A DNA stretch of 64,000 nt from the NCBI GenBank assembly GCA_947184155.2, contig CAMXCT020001693.1:1-64000 (forward strand). Reading direction: 5' to 3'. Below, piece after piece: positions 1 through 64,000 of this stretch. How positions within the stretch are numbered: position 1 is the first letter of the stretch; every line of letters starts with the position of its first letter. The position numbers and the translations under genes were made by a program. Under the pieces are notes generated by a model. That model had not been told where the DNA came from. It did no database searches and saw nothing but the letters and a program-made list of their open reading frames with translations. The stretch is from Cladocopium goreaui. Lineage: Eukaryota; Sar; Dinophyceae; Suessiales; Symbiodiniaceae.

Positions 1-535
1 TGCACTTGCACACATACCTGATGCTACGCTACCGACCTCGTCTCTTGCACTTGCACACATACGTGATGCTACGCTACCGACCTCGTCTCTTGCACTTGCA
101 CACATACCTGATGCTACACTACAAATGGGTTGGGGTGGGGTGGGTGGGGTGGGCTAATAACGACGTTCAATGGCACTAGCACACATATGTGATGCTACGC
201 TACCGGTCTCTTCTCTTGCACTTGCACACATACGTGATGCTACGCTACTGACCTCGTCTCTTGCACTTGCACACATACCTGATGCTACGCTACCGACCTC
301 GTCTCTTGCACTTGCACACATACCTGATGCTACGCTACCGACCTCGTCTCTTGCACTTGCACACATACCTGATGCTACGCTACAGATGGGTTGGGGTGGG
401 GTGGGGTGGGGTGGGCTAATAACGTTCAATGGCACTAGCACACATACGTGATGCTACGCCACCGGTCTCTTCTCTTGCACTTGCACACATACGTGATGCT
501 ACGCTACCGACCTCGTCTCTTGCACTTGCACACGC
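1..535. repeat. 45-bp satellite with G-rich higher-order spacers
   Basis: The unit TGCACTTGCACACATACCTG plus 25 more bases repeats every 45 bp. Two GC-rich spacers (about 119-175 and 377-435), each with runs of GGGG separated by T, break the array and give a higher-order period near 260 bp. Because 45 is divisible by 3, the array stays open in several frames and translates as a 15-residue repeat on both strands. I read this as satellite DNA, not a gene. The array probably continues to the left of the window. Confidence 0.9.
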
Positions 536-900
536 CGAGACTCTTCGAGCGAACATGCAGTGAAAGTGCTGCGCCAGAAAAAAACCGAAAAGTCCGATTT
601 TTTTGTTGTCTCCCTGTGGCGAAACGCAAATTCATCAAAAAATAAGGCATCCTGAAACAGCCTCTTTCTACTCCTGGCGTTCACAAAAGCCTGCAAATAC
701 AAGTGAAAAATGATGAAAAAATAAAACGCAATGGAATTAGCCACATTTTGTGACCAAACATGATGATGATTGCTTCAAAAGTCCTGCAAATACCAAGAGA
801 TAAACATGAAGGTCATCATAAAGACTCTTGAGAAAATGCCAAAACACACGCGCGGTAAACCAGGCGCCGGGATGTTTATGCCAATTTTTTCCACCATTTT
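536..900. other. Unassigned sequence between satellite and first exon
   Basis: No gene, RNA or clear repeat is seen here. Short open frames exist but have no recognisable protein character. It could be intron or 5' flank of the next gene. Confidence 0.5.
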
Positions 901-917
901 TCCACAAAAAAGGACAG

Positions 918-3664
918 CCAGAGATCGCTGCAACGCTGAGGACGGTGGAGAAGGAGTTCCACGAGCTGGACTACATCGAGTGGTTGAAGACCTTCGATCA
1001 GTTCCACGAGATCAACAGGTACTGCAAGTATCGTCTCTTGATGCACCCAGTTTTTTTTTGGGTACCCGGTACCGGTACCCCAAAGGTACCCCAAAAAAGA
1101 TAGAAGGTGTTAAAATCCAAGCCCACAAATCCCCACAACATAGTGATCATCTATGAATTATACTTTTCATTAGCCTTTCTATGTTTTTGATTGTTTTTGG
1201 GAGTGACGATAGCGACGTTTTTCGGGTTGACGAGCATGGTTGATGGGTATTGCCCGTATTGCTGGGCAAATTGTTGTCCTTGATTCTCAGTGTTCTCCCC
1301 CTTCGTGGTGACACTTGGAGGTACATGACACAGGGTTATGTCGCCCACCACATGCTTGTAGAAGAATGATGGATGTAACTCTTGTACTTTAAGGCCACCC
1401 TTGAAGGAACCATAAAGGATGAAACATTCGCCAGTGGAACGCTGCGTGCATCCCTTTGCTCATCTCATTCAATGCCGAGGTGAGAAGAACTATACAGCCG
1501 CTTGCTCCCAGTGCTTTGTTCGGGGTTTCAAACTTATCCAATCTCAGCACAACCAAGTAACTCCAAGTGAGAATTTAATCTTCATGTGGACATCCCGCCC
1601 TAGAGAATTGCAAATGTCAGCTTTGTGAAGCTATGTTGGATCCCTGAGCTTCAAGAGTCGGCGATGGAATGCAGAAAGGCAATGGATTTGATTGATGACT
1701 GACCAGTGTGCATTTGGATTTGGATTGCCAGATTTTTTCAATCCATGTCCAGTATTCTCCTAATGATGTTTGGAGCAAAATGTGAGCCCCGTTTGCAGTT
1801 CTCCATGTTTCTCCTGGTTCCCCATCTCCGTTTGCAAGCGACGAATTTGGCCGTTGGAGTCTGTCGCTAAAAACGTCCCCAGATCCCCCGTGTGTTGATG
1901 TTGGGAGCGAGGAAACCCTCTGAATCGAAACGCTGCCGTATCTATTGATGCCCCCAGATTTTCCAGCCCAAGTGGTATTGCCCCATGGCAATTTTTTCTG
2001 CATGTTTGACTGGTTGGAGGTTTCAAACTTCAAACATCTTTTATTTTCCATAATATATGGGATGTAATCCTTCCCATTGACTCATCTTTTTCAGAGGGGT
2101 AGGTATACCAACCAGTTGAGGCTATTTTAGCCACATTTCAGCCCTGGCCATGTCCCAACGTCATCTCCAAGGAGTACCTTGAGGGTCTCATCAGCTACCT
2201 ACGAGGCTTCCTTCTCCGGACGCAGCCCTTGGCTCGGGCCCCCCAGGGCTTCCAGGGCTCCGGGACGGATGGTGTGGATGGCGACCGTAAAAAAGGGCCC
2301 ACGTTTCTGATCATTTCGCATGGCTGGCTGGAAAATGCCCCAACGAAATCTATAAATTGGGGATTTTCCGTTGCCATGTTTGATTACCAGAGGGTTGTTT
2401 CTGATAGTCTGTACAAAATAGTCCAGTTTCTCTTTGGAGGTTGATAGTTTTGATCCATAAGGATGCTGAACAACATGAGTGGGACCCACTTTAGGCCAGG
2501 TCTACTGGGGTGATCAGTTGGAGTTGATGGGAGATTTCTGCCAAGCGCTCTGGGAAGGAATTATTGGTTTCCATCCTGGTGAGGGCCAAGCAATTTCCAG
2601 CGAATTTTTATTGGTAGGGTTGGCGCTTCAAGGAATTAGCGAGAAAAATTGGACACCCCTTCAGTTTTCACTGGTTTCATCTAGTTTCTGTATAATTCTG
2701 GGGGTAATTTTTTCATGACATGGACACAACCGATCAACCCAAATCTGTCTGAGTGATCAATGAGCTCCTAGAATTGCTGGGACTACAGGATAGGGCGCAA
2801 AGAACCGTATCTCCCGGCCTGGCTTTGCCCAGATTGATGCTGACAAGCTTGAGCAGCAGTTTGAGAAGGCAGTGACATACCATGAATCCCTGGCTTAGCG
2901 CCTTAGCCCAGAAAATGTGGTACAGGTACACCGCAAAATGTCAATTTTAACAGGAACACGAGGAACTATGCATTTTGGGTACCCCAATCTTGAGACAAAC
3001 CACCTTGTGGATGGGATACGCATGGTGCAAGGTTTCTGGAGCATGGTCGTAGCCGGTTCACATGCCCAAAATGTTTGGAATCACTAAATATAGTCTAGTC
3101 TAGTGATTGGAGGACGATGCATACCCCTTGTGTACCTTGAGCATGGAACACATGGGTATGGATCAAAACAAAAATCCTTTTATGTATGTTTTTGACAAGA
3201 GACCTCGGAATAGGGTAACTTTGAGCCAATGCCGAACACACTAGTTCTTTCCCTTCATGTTAAAACATTTTGGGCCCTCAAAGTGCAGACATTTTAAGCT
3301 GCCTTGACCATGCATTCCGACTGTTGCAAAGAGCGAGTCAGCCTTTGGATGCAGCAGTAAGAAGCTGCATTTGGGTGGAATCAAACCACACAAGCTTTTC
3401 TATCGATTTGCTGGGGTGGCTTATATAATTATATATATAATATATATATATTATATTATATATATATCTATATTGTATGTATAATGTACATACATATATG
3501 CAATATACACACAATGTACGCATGAATTTCACAAACGTATTTAGTACTGGGTCTCTGGCAGACCAATGGGTTTATTCCAACCCCGTCACAGGAGTTCGAG
3601 GAGCGATGGAATGACAAGAGCATCCCTGGGTGGCAGGAACCTACCCACAAGGCTGGGATGTCGA
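918..3664 (+). CDS. SF3A3/Prp9-like splicing factor, partial exons
   Basis: Three separated exon segments read like consecutive parts of splicing factor 3a subunit 3 (SF3a60/Prp9), a U2 snRNP component acting in the nucleus. Segment 1 (about 918-1018) contains LDYIEWLKTFDQFHEINR. Segment 2 (about 2172-2245) contains EYLEGLISYLRGFLLRTQPL. Segment 3 (3592-3664) contains EFEERWNDKSIPGWQEP and ends at a good GTGAGT donor. In the family these follow one another as LDYI..L..FDQ, YLE.LL.YL..F..R..PL and EFE..W..G..PGW. A further short open segment, IDADKLEQQFEKAV (about 2830-2875), may lie between 2 and 3. The N-terminus and the C-terminal zinc finger were not found here. Borders of segments 1 and 2 are approximate because their phases do not join with simple GT-AG sites. 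Confidence 0.6.
1019..2140 (+). other. Intron of the SF3A3-like gene
   Basis: A run of T followed by a KpnI-like palindromic stretch (GGTACCCGGTACCGGTACC) lies at about 1060-1080. Apart from that I see no gene or known repeat. A weak exon-like segment near 1435-1490 (before a GTGAGAAG donor-like site) was not convincing. Confidence 0.45.
3422..3482. repeat. AT microsatellite
   Basis: Alternating AT/TATA tract within a presumed intron of the SF3A3-like region, directly upstream of the third exon segment. Confidence 0.9.
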
Positions 3665-3743
3665 GTGAGTACTTCTCATGGACTTAACCCCATCCCCTTT
3701 GTATTATCCTTCCTGAGACTTAGCAAAAATCTGGAAACCCAGC

Positions 3744-3960
3744 TTGAGACATCAGCGCAAGTTTGAGCGCAGCAAAGCACGTTCAAGTTCGCTGAAACCA
3801 AAGTGCCAGGACAAGATGTTTTGCTTGCCTTCCAACAAGCTCTTCAACAATAGCAGCTCCAAGAAATCTCATGAGTTCGGTGGCCCGGATTATGTGGCAC
3901 GCTGCCCAGATGATGAAGGGGTTCATTGGGATGCTGCCGATGCCAAGGAGCGGTAAGGTC
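3744..3960 (+). other. Unrecognised exon-like segment
   Basis: This stretch has coding-like composition and an open frame containing SHEFGGPDYVARCPDDEGVH. A second frame across it is also open for part of the length. I do not recognise a family. It may be a further exon of the upstream gene or the start of another. Frame and borders are undecided. Confidence 0.3.
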
Positions 3961-4612
3961 TACAAGAAGAAGCTGGAGGAAGTGTCGCTCCGACATGGAT
4001 TAGTTTTCTACAGGTGCCGTTAAATAAGAGCTGCGCTTAGATAGAGATCTGCTACCCATCTTTTAGTTCAATCTATTTGGGACCACAAATTGGGGTCTGG
4101 AAGGAGGCCTCTGGAGATTTCCACTTTGCTGCGACTTGCCATGGGTTGCGAAGGATCGGGCTAACAGCGGCTAACAGCTCCACCTTGACGTGTTGAGCCG
4201 GATCCATGGCCATCGAAGCATTTCCTCAAGCTTGGCAATCTTATTCAGATGAGCACTTCAGTGCTTTCCAGAGCTTCTTCAGATGATGCAGACAGTATCA
4301 TGGATATCAAGCACCACACTTCAGCTTGTACATTGACGAAATCAATCAGTTTCAGGATGTCGATCAAATTACCGTGATGGGAACCCGAACTGTCGTTCCG
4401 CAGTGGCGAAGCACGTCGCATGCCGTACCATACAATAGTACCAAGCAATCCTAATTTGTCCCATTCTATCCATCTCCCAGGTGATAGGGACCTGTGAATT
4501 CTCGAAGATATCTTGATGTCCCAGAATTGGATAAAGGGATATTCAATTTCACCATGATTTGCAATTCTTCACTGTAAATCAAACCATTGAAGCTACGGTT
4601 TTCTGCCATCAG

Positions 4613-4712
4613 TTGTGATGCCTGCCATCCGCTGGGGCACTGCGACCCTGCTGTTCGCCTTGGCACCGACATGGACCGGGACCTTTGGGACGAGACACGT
4701 GGCGATGTCGCG
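4613..4712 (+). other. Candidate 100-nt exon with canonical borders
   Basis: The segment is bordered by TTCTGCCATCAG on the left and GTAAGG on the right, the clearest GT-AG exon in this region. Two frames are open: one reads ACHPLGHCDPAVRLGTDMDR, the other a hydrophobic VMPAIRWGTATLLFALAPTW. Without the neighbouring exons the phase cannot be chosen. Product unknown. Confidence 0.4.
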
Positions 4713-5716
4713 GTAAGGGACGGTGTTTTTACGCCAAGGCATGTTGGTTCAAGCAACGGTTCCCAAATTGATATAGTTAATTGGGTTGATAGCAGTGGTT
4801 GTTTAGGTCGAACGAAATCATCCACAATCGGATAAGCCACACAGACTATGATGGGGACCCTTTTCAAAACAATAACATTCTACAGGCAGCGAGATAAAGG
4901 GTAGTATGAGATCATGCCAAGCGCCGAAGCATTCGCATGAGTTGCGATTGTCTGCGACTGAATGCCTGGCAAGAGAAAAAAAAGCAATATATATATATGT
5001 AACATTATTTAACTATTTAACCACATTTTCAGCAATAGTTCAATGGTTGTTAAAACTAAAGTGATATGGGTTAGGAGCTGACAATGTGAAGGCTAAGCCA
5101 TTTTCACATTGATATGATGGGGGTTTGACCAGCCGAAAATTGGCTGGACCTTTGTTTTTGGACAAAAAACATCAAAAACTCTAATCCATCATATTGCACA
5201 CTAGTAACATCAATATCATGGATATACAATATCAATTACATCTATTATATTGCTCCTTATTTTTGATATAATATATCTCCACTAATATTCCCATGACAGA
5301 CCTCCCCATTTTCAGCCCAGGACCGAGGCATCTCGTGCAGCGAAGCAGCGGCCCGAGAGTGACCGAAGCGGCAGCGCAGAGCGAGGAGGCCCGCATGTCG
5401 TAAACCTCATATCTTTACATGTCCAAGAGTGCCATGCTTGTCATCATAGTGGTCGCATTTTAGTTTCACCACCGGACTTTCGACAACCATATGTCAGAGG
5501 TTTCTTTACATGTGTTTCAAGCCACTAAAACCCTTCACAAAGCGTCAAAAGCCTAGCAGGACCCCAATTCATTCCAATTCACCCAATGCTAAATCAACCA
5601 TAAACAGGCCGTAAATCAACCTTGAATAAGCTCAAAATCCATCAAAATCCCCTAAAACAAGTCGAAGGAAACACCAAAAAGACATGTAGAAGATCATCTC
5701 CTGGCAGATCACTAGG
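4713..5716. other. Presumed intron, mostly AT-rich
   Basis: AT-rich sequence with a TATATATATATG tract at about 4988-5001. A GC-rich segment at about 5317-5400, after TTTCAG, could be another exon (reads PRTEASRAAKQRPESDRSGS) but has no recognisable family. Confidence 0.4.
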
Positions 5717-5832
5717 AACCCTCTGGTTATGACTAACATGGCTATAGATGGCCCACATATAGATGGTGCAAGTGGTGGTTTACCTATCAAACATCGTGAT
5801 TTTTCATGGATACGTTGAATAATCAGAGGGTA
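5717..5832. mobile_element. MITE-like inverted-repeat element, copy 1
   Basis: Starts ACCCTCTGGTTATGACTAAC and ends AATCAGAGGGTA, so the ends are inverted repeats of CCCTCTGGTTAT type. It belongs to the family of ~115-bp hairpin elements also seen at 7.4, 24.0, 55.1 and 57.8 kb. There is no coding capacity. Confidence 0.65.
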
Positions 5833-6128
5833 GAATTCTGGGAGAGATGACATGGCGATCAGTCGTCAAACCTTTTTAAAGACACGATGGCATGTCTCAA
5901 CGGATTGCTGGCGAGGAGAAGCTTCAAAAATCCAAGATCCTTTTTGTTGTCTTCTTCCACCATCGTTTGCATATGAGATAGTTCACAAACAATATGGTTC
6001 ATCCAATGGTTCATAGGGATTTATAATAACCATTATAAGGATGCTTATTATGGATGGGATGACCATCAACCATATAGTGAGTATTGACCATGGCTCATAT
6101 GACAACTATGGATAGTTATCCCCTTCAG

Positions 6129-7170
6129 ATGGTCCATCGATTATCCTGGCGGCCACGTGGGTTTTGCTTCCCTGGATTGTCCGATCAGCTGGGACTGGTC
6201 GCTCGGCAAGGTCAGCGCGACCGCAACCTTGTCTCGAAATGATCTTAGCTCCTTGATGGAACAATGAGGTGAGCCACTGACACCATCTTTGATTGTTTTC
6301 CAATAGGGAATGAACATCCATTAGTAAATCTTCAGTTGCTAGAGATGATCAGAGCATCTACAAGCTATCGTAATCTCAAGCGGAAAAATCGTGCCCATGA
6401 GACATCCTACCCCGCGGTTCCATGGACTATTTTCATTCTCCCCATTAGTCATTTGGAGGGTATATACCCTATTTTCAGACACACATCCACATATCCGATT
6501 GTTGGTCATAATATCCCATGATACCCCCCATAAATATCCATATAAATCCCATGAAAACCCGATGTGATCTTCCAAAGAAATTGAGGAAAGCTGTTGATTC
6601 GCGGCCTCACCTTGGCCTTTACTGCGGGACTTTTTATCCCACAGGTGGGGTTTTCATATTTTTGGAGTCCAGGTAGATCAACATCAGATGGCATGACTTT
6701 TTGTTGCGAATTTCAACTCATTTTTCACTCAACAATCAATTGTTTATTGGGTGTCATCAACAGGAGCATGGGATCACTAATGGCTTCGAGGAACTGGTAG
6801 CCATGACAGTTGACATCATGGCCGCCGCAGGTGCGAAAACAGGATGCCTACCTCTGGTACATCGCCCAGGTGTTGATCCATTGATGATGTCCATTTCACA
6901 GACCATCCTCATTCTGGATGGTCGTTTCAATTTTTTCCATTCTTTCCATTTCTATTCAGGAAGATCCCAGTAGAAGATTTAGTAGTATCAGATGACACGA
7001 CTCACGACTAATCAGAATTGATGAAATTGTTTTAAAAGGATGAGTTTTAAAACAATTTCATCAATTCTGATATATATATATATATCAATGTATACATCCA
7101 TGATATCCCATCCACCCTTGGTTTCATATCTACCTGGCCAGGTTGACCGCTTTAACCCGGACAACCAGGT
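6129..7170 (+). other. Unrecognised gene, three candidate exons
   Basis: Exon-like segments lie at 6129-6210 (after CCCTTCAG; contains DYPGGHVGFASLDCPISWDW), 6764-6830 (after CAACAG; EHGITNGFEELVAMTVDIMA) and about 7142-7167 (VDRFNPDNQ, then a GTGAGT donor). Coding character past that donor, to about 7215, suggests alternative borders. I do not recognise the product. These may be one gene or parts of neighbours; the exon phases are not all compatible as read. Confidence 0.3.
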
Positions 7171-7261
7171 GAGTGTTGCCGAGGCAGAACTGCTGAAACG
7201 TGCTGGAGCAATGGCCTCGAAGGCCGGGCGTTTTTTTTTTGGAACTAATAATGGGATTTTA

Positions 7262-7374
7262 ATGGGATTTTCCATAGGAAAATGGTGGTTTAATGGTGAT
7301 TAATGGGGATTAATGGGATTTAATAGTGGTTAATACTGATAGTTAATGGTGATTAATGGGGATTAATGATGATT
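7262..7374. repeat. ATTAATGGTG minisatellite next to a MITE
   Basis: Imperfect repeats of GATTAATGGG/TAATGGTGAT. It directly adjoins the inverted-repeat element at 7375 and is the reverse complement of the CACCATTAAT arrays that adjoin the copies at 24.1 and 57.9 kb. A similar tract continues at about 7540-7600. Confidence 0.7.
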
Positions 7375-7501
7375 TACCATCTGGTTATGACTAACAGTTC
7401 GCCATGGAAAATCACCATTTTTAATGGGTAAAGAAAAAGGTAAACCATCTATTTCGAAAAGGGCCATTTTCCATGGCGAACTGTTAAATAACGAGATGGT
7501 A
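7375..7501. mobile_element. MITE-like inverted-repeat element, copy 2
   Basis: Begins TACCATCTGGTTATGACTAA and ends AATAACGAGATGGTA. Inner arms GTTCGCCATGGAAAAT and ATTTTCCATGGCGAAC are perfect inverted repeats. It is diverged from the 55.1-kb copy but shares its layout: TA ends, an ..ATCTGGTTA terminus and a GGAAAAT inner arm. Confidence 0.7.
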
Positions 7502-8090
7502 ATAGTTAACAAATATTGGACATGAACCATTGTATCAAGAATGGTTGATATTGGATAATGGTTAATAATGGTTAATAATGGTCAATAATGGTTAATAAAA
7601 AAGAAGCAAGGATATGAAGAAGGGACGTGTTTTGGGCCTTTGTGTTAGTAAGGACAACTAACAACATGTAGTATTCAATAGAATAGTATAATACGAGGGA
7701 ATAATAACTAATCATAGAAACATCATAGCTAATAATAGAATCATAACTAACAATTCGCTGGTGAGAATGATAACTAATACTTGATGATATTTAATAAGAG
7801 TTAATGATACTTAGTAATAGTTTTTTGGCCATGACTACAGCAATTAGCTACTATGAACCAGTATTCTATGGATTGCCATTGTTACTACCAATTGTGATTT
7901 TATTACTGATTGGTTAGTTTACTGTGAATCAGTTGTTGTGATAGTTCCCGTGACAAGCAGTTGGATGATATCATCAGTTGCGATGTTTGTGCTGGTTGCT
8001 GTTATTGCTGTTATTAACCAGAACTACTGTAATAGGGATGACTGGTAGTATGATGATTGTTGTTACTACTATATACTAGTATTATCATTA
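7502..8090. other. AT-rich intergenic or intronic sequence
   Basis: Mostly short direct repeats of the TGGTTAATAA and ACTAATAATAG kind. No gene seen. Confidence 0.5.
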
Positions 8091-8094
8091 CCGG

Positions 8095-8203
8095 CTTTCT
8101 TCCAATCCCTCGTTCGAGCAGAGATAATTTATCCTACAGCAATTGAAAACATGGCTGGCAATGTTCAAATCCCGGTCGATGATTCATCTACAAACTACCG
8201 GTA
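8095..8203 (+). other. Candidate exon, unknown product
   Basis: Open segment containing FFQSLVRAEIIYPTAIENMA and continuing to about TNYR before GGTACT. It could be an N-terminal exon of the methyltransferase gene that follows, but nothing in the motif set confirms that. Confidence 0.3.
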
Positions 8204-8476
8204 CTACAACCGTGGATTTTTTCAGCCAGGTTAGCGGTTAGAGGGTCTTTGGATTCAGAATGATTCTGCCGCGCCTTTTTTCTTCTCAGCCAGGACTGAT
8301 TTCCTGGTTATATAATGTTATATATCATTCTATTATCAGTCATTGGAAATAGTTCATTATTAAATTATCAGTAGTTAATTCTATAACTATCAGTTCATTA
8401 TTAACCATTGGTAATTCTATAACTATCAGTAGTTCACTATTATTAAACCAATGGTTACTATTCTATAACTAGTGGG

Positions 8477-11400
8477 TCTTTGGATGCTGACTTTCTCTCT
8501 GCGTCCAAGGTAGGTGGCTCTGTGGTGGATTTGGGCAGTGGAAGTGGCAACGATTTCCTGACGCTGAAGGTGGGTCGAACTTTTTCCGAGGCTTCCTAAG
8601 TCATGGGGCTACCCCACGAGATGGTTTATTTCATGGAAAATGGATGGTTTATATGGGTTTCTGATGGAAAATCCACCTGTAAACGGATGATTTGGATTTT
8701 GGATTGATTTGGGGGTACCTAAACATTTTAGGAAACCTCCACCAGGCCAGATTCCCGGATTCCGGCAGGCAGCGGAAGCGCCAGATCTGCCGGTGCTGGC
8801 GGTGGAGCCAAATCGTTTTACCTGGGAAAAGGCCGCCTCTGAGGCGCACGACCTGGACCTTTCCGTGTCCTTCGCGGCAGACCTGGAAGAGGCCTCCTGT
8901 GTGCATCGGCAGCCTTTGACCAATCTTTGATATGCAAAAAAGGTGGATTTCAACAAGAAGGTGGGGATCCCACCCAAAGAAAACGATAGGATTTCAGTAT
9001 TTGAGCACCCATCATGTGAATGTGACAAGAGAAAATGTGGGGATTCCATCTGACACTCTGGAAGAGAATTGCTCTTTGAGCAGAAACCAATCTTGATAAA
9101 TGGGATTAAATGACTATGACCCAAATATTGGATATCAGTTTGGAACCGCACATGGTTGTTATTTTTGCTCTCTTTTCCAAAAAGGATGTTATCGTTTGAC
9201 CCCTCATTTATATAGTGCTAGTTACACCCTCCACTTCTTGCTGGTATAATTAATATCCGTTCATTGAAGGTTAAAACAGTAACATCTTTGCTTTATTGCA
9301 GGTTTTCTCAATTTTAATTCACTGCATCCTCCATTACATTGATGGTTGAAAGGATTAAACCATCCATTCATTGCTGGTTAAACCAGTTAGGTTCCCAGTT
9401 TATTGATAGTCAACAGCCACTCCATTACTTGTTGGTTATTTAAGCGCTTACGCGCGACAGCCGGCCAGGGGCCCAACTATGTTGGCCAATCTTGGGGGCT
9501 ATGTTGGCCGATCTTGGGGCTATGTTGCCCCATGTTGGGGCTATGTTGGCCCATCTTGAGCCCTATGTTGGCCTCATGTTGACCCACGTGGAGCCAAAAG
9601 ATCCGAAAAATGGGAACAGCAAAAACGCCTGTAAAACGCAGGATATTTTGATGGTCGGTGGCCTATCTTGGGGCTATGTTGGCCCATCTTGGGGCTATGT
9701 TGGCCTATCTGGAGGGCAATGTGGGCCCATCTTGGGGCTATGTTGGCCCATCTTGGGGCTATCTTGACCCATCTTGGGCGCTATGTTGGCCCATCTTGGG
9801 CGCTATGTGGGCCCATCTTGGGGCTATGTTGGCCCATCTTGCGGCCTATGTTGGCCCATGTTGACCCATCTTGAGCCACAAGATCCGAAAAATGGGAAAA
9901 AATTGGAAGAGCACAAAACACCGTAAAACGCGGGTTTTTTTGGCCCTACCGGGTGGTCGGCGGCTGGGGCGGCGGCCCCTCTCTCCTACGGAGAGGAGAG
10001 AAACGCCGTACGGCAAGGACACGGCCAGGGGGCCCCTGGCCGGATTAATTCATTAAGGGGCTACGCCCCCTGCCGCCGACCCCAGGCAGGGTAGCGTGAA
10101 TATACTCAAGACGGCACACAAGTATGCAACGCATGCACAGCCTTTGCCTTCGTTTGCCATCTTGCTCATCGCACGAATCAACGCCTGGCCCGCTTGCGCC
10201 AACGCGAAACCCGCCACCGTCACGCAGCAATCCTAGAGGACGTTCGCAAGGAAATTCAGGAAATACACGAAGCAAGACAAACTTCCACGCGAGCAGAAGC
10301 TCCCAAAACGGACACTGCCCACTCATCGAACCAGCAGCTTGCTGTCGGGCCTGACACGGTTACGCCACAACTGTACACATACATCTGCCCACACTGCGCC
10401 AAATCTGTGCAAAGCAAAGTGGCAACAGGACAAATCGATCACCGCCGAGGTGATGGTTGCGGCCACAAATTTCGCGTTGCAAATGGCTTGCTTGCAGGTC
10501 GCACGCATACGCACACGTGTCCGACATGCAGCGCGGTGGTGCGTTCAACAAAAGCTTCCGGCCGAATTCAAGTAACTCATCGCACTCCCAACGGAAAGCA
10601 GTGTTCCACCAACCACTGGCACGTGCATAGTTGATGGAACCCTCCGGGCAACGGCTCCCACTGCCTAACGTTGCTTTCTGAACCTGCAAGAAAACTAGCT
10701 CTCTTCCAGCTGTCAACGCTCACAAACGGCGCCCTCGCCACAGCAAAACAGCAGGGCCCTGAAGGACGGACCGAGCCTCCGGGCAACGGCCCCCAGTGCC
10801 TAACGTTGCTTTCTGAACCTACAAGAAAACTATAGCTATAGCTCTCTTCCAGCCGTCAAGGCTCACAAACGACGCCCTCGCCACAGCAAAAAAGCAGGGC
10901 CCTGAAGGACGGACCGAGCCTCCGGGCAACGGCTCCCACTGCCTAACATTGCTTTCTGAACCTGCAAGAAAACTAGCTTTCTTCCAGCTGTCAAGGCTCA
11001 CAAACGGCGCCCTCGCCACAGCAAAACAGCAGGGCCCTGAAGGACGGACCGAGCCTCCGGGCAACGGCTCCCAAACTAGCTCTCTTCCAGCCGTCAAGGT
11101 TTAGAAACGGCGCCCTCGCCACAGCAAAACAGCAGGGCCCTGAAGGACGGACCGAGCCTCCGGGCAACGGCTCCCACTGCCTAACGTTGCTTTCTGAACC
11201 TACAAGAAAACTAGCTCTCTTCCAGCCGTCAAGGCTCACAAACGGCGCCCTCACCACAGCAAAACAGCAGGGCCCTGAAGGACGGACCGAGCCTCCGGGC
11301 AACGGCTCCCAAACTAGCTCTCTTCCAGCCGTCAAGGTTCACAAACGGCGCCCTCGCCACAGCAAAACAGCAGGGCCCTGAAGGACGGACCGAGCCTCCG

Positions 11401-14400
11401 GGCAACGGCTCCCACTGCCTAACGTTGCTTTCTGAACCTACAAGAAAACTAGCTCTCTTCCAGCCGCCAAGGCTCACAAACGGCGCCCTCGCCTCAGCAA
11501 AACAGCAGGGCCCTGAAGGACGGACCGAGCCTCCGGGCGACGGCTCCCACTGCCTAACGTTGCTTTCTGAACCTACAAGAAAAGCGCCCTCGCCACAGCA
11601 AAACAGCAGGGCCCTGAAGGACGGACCGAGCCTCCGGGCAACGGCTCCCAAACTAGCTCTCTTCCAGCCGTCAAGGCTCACAAACGGCGCCCTCGCCACA
11701 GCAAAACAGCAGGGCCCTGAAGGACGGACCGAGCCTCCGGGCAACGGCTCCCACTGCCTAACGTTGCTTTCTGAACCTACAAGAAAACAAGCTCTCTTCC
11801 AGCCGTCAAACCTTCAAAAACGCGCCGTCAAGGTTCACAAACGGCGCCCTCGCCGCAGCAAAACAGCAGGGCCCTGAAGGACGGACCGAGCCTCCGGGCA
11901 ACAGCTCCCACTGCCTAACGTTGCTTTCTGAACCTACAAGAAAACTAGCTCTCTTCCAGCCGTCAAGGCTCACAAACGGTGCCTTCGCCACAGCAAAACA
12001 GCAGGGCCCTGAAGGACGGACCGAGCCTCCGGGCAACGGCTCCCACTGCCTAGCGTTGCTTTCTGAACCTACAAGAAAACTAGCTCTCTTCCAGCCGTCA
12101 AGGCTCACAAACGGCGCCCTCGCCACAGCAAAACAGCAGGGCCCTGAAGGACGGACCGAGCCTCCGGGCAACGCTCCCAAACTAGCTCTCTTCCAGCCGT
12201 CAAGGCTCACAAACGGCGCCTCCGCCACAGCAAAACAGCAGGGCCCTGAAGGACGGACCGAGCCTCCGGGCAACGGCTCCCACTGCCTAACGTTGCTTTC
12301 TGAACCTACAAGAAAACAAGCTCTCTTCCAGCCGTCAAACCTTCAAAAACGCACCCTTTCCGGCCGTCACAAACATTCAAAAACGGCGCCTTCGCCAGTC
12401 TCAAAAAGGACGGTCCTGAAGGACGGGCCGGGCTTGCGGGCGACAGCCCCTAGTCAGTCCTCCTCTATCGCGCTCCCCCTGCTGGCGGCAGGGGTCGGCG
12501 GATTAGTTACTTGCTGGTTGAAAGGATTAAACCGTCCATATATTGCTGGTTAACCCCCAATGTTTCCCATCAGAGGACTCCGTTTGAGCTACTAAAAAAT
12601 ACCCAGTTTGATTGGCTATTAGGCTATGGAAGTTTTGGTACCTGGCTTATTGGGGATCATTTTCTTACGCAACTGGGTTACCGAGCAACCAGTAGGTGCC
12701 CAGCAGCAGCTGTGCCTTACTTCTGACGCGCCGTGTTTTGTGCTCCGTGGACGATGAACATGCTGCGCTGATGGAGATCTACCGCGTCTTGAAACCAGGT
12801 CGGGCGTAGCTGTGAAGAATGAGGGTAGATGGGATATAAACCAAGAAGTTTTCGGGTTGGGATATCATGGGGTTATACGATATGGAAGCTAATAGGGTAT
12901 AACTAAGGATGTGGAGAATATGAGCTATAGTGATATGGCCAACAGCAGAGGTATATTTAAGGGCTGCCGCCCCTGCCGCCGACCCCGGAAGAATTGGCAA
13001 GCCGTCAGAACGTATATATGGTACAGGCCTGCACCCCCCCCCAAAAAAAAATGGGGAAAGGATGTTCCTGGGACAGTTTTACACGCATTGTTGCCTGTTA
13101 TGGTTTTTATGTTAAAGGGGAACGTGCGTTCCTTGGTGTTGATGTTTTTTGTGATGTATGTTGTAAGACATTTTTGGTAAAAACGTTTCATCCTAACCTT
13201 GTTGATTATTTTAGGGGAGTATCATCGATTGGGTCAGGATTTGTTGAGGTTGTTAGGGTTTTAAAGTTTTCATTTATTCAACTAAGATTTGAAAAGAAGG
13301 GAATGTATCATTAAGATTGTCTATTATTTCTTGATGACTTAACGGTTCTGTCACTTCTTCATTGTTTGATTGTTTTTGTGTTTTTCCATTATCTTTTTGT
13401 TTTTGACCGGAATTGTTGGTTTGTGCTCATGGTTTTTTCTTTCCATTTCTTTTTAGGATGGTGTGTCTGACCACCCTTGCGTGAGTCGTAGGCTTCGCAA
13501 GGAAAAAGGCACATCGTAATAATTGGGTTTGTGAAATTGAAAGAAAAAAACATGGGCCCAAGTCAGCAGCATCAGCAGCATCATTAGCTTCAGCATCAGA
13601 ATATATATATTGTTATCACTGTTACAATTAAATTATTATCAGTATTTAGTAGATGAATTTGGTGAAAACATGGGGGGTTTTGATCTTGTGATCGTCCTGG
13701 TGGTAGCTACAGGCAAAAAGAATTTAAGGTACTGTATCACATCATCCTATTTGAGTTGGCATGTTTGTTAACTTACCCATTTTTCAGGTTCAGCATGGGG
13801 TTCATCCCGGTATGGTGTTGGTGCATCCCAGCTCGTAGCAGCAGTGTTTCCCATGGTTTTGCAGCGCTTGTCTTGGCGATGGACTGCTTCGCACCAGTAA
13901 ACAAACTTCGCGCGGAACAATGGGCGCGACAGCGTGGGCAGGTCATTTGCTATGCAGTAGCTACGGACAAAGTCTCGGCACGAGCGTTGCACGAGAAGCC
14001 CGACATCGCCCACGATAAGCTCACATGGCTGCAGCGCAGCGACGCTGACTGCGGCAACCGGTACGGCGTCCTTCCGCTGTGCATAGGTATGCCCGTGCAA
14101 GCGCGAGAACATCTCTACCGAAAAGAGTTCAAGATTTTGAAAGGATGCCATGGAACAGTCTGCGGGTGGTCTCGCGTCGAAACAGAAACAGAATCGGCAG
14201 ACGGAGCAATCATTTGGAACAAACTTCCTGAGTATATTTTTGTGCGTTTTGAAACACGCACACGGTGGACTATCCCAGACATCGATGAAGAGAACGTCTT
14301 TCCAGTCAGCGTGCGAAGTGGACTGTGGTTTTTGGACGCGGGCCGCGCCAACCCACAATTGAAAGTGACGCGATACCAATTTCCTATTGCGCCCGACTTC

Positions 14401-17400
14401 GCTGACACGTTCTATGGCGCGCAAGGAAGCACAATAGAGCCGGGCGTGATTGTGGACATGATCGGTGCAGACCCAATAGCGGCTTACATTGGGATGACGC
14501 GCTGCCGCACACGGCAGAAGATCTTGATCTACCGTCCGTTCCCGCTGGCGCCTTTTCAAGAGGGCCTGCCGCTTGGAAGGCAACTTCTGCTTGACGTGTG
14601 GAAGCAGGAACCGGTGGACTGGGACGCGTTGCGCAAGAAGTACTTGGATGAGAGGCCATGTCATGAGTGTGGGGAGATGAAACGCAAAGATGCATTCACC
14701 AAAGCGCAGTGGAAACAGGAGACACACCGCGTTTGTAAAGAATGCACTGCGCAGAAGCGCGAGGCAGGCACACCGTATCGATGCACGCAGTGTGGCCTGT
14801 GGCACGCTGCGTGCCACTTTGCAAGCAAGCACCAAAACCCCCGCTGGAGCATGTATCGCGTCTGTCTGTCGTGTGATGCTAAAAGAAAATGTTTTGTTTG
14901 CCAAAGCAAACAAACGAAAGAATACTTCGGCGCCTCAGCGTGGATGGCTAGGAAGCCTACGCGAAGAGTGTGTTTGCAGTGCCAAACGAAAACGCGTGGT
15001 TCTTGGAAGTGCGCAGCCTGTCACCAACGCAAACCGCAGCAGCAATTTTCTGATTTCATTGGAAAGCGGCCTTCTGGCGAAAACGGCACACAAATATGCA
15101 ATGTATGCCGCGCTGTCGTTGCGCAAGCAGTTCTCCGCAAGCGGGCTGCTGCATCGATCATAAGCCGACTGGAACCTCTTCGCAAAAAATTGCGTCAAAC
15201 CCAAGTGCTACGCGAGACATGGCAAGCGATCGCAGAATACAGAAAAAAACGCACGGGCCAAACCATGACCAGCGAAAAAGAAGGTACACACGAGGTTGCA
15301 ATCCCAAAAGACATGGAGCAAAAGCCACCACCACAAAAGCTGTATGTGTACTCATGCCCTTTTTGCCAAAAATCTGTTACTACGTCAATTGTTTCCGGAC
15401 ATGTCAACCACCGACGCATATGTGGGAGACAATTTCGCGTGCAGGATGGCCTTCTTCGACCGACGCTGCCGGCAACGCGCTTTTCGCACATATGCCCTAC
15501 TTGTGGAACCTGCGTCCAGAGCACCAAAGAATTTGGGCGAATCCAAAGCAAACACAAACAATCCAATGGCCGCGTGTGCCCCCGAACGGAATGGCATGCA
15601 CAGTAACAACAAACGACCAGTTCCGGCTTGCTTGTCTGCTTCAGCTCTCAGCATGAAAACTTTCTGCTCCTGCTGCTGTTGCGGCAAAAGCTTCTGCTGC
15701 TGTTATTGCTGCTGCCGCGGGTCGTCTATTTGCTGCTGTTACTTTTCCTCCTGCTAGCAGGCAAAAAACTTCGATGGTGTTGCCTGCGGTTGCTTGCACT
15801 ACAACAGCTTCTACCAAATCGCACACACCATGGCTCTGAAGGACGATCTAGTTCCAAAAACCACGCCAAAAAAGTGCCTAACGTCCCGTCTGAAATCCCA
15901 GAAAAACAACTTTTTTCGAGAATTTCTGTTGCCTGCGGCCGCTCGCAGGAAAACAACTTCGAAAAAAGCAGCTCCCGGCAGGAAAACACTATGGCTCTGA
16001 AGGACGAACTAGTTCCAAAACCACGCCAAAAAAGTGCCTAACGTCCCTTCTGAAATCCTAGTAAAACAACCTTTTTCGAGAATTTCTGTTGCCTGCGGCC
16101 GCTCGCAGGAAAACAACTTCGAAAAAAGCAGCTCCCGGCAGGAAAACACCATGGCTCTGAAGGACGAACTAGTTCCACAACCACGCCAAAAAAGTGCCTA
16201 ACGTCCCGTCTGAAATCCTAGAAAAACAACCTTTTTCGCAGGAAAACAACTTCGAAAAAAGCATAAAGCAGCCCCCGGCAGGAAAACACCATGGCTCTGA
16301 AGGACGAACAACCTTTTTCGCAGGAAAACAACTTCGAAAAAAGCAGCTCCCGGCAGGAAAACACCATGGCTCTGAAGGACGAGCTAGTTCCAAAACCACG
16401 CCAAAAAAGTGCCTAACGTCCCGTCTGAAATCCTAGAAAAACAACCTTTTTCGAGAATTTCTGTTGCCTGCGGCCGCTCGCAGGAAAACAACTGCGAAAA
16501 AAGCAGCTCCCGGCAGGAAAACACCATGGCTCTGAAGGACGAACTAGTTCCAAAACCACGCCAAAAAAGTGCCTAACGTCCCGTCTGAAATCCAAGAAAA
16601 ACAACCTTTTTCGAGAATTTCTGTTGCCTGCGGCCGCTCGCAGGAAAACAACTGCGAAAAAAGCAGCTTCCGGCAGGAAAACACCATGGCTCTGAAGGAC
16701 GAACTAGTTCCAAAACCACGCCAAAAAAGTACCTAACGTCCCGTCTGAAATCCTAGAAAACAACCTTTTTCGAGAATTTCTGTTGCCTGCGCCCGCTCGC
16801 AGGAAAACAACTTCGAAAAAAAGCAGCTCCCGGCAGGAAAACACCATGGCTCTGAAGGACGAACTAGTTCCAAAACCACGCCAAAAAAGTGCCTAACGTC
16901 CCTTCTGAAATCCTAGAAAAACAACATAAAAAACGACATAAAACAACATAAAACAACTTTTTTCGAGAATTTCTGTTGCCTGCGGCCGCTCGCAGGAAAA
17001 CAACAAACATAAAAGCAGCTCCCGGCAGGAAAACACCATGGCTCTGAAGGACGAACTAGTTCCAAAACCACGCCAAAAAAGTGCCTAACGTCCCGTCTGA
17101 AATCCTAGAAAAATAACATTTTTCGAGAATTTCTGTTGCCTGCGCCCGCTCGCAGGAAAACAACTTCGAAAAAAACATAAAAGCAGCTCCCGGCAGGAAA
17201 ACACCATGGCTCTGAAGGACGAGCTAGTTCCAAAACCACGCCAAAAAAGTGCCTGACGTCCCTTCTGAAATCCTAGAAAAACAACCTTTTTCCGAAAACA
17301 ACTTCGAAAAAAGCATAAAAGCAGCTCCCGGCAGGAAAACACCATGGCTCTGAAGGACGAACTAGTTCTAAAACCACGCCAAAAAAGTGCCTAACGTCCC

Positions 17401-20400
17401 GTCTGAAATCCTAGAAAAACAACCTTTTTCGAGAATTTCTGTTGCCTGCGGCCGCTCGCAGGAAAACAACTTCGAAAAAATCACCTCCCCGGGGGGAAAA
17501 CACCAGGGCTCTGAAGGACGAGCGAGTGCCAGAACCACGCCAAAAAAGTGCCTAACGTGTCGTCTGAAATCCTAGAAAAATCTAGATTAGATTTTTGGTA
17601 GGCTGCTGGCTACTGGCTGCTGGCTGCTACTGGCGCTGGCTGCTAGCTACTGGCTATATGTGCACCTTTTGCGTGCTCTTGCCCACGTTCTTGACACCCA
17701 TTAGTGCCATCCTAGAAAAACACAATTTTTCGTGCTGCTAGCTGCTGCACTGCTACCATTGCGCTTACTGCTGCTGCGTCTGCTTGTGTCTGCTGCTGCC
17801 TGCTGCTGCCTGCTGCCTGCTGCTGCCTGCGGGCAGCTCCCCTTTGCGTCGGCCGGTCCCGTCTGAAATCCCAGAAAAACAACTTTTTTCGAGAATTTCT
17901 GTTGCCTGCGGCCGCTCGCAGGAAAACAACTTCGAAAAAAGCAGCTCCCGGCAGGAAAACACCATGGCTCTGAAGGACGAACTAGTTCCAAAACCACGCC
18001 AAAAAAGTACCTAACGTCCCTTCTGAAATCCTAGAAAAACAACCTTTTTCGAGAATTTCTGTTGCCTGCGGCCGCTCGCAGGAAAACAACTTCGAAAAAA
18101 GCAGCCCTCGGCAGGAAAACACCATGGCTCTGAAGGACGAACTAGTTCCAAAACCACGCCAAAAAAGTGCCTAACGTCCCGTCTGAAATCCTAGAAAAAC
18201 AACCTTTTTCGCAGGAAAACAACTTCGAAAAAAGCAGCTCCCGGCAGGAAAACACCATGGCTCTGAAGGACGAGCTAGTTCCAAAACCACGCCAAAAAAG
18301 TGCTTAACGTCCCGTCTGAAATCCTAGAAAAACAACCTTTTTCGAGAATTTCTGTTGCCTGCGGCCGCTCGCAGGAAAACAACTGCGAAAAAAGCAGCTC
18401 CCGGCAGGAAAATACCATGGCTCTGAAGGACGAACTAGTTCCAAAACCACGCCAAAAAAGTACCTAACGTCCCGTCTGAAATCCTAGAAAAACAACCTTT
18501 TTCGAGAATTTCTGTTGCCTGCGGCCGCTCGCAGGAAAACAACTTCGAAAAAAACATAAAAGCAGCTCCCGGCAGGAAAACACCATGGCTCTGAAGGACG
18601 AACTAGTTCCAAAACCACGCCAAAAAAGTGCCTAACGTCCCGTCTGAAATCCTAGAAAAACAACATTTTTCGAGAATTTCTGTTGCCTGCGCCCGCTCGC
18701 AGGAAAACAACTTCGAAAAAAACATAAAAGCAGCTCCCGGCAGGAAAGCACCATGGCTCTGAAGGACGAACTAGTTCCAAAACCACGCCAAAAAAGTGCC
18801 TAACGTCTCTTCTGAAATCCTAGAAAAACAACATAAAACAACATAGAAAAACAACATAAAACAACATAAAACAACCTTTTTCGAGAATTTCTGTTGCCTG
18901 CGGCCGCTCGCAGGAAAACAACTTCGAAAAAAGCAGCTCCCGGCAGGAAAACACCATGGCTCTGAAGGACGAACTAGTTCCAAAACCACGCCAAAAAAGG
19001 GCCTAACGTCCCGTCTGAAATCCTAGAAAAACAACATTTTTCGAGAATTTCTGTTGCCTGCGCCCGCTCGCAGGAAAACAACTTCGAAAAAAACATAAAA
19101 GCAGCTCCCGGCAGGAAAACACTATGGCTCTAAAGGACGAACTAGTTCCAAAACCACGCCAAAAAAGTGCCTAACGTCCCTTCTGAAATCCTAGAAAAAC
19201 AACCTTTTTCCGAAAACAACTTCGAAAAAAGCATAAAAGCAGCTCCCGGCAGGAAAACACCATGGCTCTGAAGGACGAACAACCTTTTTCGCAGGAAAAC
19301 AACTTCGAAAAAAGCAGCTCCCGGCAGGAAAACATCATGGCTCAGAAGGACGAGCTAGTTCCAAAACCACGCCAAAAAAGTGCCTAACGTCCCGTCTGAA
19401 ATCCTAGAAAAACAACATTTTTCGAGAATTTCTGTTGCCTGCGGCCGCTCGCAGGAAAACAACTGCGAAAAAAGCAGCTCCCGGCAGGAAAACACCATGG
19501 CTCTGAAGGACGAACTAGTTCCAAAACCACGCCAAAAAAGTACCTAACGTCCCGTCTGACATCCTAGAAAAACAACCTAACGTCCCGTCTGAAATCCTAG
19601 AAAAACAACCTTTTTCGAGAATTTCTGTTGCCTGCGGCCGCTCGCAGGAAAACAACTGCGAAAAAAGCAGCTCCCGGCAGGAAAACACCATGGCTCTGAA
19701 GGACGAACTAGTTCCAAAACCACGGCAAAAAAGTACCTAACGTCCCGTCTGACATCCTAGAAAAACAACCTTTTTCGAGAATTTCTGTTGCCTGCGGCCG
19801 CTCGCAGGAAAACAACTTCGAAAAAAGCAGCACCCGGCAGGAAAACACCATGGCTCTGAAGGACGAACTAGTCCCAAAACCACGCCAAAAAAGTGCCTAA
19901 CGTCCCGTCTGAAATCCTAGAAAAACAACATTTTTCGAGAATTTCTGTTGCCTGCGCCCACTCGCAGGAAAACAACTTCGAAAAAAACATAAAAGCAGCT
20001 CCCGGCAGGAAAACACCATGGCTCTGAAGGACGAACTAGTTCCAAAACCACGCCAAAAAAGTGCCTAACATCCCTTCTGAAATCTTAGAAAAACAACATA
20101 AAACAACATAAAACAACCTTTTTCGAGAATTTCTGTTGCCTGCGGCCGCTCGCAGGAAAACAACTTCGAAAAAAGCAGCTCCCGGCAGGAAAACACCATG
20201 GCTCTGAAGGACGAACTAGTTCCAAAACCACGCCAAAAAAGTGCCTAACATCCCGTCTGAAATCCTAGAAAAACAACATTTTTCGAGAATTTCTGTTGCC
20301 TGCGCCCGCTCGCAGGAAAACAACTTCGAAAAAAACATAAAAGCAGCTCCCGGCAGGAAAACACCATGGCTCTGAAGGATGAACTAGTTCCAAAACCACG

Positions 20401-23124
20401 CAAAAAAAGTGCCTAACGTCCCTTCTGAAATCCTAGAAAAACAACCTTTTTCCGAAAACAACTTCGAAAAAAGCATAAAAGCAGCTCCCGGCAGGAAAAC
20501 ACCATGGCTCAGAAGGACGAGCTAGTTCCAAAACCACGCCAAAAAAGTGCCTAACGTCCCTTCTGAAATCCTAGAGAATCCTAGATCTAGATCTCTAGAT
20601 CTATCCTAGATCTAGATCTAGATCCTAGTTCGGGAATCCTTGCTAGGCCAGCTGCTTCGGCCGAATCCCCCAGAATCTCCTAAACAATATTACAGCTAGG
20701 CCTGCTGTTTCGAAGCGGTTCCGAAACAGCAAAACACCACCTAATTTCGTGCCGAAAATAACGAAAAATCGCGGCAGAAAACTACCTAACGTCCCTTCTG
20801 AAATCCTAGAGAATCCTAGATCTAGATCCAGATCCTAGATCTAGATCCAGATCCTAGTTTAGATCCTAGTTCGAGAATCCTAGCTGGGCCAGCCGTTTCA
20901 GCCGAATCCCTCAGAATCTCCGGTAGCTAGGCCAGCTGTTTCGGCCGAATCCCTAGAATCGCCTCAACAATATTACAGAAACCTGCCTAACGTCCCTTCT
21001 GAAATCCTAGAGAATCCTAGATCTAGATCTAGATCCTAGTTTAGATCCTACTTCGAGAATCCTAGCTGGGCCAACCGTTTCAGCCGAATCCCCCAGAATC
21101 TCCGGTAGCTGGGCCAGCTGTTTCGGCCGAATCCCCCAGAATCGCCTAAACAATATTATGGCTGGGCCTACTGTTTCGAAACGCTTCCGAAACAGCAAAA
21201 CACCACCTAATTTCCATCTTCTTCCCTTACGCGCTCCCCCTTGCGTCGGCCGGGGTCGGCGGATACTGTTATACATTTATGTTTTTTTTTTAAATTGCAG
21301 GCTTCGACTGGAAATCTGTAAAATTATTTGAAAAACAATGAAAAGAATGTAAAAACGCAAGGAAACAAAATGTAAAGAAACAGTGATGAGAAAAAGGCCA
21401 CAGGAAAAAATGAAAGCACACACTAAAGAATTGGAACAATAGTGAACATAAAAGTAAACAAACAATGAAAGCAAAAGCGAAAAACACGTGAATGAAACCA
21501 AACAACAGAACAAAGGGAGAACTCAATGGAAACAAACGCATACCAAGACGCATGAAAATAAACCGGGAAAGCAAATCAAAATAGGAAGAATGCAAGTAAA
21601 TTACGGGATGCCTGCTTTAAGATCTCAGTGCAACAAATAAATATTGCCCATATACTCATGGATGGCTCAGCCCCGGCTATGTGCAAGCAGCAACCCCCGT
21701 GAATGTGAACAACCGCGCAGCACCGGGAAGTGGTGCCGGGGCAGCCAAGCAATCTGGCAAGGAAGGTTGAACATTGTCATCAAGGGAACGGGTCGGGAAA
21801 GTAGCCGAACGGAAAGGGAAAGGTAGGGAAAAGGAAGAAGGGAAAAGGAATGGAAACAGAAGGGAAAAGGAATGGAAACAGAAGGGAAAAGGAAGGGAAA
21901 CGGAAGGGAAAAGGAAGGGAAAAAGGAAATGGAAAGGAAGGAGAGGAAAGGGGAGGAAAGAGGAGGAAAAGGATGAAGGGAAAGGAAGGAGGGACGAGGA
22001 ACCGAGGCAGAAGGAACGCAACAAAAGGAATTGACACGGAAAAAACACACACACAAACAAGCTGCAAGTGCACCCCTTCCCAATAAGCACAAACATTTCT
22101 ATATTTTACCAGAACATGTCTACTTCATTTTACTCCTGTCCAAGGGGCCGAGCATTCTGTGTTTAAAATCACTTACTGTATATTTTTTGATGTTTTTTTT
22201 TTTTCGTTTTGTTTTTTCATTTCTGCCAAAGTTACTTTTTGGTGCTTTCCAATCCATCACGTTTCAATTGTACTTTTTTGCTTTTTTTTCTGCCCGGGTT
22301 ACTTTTTTTTGTTCATTTTTTGCAATTGCATTTTCCGTTTGAAACCTGTTACTGCAATACATAAGTATACACTTGAGGGATAACTGCGGATGGTCCAATG
22401 TGAAAATCGAGCAACCTCTCTGGGTAAGTGGATGTGAATATCAATCGGTCACCTTTTCAAATGTTTGTCCTTTTCAGGAAATCATTGACACCCAATTTTT
22501 CGTGGCAAACGCAACAATACACCTCACTTTTCCTAGATTTACAACAACCCTTCGAATGGTCAAAATCAGGTCTGGTTTCTTGGATCACCACCGAAATTTT
22601 CGCCACGAAAACCGTCAGGTGGCGTTTTCGTCTTCATTGAGCATGTGGCCGCCGAAGACGGAAGTCCCCTTCGCGTCACTCAGGATGTATCACTTGGCCG
22701 GGTGAATCTCAAGTGAACTGCTAGGATAAACTGCACTCATGTTACCCCCTGGTAATTTAACATCGCCATGGTACCCATTTCTAGACAATTGCCTATGGAA
22801 AAATGGCCATATTCCATGAGATGTCCACGATATCTCCATGAGATCCCCATTCAACCACCAGGAAAATCGCGGGGTTTTCCGAAACAAAAACCTCCATCAA
22901 AACACCATTGAAACCATTGAATTAAATCCATGATATTTCCATGATATGTCCAATATCTCGATATTTCCATGATATGTCCAATATCTCCATTAAACCAACA
23001 TGTTCGTAGGGTATGCCATGTATCGCAGAGAAAATTTGAAACACCGAAGGAGGTGCTGCGCCCGGTACAACAAGCCATGGCCAACAACTGCGACATGGCG
23101 CGCGACTGGGCTACCAACTGGGCG
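8477..23124 (+). CDS. METTL7-type methyltransferase gene, multi-exon, with elements in its introns
   Basis: A SAM-dependent methyltransferase is assembled from five exons whose order matches the METTL7/thiol-methyltransferase (Methyltransf_11) family. (1) About 8477-8569, with VVDLGSGSGND, the SAM motif I. (2) 8769 to about 8900, with VLAVEPNRFTWEKAA, the motif II acidic residue. (3) About 12704-12798, with RRVLCSVDDEHAALMEIYRV then LKPG. (4) 22619-22683, with GGVFVFIEHVAAEDGSP. (5) 23029 to about 23124, with VLRPVQQAMANNCDMARDW. The joins 1-2 (phase 0), 3-4 (one base plus two bases, giving the PGG turn) and 4-5 (phase 0) keep frame. The borders of the 2-3 join are uncertain. The intron after exon 4 seems to start GATGTA, a non-GT donor. 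The intron between 2 and 3 holds the element ending at 12.50 kb, and that between 3 and 4 holds the 8.3-kb helicase element. The N-terminus is not identified. The substrate is unknown; relatives methylate small thiols at the ER. Confidence 0.7.
8931..9437. other. Intron 2 of the methyltransferase gene, left part
   Basis: AT-rich sequence with loose repeats of the CCATTACTTGTTGGTT / GGTTGAAAGGATTAAACC kind. The same motifs resume at about 12,505-12,555, to the right of the inserted elements. Confidence 0.5.
9440..10045. mobile_element. Small inverted-repeat cassette with 21-bp minisatellite
   Basis: CCGGCCAGGGGCCC at about 9461 and its exact reverse complement GGGCCCCTGGCCGG at about 10,030 enclose a block dominated by repeats of GGGCTATGTTGGCCCATCTT (9480-9870). 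A GC-rich stretch with a CTCTCCTACGGAGAGGAGAG hairpin lies near 9980. There is no protein of its own. It could be a separate non-autonomous element or the 5' part of the element that follows. Confidence 0.5.
10094..10634 (+). pseudogene. Zinc-module fragment homologous to the helicase ORF C-terminus
   Basis: The frame is open from just after a TAG at 10,091 to the stop at 10,634 and has no obvious ATG. It starts TQVCNACTAF, matching TQICNVCRAV about 120 residues from the end of the 616-codon helicase ORF at 13.8 kb. It ends with the same two zinc modules: CPHC, then His and Cys (C-x2-C-x14-H-x5-C), and CPTC, then His and Cys (C-x2-C-x16-H-x7-C). The helicase part is absent. It is followed, as in element 2, by a long tandem array. 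Probably a 5'-truncated copy, or a stand-alone zinc protein reached by splicing. Confidence 0.6.
10640..12440 (+). repeat. Tandem array A, ~140-bp units with the ALKDG core
   Basis: Each unit contains CCACAGCAAAACAGCAGGGC, then CCTGAAGGACGGACCGAGCC, then TGCCTAACGTTGCTTTCTGA, then ACAAGAAAAC. The stretch before TAACGT reads RALKDGPSLRATAPTA and stop, 16 codons. AGG stands where the other families have ATG. Some units are shortened by deletions. Both strands are open over long stretches as a by-product of the repeat; I do not call those frames genes. The last unit (about 12,400) is degenerate (TVLKDGPGLRATAPS). Confidence 0.85.
12502..12703. other. Intron 2 of the methyltransferase gene, right part
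   Basis: TTACTTGCTGGTTGAAAGGA and related motifs resume the pattern seen left of 9438, as expected if the sequence between was inserted. No gene. Confidence 0.5.
12990..13755 (+). other. Left part of element 2, no clear gene
   Basis: Contains homopolymers of C and A near 13,030-13,050 and T-rich sequence. A frame at 13,054-13,314 reads with some coding character (VDVFCDVCCKTFLVKTFHP) but has no recognised family. CCCATTTTTCAG just inside the start of the next ORF looks like a 3' splice site, so upstream exons may lie here. Confidence 0.4.
13756..15606 (+). CDS. PIF1-like helicase C-terminal part fused to zinc modules
   Basis: 616 codons. Residues ~85-260 read as the end of a PIF1/RecD-type superfamily 1 helicase: LPLCIGMPVQ with GCHGTVCGW, motif V FADTFYGAQGST (215-226), and motif VI GMTRCRTR (246-253). 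Walker A and B motifs are missing, so the protein is N-terminally truncated or continues in upstream exons; a TTTTTCAG acceptor-like site falls within its first codons. Residues ~300-470 hold repeated Cys-x2-Cys pairs (e.g. C302, C305, C327, C330, then C343, C346). Residues 534-616 are two Cys-Cys-His-Cys modules (C534, C537, H552, C556; C580, C583, H600, C608) shared with the fragment at 10.1 kb. Likely a DNA-handling protein of the element. Real catalytic activity is doubtful without motif I. The true start is uncertain. Confidence 0.65.
   Translation: MACLLTYPFFRFSMGFIPVWCWCIPARSSSVSHGFAALVLAMDCFAPVNKLRAEQWARQRGQVICYAVATDKVSARALHEKPDIAHDKLTWLQRSDADCGNRYGVLPLCIGMPVQAREHLYRKEFKILKGCHGTVCGWSRVETETESADGAIIWNKLPEYIFVRFETRTRWTIPDIDEENVFPVSVRSGLWFLDAGRANPQLKVTRYQFPIAPDFADTFYGAQGSTIEPGVIVDMIGADPIAAYIGMTRCRTRQKILIYRPFPLAPFQEGLPLGRQLLLDVWKQEPVDWDALRKKYLDERPCHECGEMKRKDAFTKAQWKQETHRVCKECTAQKREAGTPYRCTQCGLWHAACHFASKHQNPRWSMYRVCLSCDAKRKCFVCQSKQTKEYFGASAWMARKPTRRVCLQCQTKTRGSWKCAACHQRKPQQQFSDFIGKRPSGENGTQICNVCRAVVAQAVLRKRAAASIISRLEPLRKKLRQTQVLRETWQAIAEYRKKRTGQTMTSEKEGTHEVAIPKDMEQKPPPQKLYVYSCPFCQKSVTTSIVSGHVNHRRICGRQFRVQDGLLRPTLPATRFSHICPTCGTCVQSTKEFGRIQSKHKQSNGRVCPRTEWHAQ
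15660..15825. repeat. CTG-rich tract after the helicase ORF
   Basis: Irregular CTGCTG/TTGCTG runs directly after the ORF and before array B. CTG-rich stretches recur inside arrays B, C and D. Confidence 0.7.
15826..20578 (+). repeat. Tandem array B, ~160-bp units with the MALKDELVPKP core
   Basis: I count close to 29 copies of CACCATGGCTCTGAAGGACG, mostly about 160 bp apart, with shortened (74, 140) and lengthened units. Each typical copy has the frame MALKDELVPKPRQKSA and stop (16 codons) directly after CGGCAGGAAAACACC, then TAACGTCCCGTCTGAAATCC and TAGAAAAAC. The remainder of the unit carries TTTTTCGAGAATTTCTGTTG and CCTGCGGCCGCTCGCAGGAA, the latter a GC-rich hairpin-like stretch. Inserted blocks of ACATAAAACA vary in number. 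A CTG-rich interruption lies at about 17,580-17,860. Confidence 0.9.
20579..21215 (+). repeat. Tandem array E, ~200-240-bp units
   Basis: Three units each join GCCTAACGTCCCTTCTGAAA and TCCTAGAGAATCCTAG with CTAGATCTAGATC repeats and a block containing GCTGTTTCGGCCGAATCCCC. The TAACGT..TCTGAAATCCTAGA part is the same as in array B, so this looks like a derivative that kept only the downstream half of the core. Confidence 0.75.
21277..21640. other. A-rich intron sequence right of element 2
   Basis: A-rich on the plus strand, with no convincing gene. It starts right after the element's right end and a poly-T run. Confidence 0.5.
21790..22030. repeat. Polypurine tract
   Basis: About 240 bp almost free of pyrimidines on the plus strand, built from GGGAAAAGGAA variants and then GGAGGAAAGG. 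The minus strand is open only because of the biased composition. Confidence 0.85.
22140..22618. other. T-rich intron sequence before exon 4 of the methyltransferase gene
   Basis: Poly-T runs around 22,190-22,320, then mixed sequence. No gene seen. Confidence 0.5.
22751..22800. repeat. Half copy of the MITE-like family
   Basis: TACCCCCTGGTAATTTAACA and the following bases match the left end of the 55.1-kb element; a matching right end is not seen. Probably a truncated copy. Confidence 0.45.
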
Positions 23125-23596
23125 GGTGGAGGATGGTTCATGTTGAAAACATGGCATTTATATCTATTTATGGAGATATATCAATCATCTATAAATGGGG
23201 AAAATATGGGGAAATCACCAATGAATGGCGATTTAATGGAATTGATAGGGATATAATGGGATATTTTATAGGGAACATGGTGATATTTTTTGGAACTGGG
23301 GGGGCGATATTTTCAGAGAGAGCCAAATGACACGAAGAGTTGATGCTGGGAGTTGTTGGGATATCAACAGCCACCGAAGCCACCTATTCACCATTGGATC
23401 CGTCGAACTCAGAACAGGGGTCCTTCTATTTTCCATTGGGATTGAAATCATTTTTGGGTGGTGAAATTGTGGTGTACCCTCCATTTACTAACGTGGTAAA
23501 AGGGTGGAAACGGGTGGCTTTCTGCGAAGATAGATTGGCCCAAATCTCATGGTCTCATGGACAAAACCATCGCTGAACGGCCTGAGGTGACACTGA

Positions 23597-23690
23597 GAAG
23601 GAGATCCGTGCCCTCCCATGGGCATCAGTGGAGTGTGTGGCCTATGATGAAGCCTTCAATGGGCCGCTCACGCCGTGCCTGGGATTTGAT
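23597..23690 (+). other. Candidate C-terminal exon
   Basis: Open segment containing EIRALPWASVECVAYDEAFN and GPLTPCLGFDL. Position and composition suit a late exon of the methyltransferase gene (relatives have a PL-W segment near the C-terminus), but the border phases are not settled. Confidence 0.35.
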
Positions 23691-24027
23691 CTTTGGGGAT
23701 ATGAAGGGGATGGGGGATATGGGGCATATGATGGGAAGCTGGGGAAAATGGGGAAGAGGCAGGGCTCCAGGGGAAGGTTGGGATGGTGGTTACACTTACC
23801 CCTTCATGGAGTTTCGAGGCACATCCGCGGACTGGCGGTGAAAGCGGGATAAAAAACATCCGTCCCAAGCGGCAGGTGACATGAGAGGTGAGAGAGCTGG
23901 ACTCTGCAAACAAGTTTGCTTCGTTGTAGCAGTGGCATTAGATGGAATTAATTAGTATGGTATGAGTAGCCCTTTCCAAGTATCACTTGGCAAGGGAATC
24001 TAGCATGATATTTCAATATATTTCATA

Positions 24028-24141
24028 TACCCTCTGGTAATTTAACATAGCTATGGAAAATCACCATGCTATTAATGGGAAAATCCAGTATAAATGGCAA
24101 TTTTCAATAGCAAATTGTTAGTTTACCCTTACCAGAGGGTA
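24028..24141. mobile_element. MITE-like inverted-repeat element, copy 3
   Basis: TACCCTCTGGTAATTTAACA at the left and TTACCAGAGGGTA at the right, with TA at both ends. The interior is AT-rich. It is followed immediately by the CACCATTAAT minisatellite. Confidence 0.75.
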
Positions 24142-24225
24142 AATCACCATTAATCACCATTAATTATCATTATTTACCACTATTAATCACTATTAACCAC
24201 TATTAATCCCCATTGATTAACCTAA
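24142..24225. repeat. CACCATTAAT minisatellite next to a MITE
   Basis: AATCACCATTAATCACCATT followed by variants ending in CACTATTAACCACTATTAA. Same motif and position relative to the element as at 57.9 kb. Confidence 0.75.
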
Positions 24226-24592
24226 GATTATTGTTTGGGAATTACCTCCGGGCTGCCTCCCTAGGACTTGCATCAAAAATGCGTATGATACTCTGAGTTT
24301 CTCCACAGGGTGGCCAGTTGAAACATGTTGAAACCAATTGCTCTTGCAGATGCCCTCACCAAGACAGGTTCATTGACGAAATCCCTCAGCTTCAAAGATT
24401 TCAATGACACTTCTAAGTCAAAGTCCATGTGCAGCAATGGTCGATTGCGAAAGATCTCATTCAACAATCGAATGTCTGGACCCTCAAAGAAAAAATCCCA
24501 GTTGATGGAATATCCAGTTACCACTGGCAGAAACAGCCATGATATCTGGTAACATGGAAGAACAACAAAAAAATCCCAGTAACCACTGGCAG

Positions 24593-24689
24593 CTGCGCTG
24601 AGCTTTCCCTTCGGCCCCTCGCCATGTTCGAGCAATTGGGCTACGCCAGCCCCGCGGCTAGTGATCCTCGGCGGAATTACAATCAGTGA
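24593..24689 (+). other. Candidate terminal exon with stop codon
   Basis: After CCACTGGCAG the frame reads AELSLRPLAMFEQLGYASPA and ends ..RRNYNQ stop (TGA at 24,687-24,689). It looks like the last exon of a host gene, possibly the methyltransferase gene, but the connecting phase could not be established. Confidence 0.4.
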
Positions 24690-24869
24690 AGGGTTCGCAA
24701 GTGGCTAAGACTTCCAGCAGAACTGGGATATATCAGGATGTTATGTAACTCTCTCTCTCTCTATATATATTTAAGGGCTGCCGCCCTTGCCGCCGACCCC
24801 TCTGGTCCTGGGCCTCTTCTGCATCATGCTGGACAACTTCCACAAGGACCGGATATAGGTATAGTCTCG

Positions 24870-26300
24870 TTTGAAATGCTAGAAAAAATGTGCTAGAAAA
24901 ACAGCAAAAAAACAGCATAGAAACAGCATAGAAAAACAGCATTTGTCGATTGTCGAGAGATTCTGTCGCCTACGGCTGCTCGCACGACTGGTGGCGGCGG
25001 CTGCTGCTGCTGATGCCAGGAAACCAGCTTCGAAAAAAGCAGCTCCCGGCAGCAAAACACCATGGCTCTGAAGGACGAGCAAGGTCCAGAACCACGCCAA
25101 AAAACTCCCTAACGTGTCGTCTGAAATCCTAGAAAAACAGCGCATTGTCGAGAGATTGTCGAGAGATTCTGTTGCCTGCGGCTGCTCGCAGAACTGGTGG
25201 CGGCGGCTGCTGCTGATGCCGGTAAAACAGCTTCGAAAAAAGTAGCTCCCGGCAGCAAAACACCATGGCTCGGAAGGACGAGCAAGGTCCAGAAGCACGC
25301 GAAAAAACTCCCTAACATGTCGTCTGAAATCCTAGAAAAAAAGCATTTGTCGAGAGATTCGGTTGCCTGCAGCTGCTCGCGGGAAAACAGCTTCGAACAA
25401 AGCATCTCCCGGCAGTAAAACACCATGGCTTTGAAGAAGATTCTGTCGCTTGCAGCTGCTCGCAGGACTGGTGGCGACGGTTGCTGCTGCTGATGCCGGT
25501 CAAACAGCTTCGAAAAAAGCAGCCCCCGGCAGCAAAACACCATGGCTCTGAAGGACGAGCAAGGTCGAAAGATTCTGTTACCTGCGGCTGCTCGCAGAAC
25601 TGGTGGCGGCGGCTGCTGCTGCTGATGCCGGTAAAACAGCTTCGAAAAAAGCAGCTCCCGGCTCGGAAGGACGAGCAAGGTCCAAAACCACGCGAAAAAA
25701 CTCCCTAACGTGTCGTCTGGAAATCTAGAAAAATCTAGAAAAACAGCATTTGTCGAGAGATTCTGTTGCCTGCGGCTGCTGCTGCTGATGCCGGTAAAAC
25801 AGCTTCGAAAAAAGCAGCCCCCGGCAGCAAAACACCATGGCTCTGAAGGACGAGCAAGGTCGAAAGATTCTGTTACCTGCGGCTGCTCGCAGAACTGGTG
25901 GCGGCGGCTGCTGCTGCTGATGCCGGTAAAACAGCTTCGAAAAAAGCAGCTCCCGGCAGCAAAACACCATGGCTCGGACGGACGAGCAAGGTCCAAAACC
26001 ACGCGAAAAAACTCCCTAACGTGTCGTCTGGAAATCTAGAAAAACAGCATTTGTCGACAGATCGACAGATTCTGTTGCCTGCGGCTGCTCGCAGAACTGG
26101 TGGCGGCGGCTGCTGCTGCTGATGCCGGTAAAACAGCTTCGAAAAAAGCAGCTCCCGGCAGCAAAACACCATGGCTCTGAAGGACGAGCAAGGTCCAAAA
26201 CCACGCGAAAAAACTCCCTAACGTGTCGTCTGAAATCCTAGAAAAAAAGCATTTGTCGATTGTCGAGAGAGATTGTCGAGAGAGAGATTGTCGAGAGCTC
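24870..26300 (+). repeat. Tandem array C, units with the MALKDEQGPKP core
   Basis: Units contain CGGCAGCAAAACACCATGGC, the 16-codon frame MALKDEQGPKPREKTP and stop, then TAACGTGTCGTCTGAAATCC and TAGAAAAA, then TTGTCGAGAGATTCTGTTGC and a CTGCTGCTGATGCCGG stretch. Units with partial deletions occur. Further C blocks are interleaved with D at about 27,380-27,900, 28,830-29,230 and 29,940-30,470. Confidence 0.85.
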
Positions 26301-29300
26301 GAAAATGCCTAACGTAACGTCTGAAACCGATAGAAAATGATGCTTTTAGCTTCTTTTTCCTCTTGCTGCTGCTATGAATTTTGGCTACCTTTTACATCCG
26401 TTCCCCAAATGGGAACACACCTGGTTCCCAAATGGGAAAACACCATGGAAAAAATCACCTCCCGGCAGCAAAACACCATGCGTCTGAAGGACGGAGAAGC
26501 CCCAAAATTGCACCTCGAAAATGCCTAACGTAACTTCTGAAACCGATAGAAAATGATGCTTTTGGCTCCTTTTTCCTCTTGCTGCTGCTATGAATTTTGG
26601 CAACCTTTACATCCGGTCCCGAAATGGGAAAACACGATGGAAAAAAAATTTAACCTACGGCAGCAAAACACCATGCCTCTAAGGACGGAGAAGCCCCAAA
26701 ATTGCACCGGAAAATGCCTAACGTAACTTCTGAAAACGATAGAAAAATGATGCTTTTAGCTTTCTTTTACTCTTGCTGCTGCTATGAATTTTGGCTACCT
26801 TTTTAAATCGTTCACCAAATGGGAACACACCTGGTTCCCAAAGGGAAAAACACCATGGAAAAAAATCAACCTCCCGGCAGCAAAACACCATCCTCTGAAG
26901 GACGGGAGAAGCCCCAAAAATTGCACCTCGAAAAATGCCTAACGTTAACTTCTGAAACGAGGAGAAAATGATGCCTTTTGGCTCCTTTTTCCTCTTGCTG
27001 CTGCTATGAATTTTGGCAACCTTTACATCCGGTCCCGAAATGGGAAAACACGATGGAAAAAATCACCTCCCGGCAGCAAAACACCATGCCTCTAAAGGAC
27101 GGAGAAGCCCCAAAATTGCACCTCGAAAATGCCTAACGTAACTTCTGAAACCGATAGAAAATGATGCTTTTAGCTTCTTTTTCCTCTTGCTGCTGCTATG
27201 AATTTTGGCTACCTTTTACATCCGTTCCCTATATGGGAACACACCTGGTTCCCAAATGGGAAAACACCATGGAAAAAATCACCTCCCGGCAGCAAAACAC
27301 TATGCCTCTGAAGGACGGAGAAGCCCCAAAATTGCACCTCGAAAATGCCTAACGTAACTTCTGAAACCGATAGAAAATGGCTTTGAAGAAGATTCTGTCG
27401 CTTGCAGCTGCTCGCAGGACTGGTGGCGACGGTTGCTGCTGCTGATGCCGGTAAAACAGCTTCGAAAAAAGCAGCCCCCGGCAGCAAAACACCATAGCTC
27501 TGAAGGACGAGCAAGGTCGAAAGATTCTGTTACCTGCGGCTGCTCGCAGAACTGGTGGCGGCGGCTGCTGCTGCTGATGCCGGTAAAACAGCTTCGAAAA
27601 AAGCAGCTCCCGGCAGCAAAACACCATGGCTCGGAAGGACGAGCAAGGTCCAAAACCACGCGAAAAAACTCCCTAACGTGTCGTCTGAAATCTAGAAATC
27701 TAGAAAAACAGCATTTGTCGAGAGATTCTGTTGCCTGCGGCTGCTCGCAGAACTGGTGGCGGCGGCTGCTGCTGCTGATGCCGGTAAAACAGCTTCGAAA
27801 AAAGCAGCTCCCGGCAGCAAAACACCATGGCTCTGAAGGACGAGCAAGGTCCAAAACCACGCGAAAAAACTCCCTAACGTGTCGTCTGAAATCCTAGAAA
27901 AAAAGCATTTGTCGATTGTCGAGAGAGATTGTCGAGAGAGAGATTGTCGAGAGCTCGAAAATGCCTAACGTAACGTCTGAAACCGATAGAAAATGATGCT
28001 TTTAGCTTCTTTTTCCTCTTGCTGCTGCTATGAATTTTGGCTACCTTTTACATCCGTTCCCCAAATGGGAACACACCTGGTTCCCAAATGGGAAAACACC
28101 ATGGAAAAAATCACCTCCCGGCAGCAAAACACCATGCCTCTGAAGGACGGAGAAGCCCCAAAATTGCACCTCGAAAATGCCTAACGTAACTTCTGAAACC
28201 GATAGAAAATGATGCTTTTGGCTCCTTTTTCCTCTTGCTGCTGCTATGAATTTTGGCAACCTTTACATCCGGTCCCGAAATGGGAAAACACGATGGAAAA
28301 AATCACCTCCCGGCAGCAAAACACCATGCCTCTAAAGGACGGAGAACCCCAAAATTGCACCTCGAAAATGCCTAACGTAACTTCTGAAACCGATAGAAAA
28401 TGATGCTTTAGCTTCTTTTTCCTCTTGCTGCTGCTATGAATTTTGGCTACCTTTTACATCCTTCCCCAAATGGGAACACACCTGGTTCCCAAATGGGAAA
28501 ACACGATGGAAAAAATCACCTCCCGGCAGCAAAACACCATGCCTCTAAAGGACGGAGAAGCCCCAAAATTGCACCTCGAAAATGCCTAACGTAACTTCTG
28601 AAACCGATAGAAAATGATGCTTTTAGCTTCTTTTTCCTCTTGCTGCTGCTATGAATTTTGGCTACCTTTTACATCCGTTCCCCAAATGGGAACACACCTG
28701 GTTCCCAAATGGGAAAACACCATGGAAAAAATCACCTCCCGGCAGCAAAACACCATGCCTCTGAAGGACGGAGAAGCCCCAAAATTGCACCTCGAAAATG
28801 CCTAACGTAACTTCTGAAACCGATAGAAAATGGCTTTGAAGAAGATTCTGTCGCTTGCAGCTGCTCGCAGGACTGGTGGCGACGGCTGCTGCTGCTGATG
28901 CCGGTAAAACAGCTTCGAAAAAAGCAGCTCCCGGCAGCAAAACACCATGGCTCGGAAGGACGAGCCAGGTCCAAAACCACGCGAAAAAACTCCCTAACGT
29001 GTCGTCTGGAAATCTAGATAAACAGCATTTGTCGACAGATCGACAGATTCTGTTGCCTGCGGCTGCTCGCAGAACTGGTGGCGGCGGCTGCTGCTGCTGA
29101 TGCCGGTAAAACAGCTTCGAAAAAAGCAGCTCCCGGCAGCAAAACACCATGGCTCTGAAGGACGAGCAAGGTCCAAAACCACGCGAAAAAACTCCCTAAC
29201 GTGTCGTCTGAAATCCTAGAAAAAAAGCATTTGTCGATTGTCGAGAGAGATTGTCGAGAGAGAGATTGTCGAGAGCTCGAAAATGCCTAACGTAACGTCT

Positions 29301-31800
29301 GAAACCGATAGAAAATGATGCTTTTAGCTTCTTTTTCCTCTTGCTGCTGCTATGAATTTTGGCTACCTTTTACATCCGTTCCCCAAATGGGAACACACCT
29401 GGTTCCCAAATGGGAAAACACCATGGAAAAAATCACCTCCCGGCAGCAAAACACCATGCGTCTGAAGGACGGAGAAGCCCCAAAATTGCACCTCGAAAAT
29501 GCCTAACGTAACTTCTGAAACCGATAGAAAATGATGCTTTTGGCTCCTTTTTCCTCTTGCTGCTGCTATGAATTTTGGCAACCTTTACATCCGGTCCCGA
29601 AATGGGAAAACACGATGGAAAAAATCACCTCCCGGCAGCAAAACACCATGCCTCTAAAGGACGGAGAAGCCCCAAAATTGCACCTCGAAAATGCCTAACG
29701 TAACTTCTGAAACCGATAGAAAATGATGCTTTTAGCTTCTTTTTCCTCTTGCTGCTGCTATGAATTTTGGCTACCTTTTACATCCGTTCCCCAAATGGGA
29801 ACACACCTGGTTCCCAAATGGGAAAACACCATGGAAAAAATCACCTCCCGGCAGCAAAACACTATGCCTCTGAAGGACGGAGAAGCCCCAAAATTGCACC
29901 TCGAAAATGCCTAACGTAACTTCTGAAACCGATAGAAAATGGCTTTGAAGAAGATTCTGTCGCTTGCAGCTGCTCGCAGGACTGGTGGCGACGGTTGCTG
30001 CTGCTGATGCCGGTAAAACAGCTTCGAAAAAAGCAGCCCCTGGCAGCAAAACACCATGGCTCTGAAGGACGAGCAAGGTCGAAAGATTCTGTTACCTGCT
30101 GCTGCTCGCAGAACTGGTGGCGGCGGCTGCTGCTGCTGATGCCGGTAAAACAGCTTCGAAAAAAGCAGCTCCCGGCAGCAAAACACCATGGCTCGGACGG
30201 ACGAGCAAGGTCCAAAACCACGCGAAAAAACTCCCTAACGTGTCGTCTGGAAATCTAGAAAAACAGCATTTGTCGACAGATCGACAGATTCTGTTGCCTG
30301 CGGCTGCTCGCAGAACTGGTGGCGGCGGCTGCTGCTGCTGATGCCGGTAAAACAGCTTCGAAAAAAGCAGCTCCCGGCAGCAAAACACCATGGCTCTGAA
30401 GGACGAGCAAGGTCCAAAACCACGCGAAAAAACTCCCTAACGTGTCGTCTGAAATCCTAGAAAAAAAGCATTTGTCGATTGTCGAGAGAGATTGTCGAGA
30501 GAGAGATTGTCGAGAGCTCGAAAATGCCTAACGTAACGTCTGAAACCGATAGAAAATGATGCTTTTAGCTTCTTTTTCCTCTTGCTGCTGCTATGAATTT
30601 TGGCTACCTTTTACATCCGTTCCCCAAATGGGAACACACCTGGTTCCCAAATGGGAAAACACCATGGAAAAAATCACCTCCCGGCAGCAAAACACCATGC
30701 CTCTGAAGGACGGAGAAGCCCCAAAATTGCACCTCGAAAATGCCTAACGTAACTTCTGAAACCGATAGAAAATGATGCTTTTGGCTCCTTTTTCCTCTTG
30801 CTGCTGCTATGAATGTTGGCAACCTTTACATCCGGTCCCGAAATGGGAAAACACGATGGAAAAAATCACCTCCCGGCAGCAAAACACCATGCCTCTAAAG
30901 GACGGAGAAGCCCCAAAATTGCACCTCGAAAATGCCTAACGTAACTTCTGAAACCGATAGAAAATGATGCTTTTAGCTTCTTTTTCCTCTTGCTGCTGCT
31001 ATGAATTTTGGCTACCTTTTACATCCGTTCCCCAAATGGGAACACACCTGGTTCCCAAATGGGAAAACACCATGGAAAAAATCACCTCCCGGCAGCAAAA
31101 CACTATGCCTCTGAAGGACGGAGAAGCCCCAAAATTGCACCTCGAAAATGCCTAACGTAACTTCTGAAACCGATAGAAAATAGAAAATGATGCTTTTGGC
31201 TCCTTTTTCCTCTTGCTGCTGCTATGACTTTTGGCCACCTTTACATCCGGTCCCCAAATGGGAAAACACCATGGAAAAAATCACCTCCCGGCAGCAAAAC
31301 ACCATGCCTCTGAAGGACGGAGAAGCCCCAAAATTGCACCCCGAAAATGCCTAACGTAACTTCTGAAACCGATAGAAAATGATGCTTTTGGCTCCTTTTT
31401 CCTCTTGCTGCTGCTATGAATTTTGGCCACCTTTACATCCGGTCCCCAAATGGGAAAACACGATGGAAAAAATCACCTCCCGGCAGCAAAACACCATGCC
31501 TCTGAAGGACGGAGAAGCCCCAAAATTGCGCCCCCAAAATGCCTAACGTAACTTCTGAGACCCATAGAAAATGATGATTTTGGCTACTTTTTCCTCTTGC
31601 TGCTGCTATGAATTTTGGCTACCTTTTCCTGCTGCTGCAGAAGCTTTTGCTACTGCTGCTGCTGTTCCCCGGATTGGAAAACACAATGGCAGTGAAGGAC
31701 GGAGAAGCTCCAAAACTACACCCCGAAAATGCCTAACGTAACTTCTGAAACCAATAGAAAATGATGATTTTGGTTGCTTTTTCCTCTTGCTGCTTTTCAA
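26300..31800 (+). repeat. Tandem array D with interleaved C blocks, MPLKDGEAPKL core
   Basis: D units (~190-210 bp) carry CGGCAGCAAAACACCATGCC, the frame MPLKDGEAPKLHLENA and stop (16 codons), TAACGTAACTTCTGAAACCG, ATAGAAAATGATGC and a CTTGCTGCTGCTATGAATTT stretch. Many units also keep a second frame from ATGATGCTTTTAGC onward. C and D blocks alternate in larger near-identical modules; the landmark GATTGTCGAGAGAGAGATTG occurs near 26,270, 27,930, 29,250 and 30,500. The last units (31,600-31,900) are degenerate: MAVKDGEAPKLHPENA, then MAVKDEEATNHEPKK without a stop. Confidence 0.88.
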
Positions 31801-32049
31801 CTTACAGCTTCTGACACGCCAAAACGCCAGACCCGCCAGCCTGAAACACCATGGCAGTGAAGGACGAAGAAGCCACCAACCATGAACCCAAAAAAAGGGC
31901 AGGCGGGAAAGGCAACCCGAGGAGCCCCACGTACTTCGAGGAGACTCCGGGAAGGACCCCCCACCGGTGAAACAAAAACCCCGGAGTCAGGGAATCGAGG
32001 TACGTGACCGGTGGGAGGGGGACCCAACAGAGTCCCCCGGCAAAGGGTC

Positions 32050-32340
32050 ATGGTTAGTTGTTGTTGGTTGTTGTTTCTTGTTGTTTCTTGTTCTTTGTTG
32101 TTGTTTGGTGTTGTTTGTTATTGTTGTTTGTTGTTGTTTGGGTTTATGTTTGTCTTTGTGGTTGTTGTTGTTCTTGTTCTTCTTGTTGTTGTTGTTGTTA
32201 TTGTTGTTGTTGTTGTTGTTCTTCTTCTTCTTCTTCTTGTTGTTGTTGTTGTTGTTGTTGTTGTTCTTGTTGTTCTTGTTGTTGTTGCTGCTGTTGCTGT
32301 TGCTAGTTCTGTTGCTGTTGCTCTTGCTCAATGCTGCTGC
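32050..32340. repeat. TTG/TTC trinucleotide tract
   Basis: Nearly 300 bp of TTG, TTC and finally CTG triplets near the right end of element 3. All three plus frames and one minus frame stay open. Not a gene. Confidence 0.9.
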
Positions 32341-32460
32341 TGCTGCTGCTGCCTCACATGCCTGCTGGCTGCTGCAAGTATGCCTGCTGGCTGCTGCAAA
32401 TCCTTTTCTTCCATCTTCTTCCCTTACGCGCTCCCCCTTGCGTCGGCCGGGGTCGGCGGA

Positions 32461-32540
32461 TATATGTATATATGTAAATGTATACACATATGTAACTATA
32501 CGTGTATATATATATATATAGTTATTTATATATCTATATA
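32461..32540. repeat. AT microsatellite at the right flank of element 3
   Basis: TATATG and TATATATATA tracts, part of the AT-rich target into which element 3 appears to be inserted. Confidence 0.7.
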
Positions 32541-32605
32541 TGTGGGAAATATAGTCCCTAAGGTCCCTATGGGATACACCAAGGCGCTACTCTCCAATCT
32601 TTCAG

Positions 32606-33000
32606 CTACATGGGAGTCATCCGAAAGCCGCTGAGGTGGCTGAACGAGACGAGCCAGAGGATCCTTGGAGAAATCGAAGGCGGCAACGGCTGCATCCGAC
32701 GAGGAACATTTCCGAGATGTCCCCCATCTTGGGTATGTCCACTACATATTTGTTGATGATCGACTGACAGATTTTCTCTGCCTCTCTCTCTCTCTCATAT
32801 TTACTATATATATATATATATGTATACCTCTTACATAGAATGATATGAAATAGATTCTACAGATATGATCTCCCAATGTAGATCTCTTAGAACCCTGCCC
32901 GCTGAGGATGCGATCCCGCCCCAATGCATTTGCCTGGGCCGCCCAGATAAGGCGGCCTACGCGGAGGCGACGGCGAAGGGTGTGGATGGGAAGAGGATGT
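32606..33000 (+). other. Two candidate exons upstream of the BTB gene
   Basis: Exon-like 32,606-32,732 follows CTTTCAG, contains YMGVIRKPLRWLNETSQRIL and ends at a GTATGT donor. The next segment, from about 32,907, reads DAIPPQCICLGRPDKAAYAE and is in compatible phase. The product is not recognised. They could be the 5' part of the BTB-BACK gene or a separate gene. A CTCT/AT microsatellite separates them (32,778-32,825). Confidence 0.4.
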
Positions 33001-33363
33001 TTTTGTTGGGGTAACGTAGTTTGGTTGTACTGGTTGTACTCAAAATAGGTTTGATTTGAGGACTTTTTTTTGTTTGAAGGAAATCGTATATCCGCAAGAT
33101 GATCTAAATCTAGAGGAAGGCCAGGCGGCCAGACTTTACAGTTTGGATTCGGATGCACCCCAAGAACATCTCAAAATAGGATGGGTTTGAACATGAAAGA
33201 ACATGACCGAAAGATTGTGGCTTCCTGCAAAATCTTGAATCATCTCCAGGTGTACTTCAAGTTTGGGTGCGAGATGCACATCAACATTATAAGCCGCTCA
33301 GAATTTGGGATTTAGCTCATTCTTCACTTGCGATTCCGCCCCGCTCCGGAGGGGTTGCTGAAG

Positions 33364-36300
33364 CAGATGAGGAAGTTCTGGCAGGAAGGAGCGCTCTGCG
33401 ACGCTTTGTTGGTCAGTGCCGACGGCACCGAGTCGCTAGGACGGCATGGGTAGTTGGCAGTTGGATTTCAAGGATTAGCCACACCATGGGTTGAACATCA
33501 CCTTTATATTTGCTGAATGTTTGATTAATCATTGATGACTGTTTAAAGAGATCTGTTTTCCAAAGCCCAAATGGTCCCCCTAGGGGGCCCTGCCTCAGGT
33601 TCCCAGTACATCGCCTGATTCTGGCCAGTGGCAGTGACGAACTTGGTGCTTTGGTGAATGGCCAATCTGCCGAGGGCGATCAGGTGCGGAAAGGTGAGCC
33701 GGTGAAGGTGGAAGTCCCCTCCAACGTGCTGCTGGCCGTGCTGGATGCTTGGATATGCGTGCTAAAAAGGTGTCCATGTGGCGACCTGGGTCAGGCTTGG
33801 GGACCCCAGGTCACAGGATGATTAAGCATTGTATTCCGATGATATTCTCATTGAGAGTCCATTAATAGTCCATGAATATGGTATACCAATGGACTATTAA
33901 TGGTATATCAATGGACTATTAATGGACTCTCAAGGTATATATTAATAGTCCATTAATCTTCCCCATTGATATACCATGAATTTTCCATGTCGCTTTGAGT
34001 CTTCAATGTGGTGGGTTGGAAATACCGGGTCCTATACCCAATCAGATGATCGATAGATGGATTGCTGTGTCATGATTTGTGGAAAAAAAGGGGTGATCCC
34101 CTCCACAAAACTTGCCTTTTTCCACGGAAAATGAAGATAAACCGCTAGATTTAGGGGCACACATGGGTATAGCAAGGTTGACTCATCCCCAGAGGATCTA
34201 CAGCCTTCGAGTTGGCTCAGGAGTTCATCTACGGAGCAGAGCCGGTGATCACCATCGAGACGGGACTTGAACTGTGCCTGTGCTCCAAATTTCATCGAGA
34301 CGGGACTTGAACTGTGCCTGTGCTCCAAATTTCATCGAGACGGGACTTGAACTGTGCCTGTGCTCCAAATTTCACGGCGAAGTTCCACTCCTTATCCCAC
34401 ATATCACCCTCAACTAGCTAAATGTTGTTTGCTTTCTCTATCCCCAGTTTTATAAAGAGACTATTATGATCTATTATTATGTATATAATTATATATATAT
34501 AGACTATATATATATATATATATTATATATATATATAATATCCCTCTTCAAACATCACAAGCCATCCCCGGACGTGACCATCCGCATTTTCCAGGTTGCC
34601 GGTGGCACATCGTTTGGGTCTGATGCGTCTGGTGGAGCTGTTGGAACCGGCCATTGGACCATCCCTGCAGCCCTGGTCCGTGGCCACCAGTCTGATCCTC
34701 AGCCAGGACCAGCGGCGAACATTGGAATCATTGGAACTGGCGATCACCAAAACTGAGAAAGATCTGGGTATGGATCAATACCTATTAATACCATTTTTAG
34801 GGGGATGAACATCCATAAATCCCAGCTATTTTGATGTGAACTACAGGGGTACAGGGTTTTGACCCATCCCCATCTAGGAATCTAGGCCCTAAAAAAAAAG
34901 GGCCATTTGATGTAAGGAAAAAGACCATGATCACCGAAAAAAAAACTTGATGAAAAAGATAGGCCATTTGATGTAAGGAAAGGTACGGGAGACTGTTGGT
35001 GATTGGGTTTTGAAGTGGGGAGATAAGAGGGAACATGATGCTTTGTGATGGTTAAGCCCATCACATTCTTGCGGTACCCCTAAATTTGACCTGCACAGAT
35101 TTGAAGATATCCCTTGTAGATGGTGAGATGGTGAGATGGTGAGACTTCAGAGACCATTCCACCAGCCACTCTGAAATGAGATTTGAAACAAAACCAGCCA
35201 GGATCCATGAGGGGGTTGGGTCATGATCCAAGCAGCCAGGATTTAGGGCTTCGACAACTCCACACTAGAGCCGTGGCAAAAACACCACCTGTGTTATGGT
35301 CCTATGGTGAGCTGTCCTCCGTAAAAACTAACCAATCATGACTTGTTTGATGAATCCATGGCGTTTTCTTGAAGACTTTGCTCTCATGACCTGTGAAAAT
35401 GATTGTGATCTTGCTGCGTTTGATGATTTGATAGTGAATGACATTAGATAGTCCACAATCCTTGCCAGTTGTGATGACTCAAACCATCCAGGATTTATGC
35501 TATCTCGCCCAGAGCGCCACACCCCAGAGTCCCAGTGAGTTGGAGTCCAAGGATGTGAGCTGTTCTTGGCCAACAATCTGGAAGAGTGTTCAAAGGCCGA
35601 ATCCTTTGGCAGCTCGGATAGCCTCGAAGAAAGGTTTTGTATGGCTTCAACAGCCCGAAACAACTGTGCTTCCAAGAATTGTTTGAAAACCCTTTCTCAA
35701 CTTTCTCAACTTCTCAGTTGTTGTAGAGTCTTTGTCAATGTCAGTTGAACCTTCGTTTGGAGTCTGGATCCCAACAAATTCTCGCCACCGGCTCCGGCGC
35801 ATGTTGCAAAAAATGAAGCTGCGAGGTAAACTCTCGGCCGCCCAGCTGGGTCGCATCCTGCGAAGGGAAGATCTCAAGGTGGACCGCGAGGCAGCTGGGG
35901 CCTGGGGCTGTGAAAGATGCAGCTGCTGGGGGCAGCTTTTACTGGCGGTTCTAATCCTGGCAACATGAGGATGAGTGTTTTTTTCCACCTTTTTTGGATG
36001 AGTGACCTCGTGTTTTTTTTGATGGAGCCACTTGATGTTTATGCAGGCGCACGATTGCAATTTCACATTCAACATGTTAGCATGCCAAAAACACTGACTT
36101 TTTCAACAAATAACATGTATCCAGGGATAGACTTTTCCATTTTTTTATTTTTTTGTTCCTAATGGTCGCTGTCCCAGTTCACCTTCGAAATCCAGCTTCA
36201 GTACATCCCAGATTCTGCGAATCACGTTGGAAACAGACTTACAACATCGACTTTCATCCTTTGAAATTCTATACGAGCACAGTGCCTTCTGCCAATAAAT

Positions 36301-36935
36301 GGTCGGCTTCGTGTGTGAGGGTAGATTAAGAGGAGACCCTATAATCCCTATACATTTAGATACCCCGTCATTCTGTTTGGATGGCCAAATCCAAAAAAAC
36401 ATGCTGTTTTTCTTTCTCCAATGAAGGAGACAGTCCTGGAAGCCGTACTTCGGTGGCACCAGTGCATGGAACGAGGACGTGATGCCGGAGCTTTGCTGCC
36501 CCTTGCAGAGAGGGTTGGTCCCCTGAAAGTGGGAAAGATAGCAAGTTCAGACTCCAACCTTGGGAGAGAGAATTGAGTTGGGCACATGGATCAACATTAT
36601 AGCCCCAAAAATATGTCAAACAATGTCAAACATATCTCGAAATTATCTCTAATCGCAAACATGGATGAACTATTGTACCAAACATATGATTTCTGTGGGT
36701 TAAGCATGGACCTCATTTTTGACACTCAACTTGTACCCAAGTTCCTGGTATTTGTGCTGTCATCTTTTGGTAACCTGGGAGCCCAATCCCTTTGGTAGCT
36801 GCTTTGATTTGTTGTTTATGGATGTTTATGGATGTTTATGGATGTTTATGGTATCAACCACAGATTGCCCTCAAAGATGGGTTCGATTGCCATTTGGTTG
36901 CGGCCTTCATGAATCTGGAGTTTGAGAACACCTAG
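33364..36935 (+). CDS. BTB-BACK domain protein, multi-exon
   Basis: The exons read as a BTB/POZ fold followed by BACK, the architecture of CUL3-type substrate adaptors. (1) To 33,431: QMRKFWQEGALCDALLVSAD. (2) 33,599-33,769: FPVHRLILASGSDELGALV, the H-x3-LA-S core. (3) 34,193-34,273: FELAQEFIYGAEPVITIETG. (4) 34,595-34,767: LPVAHRLGLMRLVELLEPAI. (5) About 35,469-35,534 and beyond, less certain. (6) About 35,770-35,905: KLSAAQLGRILRREDLKVDR, typical BACK. (7) 36,427-36,538: ETVLEAVLRWHQCMERGRDA. (8) 36,864-36,935: IALKDGFDCHLVAAFMNLEF, ending at TAG. Joins 1-2, 2-3 and 3-4 keep frame with GT-AG introns. No Kelch repeats were seen, and the start is not located. The donor of exon 3 lies in a triplicated 40-bp repeat. 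A role in ubiquitin-ligase adaptation is family inference only. Confidence 0.65.
33840..33990. repeat. AT-rich inverted/direct repeats, GGACTATTAAT
   Basis: Multiple copies of AGTCCATTAAT / ATTAATGGACT in both orientations in a BTB gene intron; can fold as a hairpin cluster. Confidence 0.6.
34253..34372 (+). repeat. 40-bp triplication spanning a 5' splice site
   Basis: CATCGAGACGGGACTTGAAC plus TGTGCCTGTGCTCCAAATTT occurs three times in a row without spacing (34,253; 34,293; 34,333). Each copy contains the exon 3/intron junction GAACT|GTGCCTG of the BTB gene. Since 40 is not a multiple of 3, only the first junction keeps the frame into exon 4. Confidence 0.85.
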
Positions 36936-36999
36936 CTGCTCAAGGGAGCAAGTTTTGGGGAAGCAGGGCACCAAGTCAGACATTCGATTTGAGCCTCAA

Positions 37000-38445
37000 T
37001 TTCATTCAATTTCCATTCATCTAAGACCAAGGGTTAGTAGCAAGGACAGGTGGCACAGATGGTTGGTGATTTCAAATCCTTTCACCCTGTTCACTGCTTG
37101 GAGATGGTTGGCCCAAGCATCATGTGCTCGTTGGATTCATTCTTCAATCATCTTAATTCCACAATACCCTCTAGACATTTGGCCACCATGGATGTCAATG
37201 GATAGCAGGCCATCGGTCGCTGAGGCAACATGTGGATTTCGGGTCTATGAGCCGACTGAGCCTCAAGGAACTTTTCCGCCTCTCAGAATCTCTGGGCTTC
37301 TTGGCAGTTGCAGGATATCCATTGCCACCTGCGGTGAAAATCATCCACAAAAATGGGGTTTTAAGATGTTTTCACCGGCAAACATATATTCAAAAGGGGA
37401 AAGAAGGTAATATGATAGAGATACCTTGTGATTTTCTATGATATTCCTTCGAGTAGGGCTATTCTTCATGGTAGGTACTATCTATGCCATCACTGTCCAG
37501 CCACCAGGTTCCTTCGGAAAAGACCTGCAAGTCGAAATCGAGGATTCCTGGGATGATTTTTGGAATTCAGCATCATCTCATGAGAGGTAGTATGCAGTGC
37601 AGCATCCATGTGTCTTGGCTGGGCAATGTACACCTCAAATACTGTGGGATTGGAGGGATTTTCAGAATCAGCATGCTTGCGGAATCGCTGTTACAGGTAA
37701 GCTTCACTGGAATTGTTGTCAAGCCGAAAACACTGAAAATATATGAAAGTGCTATTCTATGCAAAAATACACCTAACAGATGCTTTCTCCAAGCCATTTC
37801 AGGCAACGTTTGTTTGTGGTCTGCCGGCCCTGGGCTGTGATGCAGATTCTGTCCGCACCAGGAGGGGCTGAAAGGCCATGTTAGTGACATGCGTTGGCGC
37901 CCACGACGCCGTTGTTTGCGGCATTGGTGGCCGGACTTGGGCGCAAAGCGAAGCTTGGTGCAGTTAGAAGAAGTTCATATTTGTCTCACCTGTGACATAC
38001 ACATGAAAGAGAATTCTTTAAGAGCTTTACGGACACTTGCCCTTTCCCGTTCCGATTTGGATACCAGTGCCCTGTGGCAAAAGAGGTTTCAGCGCAACAA
38101 AATCTGGCCCCCAAATCATTGCTGAGAAATGGAGTGGCACATCCTGATTTGGCCAATTTCTGTTAGCCCCAAATCTGTCATTTGGCGGATGAGACCATAG
38201 ATTGCTTGGTCACTTGAAACTAGTCACCTTCATATTATTCATATTTTCAGTGTGGATGATATTCAGTGATATTAGTGCTACAAGTTTGCTGCAGATGATA
38301 TCACGTGATATTCAGGTACAAGTTGTAAGTGATATTATATTGCTCTACATGTACACTCCAAAGATGGGATATCCACAGATCCTAGTCCTACAAACATGGG
38401 ACACATTATTATGGTATATCATTGTTTACATAAATATTCATAGGT
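37000..38445 (+). other. Region between the BTB gene and the retrotransposon
   Basis: Exon-like fragments are present but unassigned: SRLSLKELFRLSESLGFLAV at about 37,240-37,310 before GCAG/GATATC; a segment ending TTACAG|GTAAGC at 37,696; and MRWRPRRRCLRHWWPD at about 37,889. They may be further exons of the BTB gene if the stop at 36,935 is not used. Otherwise AT-rich intron-like sequence. Confidence 0.3.
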
Positions 38446-38450
38446 ACATC
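38446..38450. repeat. Target-site duplication, left (ACATC)
   Basis: ACATC precedes the 5' LTR and is repeated at 51,044-51,048 after the 3' LTR; 5 bp is the usual length for copia integrases. Confidence 0.9.
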
Positions 38451-38620
38451 TGTATTTGCATCCCACATAAAACATAGCTGTATCATAGTATGCTTACTAG
38501 CATTGCGGCTCAGGTAAAAAGTAGCTTGTGCGCCGCTAGCTTAACGGTATTTGTCCCTTTTAGGTTTATCAGTCCATTTGGGTATAACTAGGTTAACCCT
38601 TGCTGAAACCTGAAAATACA
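38451..38620 (+). repeat. 5' LTR, 170 bp
   Basis: Starts TGTATTTGCATCCCACATAA and ends ACCTGAAAATACA. Unusually short for an LTR of such a long element. It must contain the promoter; no TATA box is obvious. The copy at 50,874 is identical as far as I can read. Confidence 0.95.
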
Positions 38621-38647
38621 GGTTATCAGCCGTAGTCTCTTAAAGCC
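38621..38647 (+). promoter_or_regulatory. Leader and presumed primer-binding site
   Basis: Only 27 bp separate the LTR from the ATG. The first bases, GGTTATCAGCCG, should prime minus-strand synthesis. They do not show the TGG start expected for a tRNA 3' CCA end. Their complement resembles an anticodon arm (CGGCTGATAACC), as for copia elements primed by tRNA halves. This is a suggestion only. An in-frame TAG at 38,633 supports the start at 38,648. Confidence 0.45.
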
Positions 38648-41600
38648 ATGGAAAGGACAACTGGAGACACCTCCGGTGGAGGCGCCCTTGTCCCCTCGTC
38701 TGGAGCAACGGTTGCAACAACTGGATCACAACAAAGCTTGCCGGCTGGGACAAACCCCACGCCCATGTCAGTGGATGAAGGTTTCTTCACACAGCCCGTG
38801 CAAGCATATTTCCAGTTCGTGCAAAACAATCTTACCTACATCAACGAAGGTAACATTGATGCTTTCAGGCAAGAGGCGGAGGAGAGGCACACACATCTCA
38901 TGGAGCAAAAGGTCCAGCAACTGTACCAAGAGTTTGAGGGAGTTTGCCTTAGCGAAATTGCCCATCAACGTGCAGAAGCGGATCGCAGACATGAACACCT
39001 AGTGTCAGAGTATTCAGTGTCCCAAACGGCAGCTGAGCATGAGGTAGCAAAACTGAGACAGGAACTTAGCGATGCAAACGCAAAGCTAAAGAACGCTGCA
39101 AATGCGGTTGCACTGGAAGCTGAACAAAGAGCCAACCAAAAGGTAGCCCATATTACAGCCCAGTACGAACAAAGGTTTTCTGAACTCAGAGGTAGCCTCG
39201 AGGCAGACTGTAAACGAATCGTGGACGAAACAGTGGAGTATGCAAAGAATGGCATGGAAGGTTTCAAGAAGGAGGAACAAGCTGTAATTCAGGAGATTAG
39301 AGAGGAATGCAGTAGGCAGGAAAACCAAGCTGCTGAACTCAATTTCCAATTGCAGGGACAAGTCGAGGATTTGATGGAGAAGCTCAATAAGTACAGCGCC
39401 CCGGAAATCAGTGTCGACAGAGCCGTCGAAGTTGATGATGCACAAGGCGGTAATAATGTCGATTTGTACATGACCCCAAAATCAGCGGTCGGTACCAAGG
39501 CTGGAGCAGAACCCATGCCAAACACTGGTATGAGTAGCTTAGCCATGGACGCTAAGGAAAGGTTGAGCAACCTGTTCTCAACAACCCCTGCCGGATCAGC
39601 AGCCCCTCCAAAACTTCCACCATTGCCAGTTCAAAGACAAAATGATGATGATGCAAACCAAGATCATAGTGTGCCCAGTCCTACAGTCATAGCAAGCGAC
39701 CCTGGCAAGAAAGCAGCTGAAGCAGGCTTAGGTCTTTCAGGTCAACAATTGCTAGATCTCATCACTAGACTGACTTCAAAGGATTCAGATGGTGAAAAGC
39801 CCCGAACAAAAGAGGCAGAGACTATCAAACTGAATGACATGCCTGCCCCAGAAGCTTATCGTCACTGGCGTAATCATGTCAGGGATGAAGTGAAATCGTG
39901 CTCCGACAAACCCGATGAGGCTTGGCTTTGGCTCAATGAAGTCTTTGACAACAAAACCCCTAGGGAAAAGTTGGAGGAAAAGCTGCAGGATCCTGGGAAG
40001 TTTATCACACTTGACACCAAACTGTCGGCAGCGTTAACTCGCTCAGCCAAAGGTGATTTAGCGACAAAGATCCATAACTTCAAAGATGAGAAGTCAAAGA
40101 ATGGGATCCAAGTCAGAGGTAGGAGAGTCCTTTTGATGTTTGAAGATTACTTCAGGACGTCTGAGGAAGCTGGCAGTCTCTACCGCGTCGAGGACCTACT
40201 TGGAGTCGTTCGCGCTGGAGAATCTGTGGAGGACCTTAGAAGGTTTCTTAACCGATGGGACGCCACAATTGCCGGCATGGAAACCCCACCAGATGATTTG
40301 GTTCTCAGAGACATCTTACTTAGACAAATCCGAAAATGTCAATTGATGAAGTATGACATTGAAGCATTTGACAGAGCTCCTGAAAAGTCAGAACAAAAGT
40401 CTTATGCATTCTTGTTGAGAAACATTCGTGACCTTTTGGATAGAGAAAGACTCCGTTCAAACAGAAACAGAATCGTTGAAAAGAACAAGCAGACCGAAAA
40501 GCCTCAGCCCGCTGCACCCGCTCAGGGGGGCAAAGATCGCGGCAAAGGAAAGGGCGACCGAGGTCGAACCCGTGGCCGTAGCCAGAGTGGAAAAGGGGAC
40601 AAGATATGCTACAAATTCAGGGATGGCAAATGTGAAAAGGGTAAAGACTGTCCCTACAAGCATGTCAAAGATTCCTCAAGATCTGGTACCCCCAAAAGAA
40701 AGGGTAAGGGCAAAGGTGGTAGCAGAAGTGGTTCCCCCAACAGAAAGTCGAAGGAAGAGATGGCCAAGATCCCATGCACTTACTTCCAACAGGGCAAATG
40801 TCGTCGTGGTGACAAATGTTTTTACAAACATGAAGTTGCAGCTGCACCCACAAAGGATCCAAAACGCACCAATAGCCCTGCACCAAAGAAGAAGGCCAGT
40901 GCAAAAGCTGCGCCATGCATTACTCAAAGGTATGCATGCATAGCAAAGGGAAAAGGGTTGCCAAAAGCCACAAAGGCCATGAAAGAACAATGCCATAGAG
41001 CTGTTGTGTTTTCATCAAAAGTGGAATACATCAAAGTTCCAGCAACAGGTGAACAGAGGAAGGTAGTGCACAAACCCCGAATCTATGAGAAGACGTTCCC
41101 AGATTCAGAGTCAGTGCCAAAACCCGACAAACTCGTAGCTCACCGTGCTCAGGTTTCGGCCCGACAGTTGCAGGAACTTGTGAAGCTCTTCGGCAGTGAG
41201 ACGCAGCCCAAGTGCCGATTCCGATGCAATGACCCAGAAGGGGGAGTATCATGCAACCACTGTAGAGCAATGATCGGTCCCAAGAACAAAGTCAGTAACA
41301 CTCATTTGCCCACTGTTGCTACACCTGCATCAAAAGATGGATGTGTTTGGTTGGTTGACACGGGCAGTGAACAGGATTTGATCAGTGAGGGTATGCTGAA
41401 GACCGCAAAGGCGACAAACCGCCGTATCAGCGATACTCCGATCAGCCTTGCTACAGCAAACGGTTCGACACGGGCGGATGAGGTGGCCGACGTAAAAGTC
41501 GATGCCCTACATCAGCCGTTTTCACCATACATTCTTGAGGAAACTCCTGCTGTTCTTTCGGTTGGGGTCAGGTGTATGGAACAGGGTTACAGTTTTGTGT

Positions 41601-44600
41601 GGCCAGCTGATGGTAGGCCTTACTTCATTCGTCCGGACATGGGAGTCATTGAGCTTAACGTAGACGGCCGTGTGCCGGTCATCGATAGCTCTTGTCGTGT
41701 TTTGAACAGTGGACAGTTCAAGAAAGATTGTGATCTGTTACGTCTTTTTGCAATGGTTGCTGCGAAAGCAGAAGGTGCCGATGAAGAAGGTGTGGATGAG
41801 GGAGTAGCCCATGATAGTGAAACCGAATACATCAGGTCTAGAAAGGCATCTGACCTTGAGCAAGAGGCATGCAGTAAGTCTCACCAGTTTTGCCATTACC
41901 CCAAGAATCCATTTTGCAAGATCTGTCAGAAGGCGCGCATGATGGCGCCACCCGCAAAGAAGAAAGGGGGACAGAAAAGGTTGGAAACCAAAAGTTTTGG
42001 GGATCACATTGTCGCTGACCATACTGTAATCAAATCCAATGTGGAAGAAGGCGTCAAAGGTGAAACAGTGGCATTGGTGATGAAGGACATTCACACTCAG
42101 TTCAGACACGTCTATCCAAGTCAGACAAAATCGAGTGAATCATGTGTTAATGCTTTCAACCACTTCTTATCTCACAAGGATGAAGTTGGGGCAGTTTACA
42201 CTGACAATTCACGAGAGCTTATTGCTACAATTTCAGAGTTGGGGTACAGACATCAAACATCAACAGAGTACGTGGACAGTTCAAAGTCGTTTGTGGAGAG
42301 GGAGATCAGGCACATGCTTGAAGGCACACGCACAAACCTCGTGCAGTCAGGTCTTCCATTGCAGTATTGGCCGATGGCTATGCAGCATTTCTCCATGGCA
42401 GTGAATGCCACGCCACAGCTCAACGGTGATGATGCCCCATGGAAACTCAGATTCGAAGAAGATTTTCCAGGTCAGTTGATTCCTTTCGGTGCAAAGATAC
42501 TGTTTTGGAACAATCCAAAAAGGGTTGACAACACATCTGGAAAGACATCACCAACAGCAAATGATGGAATCTTTTTGGGATACCACATTCAACCTGGTTT
42601 TGCATGGAAGGGTGAGTATCTTGTTGCCAAGTTAGAAGCATTGGATTACCATGCAGAAATGGGCAGCATCACAGTGCAGCGAGCACGACGTGTTGAGCTC
42701 ATCGCGGGAGGTTTTGTCTTCCCACTCCGTGCACTGAAAGAGGCCAAAGAGCCCAAGCCGGACCGCCTAGTCGACAACGTCATTGCTGATCCTCGTCCGA
42801 TTCCGTTTCAATCCGAATTGCAAACCGAGGAACATGTAGAAGAAAGTGAAGCAGCAATTGACAAGTCAACGGAGGCAGTGCTTGACGCACTTGCCAGTGA
42901 TGAAAGGCCGGCTGAAGAACCAGTTTTTCCTGATATCAAGTACACTCCAACTGGTACTCCAATCCCGGATGGTTATCATTGGGACGGCACACGCCTTGTG
43001 AAAACGTACAAAGGGTCAAAACGCCCTGAGTCGATCCCATCGGATTTTTGGAAAATGCTTAGTCCGAAGGATAGGCAAAAGCTTGTTGAGGAGGAGGCTG
43101 AAAAGATGGCTATAGGCAGCGGTGGTGCCGCATCAAGTTCAGCATCAAAGGGTCCGAAGAAGAAGAAAGGTGCAGTCGCTACTGCAAGAAAGCTTCGGGT
43201 AAACCCTAGCCCCTCAGGTGAGCCTAGTGTGTCAACATGGGAGGTCATTCCACAGGATAGACCGAAATTTTGTGTCCCTGCAATGCCGAAAGCAGTTCCA
43301 GCAAAACCTGAACTGCATCGCCCGGAATTGAGAGAGATGATCAAGAACAAGATCGCAGAGTTGGAATTCAAAATGGCTCTTGAATTGTTTTCTGCTGTTG
43401 CACGTTTGGTTCCCAAAGATGAGGTTAGGAAAAACCCCAAAGCAAAGGCTGCCTTAGATAAGGAGTGGGAGAACCTCAGGACAAAAGGAGTATGGGACGA
43501 ATCCAGAGTCAGGGAATGTAAAAGCATTGTTGAGGAAGCCCGCAAGAAAGGGGAAACTGTACATCTTGGTCGTATTTTTGAAGCCTGCTACGAAAAAGGG
43601 TCGGAACTTCCAGCTGATGATCCTCGTAGGAAATTCAAGGGCCGTACAGTCTTCCAGGGTAACAATGTCCGCGACCAGGATTCTGACCATGCGTTGTTTG
43701 CCGAGTTAGGTAGCAGTCCTGCTTCGATGGAAGCTGCAAAGCTTCTTGACGCGTTTGGTTCTCAGCCCGGATTTTCAAAAGCTCAGGCGGACGCCATTCA
43801 AGCTTACATCCAGGCCCTCTTCACTGGGGTGCCCACATGGCTATCATTGCCACGGAACAGATGGCCAGAACACTGGGAAAAGCAATTCTGGCAACCCATG
43901 GTTCCTTTGGTTTTAGCTTTGTACGGGCATCCAGACAGTGGCGGCATTTGGGAAAACCACCTCAACAGCAGAATCGGAAAAGAAGGTTGGAAACAAATTC
44001 TCCCCGACATATGGCAAAGTATTTTCTATCATGCTGAGTACAATTGCATGTTGGTTGTTTACGTGGATGATTTCAAACTCGCAGGTCCTACTGAGAACAT
44101 GGACAAAGCATGGGCAAGTATCAAACGAGCAGTCAACATTGGTGACCCCGAACCCTATGATCGATATTTCGGTTGTCAACATGTGGAGTTTAACAATGTT
44201 ACACTACCACGAAAAGCTCATCCTTTTGCACATGTTTTTGACTCTCAGGCGGCTGCTGCGGCACGTACACAACATCGAACAAATGATTTTTGGCAACATG
44301 ACCCCTTCAACAAAACTTGGACAAGGTATCATCTCCAGCCACGGAAGAAGTTGTTCGAGCCTGGCGATGAGGGGGGGGAGTTTGTCAAGTCTTTACATTC
44401 AGAACGGGTTACAATGTTCGACAAAAATGTTGAATTTAAAGGTCTCCCAGTTCTCAACATGCACATGTCAGATGAAAGTTCAGCTATTGTTGAAGATGAC
44501 ATGACAGTGGATCAAAAGATTCAGACAAAGGACTTCTGGACAGGAAGGACAATCTTCAGGTATGGTGACGAGTATGGCAACACTAATCAGTTTGCCCTCC

Positions 44601-47600
44601 CATCAAAGAACAGACCCGGTCCGCACAGAGACAAAAGGGAAGCCAAGAATGAGAAGAAATCTCAACGGTTCAAAAGCATTGAGAGTGTCGTTACAAACAA
44701 GTCCGGTTGCATGAACAAACCTGTAAACCTGGTAAGGTACGACATGTCTTCTTTCATGGAATCATGTGTAGATGCATACTGTGAACTGGCAAAGGTTCAG
44801 AAAGATGACTTGCCAGTGGTTGCAACGCCGTTCACAGAAGCGGGAATAGCCCGGCCAACTCTCGATGAGAAGGAGAAGCCAGGGAGGTTGCAACCGATTG
44901 CATCGAAGGTCCTGATGAAGATCCTCTTTGCGGCCCGTATGGCACGCCCAGATCTCTTAAGAGCTACTCAAAGCTTGGCATCTAGGGTGACGAAATGGTC
45001 CATTGAATGCGACATTGCATTGCACAGATTGGTATCATACATCAAGTCAACCAAAGATGTTTTTATGGAGGGTTTTGTGGGAGACTCGTTTGAGGATTGT
45101 CAACTGTGGCTATTTGCAGACGCTGATCATGCGGGGGAACATGATTCAAAATCAACTTCAGGTTGTGCAATGTTCCTTGTGGGGCCAAATACCTATTTCC
45201 CACTAAACGCATTTAGCAAGAAGCAGACAGTTGTAGCAAACTCGTCCACTGAAGCCGAAGTCGTGTCAGCAAATCACGCACTCAGAGCAGAAGGTATTCC
45301 GATGTTGGCATTGTTGGAGCAGTTGGGCATTTTCAAGAAATTGTCGCAGAAGGCTGGGTCAAACCCCAAGCCAAACACCCTCGAACAAAATGATCCTGTT
45401 TTTACTCGTATCGATAAAGAGATCGATGAAATCAGGTATGGCAATGTTGAGGGGGGCCTTTCTGCGGCAAATATCAATGGTTTGAAGGCCCATTTTCCGG
45501 AGTTCTATCAAGTGAAGTTTATGGAAGATAATCAAGCTTCTATCACTGTGATGGGTACCGGTAATTCCTCCACTATGCGCTACGCCAACAAAACTCAGAA
45601 CATCTGCTTTAAATGGATGAAACAGTTGTTCGAAGAAGATCAATTCGATTTGATAAATGTTGGCACCAATTGGCAGACAGCTGACATCCTTACAAAACCT
45701 TTTACTTCCCCAACTAAATGGGAACATGCTTTGAGGTTGATGGCCATTGGAAAGACTTGGATCGACGCCGACAAGCCCAAGGTGCGCCAAGTAGACTCCA
45801 AGCCTGCGTGTCCAGCTAATGTCGATGATCAGGGGGGACGTGATGGTTCAAATTCTTTCCAAAGGATGTTGATTGAGTTTTGCTGTTCATCCGATTCGAA
45901 GCTATGCACTCCACGGCAAGCCAGTAAAGGGTGTAGACTTATCCGAGTAACTGAAAACGAGGATGGCACCACCCAAGGCTGCCGTAAATGGCTAGCCCAA
46001 GAAGTCCAGTCTTTCAGGGAGAGTAATCCAGAGGGTGAGATTTTGCTTTATGCTTCCTTGCCATGTGTGGGTGGCAGTCCATGGGGTTACATCAACAGTT
46101 TGACTGACAAAGGGGCCGAACGAATCGAACAGCAACAAAAGGAATTTACAAAACTTTTCAAATCACTTCAAAAGGTTATCAGTGAAATCGATGGGCCACA
46201 TTTTTCAATTGCATTCGAACTCTCAAAGAACTGCAAGTATTGGAAATGGCCAATGGTTCAATCGTTTTTGAAGAGACAAGAGTTGAAATTGTATCCATTC
46301 CACGGTTGCCAGTTTGGGGTTATTGACTTGGACGGGAATCCCATGAAAAAGGGTTGGATGATTGCAACAAACATGGAAGAGTTGTCAAGTCTATCGGAAT
46401 ACGTTTGTGATGGTTCCCACACTCATGGTCAAAGCCGGGGTACTGCACTGAAGCTTGCAGAGAACTACACATTCAAGTTGACTGACTTCATCCATGATTG
46501 TTTTCGTTCCAGAGCTAACCGGGCACAAACCGCCAAGAACAGGAAAAGGTTAGCTTTGCCCGCCATGAGCCGACGTTCTGAAGATTCAAACTTGTCGATT
46601 GCTGAAAAGATGAACGTGCGGGCTCTCAAGTCGGCCGGTTTAAAGACCGTGCCCCAGCAGAGCAACATGTCGGAGTGGCTTGCTTTTCGGAAGTGCCTTG
46701 ATGTTCAGGGGGATAGGCACGCAGGGTGGGAGGACATCTTTTCTACGATCCTCGCTTCGTCAACCATCCTGGCACAGGGCAACAGAACAGAAGACCTTGA
46801 GTTGGCTGCAGGATTCATGCAGTGTTTTACTGCGCAGTCAATGTCTACGGACGCCCTGACGAACGTGCCGTGGGCAAAGGAGATCCGCCATCTGTCCGAG
46901 TTGGAACATGACTCACTGTGGGATCTGAGCTTGCCTACTGAGTACGTCCCTGGGACATCAAGGCCGGCGGTAGACGTCGTGCCCACCATCTATGTGGTGA
47001 CTTCCGATTCAACTTTGGCTCTGATCACTGGAAAGGGTAAGACTTTGAAGAAGTACACCTTGAAGGAGGATCTGGGATTGCGAAAATCAGACATGGTTCT
47101 CGAAATCGGTCATGACATGCTCTGGGGTAAGGATTTACAACAGCTCTGCAAAGCAAATATTTCCATGATCAAGGAGCTGATGGCAAAATATTCTTCTCAC
47201 GGATCAGCCATCAGGGTTATTTCGGTGATCTTTTGGTCTGGAAATGAAATTTGTGGGGAATATGGTGTTGAACCCCTTCCCATTTGGGGGCAGAGGGAGC
47301 CACAGGGTGACTGGAATGCCATCATGGACAGGGTCAAAGGCAACATTGTTTGGTGGAACAATCAGCTCAAGGAGTTGGGAGTGGATCAGGCCGCCCTAAT
47401 CGGCGAGCCCGACCCGCTCACTTATGGGTTGAGTCTCATCTTCACGACGTTTATTGAACGTCTGAAGGAATGGTTCCACAAGGAGATTGCCAGTGACAAC
47501 GATCGGATTCGGTGGATCAAGAATGACATGCTTCCACCGAGGCTTGAGCTCAGGGACTACTTTCACGCATTCGAGACCGAGCTCAACCGAAGCGAGATGA

Positions 47601-50600
47601 TCGGATATGTCATGGCAACTCTCCACATGCTGCACATGACAGACATTTTGATCCCTCAGTACAACCTGTCTTTGTACAAGCGCAGGCGCCCTGCAGGTGA
47701 GGCCACAATGCGCGATGTCCCGCCTAAGATGGAGCACCTCCCAGTCAGGTTTGTGCAGGTTCTCAACTCTCTCCGGGAGAAGGTGAACAAGCCTGCACCG
47801 AGTGTCTCGACCCCGGAAAGCTTTACAGCGGAGGAGTTGAGGGATCGCCCGACTGATGCTGGTGTCGCCGAAGATGATGATGAGGAAGGCGACCCATGGG
47901 ATGCTCTGGATCCCGATGAGCACGAGGGCCCATCTGTTGGCAAAGCCAAGGCGAGCCACGCAGCTCCGCCTGACCCCAAGGCGAAACCTCAGACGACGCA
48001 GGAGGATTCAACTCAGGCCACCTCAGCTGGTGAGCCCCTGCAAGAAAACGAGATCAAGGGCACCATCATTCCGAAACACGCACTTGGACACCTTGACAAA
48101 TATCGCATCACTTTGGATGAAAACATAAATGCAGAAGTAGTTGAACATTGCGTCGTTGATGCCCATCCCTACGAATTGATCGTCAAAACCTGTTGGGAGA
48201 TGGATGGTGCAAAGGAGCTGAAGTACCCAGATCGCATGGACCGACACAAGACCAAGGTCAATGCAGTGACGCGTGGACAGCCGGGTCAGGACACCTCTGG
48301 ATTTGATGAAAACATGTGGCTTGACCTTGATGACTTCTTTCGAATGTTCAACCAAATGCTGCCAGCCAAGTTGCCCCGAATGACAGTTGAAGAGCTCATC
48401 TCATTGCTCTACTGGGACAACAAGTGCCGTTTTGAGTTCCAGTGCATTGCCGGGTACCAGAAGGCAACCCGTAAAGGGTTAGCCTACTGGCCCATCAGGA
48501 TCCGTGCAGTGCAGGGGCATACGAAACGTGCCATGGATGCCGCTTCAGCTGAGGACACGTTCAATGCAGTGGAAATCTATGCTCTGTCTGGAGCAGCAGC
48601 AATCCAGAAAATGAACGCCAAAGGTAAAAAGATTACCACTCCTCAGATGTGCCCTGGTGTACTTTATCACAGGACTACAAAAGGCAATTGGAAGGGCATC
48701 ATTGAGAATGGCTTCGTGGCTGGAGGAGGAGAACGAAATTCGTCAGGAAGAGCTCACTCCTATTTTAGCGACGTTCGTGTTGATGAGAAAGAGTATGTGA
48801 GTGGTTTGCGTGCTGAGCGACCCATTGAAATCAGGGTTGCAATGGCAGAAGCTGCCAAGGCTGGAATTGTGTTTTTCAGGACGGCTTCTGACGGCATTCT
48901 CACAAGTGATGTCGTCCCGCCACAATACATCATCTCTGTGGACGACACGGCAAAGAAGGTGAATCTTTATCGTCGCCAACAGGAGGTAGCGCAGTCTGCA
49001 GCAAGCAGTGGGGGAGAAGTTGGAGTCCAACAGCTTGCCGAGACCTTTGAGGCCAAGGCATCAAAAAGGACAGGTTCCACATCTCCGGCCGCCTCAACTG
49101 GCGCGCCCACTGCAAAGACATTTTTCCCAGGGAAGGTGAAGCCTCCGCCACCAAATGTGGCCCAACTTGCCAGTATGCCTGGATATGCAAGCAGCAGACT
49201 GTTGCCCCCTCCTCCAAAGGGTGAAGCTCCGAAACCTCCTGAAGCAAAGGTTGAAGGACCGAAGACACCGCCAAAGGTTGAAGGACCAAAGACACCTCCA
49301 AAAACACCACCGAAGGAAGGGACTTCTGCACCTCATGCACCAGAAGTTCCAAAAGCTGTGACCTCAGAAGTTGATGCAGCGGCAAAGGATGAACCTGCAA
49401 AGAAGAAGGCAGCCCTAACAAGCGTGCCAACAGCTGTGCCTGCGGCATCATCTGCTGCGGCCTTCTTGGAGCCTGTTCCAAAAGTTGCACCACCAAAGGC
49501 AGTGCAGAAAGATCCGAAAGCTCCAGTTGCAGGGTCACCCAAAAAGACGCCAGCAGCAACGTCAAAGTCACTGGTGCCAAAGCAGAAGTCTCGCCCTAAA
49601 GGCGATGACCAACCTTCAAAGAAAGAGGTGAAGAAGGAGGACAAGAAGCCGGTGCCGGTCAAGATCGAAGTCACGCAATGTTCAAGATGTTTTGCACAGA
49701 CTTTCAAGGGACAGATTGAATGCGATGTGTGTGGATTGATGCTCGAAGGGATCAACAAGGCCGACCGAACCAAGATTGCAGAACGTAGGAAGGCCGCCCT
49801 TCACAAGCTGGGCTTGTACTATGATTTTCGTGGTGAGTACCTGCAGAGCATCACACACGATCAGCTTGAATCTTTGGGTTTGTTGGACGACCAGGCAAGG
49901 GGAAGCTCAAGTCCGGAAGCCGGCCTATTGGCAAGGGCCAAGAGTCGCTTTGACCGTGCCTTGAGTTTAGGTTATGTGTCTGTGGCTGACAGGTTTGCCC
50001 AGGACGCCACATTCGCAGAGAGCGTGTTGAACGAAGGGGAGAACGAGTACGATTGTGAAAGGTACGACCTCCTCAAGTCTGCACATTTGCCAAAGCCGGG
50101 TCGCACCAAAGCTCAGGTCAAGATGGGTATTTCTGAGCAATCCCAGCTGGAGCACAACGCAATGAGGCTGGTTTACTTGGATTTGGCCAGTCGCTATGAT
50201 GTCCCAAAGTCTTTCAGGTACATCGACCAGCCATGGTTCTACATGTACCGAACCGAGATTTACTCCGAAGAAGAGTACATTGACTACCTCAACAGGAATC
50301 CTGGACACAATCTTTTGTTGTCTTGCACTGGTGTTGACAACATTGCTGTTCATGATGCTGAACGCCATTTGAGGTGGATTAAGGGACAAAATGAAGAGCT
50401 GTACAAGCAGAACGCAGCAGAGAAGAAGAAACAGTCTGACAGGGCCCGCGAACAAAATGAGGCCAAGCGCAAAGCTGAGCAGACTGGTGCGTATGGCCAA
50501 GGTCCCTCCAAGAAAGGCACCGCCAAACCGGTTGCCCGAACATCCACAAGCGTAGAGGTAGCTTCATCATCAACGTCAGCAAGTCAGTGGCTCAATCGCC

Positions 50601-50716
50601 CTCAGCAAAGTCATTCCCAAGATGATCGACAGTTCACCAATGAGTGGCAGAAGTGGCATGGGCGCTGGTACCAAAAGGTTATCAGGCATGGCCGTGTCGA
50701 ATGGGAAGAGGGATAA
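38648..50716 (+). CDS. Copia gag-pol polyprotein with extra C-terminal domains, 4022 aa
   Basis: Domains in order: coiled coil (~50-265); capsid-like Gag (~395-620); two CCCH fingers, C-x7-C-x5-C-x3-H, at 654-672 and 710-728, where copia usually has a CCHC knuckle; aspartic protease DTGS (904-907); integrase HHCC (H1079, H1083, C1090, C1093) and catalytic D1124, D1186, E1217; reverse transcriptase ~1575-1880 with DAIQAYIQA, ALYGHPDSGG and YVDD (1805-1808); RNase H D2158/D2160, E2202, D2294 and ADILTKP. Then come a methyltransferase-like segment (~2407-2590), a possible SGNH-like segment (~2770-3000), a Pro/Ala/Lys-rich linker, a Tpt1/KptA-like domain (~3190-3440), a second Pro/Lys-rich linker, a zinc ribbon (C3678, C3681, C3692, C3695) and a charged tail. 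There is no frameshift between gag and pol. The start is fixed by the upstream TAG. Confidence 0.93.
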   Translation: MERTTGDTSGGGALVPSSGATVATTGSQQSLPAGTNPTPMSVDEGFFTQPVQAYFQFVQNNLTYINEGNIDAFRQEAEERHTHLMEQKVQQLYQEFEGVCLSEIAHQRAEADRRHEHLVSEYSVSQTAAEHEVAKLRQELSDANAKLKNAANAVALEAEQRANQKVAHITAQYEQRFSELRGSLEADCKRIVDETVEYAKNGMEGFKKEEQAVIQEIREECSRQENQAAELNFQLQGQVEDLMEKLNKYSAPEISVDRAVEVDDAQGGNNVDLYMTPKSAVGTKAGAEPMPNTGMSSLAMDAKERLSNLFSTTPAGSAAPPKLPPLPVQRQNDDDANQDHSVPSPTVIASDPGKKAAEAGLGLSGQQLLDLITRLTSKDSDGEKPRTKEAETIKLNDMPAPEAYRHWRNHVRDEVKSCSDKPDEAWLWLNEVFDNKTPREKLEEKLQDPGKFITLDTKLSAALTRSAKGDLATKIHNFKDEKSKNGIQVRGRRVLLMFEDYFRTSEEAGSLYRVEDLLGVVRAGESVEDLRRFLNRWDATIAGMETPPDDLVLRDILLRQIRKCQLMKYDIEAFDRAPEKSEQKSYAFLLRNIRDLLDRERLRSNRNRIVEKNKQTEKPQPAAPAQGGKDRGKGKGDRGRTRGRSQSGKGDKICYKFRDGKCEKGKDCPYKHVKDSSRSGTPKRKGKGKGGSRSGSPNRKSKEEMAKIPCTYFQQGKCRRGDKCFYKHEVAAAPTKDPKRTNSPAPKKKASAKAAPCITQRYACIAKGKGLPKATKAMKEQCHRAVVFSSKVEYIKVPATGEQRKVVHKPRIYEKTFPDSESVPKPDKLVAHRAQVSARQLQELVKLFGSETQPKCRFRCNDPEGGVSCNHCRAMIGPKNKVSNTHLPTVATPASKDGCVWLVDTGSEQDLISEGMLKTAKATNRRISDTPISLATANGSTRADEVADVKVDALHQPFSPYILEETPAVLSVGVRCMEQGYSFVWPADGRPYFIRPDMGVIELNVDGRVPVIDSSCRVLNSGQFKKDCDLLRLFAMVAAKAEGADEEGVDEGVAHDSETEYIRSRKASDLEQEACSKSHQFCHYPKNPFCKICQKARMMAPPAKKKGGQKRLETKSFGDHIVADHTVIKSNVEEGVKGETVALVMKDIHTQFRHVYPSQTKSSESCVNAFNHFLSHKDEVGAVYTDNSRELIATISELGYRHQTSTEYVDSSKSFVEREIRHMLEGTRTNLVQSGLPLQYWPMAMQHFSMAVNATPQLNGDDAPWKLRFEEDFPGQLIPFGAKILFWNNPKRVDNTSGKTSPTANDGIFLGYHIQPGFAWKGEYLVAKLEALDYHAEMGSITVQRARRVELIAGGFVFPLRALKEAKEPKPDRLVDNVIADPRPIPFQSELQTEEHVEESEAAIDKSTEAVLDALASDERPAEEPVFPDIKYTPTGTPIPDGYHWDGTRLVKTYKGSKRPESIPSDFWKMLSPKDRQKLVEEEAEKMAIGSGGAASSSASKGPKKKKGAVATARKLRVNPSPSGEPSVSTWEVIPQDRPKFCVPAMPKAVPAKPELHRPELREMIKNKIAELEFKMALELFSAVARLVPKDEVRKNPKAKAALDKEWENLRTKGVWDESRVRECKSIVEEARKKGETVHLGRIFEACYEKGSELPADDPRRKFKGRTVFQGNNVRDQDSDHALFAELGSSPASMEAAKLLDAFGSQPGFSKAQADAIQAYIQALFTGVPTWLSLPRNRWPEHWEKQFWQPMVPLVLALYGHPDSGGIWENHLNSRIGKEGWKQILPDIWQSIFYHAEYNCMLVVYVDDFKLAGPTENMDKAWASIKRAVNIGDPEPYDRYFGCQHVEFNNVTLPRKAHPFAHVFDSQAAAAARTQHRTNDFWQHDPFNKTWTRYHLQPRKKLFEPGDEGGEFVKSLHSERVTMFDKNVEFKGLPVLNMHMSDESSAIVEDDMTVDQKIQTKDFWTGRTIFRYGDEYGNTNQFALPSKNRPGPHRDKREAKNEKKSQRFKSIESVVTNKSGCMNKPVNLVRYDMSSFMESCVDAYCELAKVQKDDLPVVATPFTEAGIARPTLDEKEKPGRLQPIASKVLMKILFAARMARPDLLRATQSLASRVTKWSIECDIALHRLVSYIKSTKDVFMEGFVGDSFEDCQLWLFADADHAGEHDSKSTSGCAMFLVGPNTYFPLNAFSKKQTVVANSSTEAEVVSANHALRAEGIPMLALLEQLGIFKKLSQKAGSNPKPNTLEQNDPVFTRIDKEIDEIRYGNVEGGLSAANINGLKAHFPEFYQVKFMEDNQASITVMGTGNSSTMRYANKTQNICFKWMKQLFEEDQFDLINVGTNWQTADILTKPFTSPTKWEHALRLMAIGKTWIDADKPKVRQVDSKPACPANVDDQGGRDGSNSFQRMLIEFCCSSDSKLCTPRQASKGCRLIRVTENEDGTTQGCRKWLAQEVQSFRESNPEGEILLYASLPCVGGSPWGYINSLTDKGAERIEQQQKEFTKLFKSLQKVISEIDGPHFSIAFELSKNCKYWKWPMVQSFLKRQELKLYPFHGCQFGVIDLDGNPMKKGWMIATNMEELSSLSEYVCDGSHTHGQSRGTALKLAENYTFKLTDFIHDCFRSRANRAQTAKNRKRLALPAMSRRSEDSNLSIAEKMNVRALKSAGLKTVPQQSNMSEWLAFRKCLDVQGDRHAGWEDIFSTILASSTILAQGNRTEDLELAAGFMQCFTAQSMSTDALTNVPWAKEIRHLSELEHDSLWDLSLPTEYVPGTSRPAVDVVPTIYVVTSDSTLALITGKGKTLKKYTLKEDLGLRKSDMVLEIGHDMLWGKDLQQLCKANISMIKELMAKYSSHGSAIRVISVIFWSGNEICGEYGVEPLPIWGQREPQGDWNAIMDRVKGNIVWWNNQLKELGVDQAALIGEPDPLTYGLSLIFTTFIERLKEWFHKEIASDNDRIRWIKNDMLPPRLELRDYFHAFETELNRSEMIGYVMATLHMLHMTDILIPQYNLSLYKRRRPAGEATMRDVPPKMEHLPVRFVQVLNSLREKVNKPAPSVSTPESFTAEELRDRPTDAGVAEDDDEEGDPWDALDPDEHEGPSVGKAKASHAAPPDPKAKPQTTQEDSTQATSAGEPLQENEIKGTIIPKHALGHLDKYRITLDENINAEVVEHCVVDAHPYELIVKTCWEMDGAKELKYPDRMDRHKTKVNAVTRGQPGQDTSGFDENMWLDLDDFFRMFNQMLPAKLPRMTVEELISLLYWDNKCRFEFQCIAGYQKATRKGLAYWPIRIRAVQGHTKRAMDAASAEDTFNAVEIYALSGAAAIQKMNAKGKKITTPQMCPGVLYHRTTKGNWKGIIENGFVAGGGERNSSGRAHSYFSDVRVDEKEYVSGLRAERPIEIRVAMAEAAKAGIVFFRTASDGILTSDVVPPQYIISVDDTAKKVNLYRRQQEVAQSAASSGGEVGVQQLAETFEAKASKRTGSTSPAASTGAPTAKTFFPGKVKPPPPNVAQLASMPGYASSRLLPPPPKGEAPKPPEAKVEGPKTPPKVEGPKTPPKTPPKEGTSAPHAPEVPKAVTSEVDAAAKDEPAKKKAALTSVPTAVPAASSAAAFLEPVPKVAPPKAVQKDPKAPVAGSPKKTPAATSKSLVPKQKSRPKGDDQPSKKEVKKEDKKPVPVKIEVTQCSRCFAQTFKGQIECDVCGLMLEGINKADRTKIAERRKAALHKLGLYYDFRGEYLQSITHDQLESLGLLDDQARGSSSPEAGLLARAKSRFDRALSLGYVSVADRFAQDATFAESVLNEGENEYDCERYDLLKSAHLPKPGRTKAQVKMGISEQSQLEHNAMRLVYLDLASRYDVPKSFRYIDQPWFYMYRTEIYSEEEYIDYLNRNPGHNLLLSCTGVDNIAVHDAERHLRWIKGQNEELYKQNAAEKKKQSDRAREQNEAKRKAEQTGAYGQGPSKKGTAKPVARTSTSVEVASSSTSASQWLNRPQQSHSQDDRQFTNEWQKWHGRWYQKVIRHGRVEWEEG
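45866..46420 (+). other. Methyltransferase-like domain in the polyprotein (residues ~2407-2590)
   Basis: IEFCCSSDSKLC (2409-2420) resembles a glycine-poor SAM motif I. LYASLPCVGGSPW (P2472, C2473) resembles the Pro-Cys motif IV of cytosine-5 DNA methyltransferases. FELSKNCKYWKWP and FHGCQFG follow. Dinoflagellate retrotransposons that captured DNA methyltransferases are known, which makes this plausible. However, the usual ENV motif and target-recognition order are not evident, so the enzyme class and activity are open. Confidence 0.4.
48215..48960 (+). other. Tpt1/KptA-like RNA 2'-phosphotransferase domain (residues ~3190-3440)
   Basis: The segment follows the Tpt1/KptA family in order. DRHK (R3199, H3200) corresponds to the LRH motif; WLDLDDFFRMF to the winged-helix segment; CRFEF to the KRF motif; IRAVQGH (R3286, H3291) to IRANQGH; LYHRT (H3341) to the HGT motif; GIVFFRTASDGILTSDVVPP (R3411) to the FFRS.NGV.LT..VPP end. 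The four catalytic residues Arg-His-Arg-Arg are all present. Family members use NAD+ to remove an RNA 2'-phosphate, mainly at tRNA splice junctions; some ADP-ribosylate nucleic-acid ends. A retrotransposon use is unknown. Confidence 0.7.
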
Positions 50717-50865
50717 ATTGTGACACTGCTTGCATCGACGATCGATTGTATATAGCCGCTGTACTTTTGTATGTTTTCCTCAGGTCTGCAAAGAGCTGGC
50801 TCGGTAAGGCAGGTTTAAAAGCCTCGCCCTGGTAAGTGGGCAGCCTTGCCGTGTCCGGCTCACCT

Positions 50866-50873
50866 GAGGGGGG
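50866..50873 (+). promoter_or_regulatory. Polypurine tract (plus-strand primer)
   Basis: GAGGGGGG abuts the first base of the 3' LTR, the position required for plus-strand priming. Similar purine runs (GATGAGGGGGGGGAG near 44,366; CAGGGGGGACG near 45,830) lie inside pol and might act as internal tracts. Confidence 0.85.
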
Positions 50874-51043
50874 TGTATTTGCATCCCACATAAAACATAG
50901 CTGTATCATAGTATGCTTACTAGCATTGCGGCTCAGGTAAAAAGTAGCTTGTGCGCCGCTAGCTTAACGGTATTTGTCCCTTTTAGGTTTATCAGTCCAT
51001 TTGGGTATAACTAGGTTAACCCTTGCTGAAACCTGAAAATACA
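50874..51043 (+). repeat. 3' LTR, 170 bp
   Basis: Same sequence as the 5' LTR by direct reading, TGTATTTGCA to GAAAATACA. Confidence 0.95.
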
Positions 51044-51048
51044 ACATC
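51044..51048. repeat. Target-site duplication, right (ACATC)
   Basis: Repeats the five bases before the 5' LTR. It runs into a CAT microsatellite. Confidence 0.9.
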
Positions 51049-51075
51049 ATCATCATCATCATCATCATCATCATT
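51046..51075. repeat. CAT microsatellite at the insertion flank
   Basis: About ten CAT triplets directly after the target duplication. It is present on the right side only. Confidence 0.9.
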
Positions 51076-52200
51076 AAATGGGCAAAATATGTGGGAAAGT
51101 CACTTATGAATGGAGATTTACTGGAACATCATGGAACAAAATGCTGTAAATGGAAGCGACGCCGAGGACAAAGCCACCACATCGTAGCAGGTGGACCGCA
51201 GCCTGGTGAGGGCCCCGAATCTTGGATGAGCGAGCGAGCTATGGGAAACCAGGGGGAAATAGGGATGAATGAGGATAACGTCTAAGTCAATGTATATATA
51301 TATAATATATTTCAATAAATGTATATATGTATATATGCAATTATATGACATATAATATGTGACATATATATAATATATACACATATTCAATAAATGACCA
51401 CCAAATAAATAAATCCAACACAAAACCAGGCGTTTGCAGGCTGGTATTTAATATTGTGGTATTCGGAGGAAAGGATTACACTTTTTATTTTAATATACTC
51501 TGCTTACCTTTACTCAAACATGAACGCATGTTGAAGAAATGTGGCAACTTTCGAGGGAAACTTGGGCCCTTTCCCAGGACCAACTTGGTGTACATCACCA
51601 CCTGAGCTCCATTGTCTACCACGGAGGAGCGGTTGGATTTGGGCCTGCAGGCATTCCACTTACTTTTGTGTCAGTAGGATGCAACAATCGGCGACATTTT
51701 TTTTTTTGCCATCTTGCAGCTCTAAAAGAAAGCGCTTGCACCATGGAACCGACGAAATCAAACCGCAAACCGGCGCCAAGACTATTGCGAATTCTCTTGG
51801 GTTCCGCAAAATCAGAGTCACAGCAACCAACAAAGCAGCAATGATGAATTCAGATTTTCAGAAAGATATCACCAACTACTGTGATGTTGCTCTCTCTCTC
51901 TCTCTCTCTCTCTCTCTGGAGGTACATAAGAACTCATTTATCTGACTCAACGGAACCAAAATGCATGAATCCGAGTTGATCAGAGCAACTTTGTCACTAA
52001 GAATCATCTTGAAAACATGTTCCACAGCAACAAAACAACGCAGACCAACTGTTCTCTTCCACATCTGTATTATGCCAGTGGTTGAAAAGCGCAATGAATA
52101 TGTCTTCTCTTAGTTGTCTTTAGCGTGGGAAGACATTGCAGTACTTGACACTCCCGGACAGTTGGCACAGTGATGTTTGGCGCCGTTGTAGCTTGCTCCG
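51076..52200. other. Intergenic/intronic stretch with microsatellites
   Basis: AT tracts at about 51,290-51,385 and a CT run at 51,889-51,918. A segment after TTGCAG at about 51,720-51,838 reads LHHGTDEIKPQTGAKTIANS and could be an exon of an unknown gene. Confidence 0.4.
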
Positions 52201-52203
52201 CAG

Positions 52204-55200
52204 GTTCACTTTACATTGGCGACATGACAAATGGGCGACTGGTGAAATGGCCCATTGGTGCAAAGCAAGGCATGGAACGGTGATGGGTGACCATTCCCAG
52301 CAGTCCATCCAGCCACTGTGCAGGTGAAATTCTCCTGCAAGAAAGCAACAACCGGCAGCAGCTGTGTGTGGAAACCTTCGCAGTTGGCCGGGATGGCACC
52401 TGTTATCTGATGGATCCGGAAAAGTGTGGGGCCCCAACTGACTGGGAAGCCGTTTTTTGGACAGGTCAGAGATGCCCAACGTTGGCGGATTTTTCTTGGG
52501 GTCCACCGTTGTACCTTTCCTTCATCCCAGCTTCCCCTCACAAGCCATGGTGCCGTTCTGTTTCAAAGGAGCGTCTGGAGTGTGAAGGATGGGCAGTGCG
52601 TGAGGTGCTGTTGGGAACTTTTTCCGACGGAGATGTGGAAATTCAGCTGGTGAGTTCAAATATGTTCATTTTCCATCCCTGGAAATGAGATATGAGATGG
52701 TCATGGATGGTCCAATTTGTCATTTAATGTCATTCATACTCTTGGGATGGGACTCACCAGCTGGTCAACCCACCGTTTGGAGAGATGTTGCGAGATATAA
52801 CATGGGGGCCTGAATGGACTTTACCATGGACTTTACCATACTTTACCTCAATTGATGGTTTGGGGCAGGGTATATGGGTATGGATCAATACCTATAAAAA
52901 TAGCATTTTTAATGGGATGAACATCCATAAATCCCAGCTATTTTGATGATAGATAGTAGATTAGTAGATACCATTCAGGTCCCCATTATACCTCATAATA
53001 GAATATCTTTGGGGGTTGCGTTGATAGAGTCAGGGCTTCACAAATGTATCAACTCATGCAGCGAACTCGCGCAGGGTCTTCGAAGCAAAGGAGCCCATCT
53101 GGATCTGGGGATCCGGGGGATCCGGGGGATCTGGGTGCGTTTTTGCGCGTTAAGCGCGCCACGCAGCACGTTGCGTATTGTCCAAAACCAAAACCAGGTT
53201 CCATTGGATTTATGGTGGATTTATGGTGGATTTATGGTGGATTTATGGTGGATTTATGGTGGATTTATGGTGGATTTATGGTGGATTTATGGTGGTTGGA
53301 AAATCATTTTCTACTTGATTTGAGAATTTTGAGACCGGAAAAGAATGGGAAAAACACTGGAGAAGATTTGCCAAGTGCCCAGCCCAGAGTCTTCCAGGAG
53401 AAGAATCGACTGGAGGGATTTGAAGGAGGAAACTTCCCTGGCATCGTTGACTTGAAATGTTCACCTGCAGGTGAGAAAGGGCCACATGTGGCGGCGGCAT
53501 GGCAGATCAGGATGACCTCCAGAGTCTTTCTTTTTTTTCGTTATAGAAATGGTCCACATACATATTCATATTATATATATATATATGTATATTGTATATT
53601 GTATATTTGAGATATTTTCAGCCAAAGATTGTGAAAAATACAGGAGTTAGAGGTGACTCAGCTGAATTAACCTTCAAACAGATTTATTGCTCAGATTTTC
53701 TGAGCTGGTGTCCAGGTGAGCTCTATGTGTGTGACAAGGGACGTACTCGAATTCAGAAGCTGGGCCAGGTTGGAGCTTTCAAACCTTCCTGGGATCACCT
53801 GGTGATCAAAGGTAGTCTCAAATTACCAAGAGTTCTTCCAAGGCACCGATATCAGCGCGTGATCGGCTGAGGAAAGTGAACAACAAAGAGCTGATCCCCA
53901 TGACGCCGTCAAGTGTCTTGCCGTTTAGCAGGACCTGGTTTGGAGGTAGACCCTGGATGACGTCATATCGATAGGTGTAAGGCATAGGATTTTTTGAGCC
54001 TCCGCATGCTGAGATCCAGATGCAATCCATGGCAATCCAACTGCTTATTATCACCCAAGGACATTATTCAGATGGGTTGTCAAAAAACAATCACACACTG
54101 AACATTTCGCCAAGTAACAAACTCGCTTGCCATTTCTCGGCAAAGCTCCAGAAAAATTGGGTTTTGAAAATGAGACCTGAGGCAAGACGTCCCTGAGTTT
54201 CCATGCTTGGACCTTCGTCATTTCACAGGACCTGGAAAAGATATCCCCTTGTGATATCCCCCTTGGAATTACTTGGGCATCCCACTTAGCAAGTGGGTAA
54301 GAAACATATCATACCCCAGTTCTGTATGGAATATCCCCAGTTGCATATGGCTGATCAATCACTTACTCAGCGAAATGCACTTTACCAGTAGCCTCTGGTG
54401 ATTTCGCATGGAAAATGGCCCGTCTATAGATGAATTATGATGGATTTACCGTGATTTACCGTGATTTACCCATTAAAAACGGGTATTTTTTCCTCCCAAA
54501 GCGTCCCTTAAAGCGTTGCACCGATCCCTGCAGGATGACTCCATCTACATCAGCGATGCTGCGGGCGACCGGATCCTGAAATTCAGCGGCCAGGGCAATG
54601 GCATCGTGGTCGACAGCTGAGAGCACAAAATTGGTTGAGAAGTGGGGAAAGATCATCTTCCAGACATCTTTCATTTTTTCATATCTATCTAAAATATCTA
54701 CTGTACTCTAATGTATATTACAAGAATATATATATATAATACTACATATACATGTATATATATATACATATATATATATATATGTATATACATATATATA
54801 TACCAGTGTATATATGTATATACATGTATGTATATATACATACATATGTATATATATACATATGTATGTATGTATGTATGTATATATATACATACATTGT
54901 CTAAGGTATATCCTACTGGGGGGCCAAGTCATTCCCAGGTGGTAGACTGTGCTGCGGTGGGAATTCGCCCCACAGACATGGCGTTGCACGGAAACGATGT
55001 CTACATTTCAGTTGCTTGGCGTGGCGTCCGTACCGGAGGCTCGGGGATCTCCGGGATCTCCGGAGAGACGAGGAGACTAAGTCTTGGCAACAAACAAGAA
55101 GTGCTACCCTCTGGTAATTTAACATAGCTATGGAAAATGGACCATTTACAGATGATTTTCCCAATAAAACCTCCATTTATAATGGATTTTCCATAGCTAT

Positions 55201-56600
55201 GTTAAATTACCAGAGGCTACAGTATTGAATCAGTAAAGAAATGTCAGGAACAAGACTTGAGACTCAATGAACAATACTCATGCAGCTGGCAAGCACGGAC
55301 ATTTGGTGTTGCAAGGCAGTAGTTGCTGAAGGGACAAGGTCAATTTATAGAGTCAATTGGAATTGCAGGACCCTAAACTAGAGATGCTGTACCATGTAAA
55401 GTCATATTTTTGGGGAATATCCCCTCACATCATAGCCCTTATAAACGGTAGGTACCTCCAATTTAGGTGAATGAAATGGCCATTGATATAATGCTGGGCC
55501 ATGCGATCAAAGGATGTACCAAGTAGCCTATGCCTGCCATGGCTTCACCATTCCAACATAGTGAGTTCTGTTTTTTTTCTTTTAATTTTGTCAGGGTTAC
55601 CATTGTTTTTTTTTTTACTAAGATCTACATGAACCTGTGTTTTAAGGTCTTATGATGTTTTACGCCTTGTTGAAACTTTAAATGCCTGAGCATGCCATGT
55701 TTTTTCCGATACTGACGACTTATACAATCCTTGTGCCAAGAGCTGAAGTTATGTCCATATTTTTCAACGGTCAGAAGTTGGTGAGAAGCTATAAGATATA
55801 GACACTCCCAAGTTTTCACTGGCTCAAATCTAAATAACCTATACATACTTATACCTAACTCCATTTCTCAACGCAGTCATACCATGTCATACCCCCATCA
55901 GTTGCTGAGGACATGCAACGTGGCTCCATTTGGAAGAAATGCAGCGACGAAGCGGCGTTGATGGAGATAGCGAACCCCGCGTCACTAGCCTTGTTGGGCG
56001 AGATGGGGATATAACTCATATAGCCCCAGCAACATAATCCCATCCCCACATCTCCAGTTCATGGTAAACACTCCCTCAGAAACCATGGTCTAATAATGAT
56101 AATAAATATGAATGATGATAACGACAATGCTAAAAATGGGGATTCGACCAACCCGTATTGTTGCTTAACTACCTACTACTAGTAGTTGGTTTACAACAAA
56201 CTATAACAAACTACAACCAGGATTTATTGGCCCACCCAGGTTGGTGACCCCCAAGAATAGATGCTTAAGCTAGGGAGGTCGTTGAATCCCCATGAATGGG
56301 AAGCGATGGATGGGGAATCAATCAACTATTGTGGCTGATTGGCCGTTTCAAATATGGTATATATATATATACACATAATACTTATATATATATATATACA
56401 TACATACATGATATGTATATTTCGACCATAGATATTGGATGATGATTCCCACATGATGAATATCGAATGGGTTGAAGCCGCCAGACACTGGAGATCCAGT
56501 GGTCACCGTCAGGAACCATGGAGGGATCTTTCGCATCGATGTGGACCCCGTCGATGGCGCATTGTTTATTTTGCACGGATCAACAGTGTCACAGTGGGGA
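52204..56600 (+). CDS. NHL-repeat (beta-propeller) protein, scattered exons
   Basis: Several exons show the NHL signature, a short strand ending in D, then R-I-x-K/R. 52,204-52,279: [20 protein letters not shown]. 52,324 to about 52,649: [13 protein letters not shown], ending at GTGAGT. 53,383-53,470: [16 protein letters not shown]. 53,716-53,768: [18 protein letters not shown]. About 54,534-54,608: [20 protein letters not shown]. About 54,939-55,028: [20 protein letters not shown]. About 56,490-56,590: [20 protein letters not shown] further segment at about 55,910-56,005 ([20 protein letters not shown]) is coding-like without NHL character. NHL propellers bind protein or RNA; the partner is unknown here. 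Start, stop and most phases are unresolved, so one gene or two neighbouring genes are possible. Confidence 0.55.
53200..53295. repeat. 11-bp minisatellite GGATTTATGGT
   Basis: Eight or so copies in an intron of the NHL gene. Open in all plus frames ([11 protein letters not shown]), with no coding meaning. Confidence 0.9.
54715..54905. repeat. TATA/TACA microsatellite
   Basis: About 190 bp of TATATA, TACATA and TATGTATG variants, with self-complementary stretches, in an NHL gene intron. Confidence 0.9.
55105..55219. mobile_element. MITE-like inverted-repeat element, copy 4 (best preserved)
   Basis: The left arm begins CCTCTGGTAATTTAACATAG and continues to GGAAAAT; the right arm is its perfect reverse complement over 31 bases. 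TA lies at both outer edges, the likely target duplication (Stowaway/mariner-like). The loop is about 50 bp. No protein. It sits in an NHL gene intron. Confidence 0.85.
55220..55900. other. Intron-like sequence
   Basis: No gene or repeat family recognised apart from poly-T runs at about 55,570-55,615. Confidence 0.5.
56355..56412. repeat. AT microsatellite
   Basis: TATATATATACACATAATAC and neighbouring TATATA/CATACATA tracts. Confidence 0.85.
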
Positions 56601-56999
56601 CCACCACCAAAGTTTCGATGTGACCACCTGCTGGCCAAAAAAGAGGGTCCTCCCAGAGGGTCCGGAGGGTCCGGAGGGTCCGGATGGCTATGGGCTCCAC
56701 CTGTTTCTGAAAATGAAGGCTTGGGGACCGGCCAGTTCAAGCGAGCACATTCTTGTCAGTTTTTGAATTTGAAATCTGAAATCTTTCAGATGTATTTGAT
56801 ACACAACCGAAAAAAATAAGTTACCCTTACTTTGGCGGAAAACAAATAAGTTACCCTTACTTTGGCAGTCTTGTCCATCTCTAACTCAGTTTCCGGTTGC
56901 CACTGAGACATAGCCAGGCAAAAGTTGGGCTTGGAGAATCAGAAGAAGCTCGCCGAAATGGTCGAAGATGAGGTGCGTTGGGCTTATTTTGATGGTATA

Positions 57000-57130
57000 A
57001 CTATCTATAACAGACTATAACCAATATTCACCTATATATATATATTGACCTATATAACCTATATTAACCTATATTAACCTATATTAACCATTCTTAACCA
57101 TTATTATCCATTTTTTAAAGTATTAACCAT
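57000..57130. repeat. ACCTATATTA/TTAACCATTA repeats
   Basis: Short AT-rich direct repeats in intron-like sequence. Confidence 0.6.
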
Positions 57131-57765
57131 CATTAACCAACCATGTTTGTATCCCCAAAGTTGGGATGCCTCTGCTCATTCAGTGGAAAAGATGGTAGAG
57201 ATGATGGTTTGAGTTGGTTATTTTTAAGCCGCAAAAAGCACCATCACCGAATTTGTCAACAGCCAAAAGTTAGGGACCCACAGCCTAAATGAAACGAACT
57301 GATCCACCACATTCCATGATTTCGACATTGTTTTGAGACCCAATTCGGAAACCTGACCAGCAATTGGTGAGTTTTTTTCGGGCTTAGCGTCATTGCAAAG
57401 CACTCACCAATTATCTTGAGTGTGTATTTCTTTCTGTTGGTCCAAGCCTCTTTCCTGTCTTCTTTGTTACCCGGCAATCGCTGGGCATTGCTGGTTTCAT
57501 CCCCCAAGATGGGACGATACACCATTTCCCGTCGATATTCCCATGTCCATTTTTTTGTTTCATGATATCTTGATATTTTGTTGGTGGATATTGAAGAAAA
57601 TAGGTTTCTTTGGATATTAAAAACAAATGGTCATGTTCATTTTTCTTTGTTTCATATGGAGGTTTTCTCGAATAGGACTAGCCCCAAATCATCCAAGTCA
57701 TTAGACCAGTCTAATATTGAAACCCATGGTGACTTGGGGATCCCCCATTTTGGGAACCCACCATT

Positions 57766-57877
57766 TACCCTCTGGTAATTTGTTACATAGCTATTGAACA
57801 TGGCCCAGTCGAAATAGTTGATTTACCCATTGAAAATGGTGATTTTCCATAGTTATGTAAACGTTTACCAGAGGGTA
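57766..57877. mobile_element. MITE-like inverted-repeat element, copy 5
   Basis: TACCCTCTGGTAATTTGTTA at the left and TTTACCAGAGGGTA at the right, TA at both edges, AT-rich interior. Directly followed by the CACCATTAAT minisatellite, as at 24.1 kb. Confidence 0.75.
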
Positions 57878-58022
57878 AATCACCATTAATCACCATCAAT
57901 CACCATTAATCACCATTAATCACCATTAATTATCATTATTTACCACTATTAATCACTATTAACCACTATTAACCACTTTTAACCACTATTAATCACTATT
58001 AACCACTATTAATCATGTGTTT
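57878..58022. repeat. CACCATTAAT minisatellite next to a MITE
   Basis: Ten-bp units AATCACCATT grading into ACCACTATTA. It has the same order of variants as the 24.1-kb copy, so element and array seem to have moved together. Confidence 0.8.
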
Positions 58023-58864
58023 GTTTACTATAAGCCATTGGTGTTCTTCCAATCTTCGTTCCATCCCAAATGCCGCAGGATCGCCGCATCGCATGCCTGG
58101 AGAGTCGTGCTGCCAAATGGCACGATCTGCTGAGTGATGCCATCAACGAGCACAGGGCCTCAGATGGAAAGATGCCTGGAAAATCCCCGAAGAACATGGC
58201 GATTTTCCATGGTTGGGATAGCTAAGCAGGCTGGGCTGCGTTTATGCCCAGTGCCACAACAGAGTGGATGAATAAAGGATGAACTTTGAGGAGATTCGCT
58301 GTTGTGTTTTTTTTTGTTTAATTTTTGCCTTGTCATGGTGCAGAGATTCAGGACCATTCAGCATCTGCAGAAGAAGCAGAGTCAAACTGTGGAGGAGCAA
58401 GGGTCTTGTTGACACAGCTGCTCAGGGAATGTGGACGTGTACCTTTTGCTTAGTCACGAGACGAATATGTTTGGCATAAAGTATTGGAACAATCTTGATT
58501 CACTTAGAAGCAGTCAAAAGTACTCAGTTTTGCACTCTTATATATTTGTACTCGTATGTATATACACACGCTCCTAATCATCAAAAGTTTGGCTTCTGCT
58601 GTGCCGTGGCTTCTCCATGATGCCATCATTGGTGCGCTTGCACATGGCGACTTGGGGCTTGGTTCATTTCTGAGGTTGTATCCCTTATATAGATACAGAA
58701 TGGGGTTGCAATCTTGCCTGTCATCCGTTTGTCACATCATTTAGAGACTCAATAAAAGGGGTCGTGCTGCCCATTATCAAACACATTAACCGTGTAACTA
58801 GCTCCCTATCCAATCATACCCTTTAGTAATCAAAGGAGGGCTTTTATTTTTTTTGTTTTCCAGC

Positions 58865-59290
58865 CTGGCTTTGTGGCTTTTGTGGCTTTTGTGGCTTCTG
58901 TGGCTTTTGCGGGTGTGTGGCTTTTGTGGCTTTACCATGCTTTACCATGCTTTACCATGCTTTACCACGCTTTACCATGCTTTACCTATCTATCTATCTA
59001 TCTAATCTAACCTAATCTAATCTAACCTAACCCAATCTGATCTTATCTAATCTTATCGTAATCTATCTAATCTATCGATCTAATCTATCTAATCTATCTA
59101 ATCTATCTAATCTAATCTAATCTAACCTAAATCCAATCTAATCTATCTAATCTATCTATCCATCTACCTATCTATCTAATCTATCTAATCTTTCTAATTT
59201 ATCTAATCTATCTAATCTATCTAATCCATCTAATCTATCTAATCTATCTAATCTATCTAATCTATCAATCCATCCATACATCCTAACATC
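58865..59290. repeat. Microsatellites: TTTGTGGC, CTTTACCATG and ATCT families
   Basis: TTTGTGGCTTTTGTGGCTTC (58,870-58,935), CATGCTTTAC (58,935-58,985) and about 300 bp of ATCTATCTA/ATCTAATCT. Confidence 0.9.
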
Positions 59291-59339
59291 AATCTATCTT
59301 TCTTTCTTTATATACACACCTTGTTTTCCTACATGTACC

Positions 59340-60205
59340 TTAATCCAACCCTCAACAGACTTTCAACAGACCCTAAACCAACCTCAAATAACCCTAAATA
59401 GCACCAAATAACCCTAACTAAACCATAAACCAACACTAAATACCCTAAATAAACCTTGAACCAACCCTAAAGAAACCCTAAACCAACCCGACATAACCAA
59501 CCCTAAATTCACCCTAAACCAACCCTAAACCACACCTAAATGACCCTACTAACCATAAACCAACCTTATAAAAAACCCTAAACCAACACCAAATAGACCT
59601 TAAATAATAAACCCTAAACCATCCCTAAATAAACCCTAAACCAACACCAAATAGACCTTAAATAATAAACCCTAAACCATCCGTAAATAAACCCTAAACC
59701 AACCATAAATAAACCCTAAACCAACCCTAAATAAATCCTAAATAAACCTTGAACCAACCCTCAACCAACCCTAAACCAAACCTAAATGACCCTAAACCAA
59801 CCATAAACCAACCCTAAATAAACCCTAAACCAGCCCTAAATAAGTCTAAGCCAACCCTAAATAACCCTAAATAAACCCTAAACCAACCCTAAATAAACCC
59901 TAAACCAACCCTAAATAACGCTAAATAAACTCTAAACCAACTTTAAATCAACCTTAAACCAACCCTAAATGAGTCTAAACCATCCCTAAATAACTCTGTA
60001 TAAACCCTAAACCAACCCTAAATAAACCCTAAACCAGCCCTAAATAACTCTGTATAAACCCTAAACCAACACTAAATAAACCTTAAACCAACCCTAAACC
60101 AACCCTAAATAAACCCTAAACCAACCCTAAACCAACCCTAAACCAATCCTAAATGACTCTAAACCAACCCTAAACCAACCCTAAATAAACCCTAACCAAC
60201 CAACA
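59340..60205. repeat. Telomere-like CCCTAAA minisatellite, 11-bp units
   Basis: About 0.86 kb of CCCTAAACCAA and CCCTAAATAAA units with decay toward both ends. CCCTAAA is the TTTAGGG-type telomere heptamer, here locked into 11-bp units with CCAA or TAAA. It lies upstream of a host exon, so it is interstitial. Confidence 0.88.
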
Positions 60206-60479
60206 CTATGATAGCATCCAATGCAACTATTTAGACTTAGACCCAACACGGTTGTGCTTCAACAACGGATGAACAGTGCAAATGGCAAATTTTAGCTCAA
60301 AAATTTAGCAAAGTACAGGTTTTTGCGCCAAAATGTAGCAAATAGCAAGGAAAAGTGCCCCAGACTGAAAAACAAAAAAAACAAACCCCAAAAAATCTGC
60401 ACCCGTAATCAAATCTGGCTGGATGAACCCAACTAACAGATGATCTTCTGATTGAACATGGTGGTTTTTCATTGGCAGG

Positions 60480-60655
60480 TTTGTTCACCCCAATCGAGCC
60501 ATGCAACGAAGCATCAGGAGATGGAGGCGGAAAAGGAGGACTCCGAGGACGAAGATATGGAGGATGACGGCGCAGACGTGCCTCGGGATCTTTACAGCCA
60601 GTTTAGTGGGGATTTGGGGAGCGGGGGAATGGAAGAATTGGCATGGTTCATGTAA
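60480..60655 (+). other. C-terminal exon of an unrecognised host gene
   Basis: After TTCATTGGCAG a frame of about 58 codons reads KHQEMEAEKEDSEDEDMEDD, then DVPRDLYSQFSGDLG, and ends LAWFM stop at 60,655. The acidic tail is typical of nuclear proteins, but no family is recognised. The preceding exon is not assigned. Confidence 0.5.
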
Positions 60656-60789
60656 AACAAGATGAAGCCCACGAACCCGAATGCTCACACGTATGTTAGT
60701 GGTACAGATGTCAAAACACATGGTTATGCAGTGACGCACAATACCTTTCTGCAATAGTTTATTTGAACAGTCTTGTACATGTTTCCCTT

Positions 60790-61995
60790 GTTACCAGTCT
60801 GCAGTGTGGAGTGGAAAGTGTAGAGTGTGGAGTGTGGAGTGTGAAGTAAGGAGTGTGAAGTAAGGAGTGTGGAGTGTAAAGTGTGGAGTGGGGAGTGTAG
60901 AGTGTGTAAAGTGTAGAATGCGGAGTGTAAAGTGTAGAGTGTGGAGTATGGAGTGTAAAGTGTAGAGTGTGGAGTGTAGAGTGTGGAGTGTGGAGTGTAG
61001 AGTGTGGAGTGAGGAGTGTAAAGTGCAGTGTGGAGTGTGGAGTGTAAAGTGAGGAGTGTGAAGTGGAGTGTAAAGTGTGGAGTGAGGAGAGTGTAAAGTG
61101 TAGAGTGTGGAGTGTAGAGTGTGGAGTGTAAAGTGTGTAGAGTGTGAGGAGTGTAAGTGTGGAGTGAGTGTGGAGTGTGTGTAAAGTGTGGAGTGTAAAG
61201 TGTGGAGTGAGGAGTGTAAAGTGGAAATCGTGGAGTGTAAAGTGTAAAGTGTGGAGTGTAGAGTGTATAGTGTAGAGTGTAAAGTGTAGAGTGTGGAGTG
61301 TGGAGTGTGTAAAGTGTGGAGTGTAAAGTGTGTGGAGTGTAAAGTGTGGAGTGTGGAGTGTAAAGTGTGGAGTGTGGAGTGAGGAGTGTAAAGTGTGGAG
61401 TGTGGAGTGTAAAGTGTGGAGTGAGTGTAGTGTGGAGTGTGTGTGGAGTGTGGAGGAGTGTAAAGTGTGGAGTGTAAAGTGTGGAGTGAGAGTGTAAAGT
61501 GTGGAGTGAGGAGTGTAAAGTGTGGAGTGTGTGGAGTGTAAAGTGAGGAGTGTAAAGTGTGGAGTGAGGAGTGTAAAGTGTGGAGTGTGGAGTGTGGAGC
61601 GTAAAGTGTAGAGTGTGGAGTCTGGAGTGGAAAGTGTAGAGTGTGGTGTGTAGAGTGTGGAGTGTAAAGTGTGGAGTGTAAAGTGTGGAGTGAGGAGTGT
61701 AAAGTGTGGAGTGAGGAGTGTAAAGTGTGGAGTGTGGAGTGTTGAGTGGAAAGTGTGGAGTGCGAAGTGTGGAGTGTAAAGTGTGGAGTGAGGAGTGTAA
61801 AGTGTGGGGTGTGGAGTGAGGAGTGTAAAGTGTGGAGTGTAAAGTGTGGAGTGTGGAGTGAGGAGTGTAAAGTGTGGAGTGTGGAGTGTGGAGCGTAAAG
61901 TGTAGAGTGTGGAGTCTGGAGTGGAAAGTGTAGAGTGTGGTGTGTAGAGTGTGGAGTGTGGAGTGTAAAGTGAGGAGTGTGGAGTGTGGAGTGAG
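60790..61995. repeat. GTGTGGAGTGTAAA satellite
   Basis: About 1.2 kb of GTGTGGA, GTGTAAA, GTGAGGA and GTGTAGA variants on a 7-10 bp rhythm. Because neither unit creates a stop on the minus strand, all three minus frames are open for over 450 codons each (Thr-Leu-His-Thr-Pro-His-Ser type). I treat these as non-coding. Confidence 0.92.
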
Positions 61996-64000
61996 GAAAG
62001 TGCCACGCTTGCCACGCAAAACGACATGACAACCTGCTTGGAAACCTTCGAAAAGGAGAGATTTTGCGGCTTCCCCCATAGACACGACGAACGCCACAGG
62101 AAAAACCAGAGACCCGAGACGAGACGCATGGATGCAGAAAAACGAGCATTTCGTGCGAGACTTCCTCCAATTTTGACATTTTCAACACGTTAGCAAACAG
62201 CTTGGAATGTCACAAAGTGCCACGCCTGCCACGCAAAACGACATGACAACCTGCTTGGACACATTCGAATAGGAGAGGTTTTGCGGCTTCCCCCATAGAC
62301 ACGGCGAAACCACAGGAAAACCAGAGACTCGAGACGAGACACGTGGGAGCACCAAAACGAGCATTTCGTGCGAGACGTCCTCCAATTTTCACACTTTGAA
62401 ACATGCCGAAGAGACATGTTTTGCAGCTTCCCCCATAGACACGGCGAAGCCACCATAAAACCAATGACGCGAGACGAGACAGGTGGAAGCACCAAAACGA
62501 GCATTTCGTGCGAGACGTCCTCGAATTTTCACACTTTGTAGCTTCAAGACGTTTTCCTACGAGTTTTCCTTAGAACCTGAAAATTTGCAACCTCAAAATC
62601 GATGTTTCGTGCGAGGCGTCCGTCAATTTTCAGCACATCGCACAAAATGCCACGCCTGCCACGGAACTTGCACCTCGTCGCCACTTGACGCAGCCCTGCC
62701 AATGCGATTTACAAAAAACACGCAACAGGACACGTCTAAAGTGCTGCGCCTGCCACGAAAAATGACGATGGACACGTCCAAAGTGCTGCGCCTGCCACGA
62801 AAACTGCAACACATCTTGCGAAAACGTCGCAGAAGTATTGCGCCTGCCACACAAAACGACTTTCGACATGTTACAAAACACCTCTGAATGTCACGAAGTG
62901 CCACGCCTGCCACGCGAAACGAAGCAACCCGACGTCTGAAACCTCCAAAAATGATCCCTCCTGCAGAACTTCCCATAGGCACGGCCATATGGTCCTCGCA
63001 CGGACGGTTGCGGACGGTTGCGAACGGTTGCGGACCGTGAACGCAACGTCGAGCGAACACACCCTCAACCCCCAGACCCCCAGAGTGAAACGGGAACCCT
63101 TGCTACGCATTCGGGAAAAACGAGCATTTCGTGCGAGGCTTCCTCCAATACTGATATTTTCCACACGTTATCAAACAGGTTGGAATGTCACAAAGTGCCA
63201 CGCCTGCCACGCAAAACGACAGGACAACCTGCTTGGAAACATTCGAAAAGGACATGTTTTCCAGCTTCCCCCATAGACACGGCGACGCCACAGGAAAACC
63301 AGAGACTCGAAACGAGACACATGGGCGCAAAAAAACGAGCATTTCGTGCGAGGCTTCTTCAAATTTCCAATATTGATATTTTCCACACGTTATCAAACAG
63401 GTTGGAATGTCACAAAGTGCCACGCCTGCCACGCAAAACGACAGGACAACCTGCTTGGAAACATTCGAAAAGGACATGTTTTCCAGCTTCCCCCATAGAC
63501 ACGGCGACGCCACAGGAAAACCAGCGACTCGAGACAAGACACGTGGATGCAGAAAAACGAGCATTTCGTAGGAGACTTCCTCCAATTTTGACATTTTTGA
63601 CACATTATCAAACAGGTTGGAATGTCACAAAGCGCCACGCCTGCCACGCAAAACGACATGACAACTTCCTTGGAAACCTTCGAAAAGGAGAGGTTTTGCG
63701 GCTTCCCCCATAGACAGGGCGAAGCCACAGGAAAACCAGAGACTCGAGACGAGACACGTGGGAGCACCAAAACGATCGAGACGAGACACGTCTTGCGCAC
63801 CAAAACGAACATTTCGTAGGAGACTTCCTCCCAGTTTGGCACTTTGCAGCTTCAAAATCGACGTTTTCCTACGAGTTTTCCTTAGAACCTGAAAATTTGC
63901 AACCTCAAAATCGATGTTTCGTGCGAGGCGTCCGTCAATTTTCAGCACATCGCACAAAATGCCACGCCTGCCACGGAATTTGCACCTTGTCACCACTTGA
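61996..64000. repeat. ~220-bp tandem family with ~1.3-kb higher order
   Basis: Units carry AAGTGCCACGCCTGCCACGC, CTTCCCCCATAGACACGGCG and ACGAGCATTTCGTGCGAG. Unit starts near 63,183, 63,404 and 63,620 are 221 and 216 bp apart. A block beginning TTTTCCTACGAGTTTTCCTT recurs almost unchanged at about 62,552 and 63,864, giving a 1.3-kb higher order. The array runs off the right edge. No gene is supported, although open frames occur. Confidence 0.85.

Follow-up and report, generated by a model that had tools for sequence, protein, structure and literature searches.

What is a Tpt1/KptA-like RNA 2'-phosphotransferase domain doing inside the polyprotein of a dinoflagellate retrotransposon, and is it still an ordinary Tpt1? 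The question is raised by a 64,000-nucleotide stretch of Cladocopium goreaui DNA (contig CAMXCT020001693.1, hereafter the window), in which an initial annotation had placed such a domain within a copia-type element.

The host element

Judged by its LTRs and motif order, the host is a copia-type LTR retrotransposon. Its two LTRs of 170 bp each are identical, as had been annotated, show TG...CA ends and are flanked on either side by the 5-bp target duplication ACATC. Between them, unbroken, runs the single 4022-codon ORF that had also been described (38648-50716, plus strand), a gag-pol gene that encodes, in this order, a gag carrying two CCCH fingers, a protease, an integrase, a reverse transcriptase (RT, with YVDD) and an RNase H. 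Around 1,600 residues follow the RNase H, and it is within these that the Tpt1-like domain lies. The features are as follows.

38446..38450, unstranded: target-site duplication ACATC, left copy, at the left flank of the 5' LTR
38451..38620, plus strand: 5' LTR, 170 bp, TGTAT...ATACA, identical to the 3' LTR
38621..38637, plus strand: primer-binding-site-like GGTTATCAGCCGTAGTC, directly adjoining the 5' LTR
38648..50716, plus strand: single gag-pol ORF of 4022 codons, from the ORF listing and translation
40607..40831, plus strand: two CCCH zinc fingers of gag, residues ~654-728, from PF18044 and Torus matches and motif positions
41345..41371, plus strand: aspartic protease motif VDTGSE, from a gag-asp_proteas match below the cut-off and motif position
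41882..42316, plus strand: integrase region, a zinc-binding motif followed by YTDN and FVERE motifs, upstream of the RT, from motif reading alone
43628..45706, plus strand: RT (YVDD at 44060) and RNase H (FADADHAG at 45113, LTKPFT at 45689), from motifs, with RVT_2 below the cut-off
45863..46522, plus strand: conserved extension A, after the RNase H, no family match
46970..47665, plus strand: conserved core of extension B, no family match
48218..48967, plus strand: Tpt1/KptA-like domain (RNA lobe and NAD lobe), residues ~3191-3440, from PF01885, hhalign (99.5 %), the AF2 model and fold matches
49679..49738, plus strand: zinc ribbon CxxC...CxxC after a proline-rich linker, from its motif, similar in the related proteins P0009 and P0077
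50874..51043, plus strand: 3' LTR, 170 bp, identical to the 5' LTR, with the purine tract GAGGGGGG just upstream
51044..51048, unstranded: target-site duplication ACATC, right copy, continuing into a CATCATCAT repeat

Since the integrase, placed by its motifs, precedes the RT, the order is that of copia. No Pfam match to an integrase was obtained across the polyprotein, and RVT_2 was the only RT family listed, below the cut-off both in the element (E 0.011) and in its relative P0003 (E 0.0024). Pfam matched no family on the fragment 44000-45860 of the RT region, and a PDB search with the RT region gave nothing useful (best E 1.6). The element shares with Ty1/copia (Pseudoviridae) the gag-protease-integrase-RT-RNase H order, the 5-bp duplication and the TG...CA LTRs, but differs in the CCCH fingers of its gag and in a C-terminal addition of ~1,600 residues that includes the Tpt1-like domain. 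The gag fingers are of the PF18044 and Torus kind, i.e. not CCHC knuckles.

The complement of the bases that follow the 5' LTR (38621-38637) may represent a tRNA anticodon arm with GAU, as in copia elements that are primed by tRNA halves; a tRNA search of the window found none for comparison with this site.

Two further conserved regions separate the RNase H from the Tpt1-like domain. Extension A comprises ~220 residues, is 80 % identical in P0006 and matched no Pfam family at E values up to 10, while no PDB entry scored better than E 0.44; its LPCVGGSPW and FELSKNC strings may resemble cytosine-methyltransferase motifs. The core of extension B contains TSDS...GHDML..., blocks which we take to recall those of SGNH hydrolases, and Pfam up to E 10 gave no match for it either.

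Elsewhere the window is rich in repeats. Large satellite-like arrays, whose units measure some 100-400 bp, occupy 10641-12282, 15825-20575 and 24948-31794, an array of AACCCTAAACC-type units resembling interstitial (CCCTAAA)n telomere repeats spans 59410-60201, and ~170 degenerate 7-bp AGTGTGG units with a strong G skew fill 60803-61997, where three overlapping minus-strand ORFs are probably due to the array. A pattern search for spliced-leader relics gave 0 matches.

Identity and spread of the Tpt1-like domain

The Pfam family PF01885 matches the ORF with E 2.6e-11 (44.3 bits, cut-off 26) and the isolated domain with E 1.2e-13. It also scores above the cut-off in the relatives P0003, P0006, P0009, P0018 and P0041 (28.9 bits), and below it in P0027 (25.3 bits) and P0062 (18.8 bits). 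Profile-profile alignment (hhalign) with Tpt1/KptA gave a probability of 99.5 %, and an AF2 model of the domain (pLDDT 81.7, with canonical Tpt1s in the input alignment) matches both lobes of mammalian TRPT1, i.e. the winged-helix RNA lobe and the ADP-ribosyltransferase (ART)-type NAD lobe. A model built from six element sequences alone was of no use (pLDDT 30.7), and matches to the NCBIfam KptA equivalog models fall far short, the best reaching 31 bits where the cut-off is 239. On the strength of these profile and fold matches, the domain is a divergent, Tpt1/KptA-derived PF01885 homologue lying in-frame in a copia-type gag-pol, as had been proposed. That it belongs to another ART family merely resembling Tpt1 is scarcely credible; such families rank lower among the fold matches, a ranking that was not counted toward membership.

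The strings from which the domain had been recognized (DRH, RFEF, IRAVQGH, LYHRT and FFR..DGILTSDVVPP) are all present in the ORF, and the span given for it, 48215..48960, is nearly right, its real end lying slightly further downstream (48218-48967). In common with Tpt1/KptA/TRPT1, the domain has the two-lobe fold and the KxR, QGH, H-x-T, GRxH and GxR motifs. Unlike them, it has an insert of ~35 residues between QGH and HRT and sits in a polyprotein of 4022 residues.

The domain is not confined to this copy, so that neither outcome named beforehand as speaking against it, a missing profile or structural match or a presence in this copy alone, has come about. Protein searches listed 2, 6 and 97 proteins with identities from 97 % to ~30 %, lower in some fragments. 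The list of 97 includes an ordinary Tpt1, P0103 (PF01885 E 2.1e-54); the remaining proteins, among the rows listed, carry the motifs of the element family, and many are fragments. The closest relative, P0002 (97 % identity), represents a cluster of 371 member sequences, followed by P0003 (83 %), P0006 (61 %, 175 cluster members) and P0009 (33 %). On the same chain as the domain, P0002, P0003 and P0006 carry the RT and P0008 the RNase H end, four relatives in all; RT linkage is seen in lineages down to ~61 % identity, and the more distant ones offer the C-terminal context alone. In P0009, the flanks are conserved on both sides, i.e. at the end of extension B (22.9 % identity, E 6e-13) and in the C-terminal part with the zinc ribbon (28 %, E 5e-34).

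Odd gene models or fragments are frequent among family members, e.g. P0005, P0027 and P0035. Residues 1-90 of P0027 form a second, different Tpt1-like segment (IRAVQGHNKT...YHSC) beside the element-type one and may stem from a different element family. No relative was confirmed by scans of IMG/VR. In a phylogenetic tree whose bootstrap had not settled, ten element rows fell on one side of a branch and 22 canonical rows on the other with support of 100/100. With a branch this long (~8 changes per column) and P0103 as the only eukaryote-type Tpt1 included, the tree singles out no donor for the domain.

The predicted active site and its conservation

In Clostridium Tpt1 (Cth), the catalytic tetrad is described as Arg18, His19, Arg68 and Arg121, while Lys66, His101, Thr103 and Arg139 likewise contact ligands (PMC6333775). 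Alignments place the corresponding residues of the element as follows.

48272..48277, plus strand: R3209-G3210, opposite the Tpt1 Arg-His pair (His to Gly)
48422..48430, plus strand: K3259 and R3261, equivalent to Cth Lys66 and Arg68
48668..48676, plus strand: H3341-R3342-T3343, equivalent to Tpt1 HGT
48746..48757, plus strand: G3367-R3368-A-H3370, with R3368 equivalent to Cth Arg121
48809..48811, plus strand: R3388, equivalent to Cth Arg139 (NAD phosphates)

The residues aligned with the Arg-His-Arg-Arg tetrad are therefore R3209, G3210, R3261 and R3368, i.e. three of the four are kept. Three methods, i.e. profile alignment, MAFFT on 62 sequences and a gapless scan of column scores, all set R3209-G3210 opposite the Arg-His pair. 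In the gapless scan, the Arg-Gly register was best in 6/6 element sequences, its score being reached by 0 to 6 of 1000 shuffles, and the 15-residue spacing from the Arg-His position to the next aromatic is kept.

The change is fixed in the family: the position of the tetrad His is Gly in all 55 readable rows (RG in 54, CG in 1), while bacterial KptAs have RH in 80/80 and HGT in 80/80, a control sample that leans canonical because its 80 members are the best among 404 loci retrieved by means of a canonical alignment. At the HGT position, elements show HRT in 47/62 rows and HGT in 2. Around the two downstream tetrad arginines, the family shows KCR, KSR or KAR at R3261 in 58/67 rows, and GRAH at R3368 in 48/55, the Arg being kept in 52. 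These rows are match segments that are not independent, many being near copies or fragments. Some lack site residues: the HRT-GRAH stretch is missing from P0007 and the GR from P0014, and P0012 has Ser for R3261. By profile alignment, the Ser10-Lys11 pair, Phe107 and Arg140 of Cth, which also make contacts, are absent from the element.

The catalytic set that had been called intact, i.e. R3199, H3200, R3286 and R3411, is not the tetrad. The DRH motif with R3199-H3200 lies ten residues upstream of the aligned pair in all three methods and is poorly conserved, with RH in 14/54 family rows, DF in 13, DH in 9, DY in 6, and others. R3286 of IRAVQGH is Arg in 70/75 rows and occupies no tetrad position, while R3411 is Arg in 31/53 rows and Lys in 19. 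By its aligned residues, the domain departs from an ordinary Tpt1 at both the tetrad and the HGT motif, and it is probably not one.

The equivalents of the other ligand contacts have fared differently. When six sequences with identities as low as 35 % are compared over 261 positions, 74 prove invariant, among them all seven chosen equivalents of ligand-contacting residues (Cth Arg18, Lys66, Arg68, His101, Thr103, Arg121 and Arg139). The hypergeometric p is 1.2e-4, or 7.4e-5 against R/K/H/T positions only, for residues that were picked after the alignment was seen and for sequences four of which are >80 % alike. G3210 and R3342 are also invariant in these six. In P0003, the domain core is 84.6 % identical, compared with 71.2 and 67.6 % for the linkers and ~95 % for RT/RNase H; in P0006, the values are 60.8 %, 47.5 and 41.4 %, and ~85 %. 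The core is thus more conserved than its flanking linkers and less so than RT or RNase H.

The invariance of the contacts, together with a core that outlasts its linkers, argues for a function of the domain, and the fact that diverged copies conserve it speaks for retention. Selection had been claimed before, on the grounds of identical LTRs and an intact catalytic set. Cross-family conservation supports retention of the domain; the grounds themselves do not hold, since identical LTRs indicate a young insertion and not selection on this domain, and the catalytic set is not intact.

Possible roles and precedents

Our best explanation, to which we give close to an even chance, is that a Tpt1-type domain, with its winged-helix RNA lobe and its ADP-ribosyltransferase NAD lobe, became part of the C-terminal extension in a copia-type polyprotein, was retained while the element families diverged, underwent an alteration of its site and likely still acts on nucleic-acid ends. 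The alignment shows that the residues holding NAD+ and the RNA 2'-phosphate in Tpt1 have been kept, while the His touching only the splice-junction 3'-phosphate has given way to a fixed Gly, and HGT mostly to HRT. The domain would then still bind NAD+ together with the phosphorylated end of a nucleic acid, and may transfer ADP-ribose to that end or remove its phosphate, on element RNA, cDNA or primer inside the particle, so that the clearing of tRNA splice junctions would be replaced by end chemistry. We advance somewhat more tentatively the wider proposal that a long-lived LTR retrotransposon lineage encodes its own NAD+-dependent nucleic-acid-end enzyme, whose fixed Arg-Gly-Arg-Arg site would have lost the splice-junction 3'-phosphate contact and which would act on RNA or cDNA ends in replication, e.g. 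by capping or by clearing terminal phosphates.

What the loss of the His means is the crux. His19 of Cth is described as contacting only the junction 3'-phosphate, and in the Runella enzyme a His mutant slowed step 2 threefold, compared with 210- and 710-fold for two Arg mutants (PMC6333775). Canonical TRPT1 and KptA are reported to act on terminal phosphates (PMC6582358, PMC9458441). The tetrad is, however, termed essential for 2'-phosphotransfer (PMC6333775, PMC6582358), and human TRPT1 H41A, the matching His-to-Ala mutant, cannot ADP-ribosylate 5'-phosphate RNA (PMC6582358), so the loss of the His may mean that there is no catalysis. Gly in place of the tetrad His, the kept ligand contacts and the loss of activity in the human mutant together point to an altered Tpt1 relative, i.e. 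either an NAD+-dependent enzyme of changed specificity, acting on ends of a nucleic-acid substrate without a junction 3'-phosphate, or a retired domain that only binds.

A retired domain, without catalysis and serving the polyprotein as an RNA-phosphate (perhaps NAD+) binding or structural module, is a serious contender, if a doubtful one. The invariant Gly, the prevalence of HRT over HGT and the inactive H41A mutant all favour it, and several observations weigh, by sequence, against the enzyme reading: the change from HGT to HRT places a bulky side chain next to the NAD site, other Cth contacts are lost, some rows lack site residues, and the core is less conserved than RT/RNase H. Against retirement stand the seven NAD- or phosphate-contacting side chains, whose invariance in six sequences to 35 % identity goes beyond what a scaffold would be expected to require. 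We narrowly prefer the enzyme reading because the side chains for binding NAD+ and the 2'-phosphate are kept.

An ordinary, active Tpt1 that removes 2'-phosphates, e.g. on tRNA-half primers, would fit the homology of the domain (PF01885, hhalign) and the anticodon-arm-like complement of the bases after the 5' LTR, but is improbable given that the tetrad is incomplete and that R3199, H3200, R3286 and R3411 lie outside it. More improbable still is a functionless passenger or a chimera of assembly or gene model. The many fragments and odd gene models in the family may hint at it, but 4022 codons stay open between identical LTRs, and the domain is joined to the RT in both P0003 and P0006 and keeps its C-terminal flanks in P0009.

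Both parts of this arrangement have precedents. KptA domains are embedded in polyproteins of RNA viruses, i.e. Beihai picorna-like virus and Botrylloides leachii nidovirus, as described in PMC9503650, whose main text has no word starting with 'retrotranspos'. Our model also matches the 1ab protein of the Botrylloides leachii nidovirus (E 6.5e-5) and the nonstructural protein of Melipona quadrifasciata virus 1a (E 1.7e-7). Like our element, these viruses copy RNA and have a Tpt1-like domain within a polyprotein; the Beihai and Botrylloides viruses are, however, positive-strand RNA viruses, whereas ours is an LTR retroelement. According to PMC5890265, dinoflagellate and charophyte retrotransposons carry a captured DNA methyltransferase (DNMT), and the Symbiodinium Copia superfamily is without any DNMT domain; 'phosphotransferase' is absent from its main text. 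Like the element, the DNMT retrotransposons have taken a host-type nucleic-acid-modifying enzyme into their coding region, but the enzyme differs. The main texts of the dinoflagellate genome papers PMC8045281 and PMC11453091 are likewise without 'phosphotransferase', and in a search of largely open-access papers, none of those listed showed, by title or start of abstract, a Tpt1, KptA or PF01885 domain in a retrotransposon or dinoflagellate element. Capture of nucleic-acid enzymes by retroelements is already known; a conserved, altered Tpt1-type domain in a copia-type family is a new case.

Tpt1 occurs in bacteria and mammals, where it is reported to be non-essential (PMC6333775), and its job there is unclear for that reason. 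By keeping the Tpt1 fold and the NAD- and phosphate-holding residues while fixing a change in the tetrad, the element would amount to a natural experiment on what this fold can do, and may make it possible to study how NAD+/ADP-ribose chemistry enters into the replication of retroelements.
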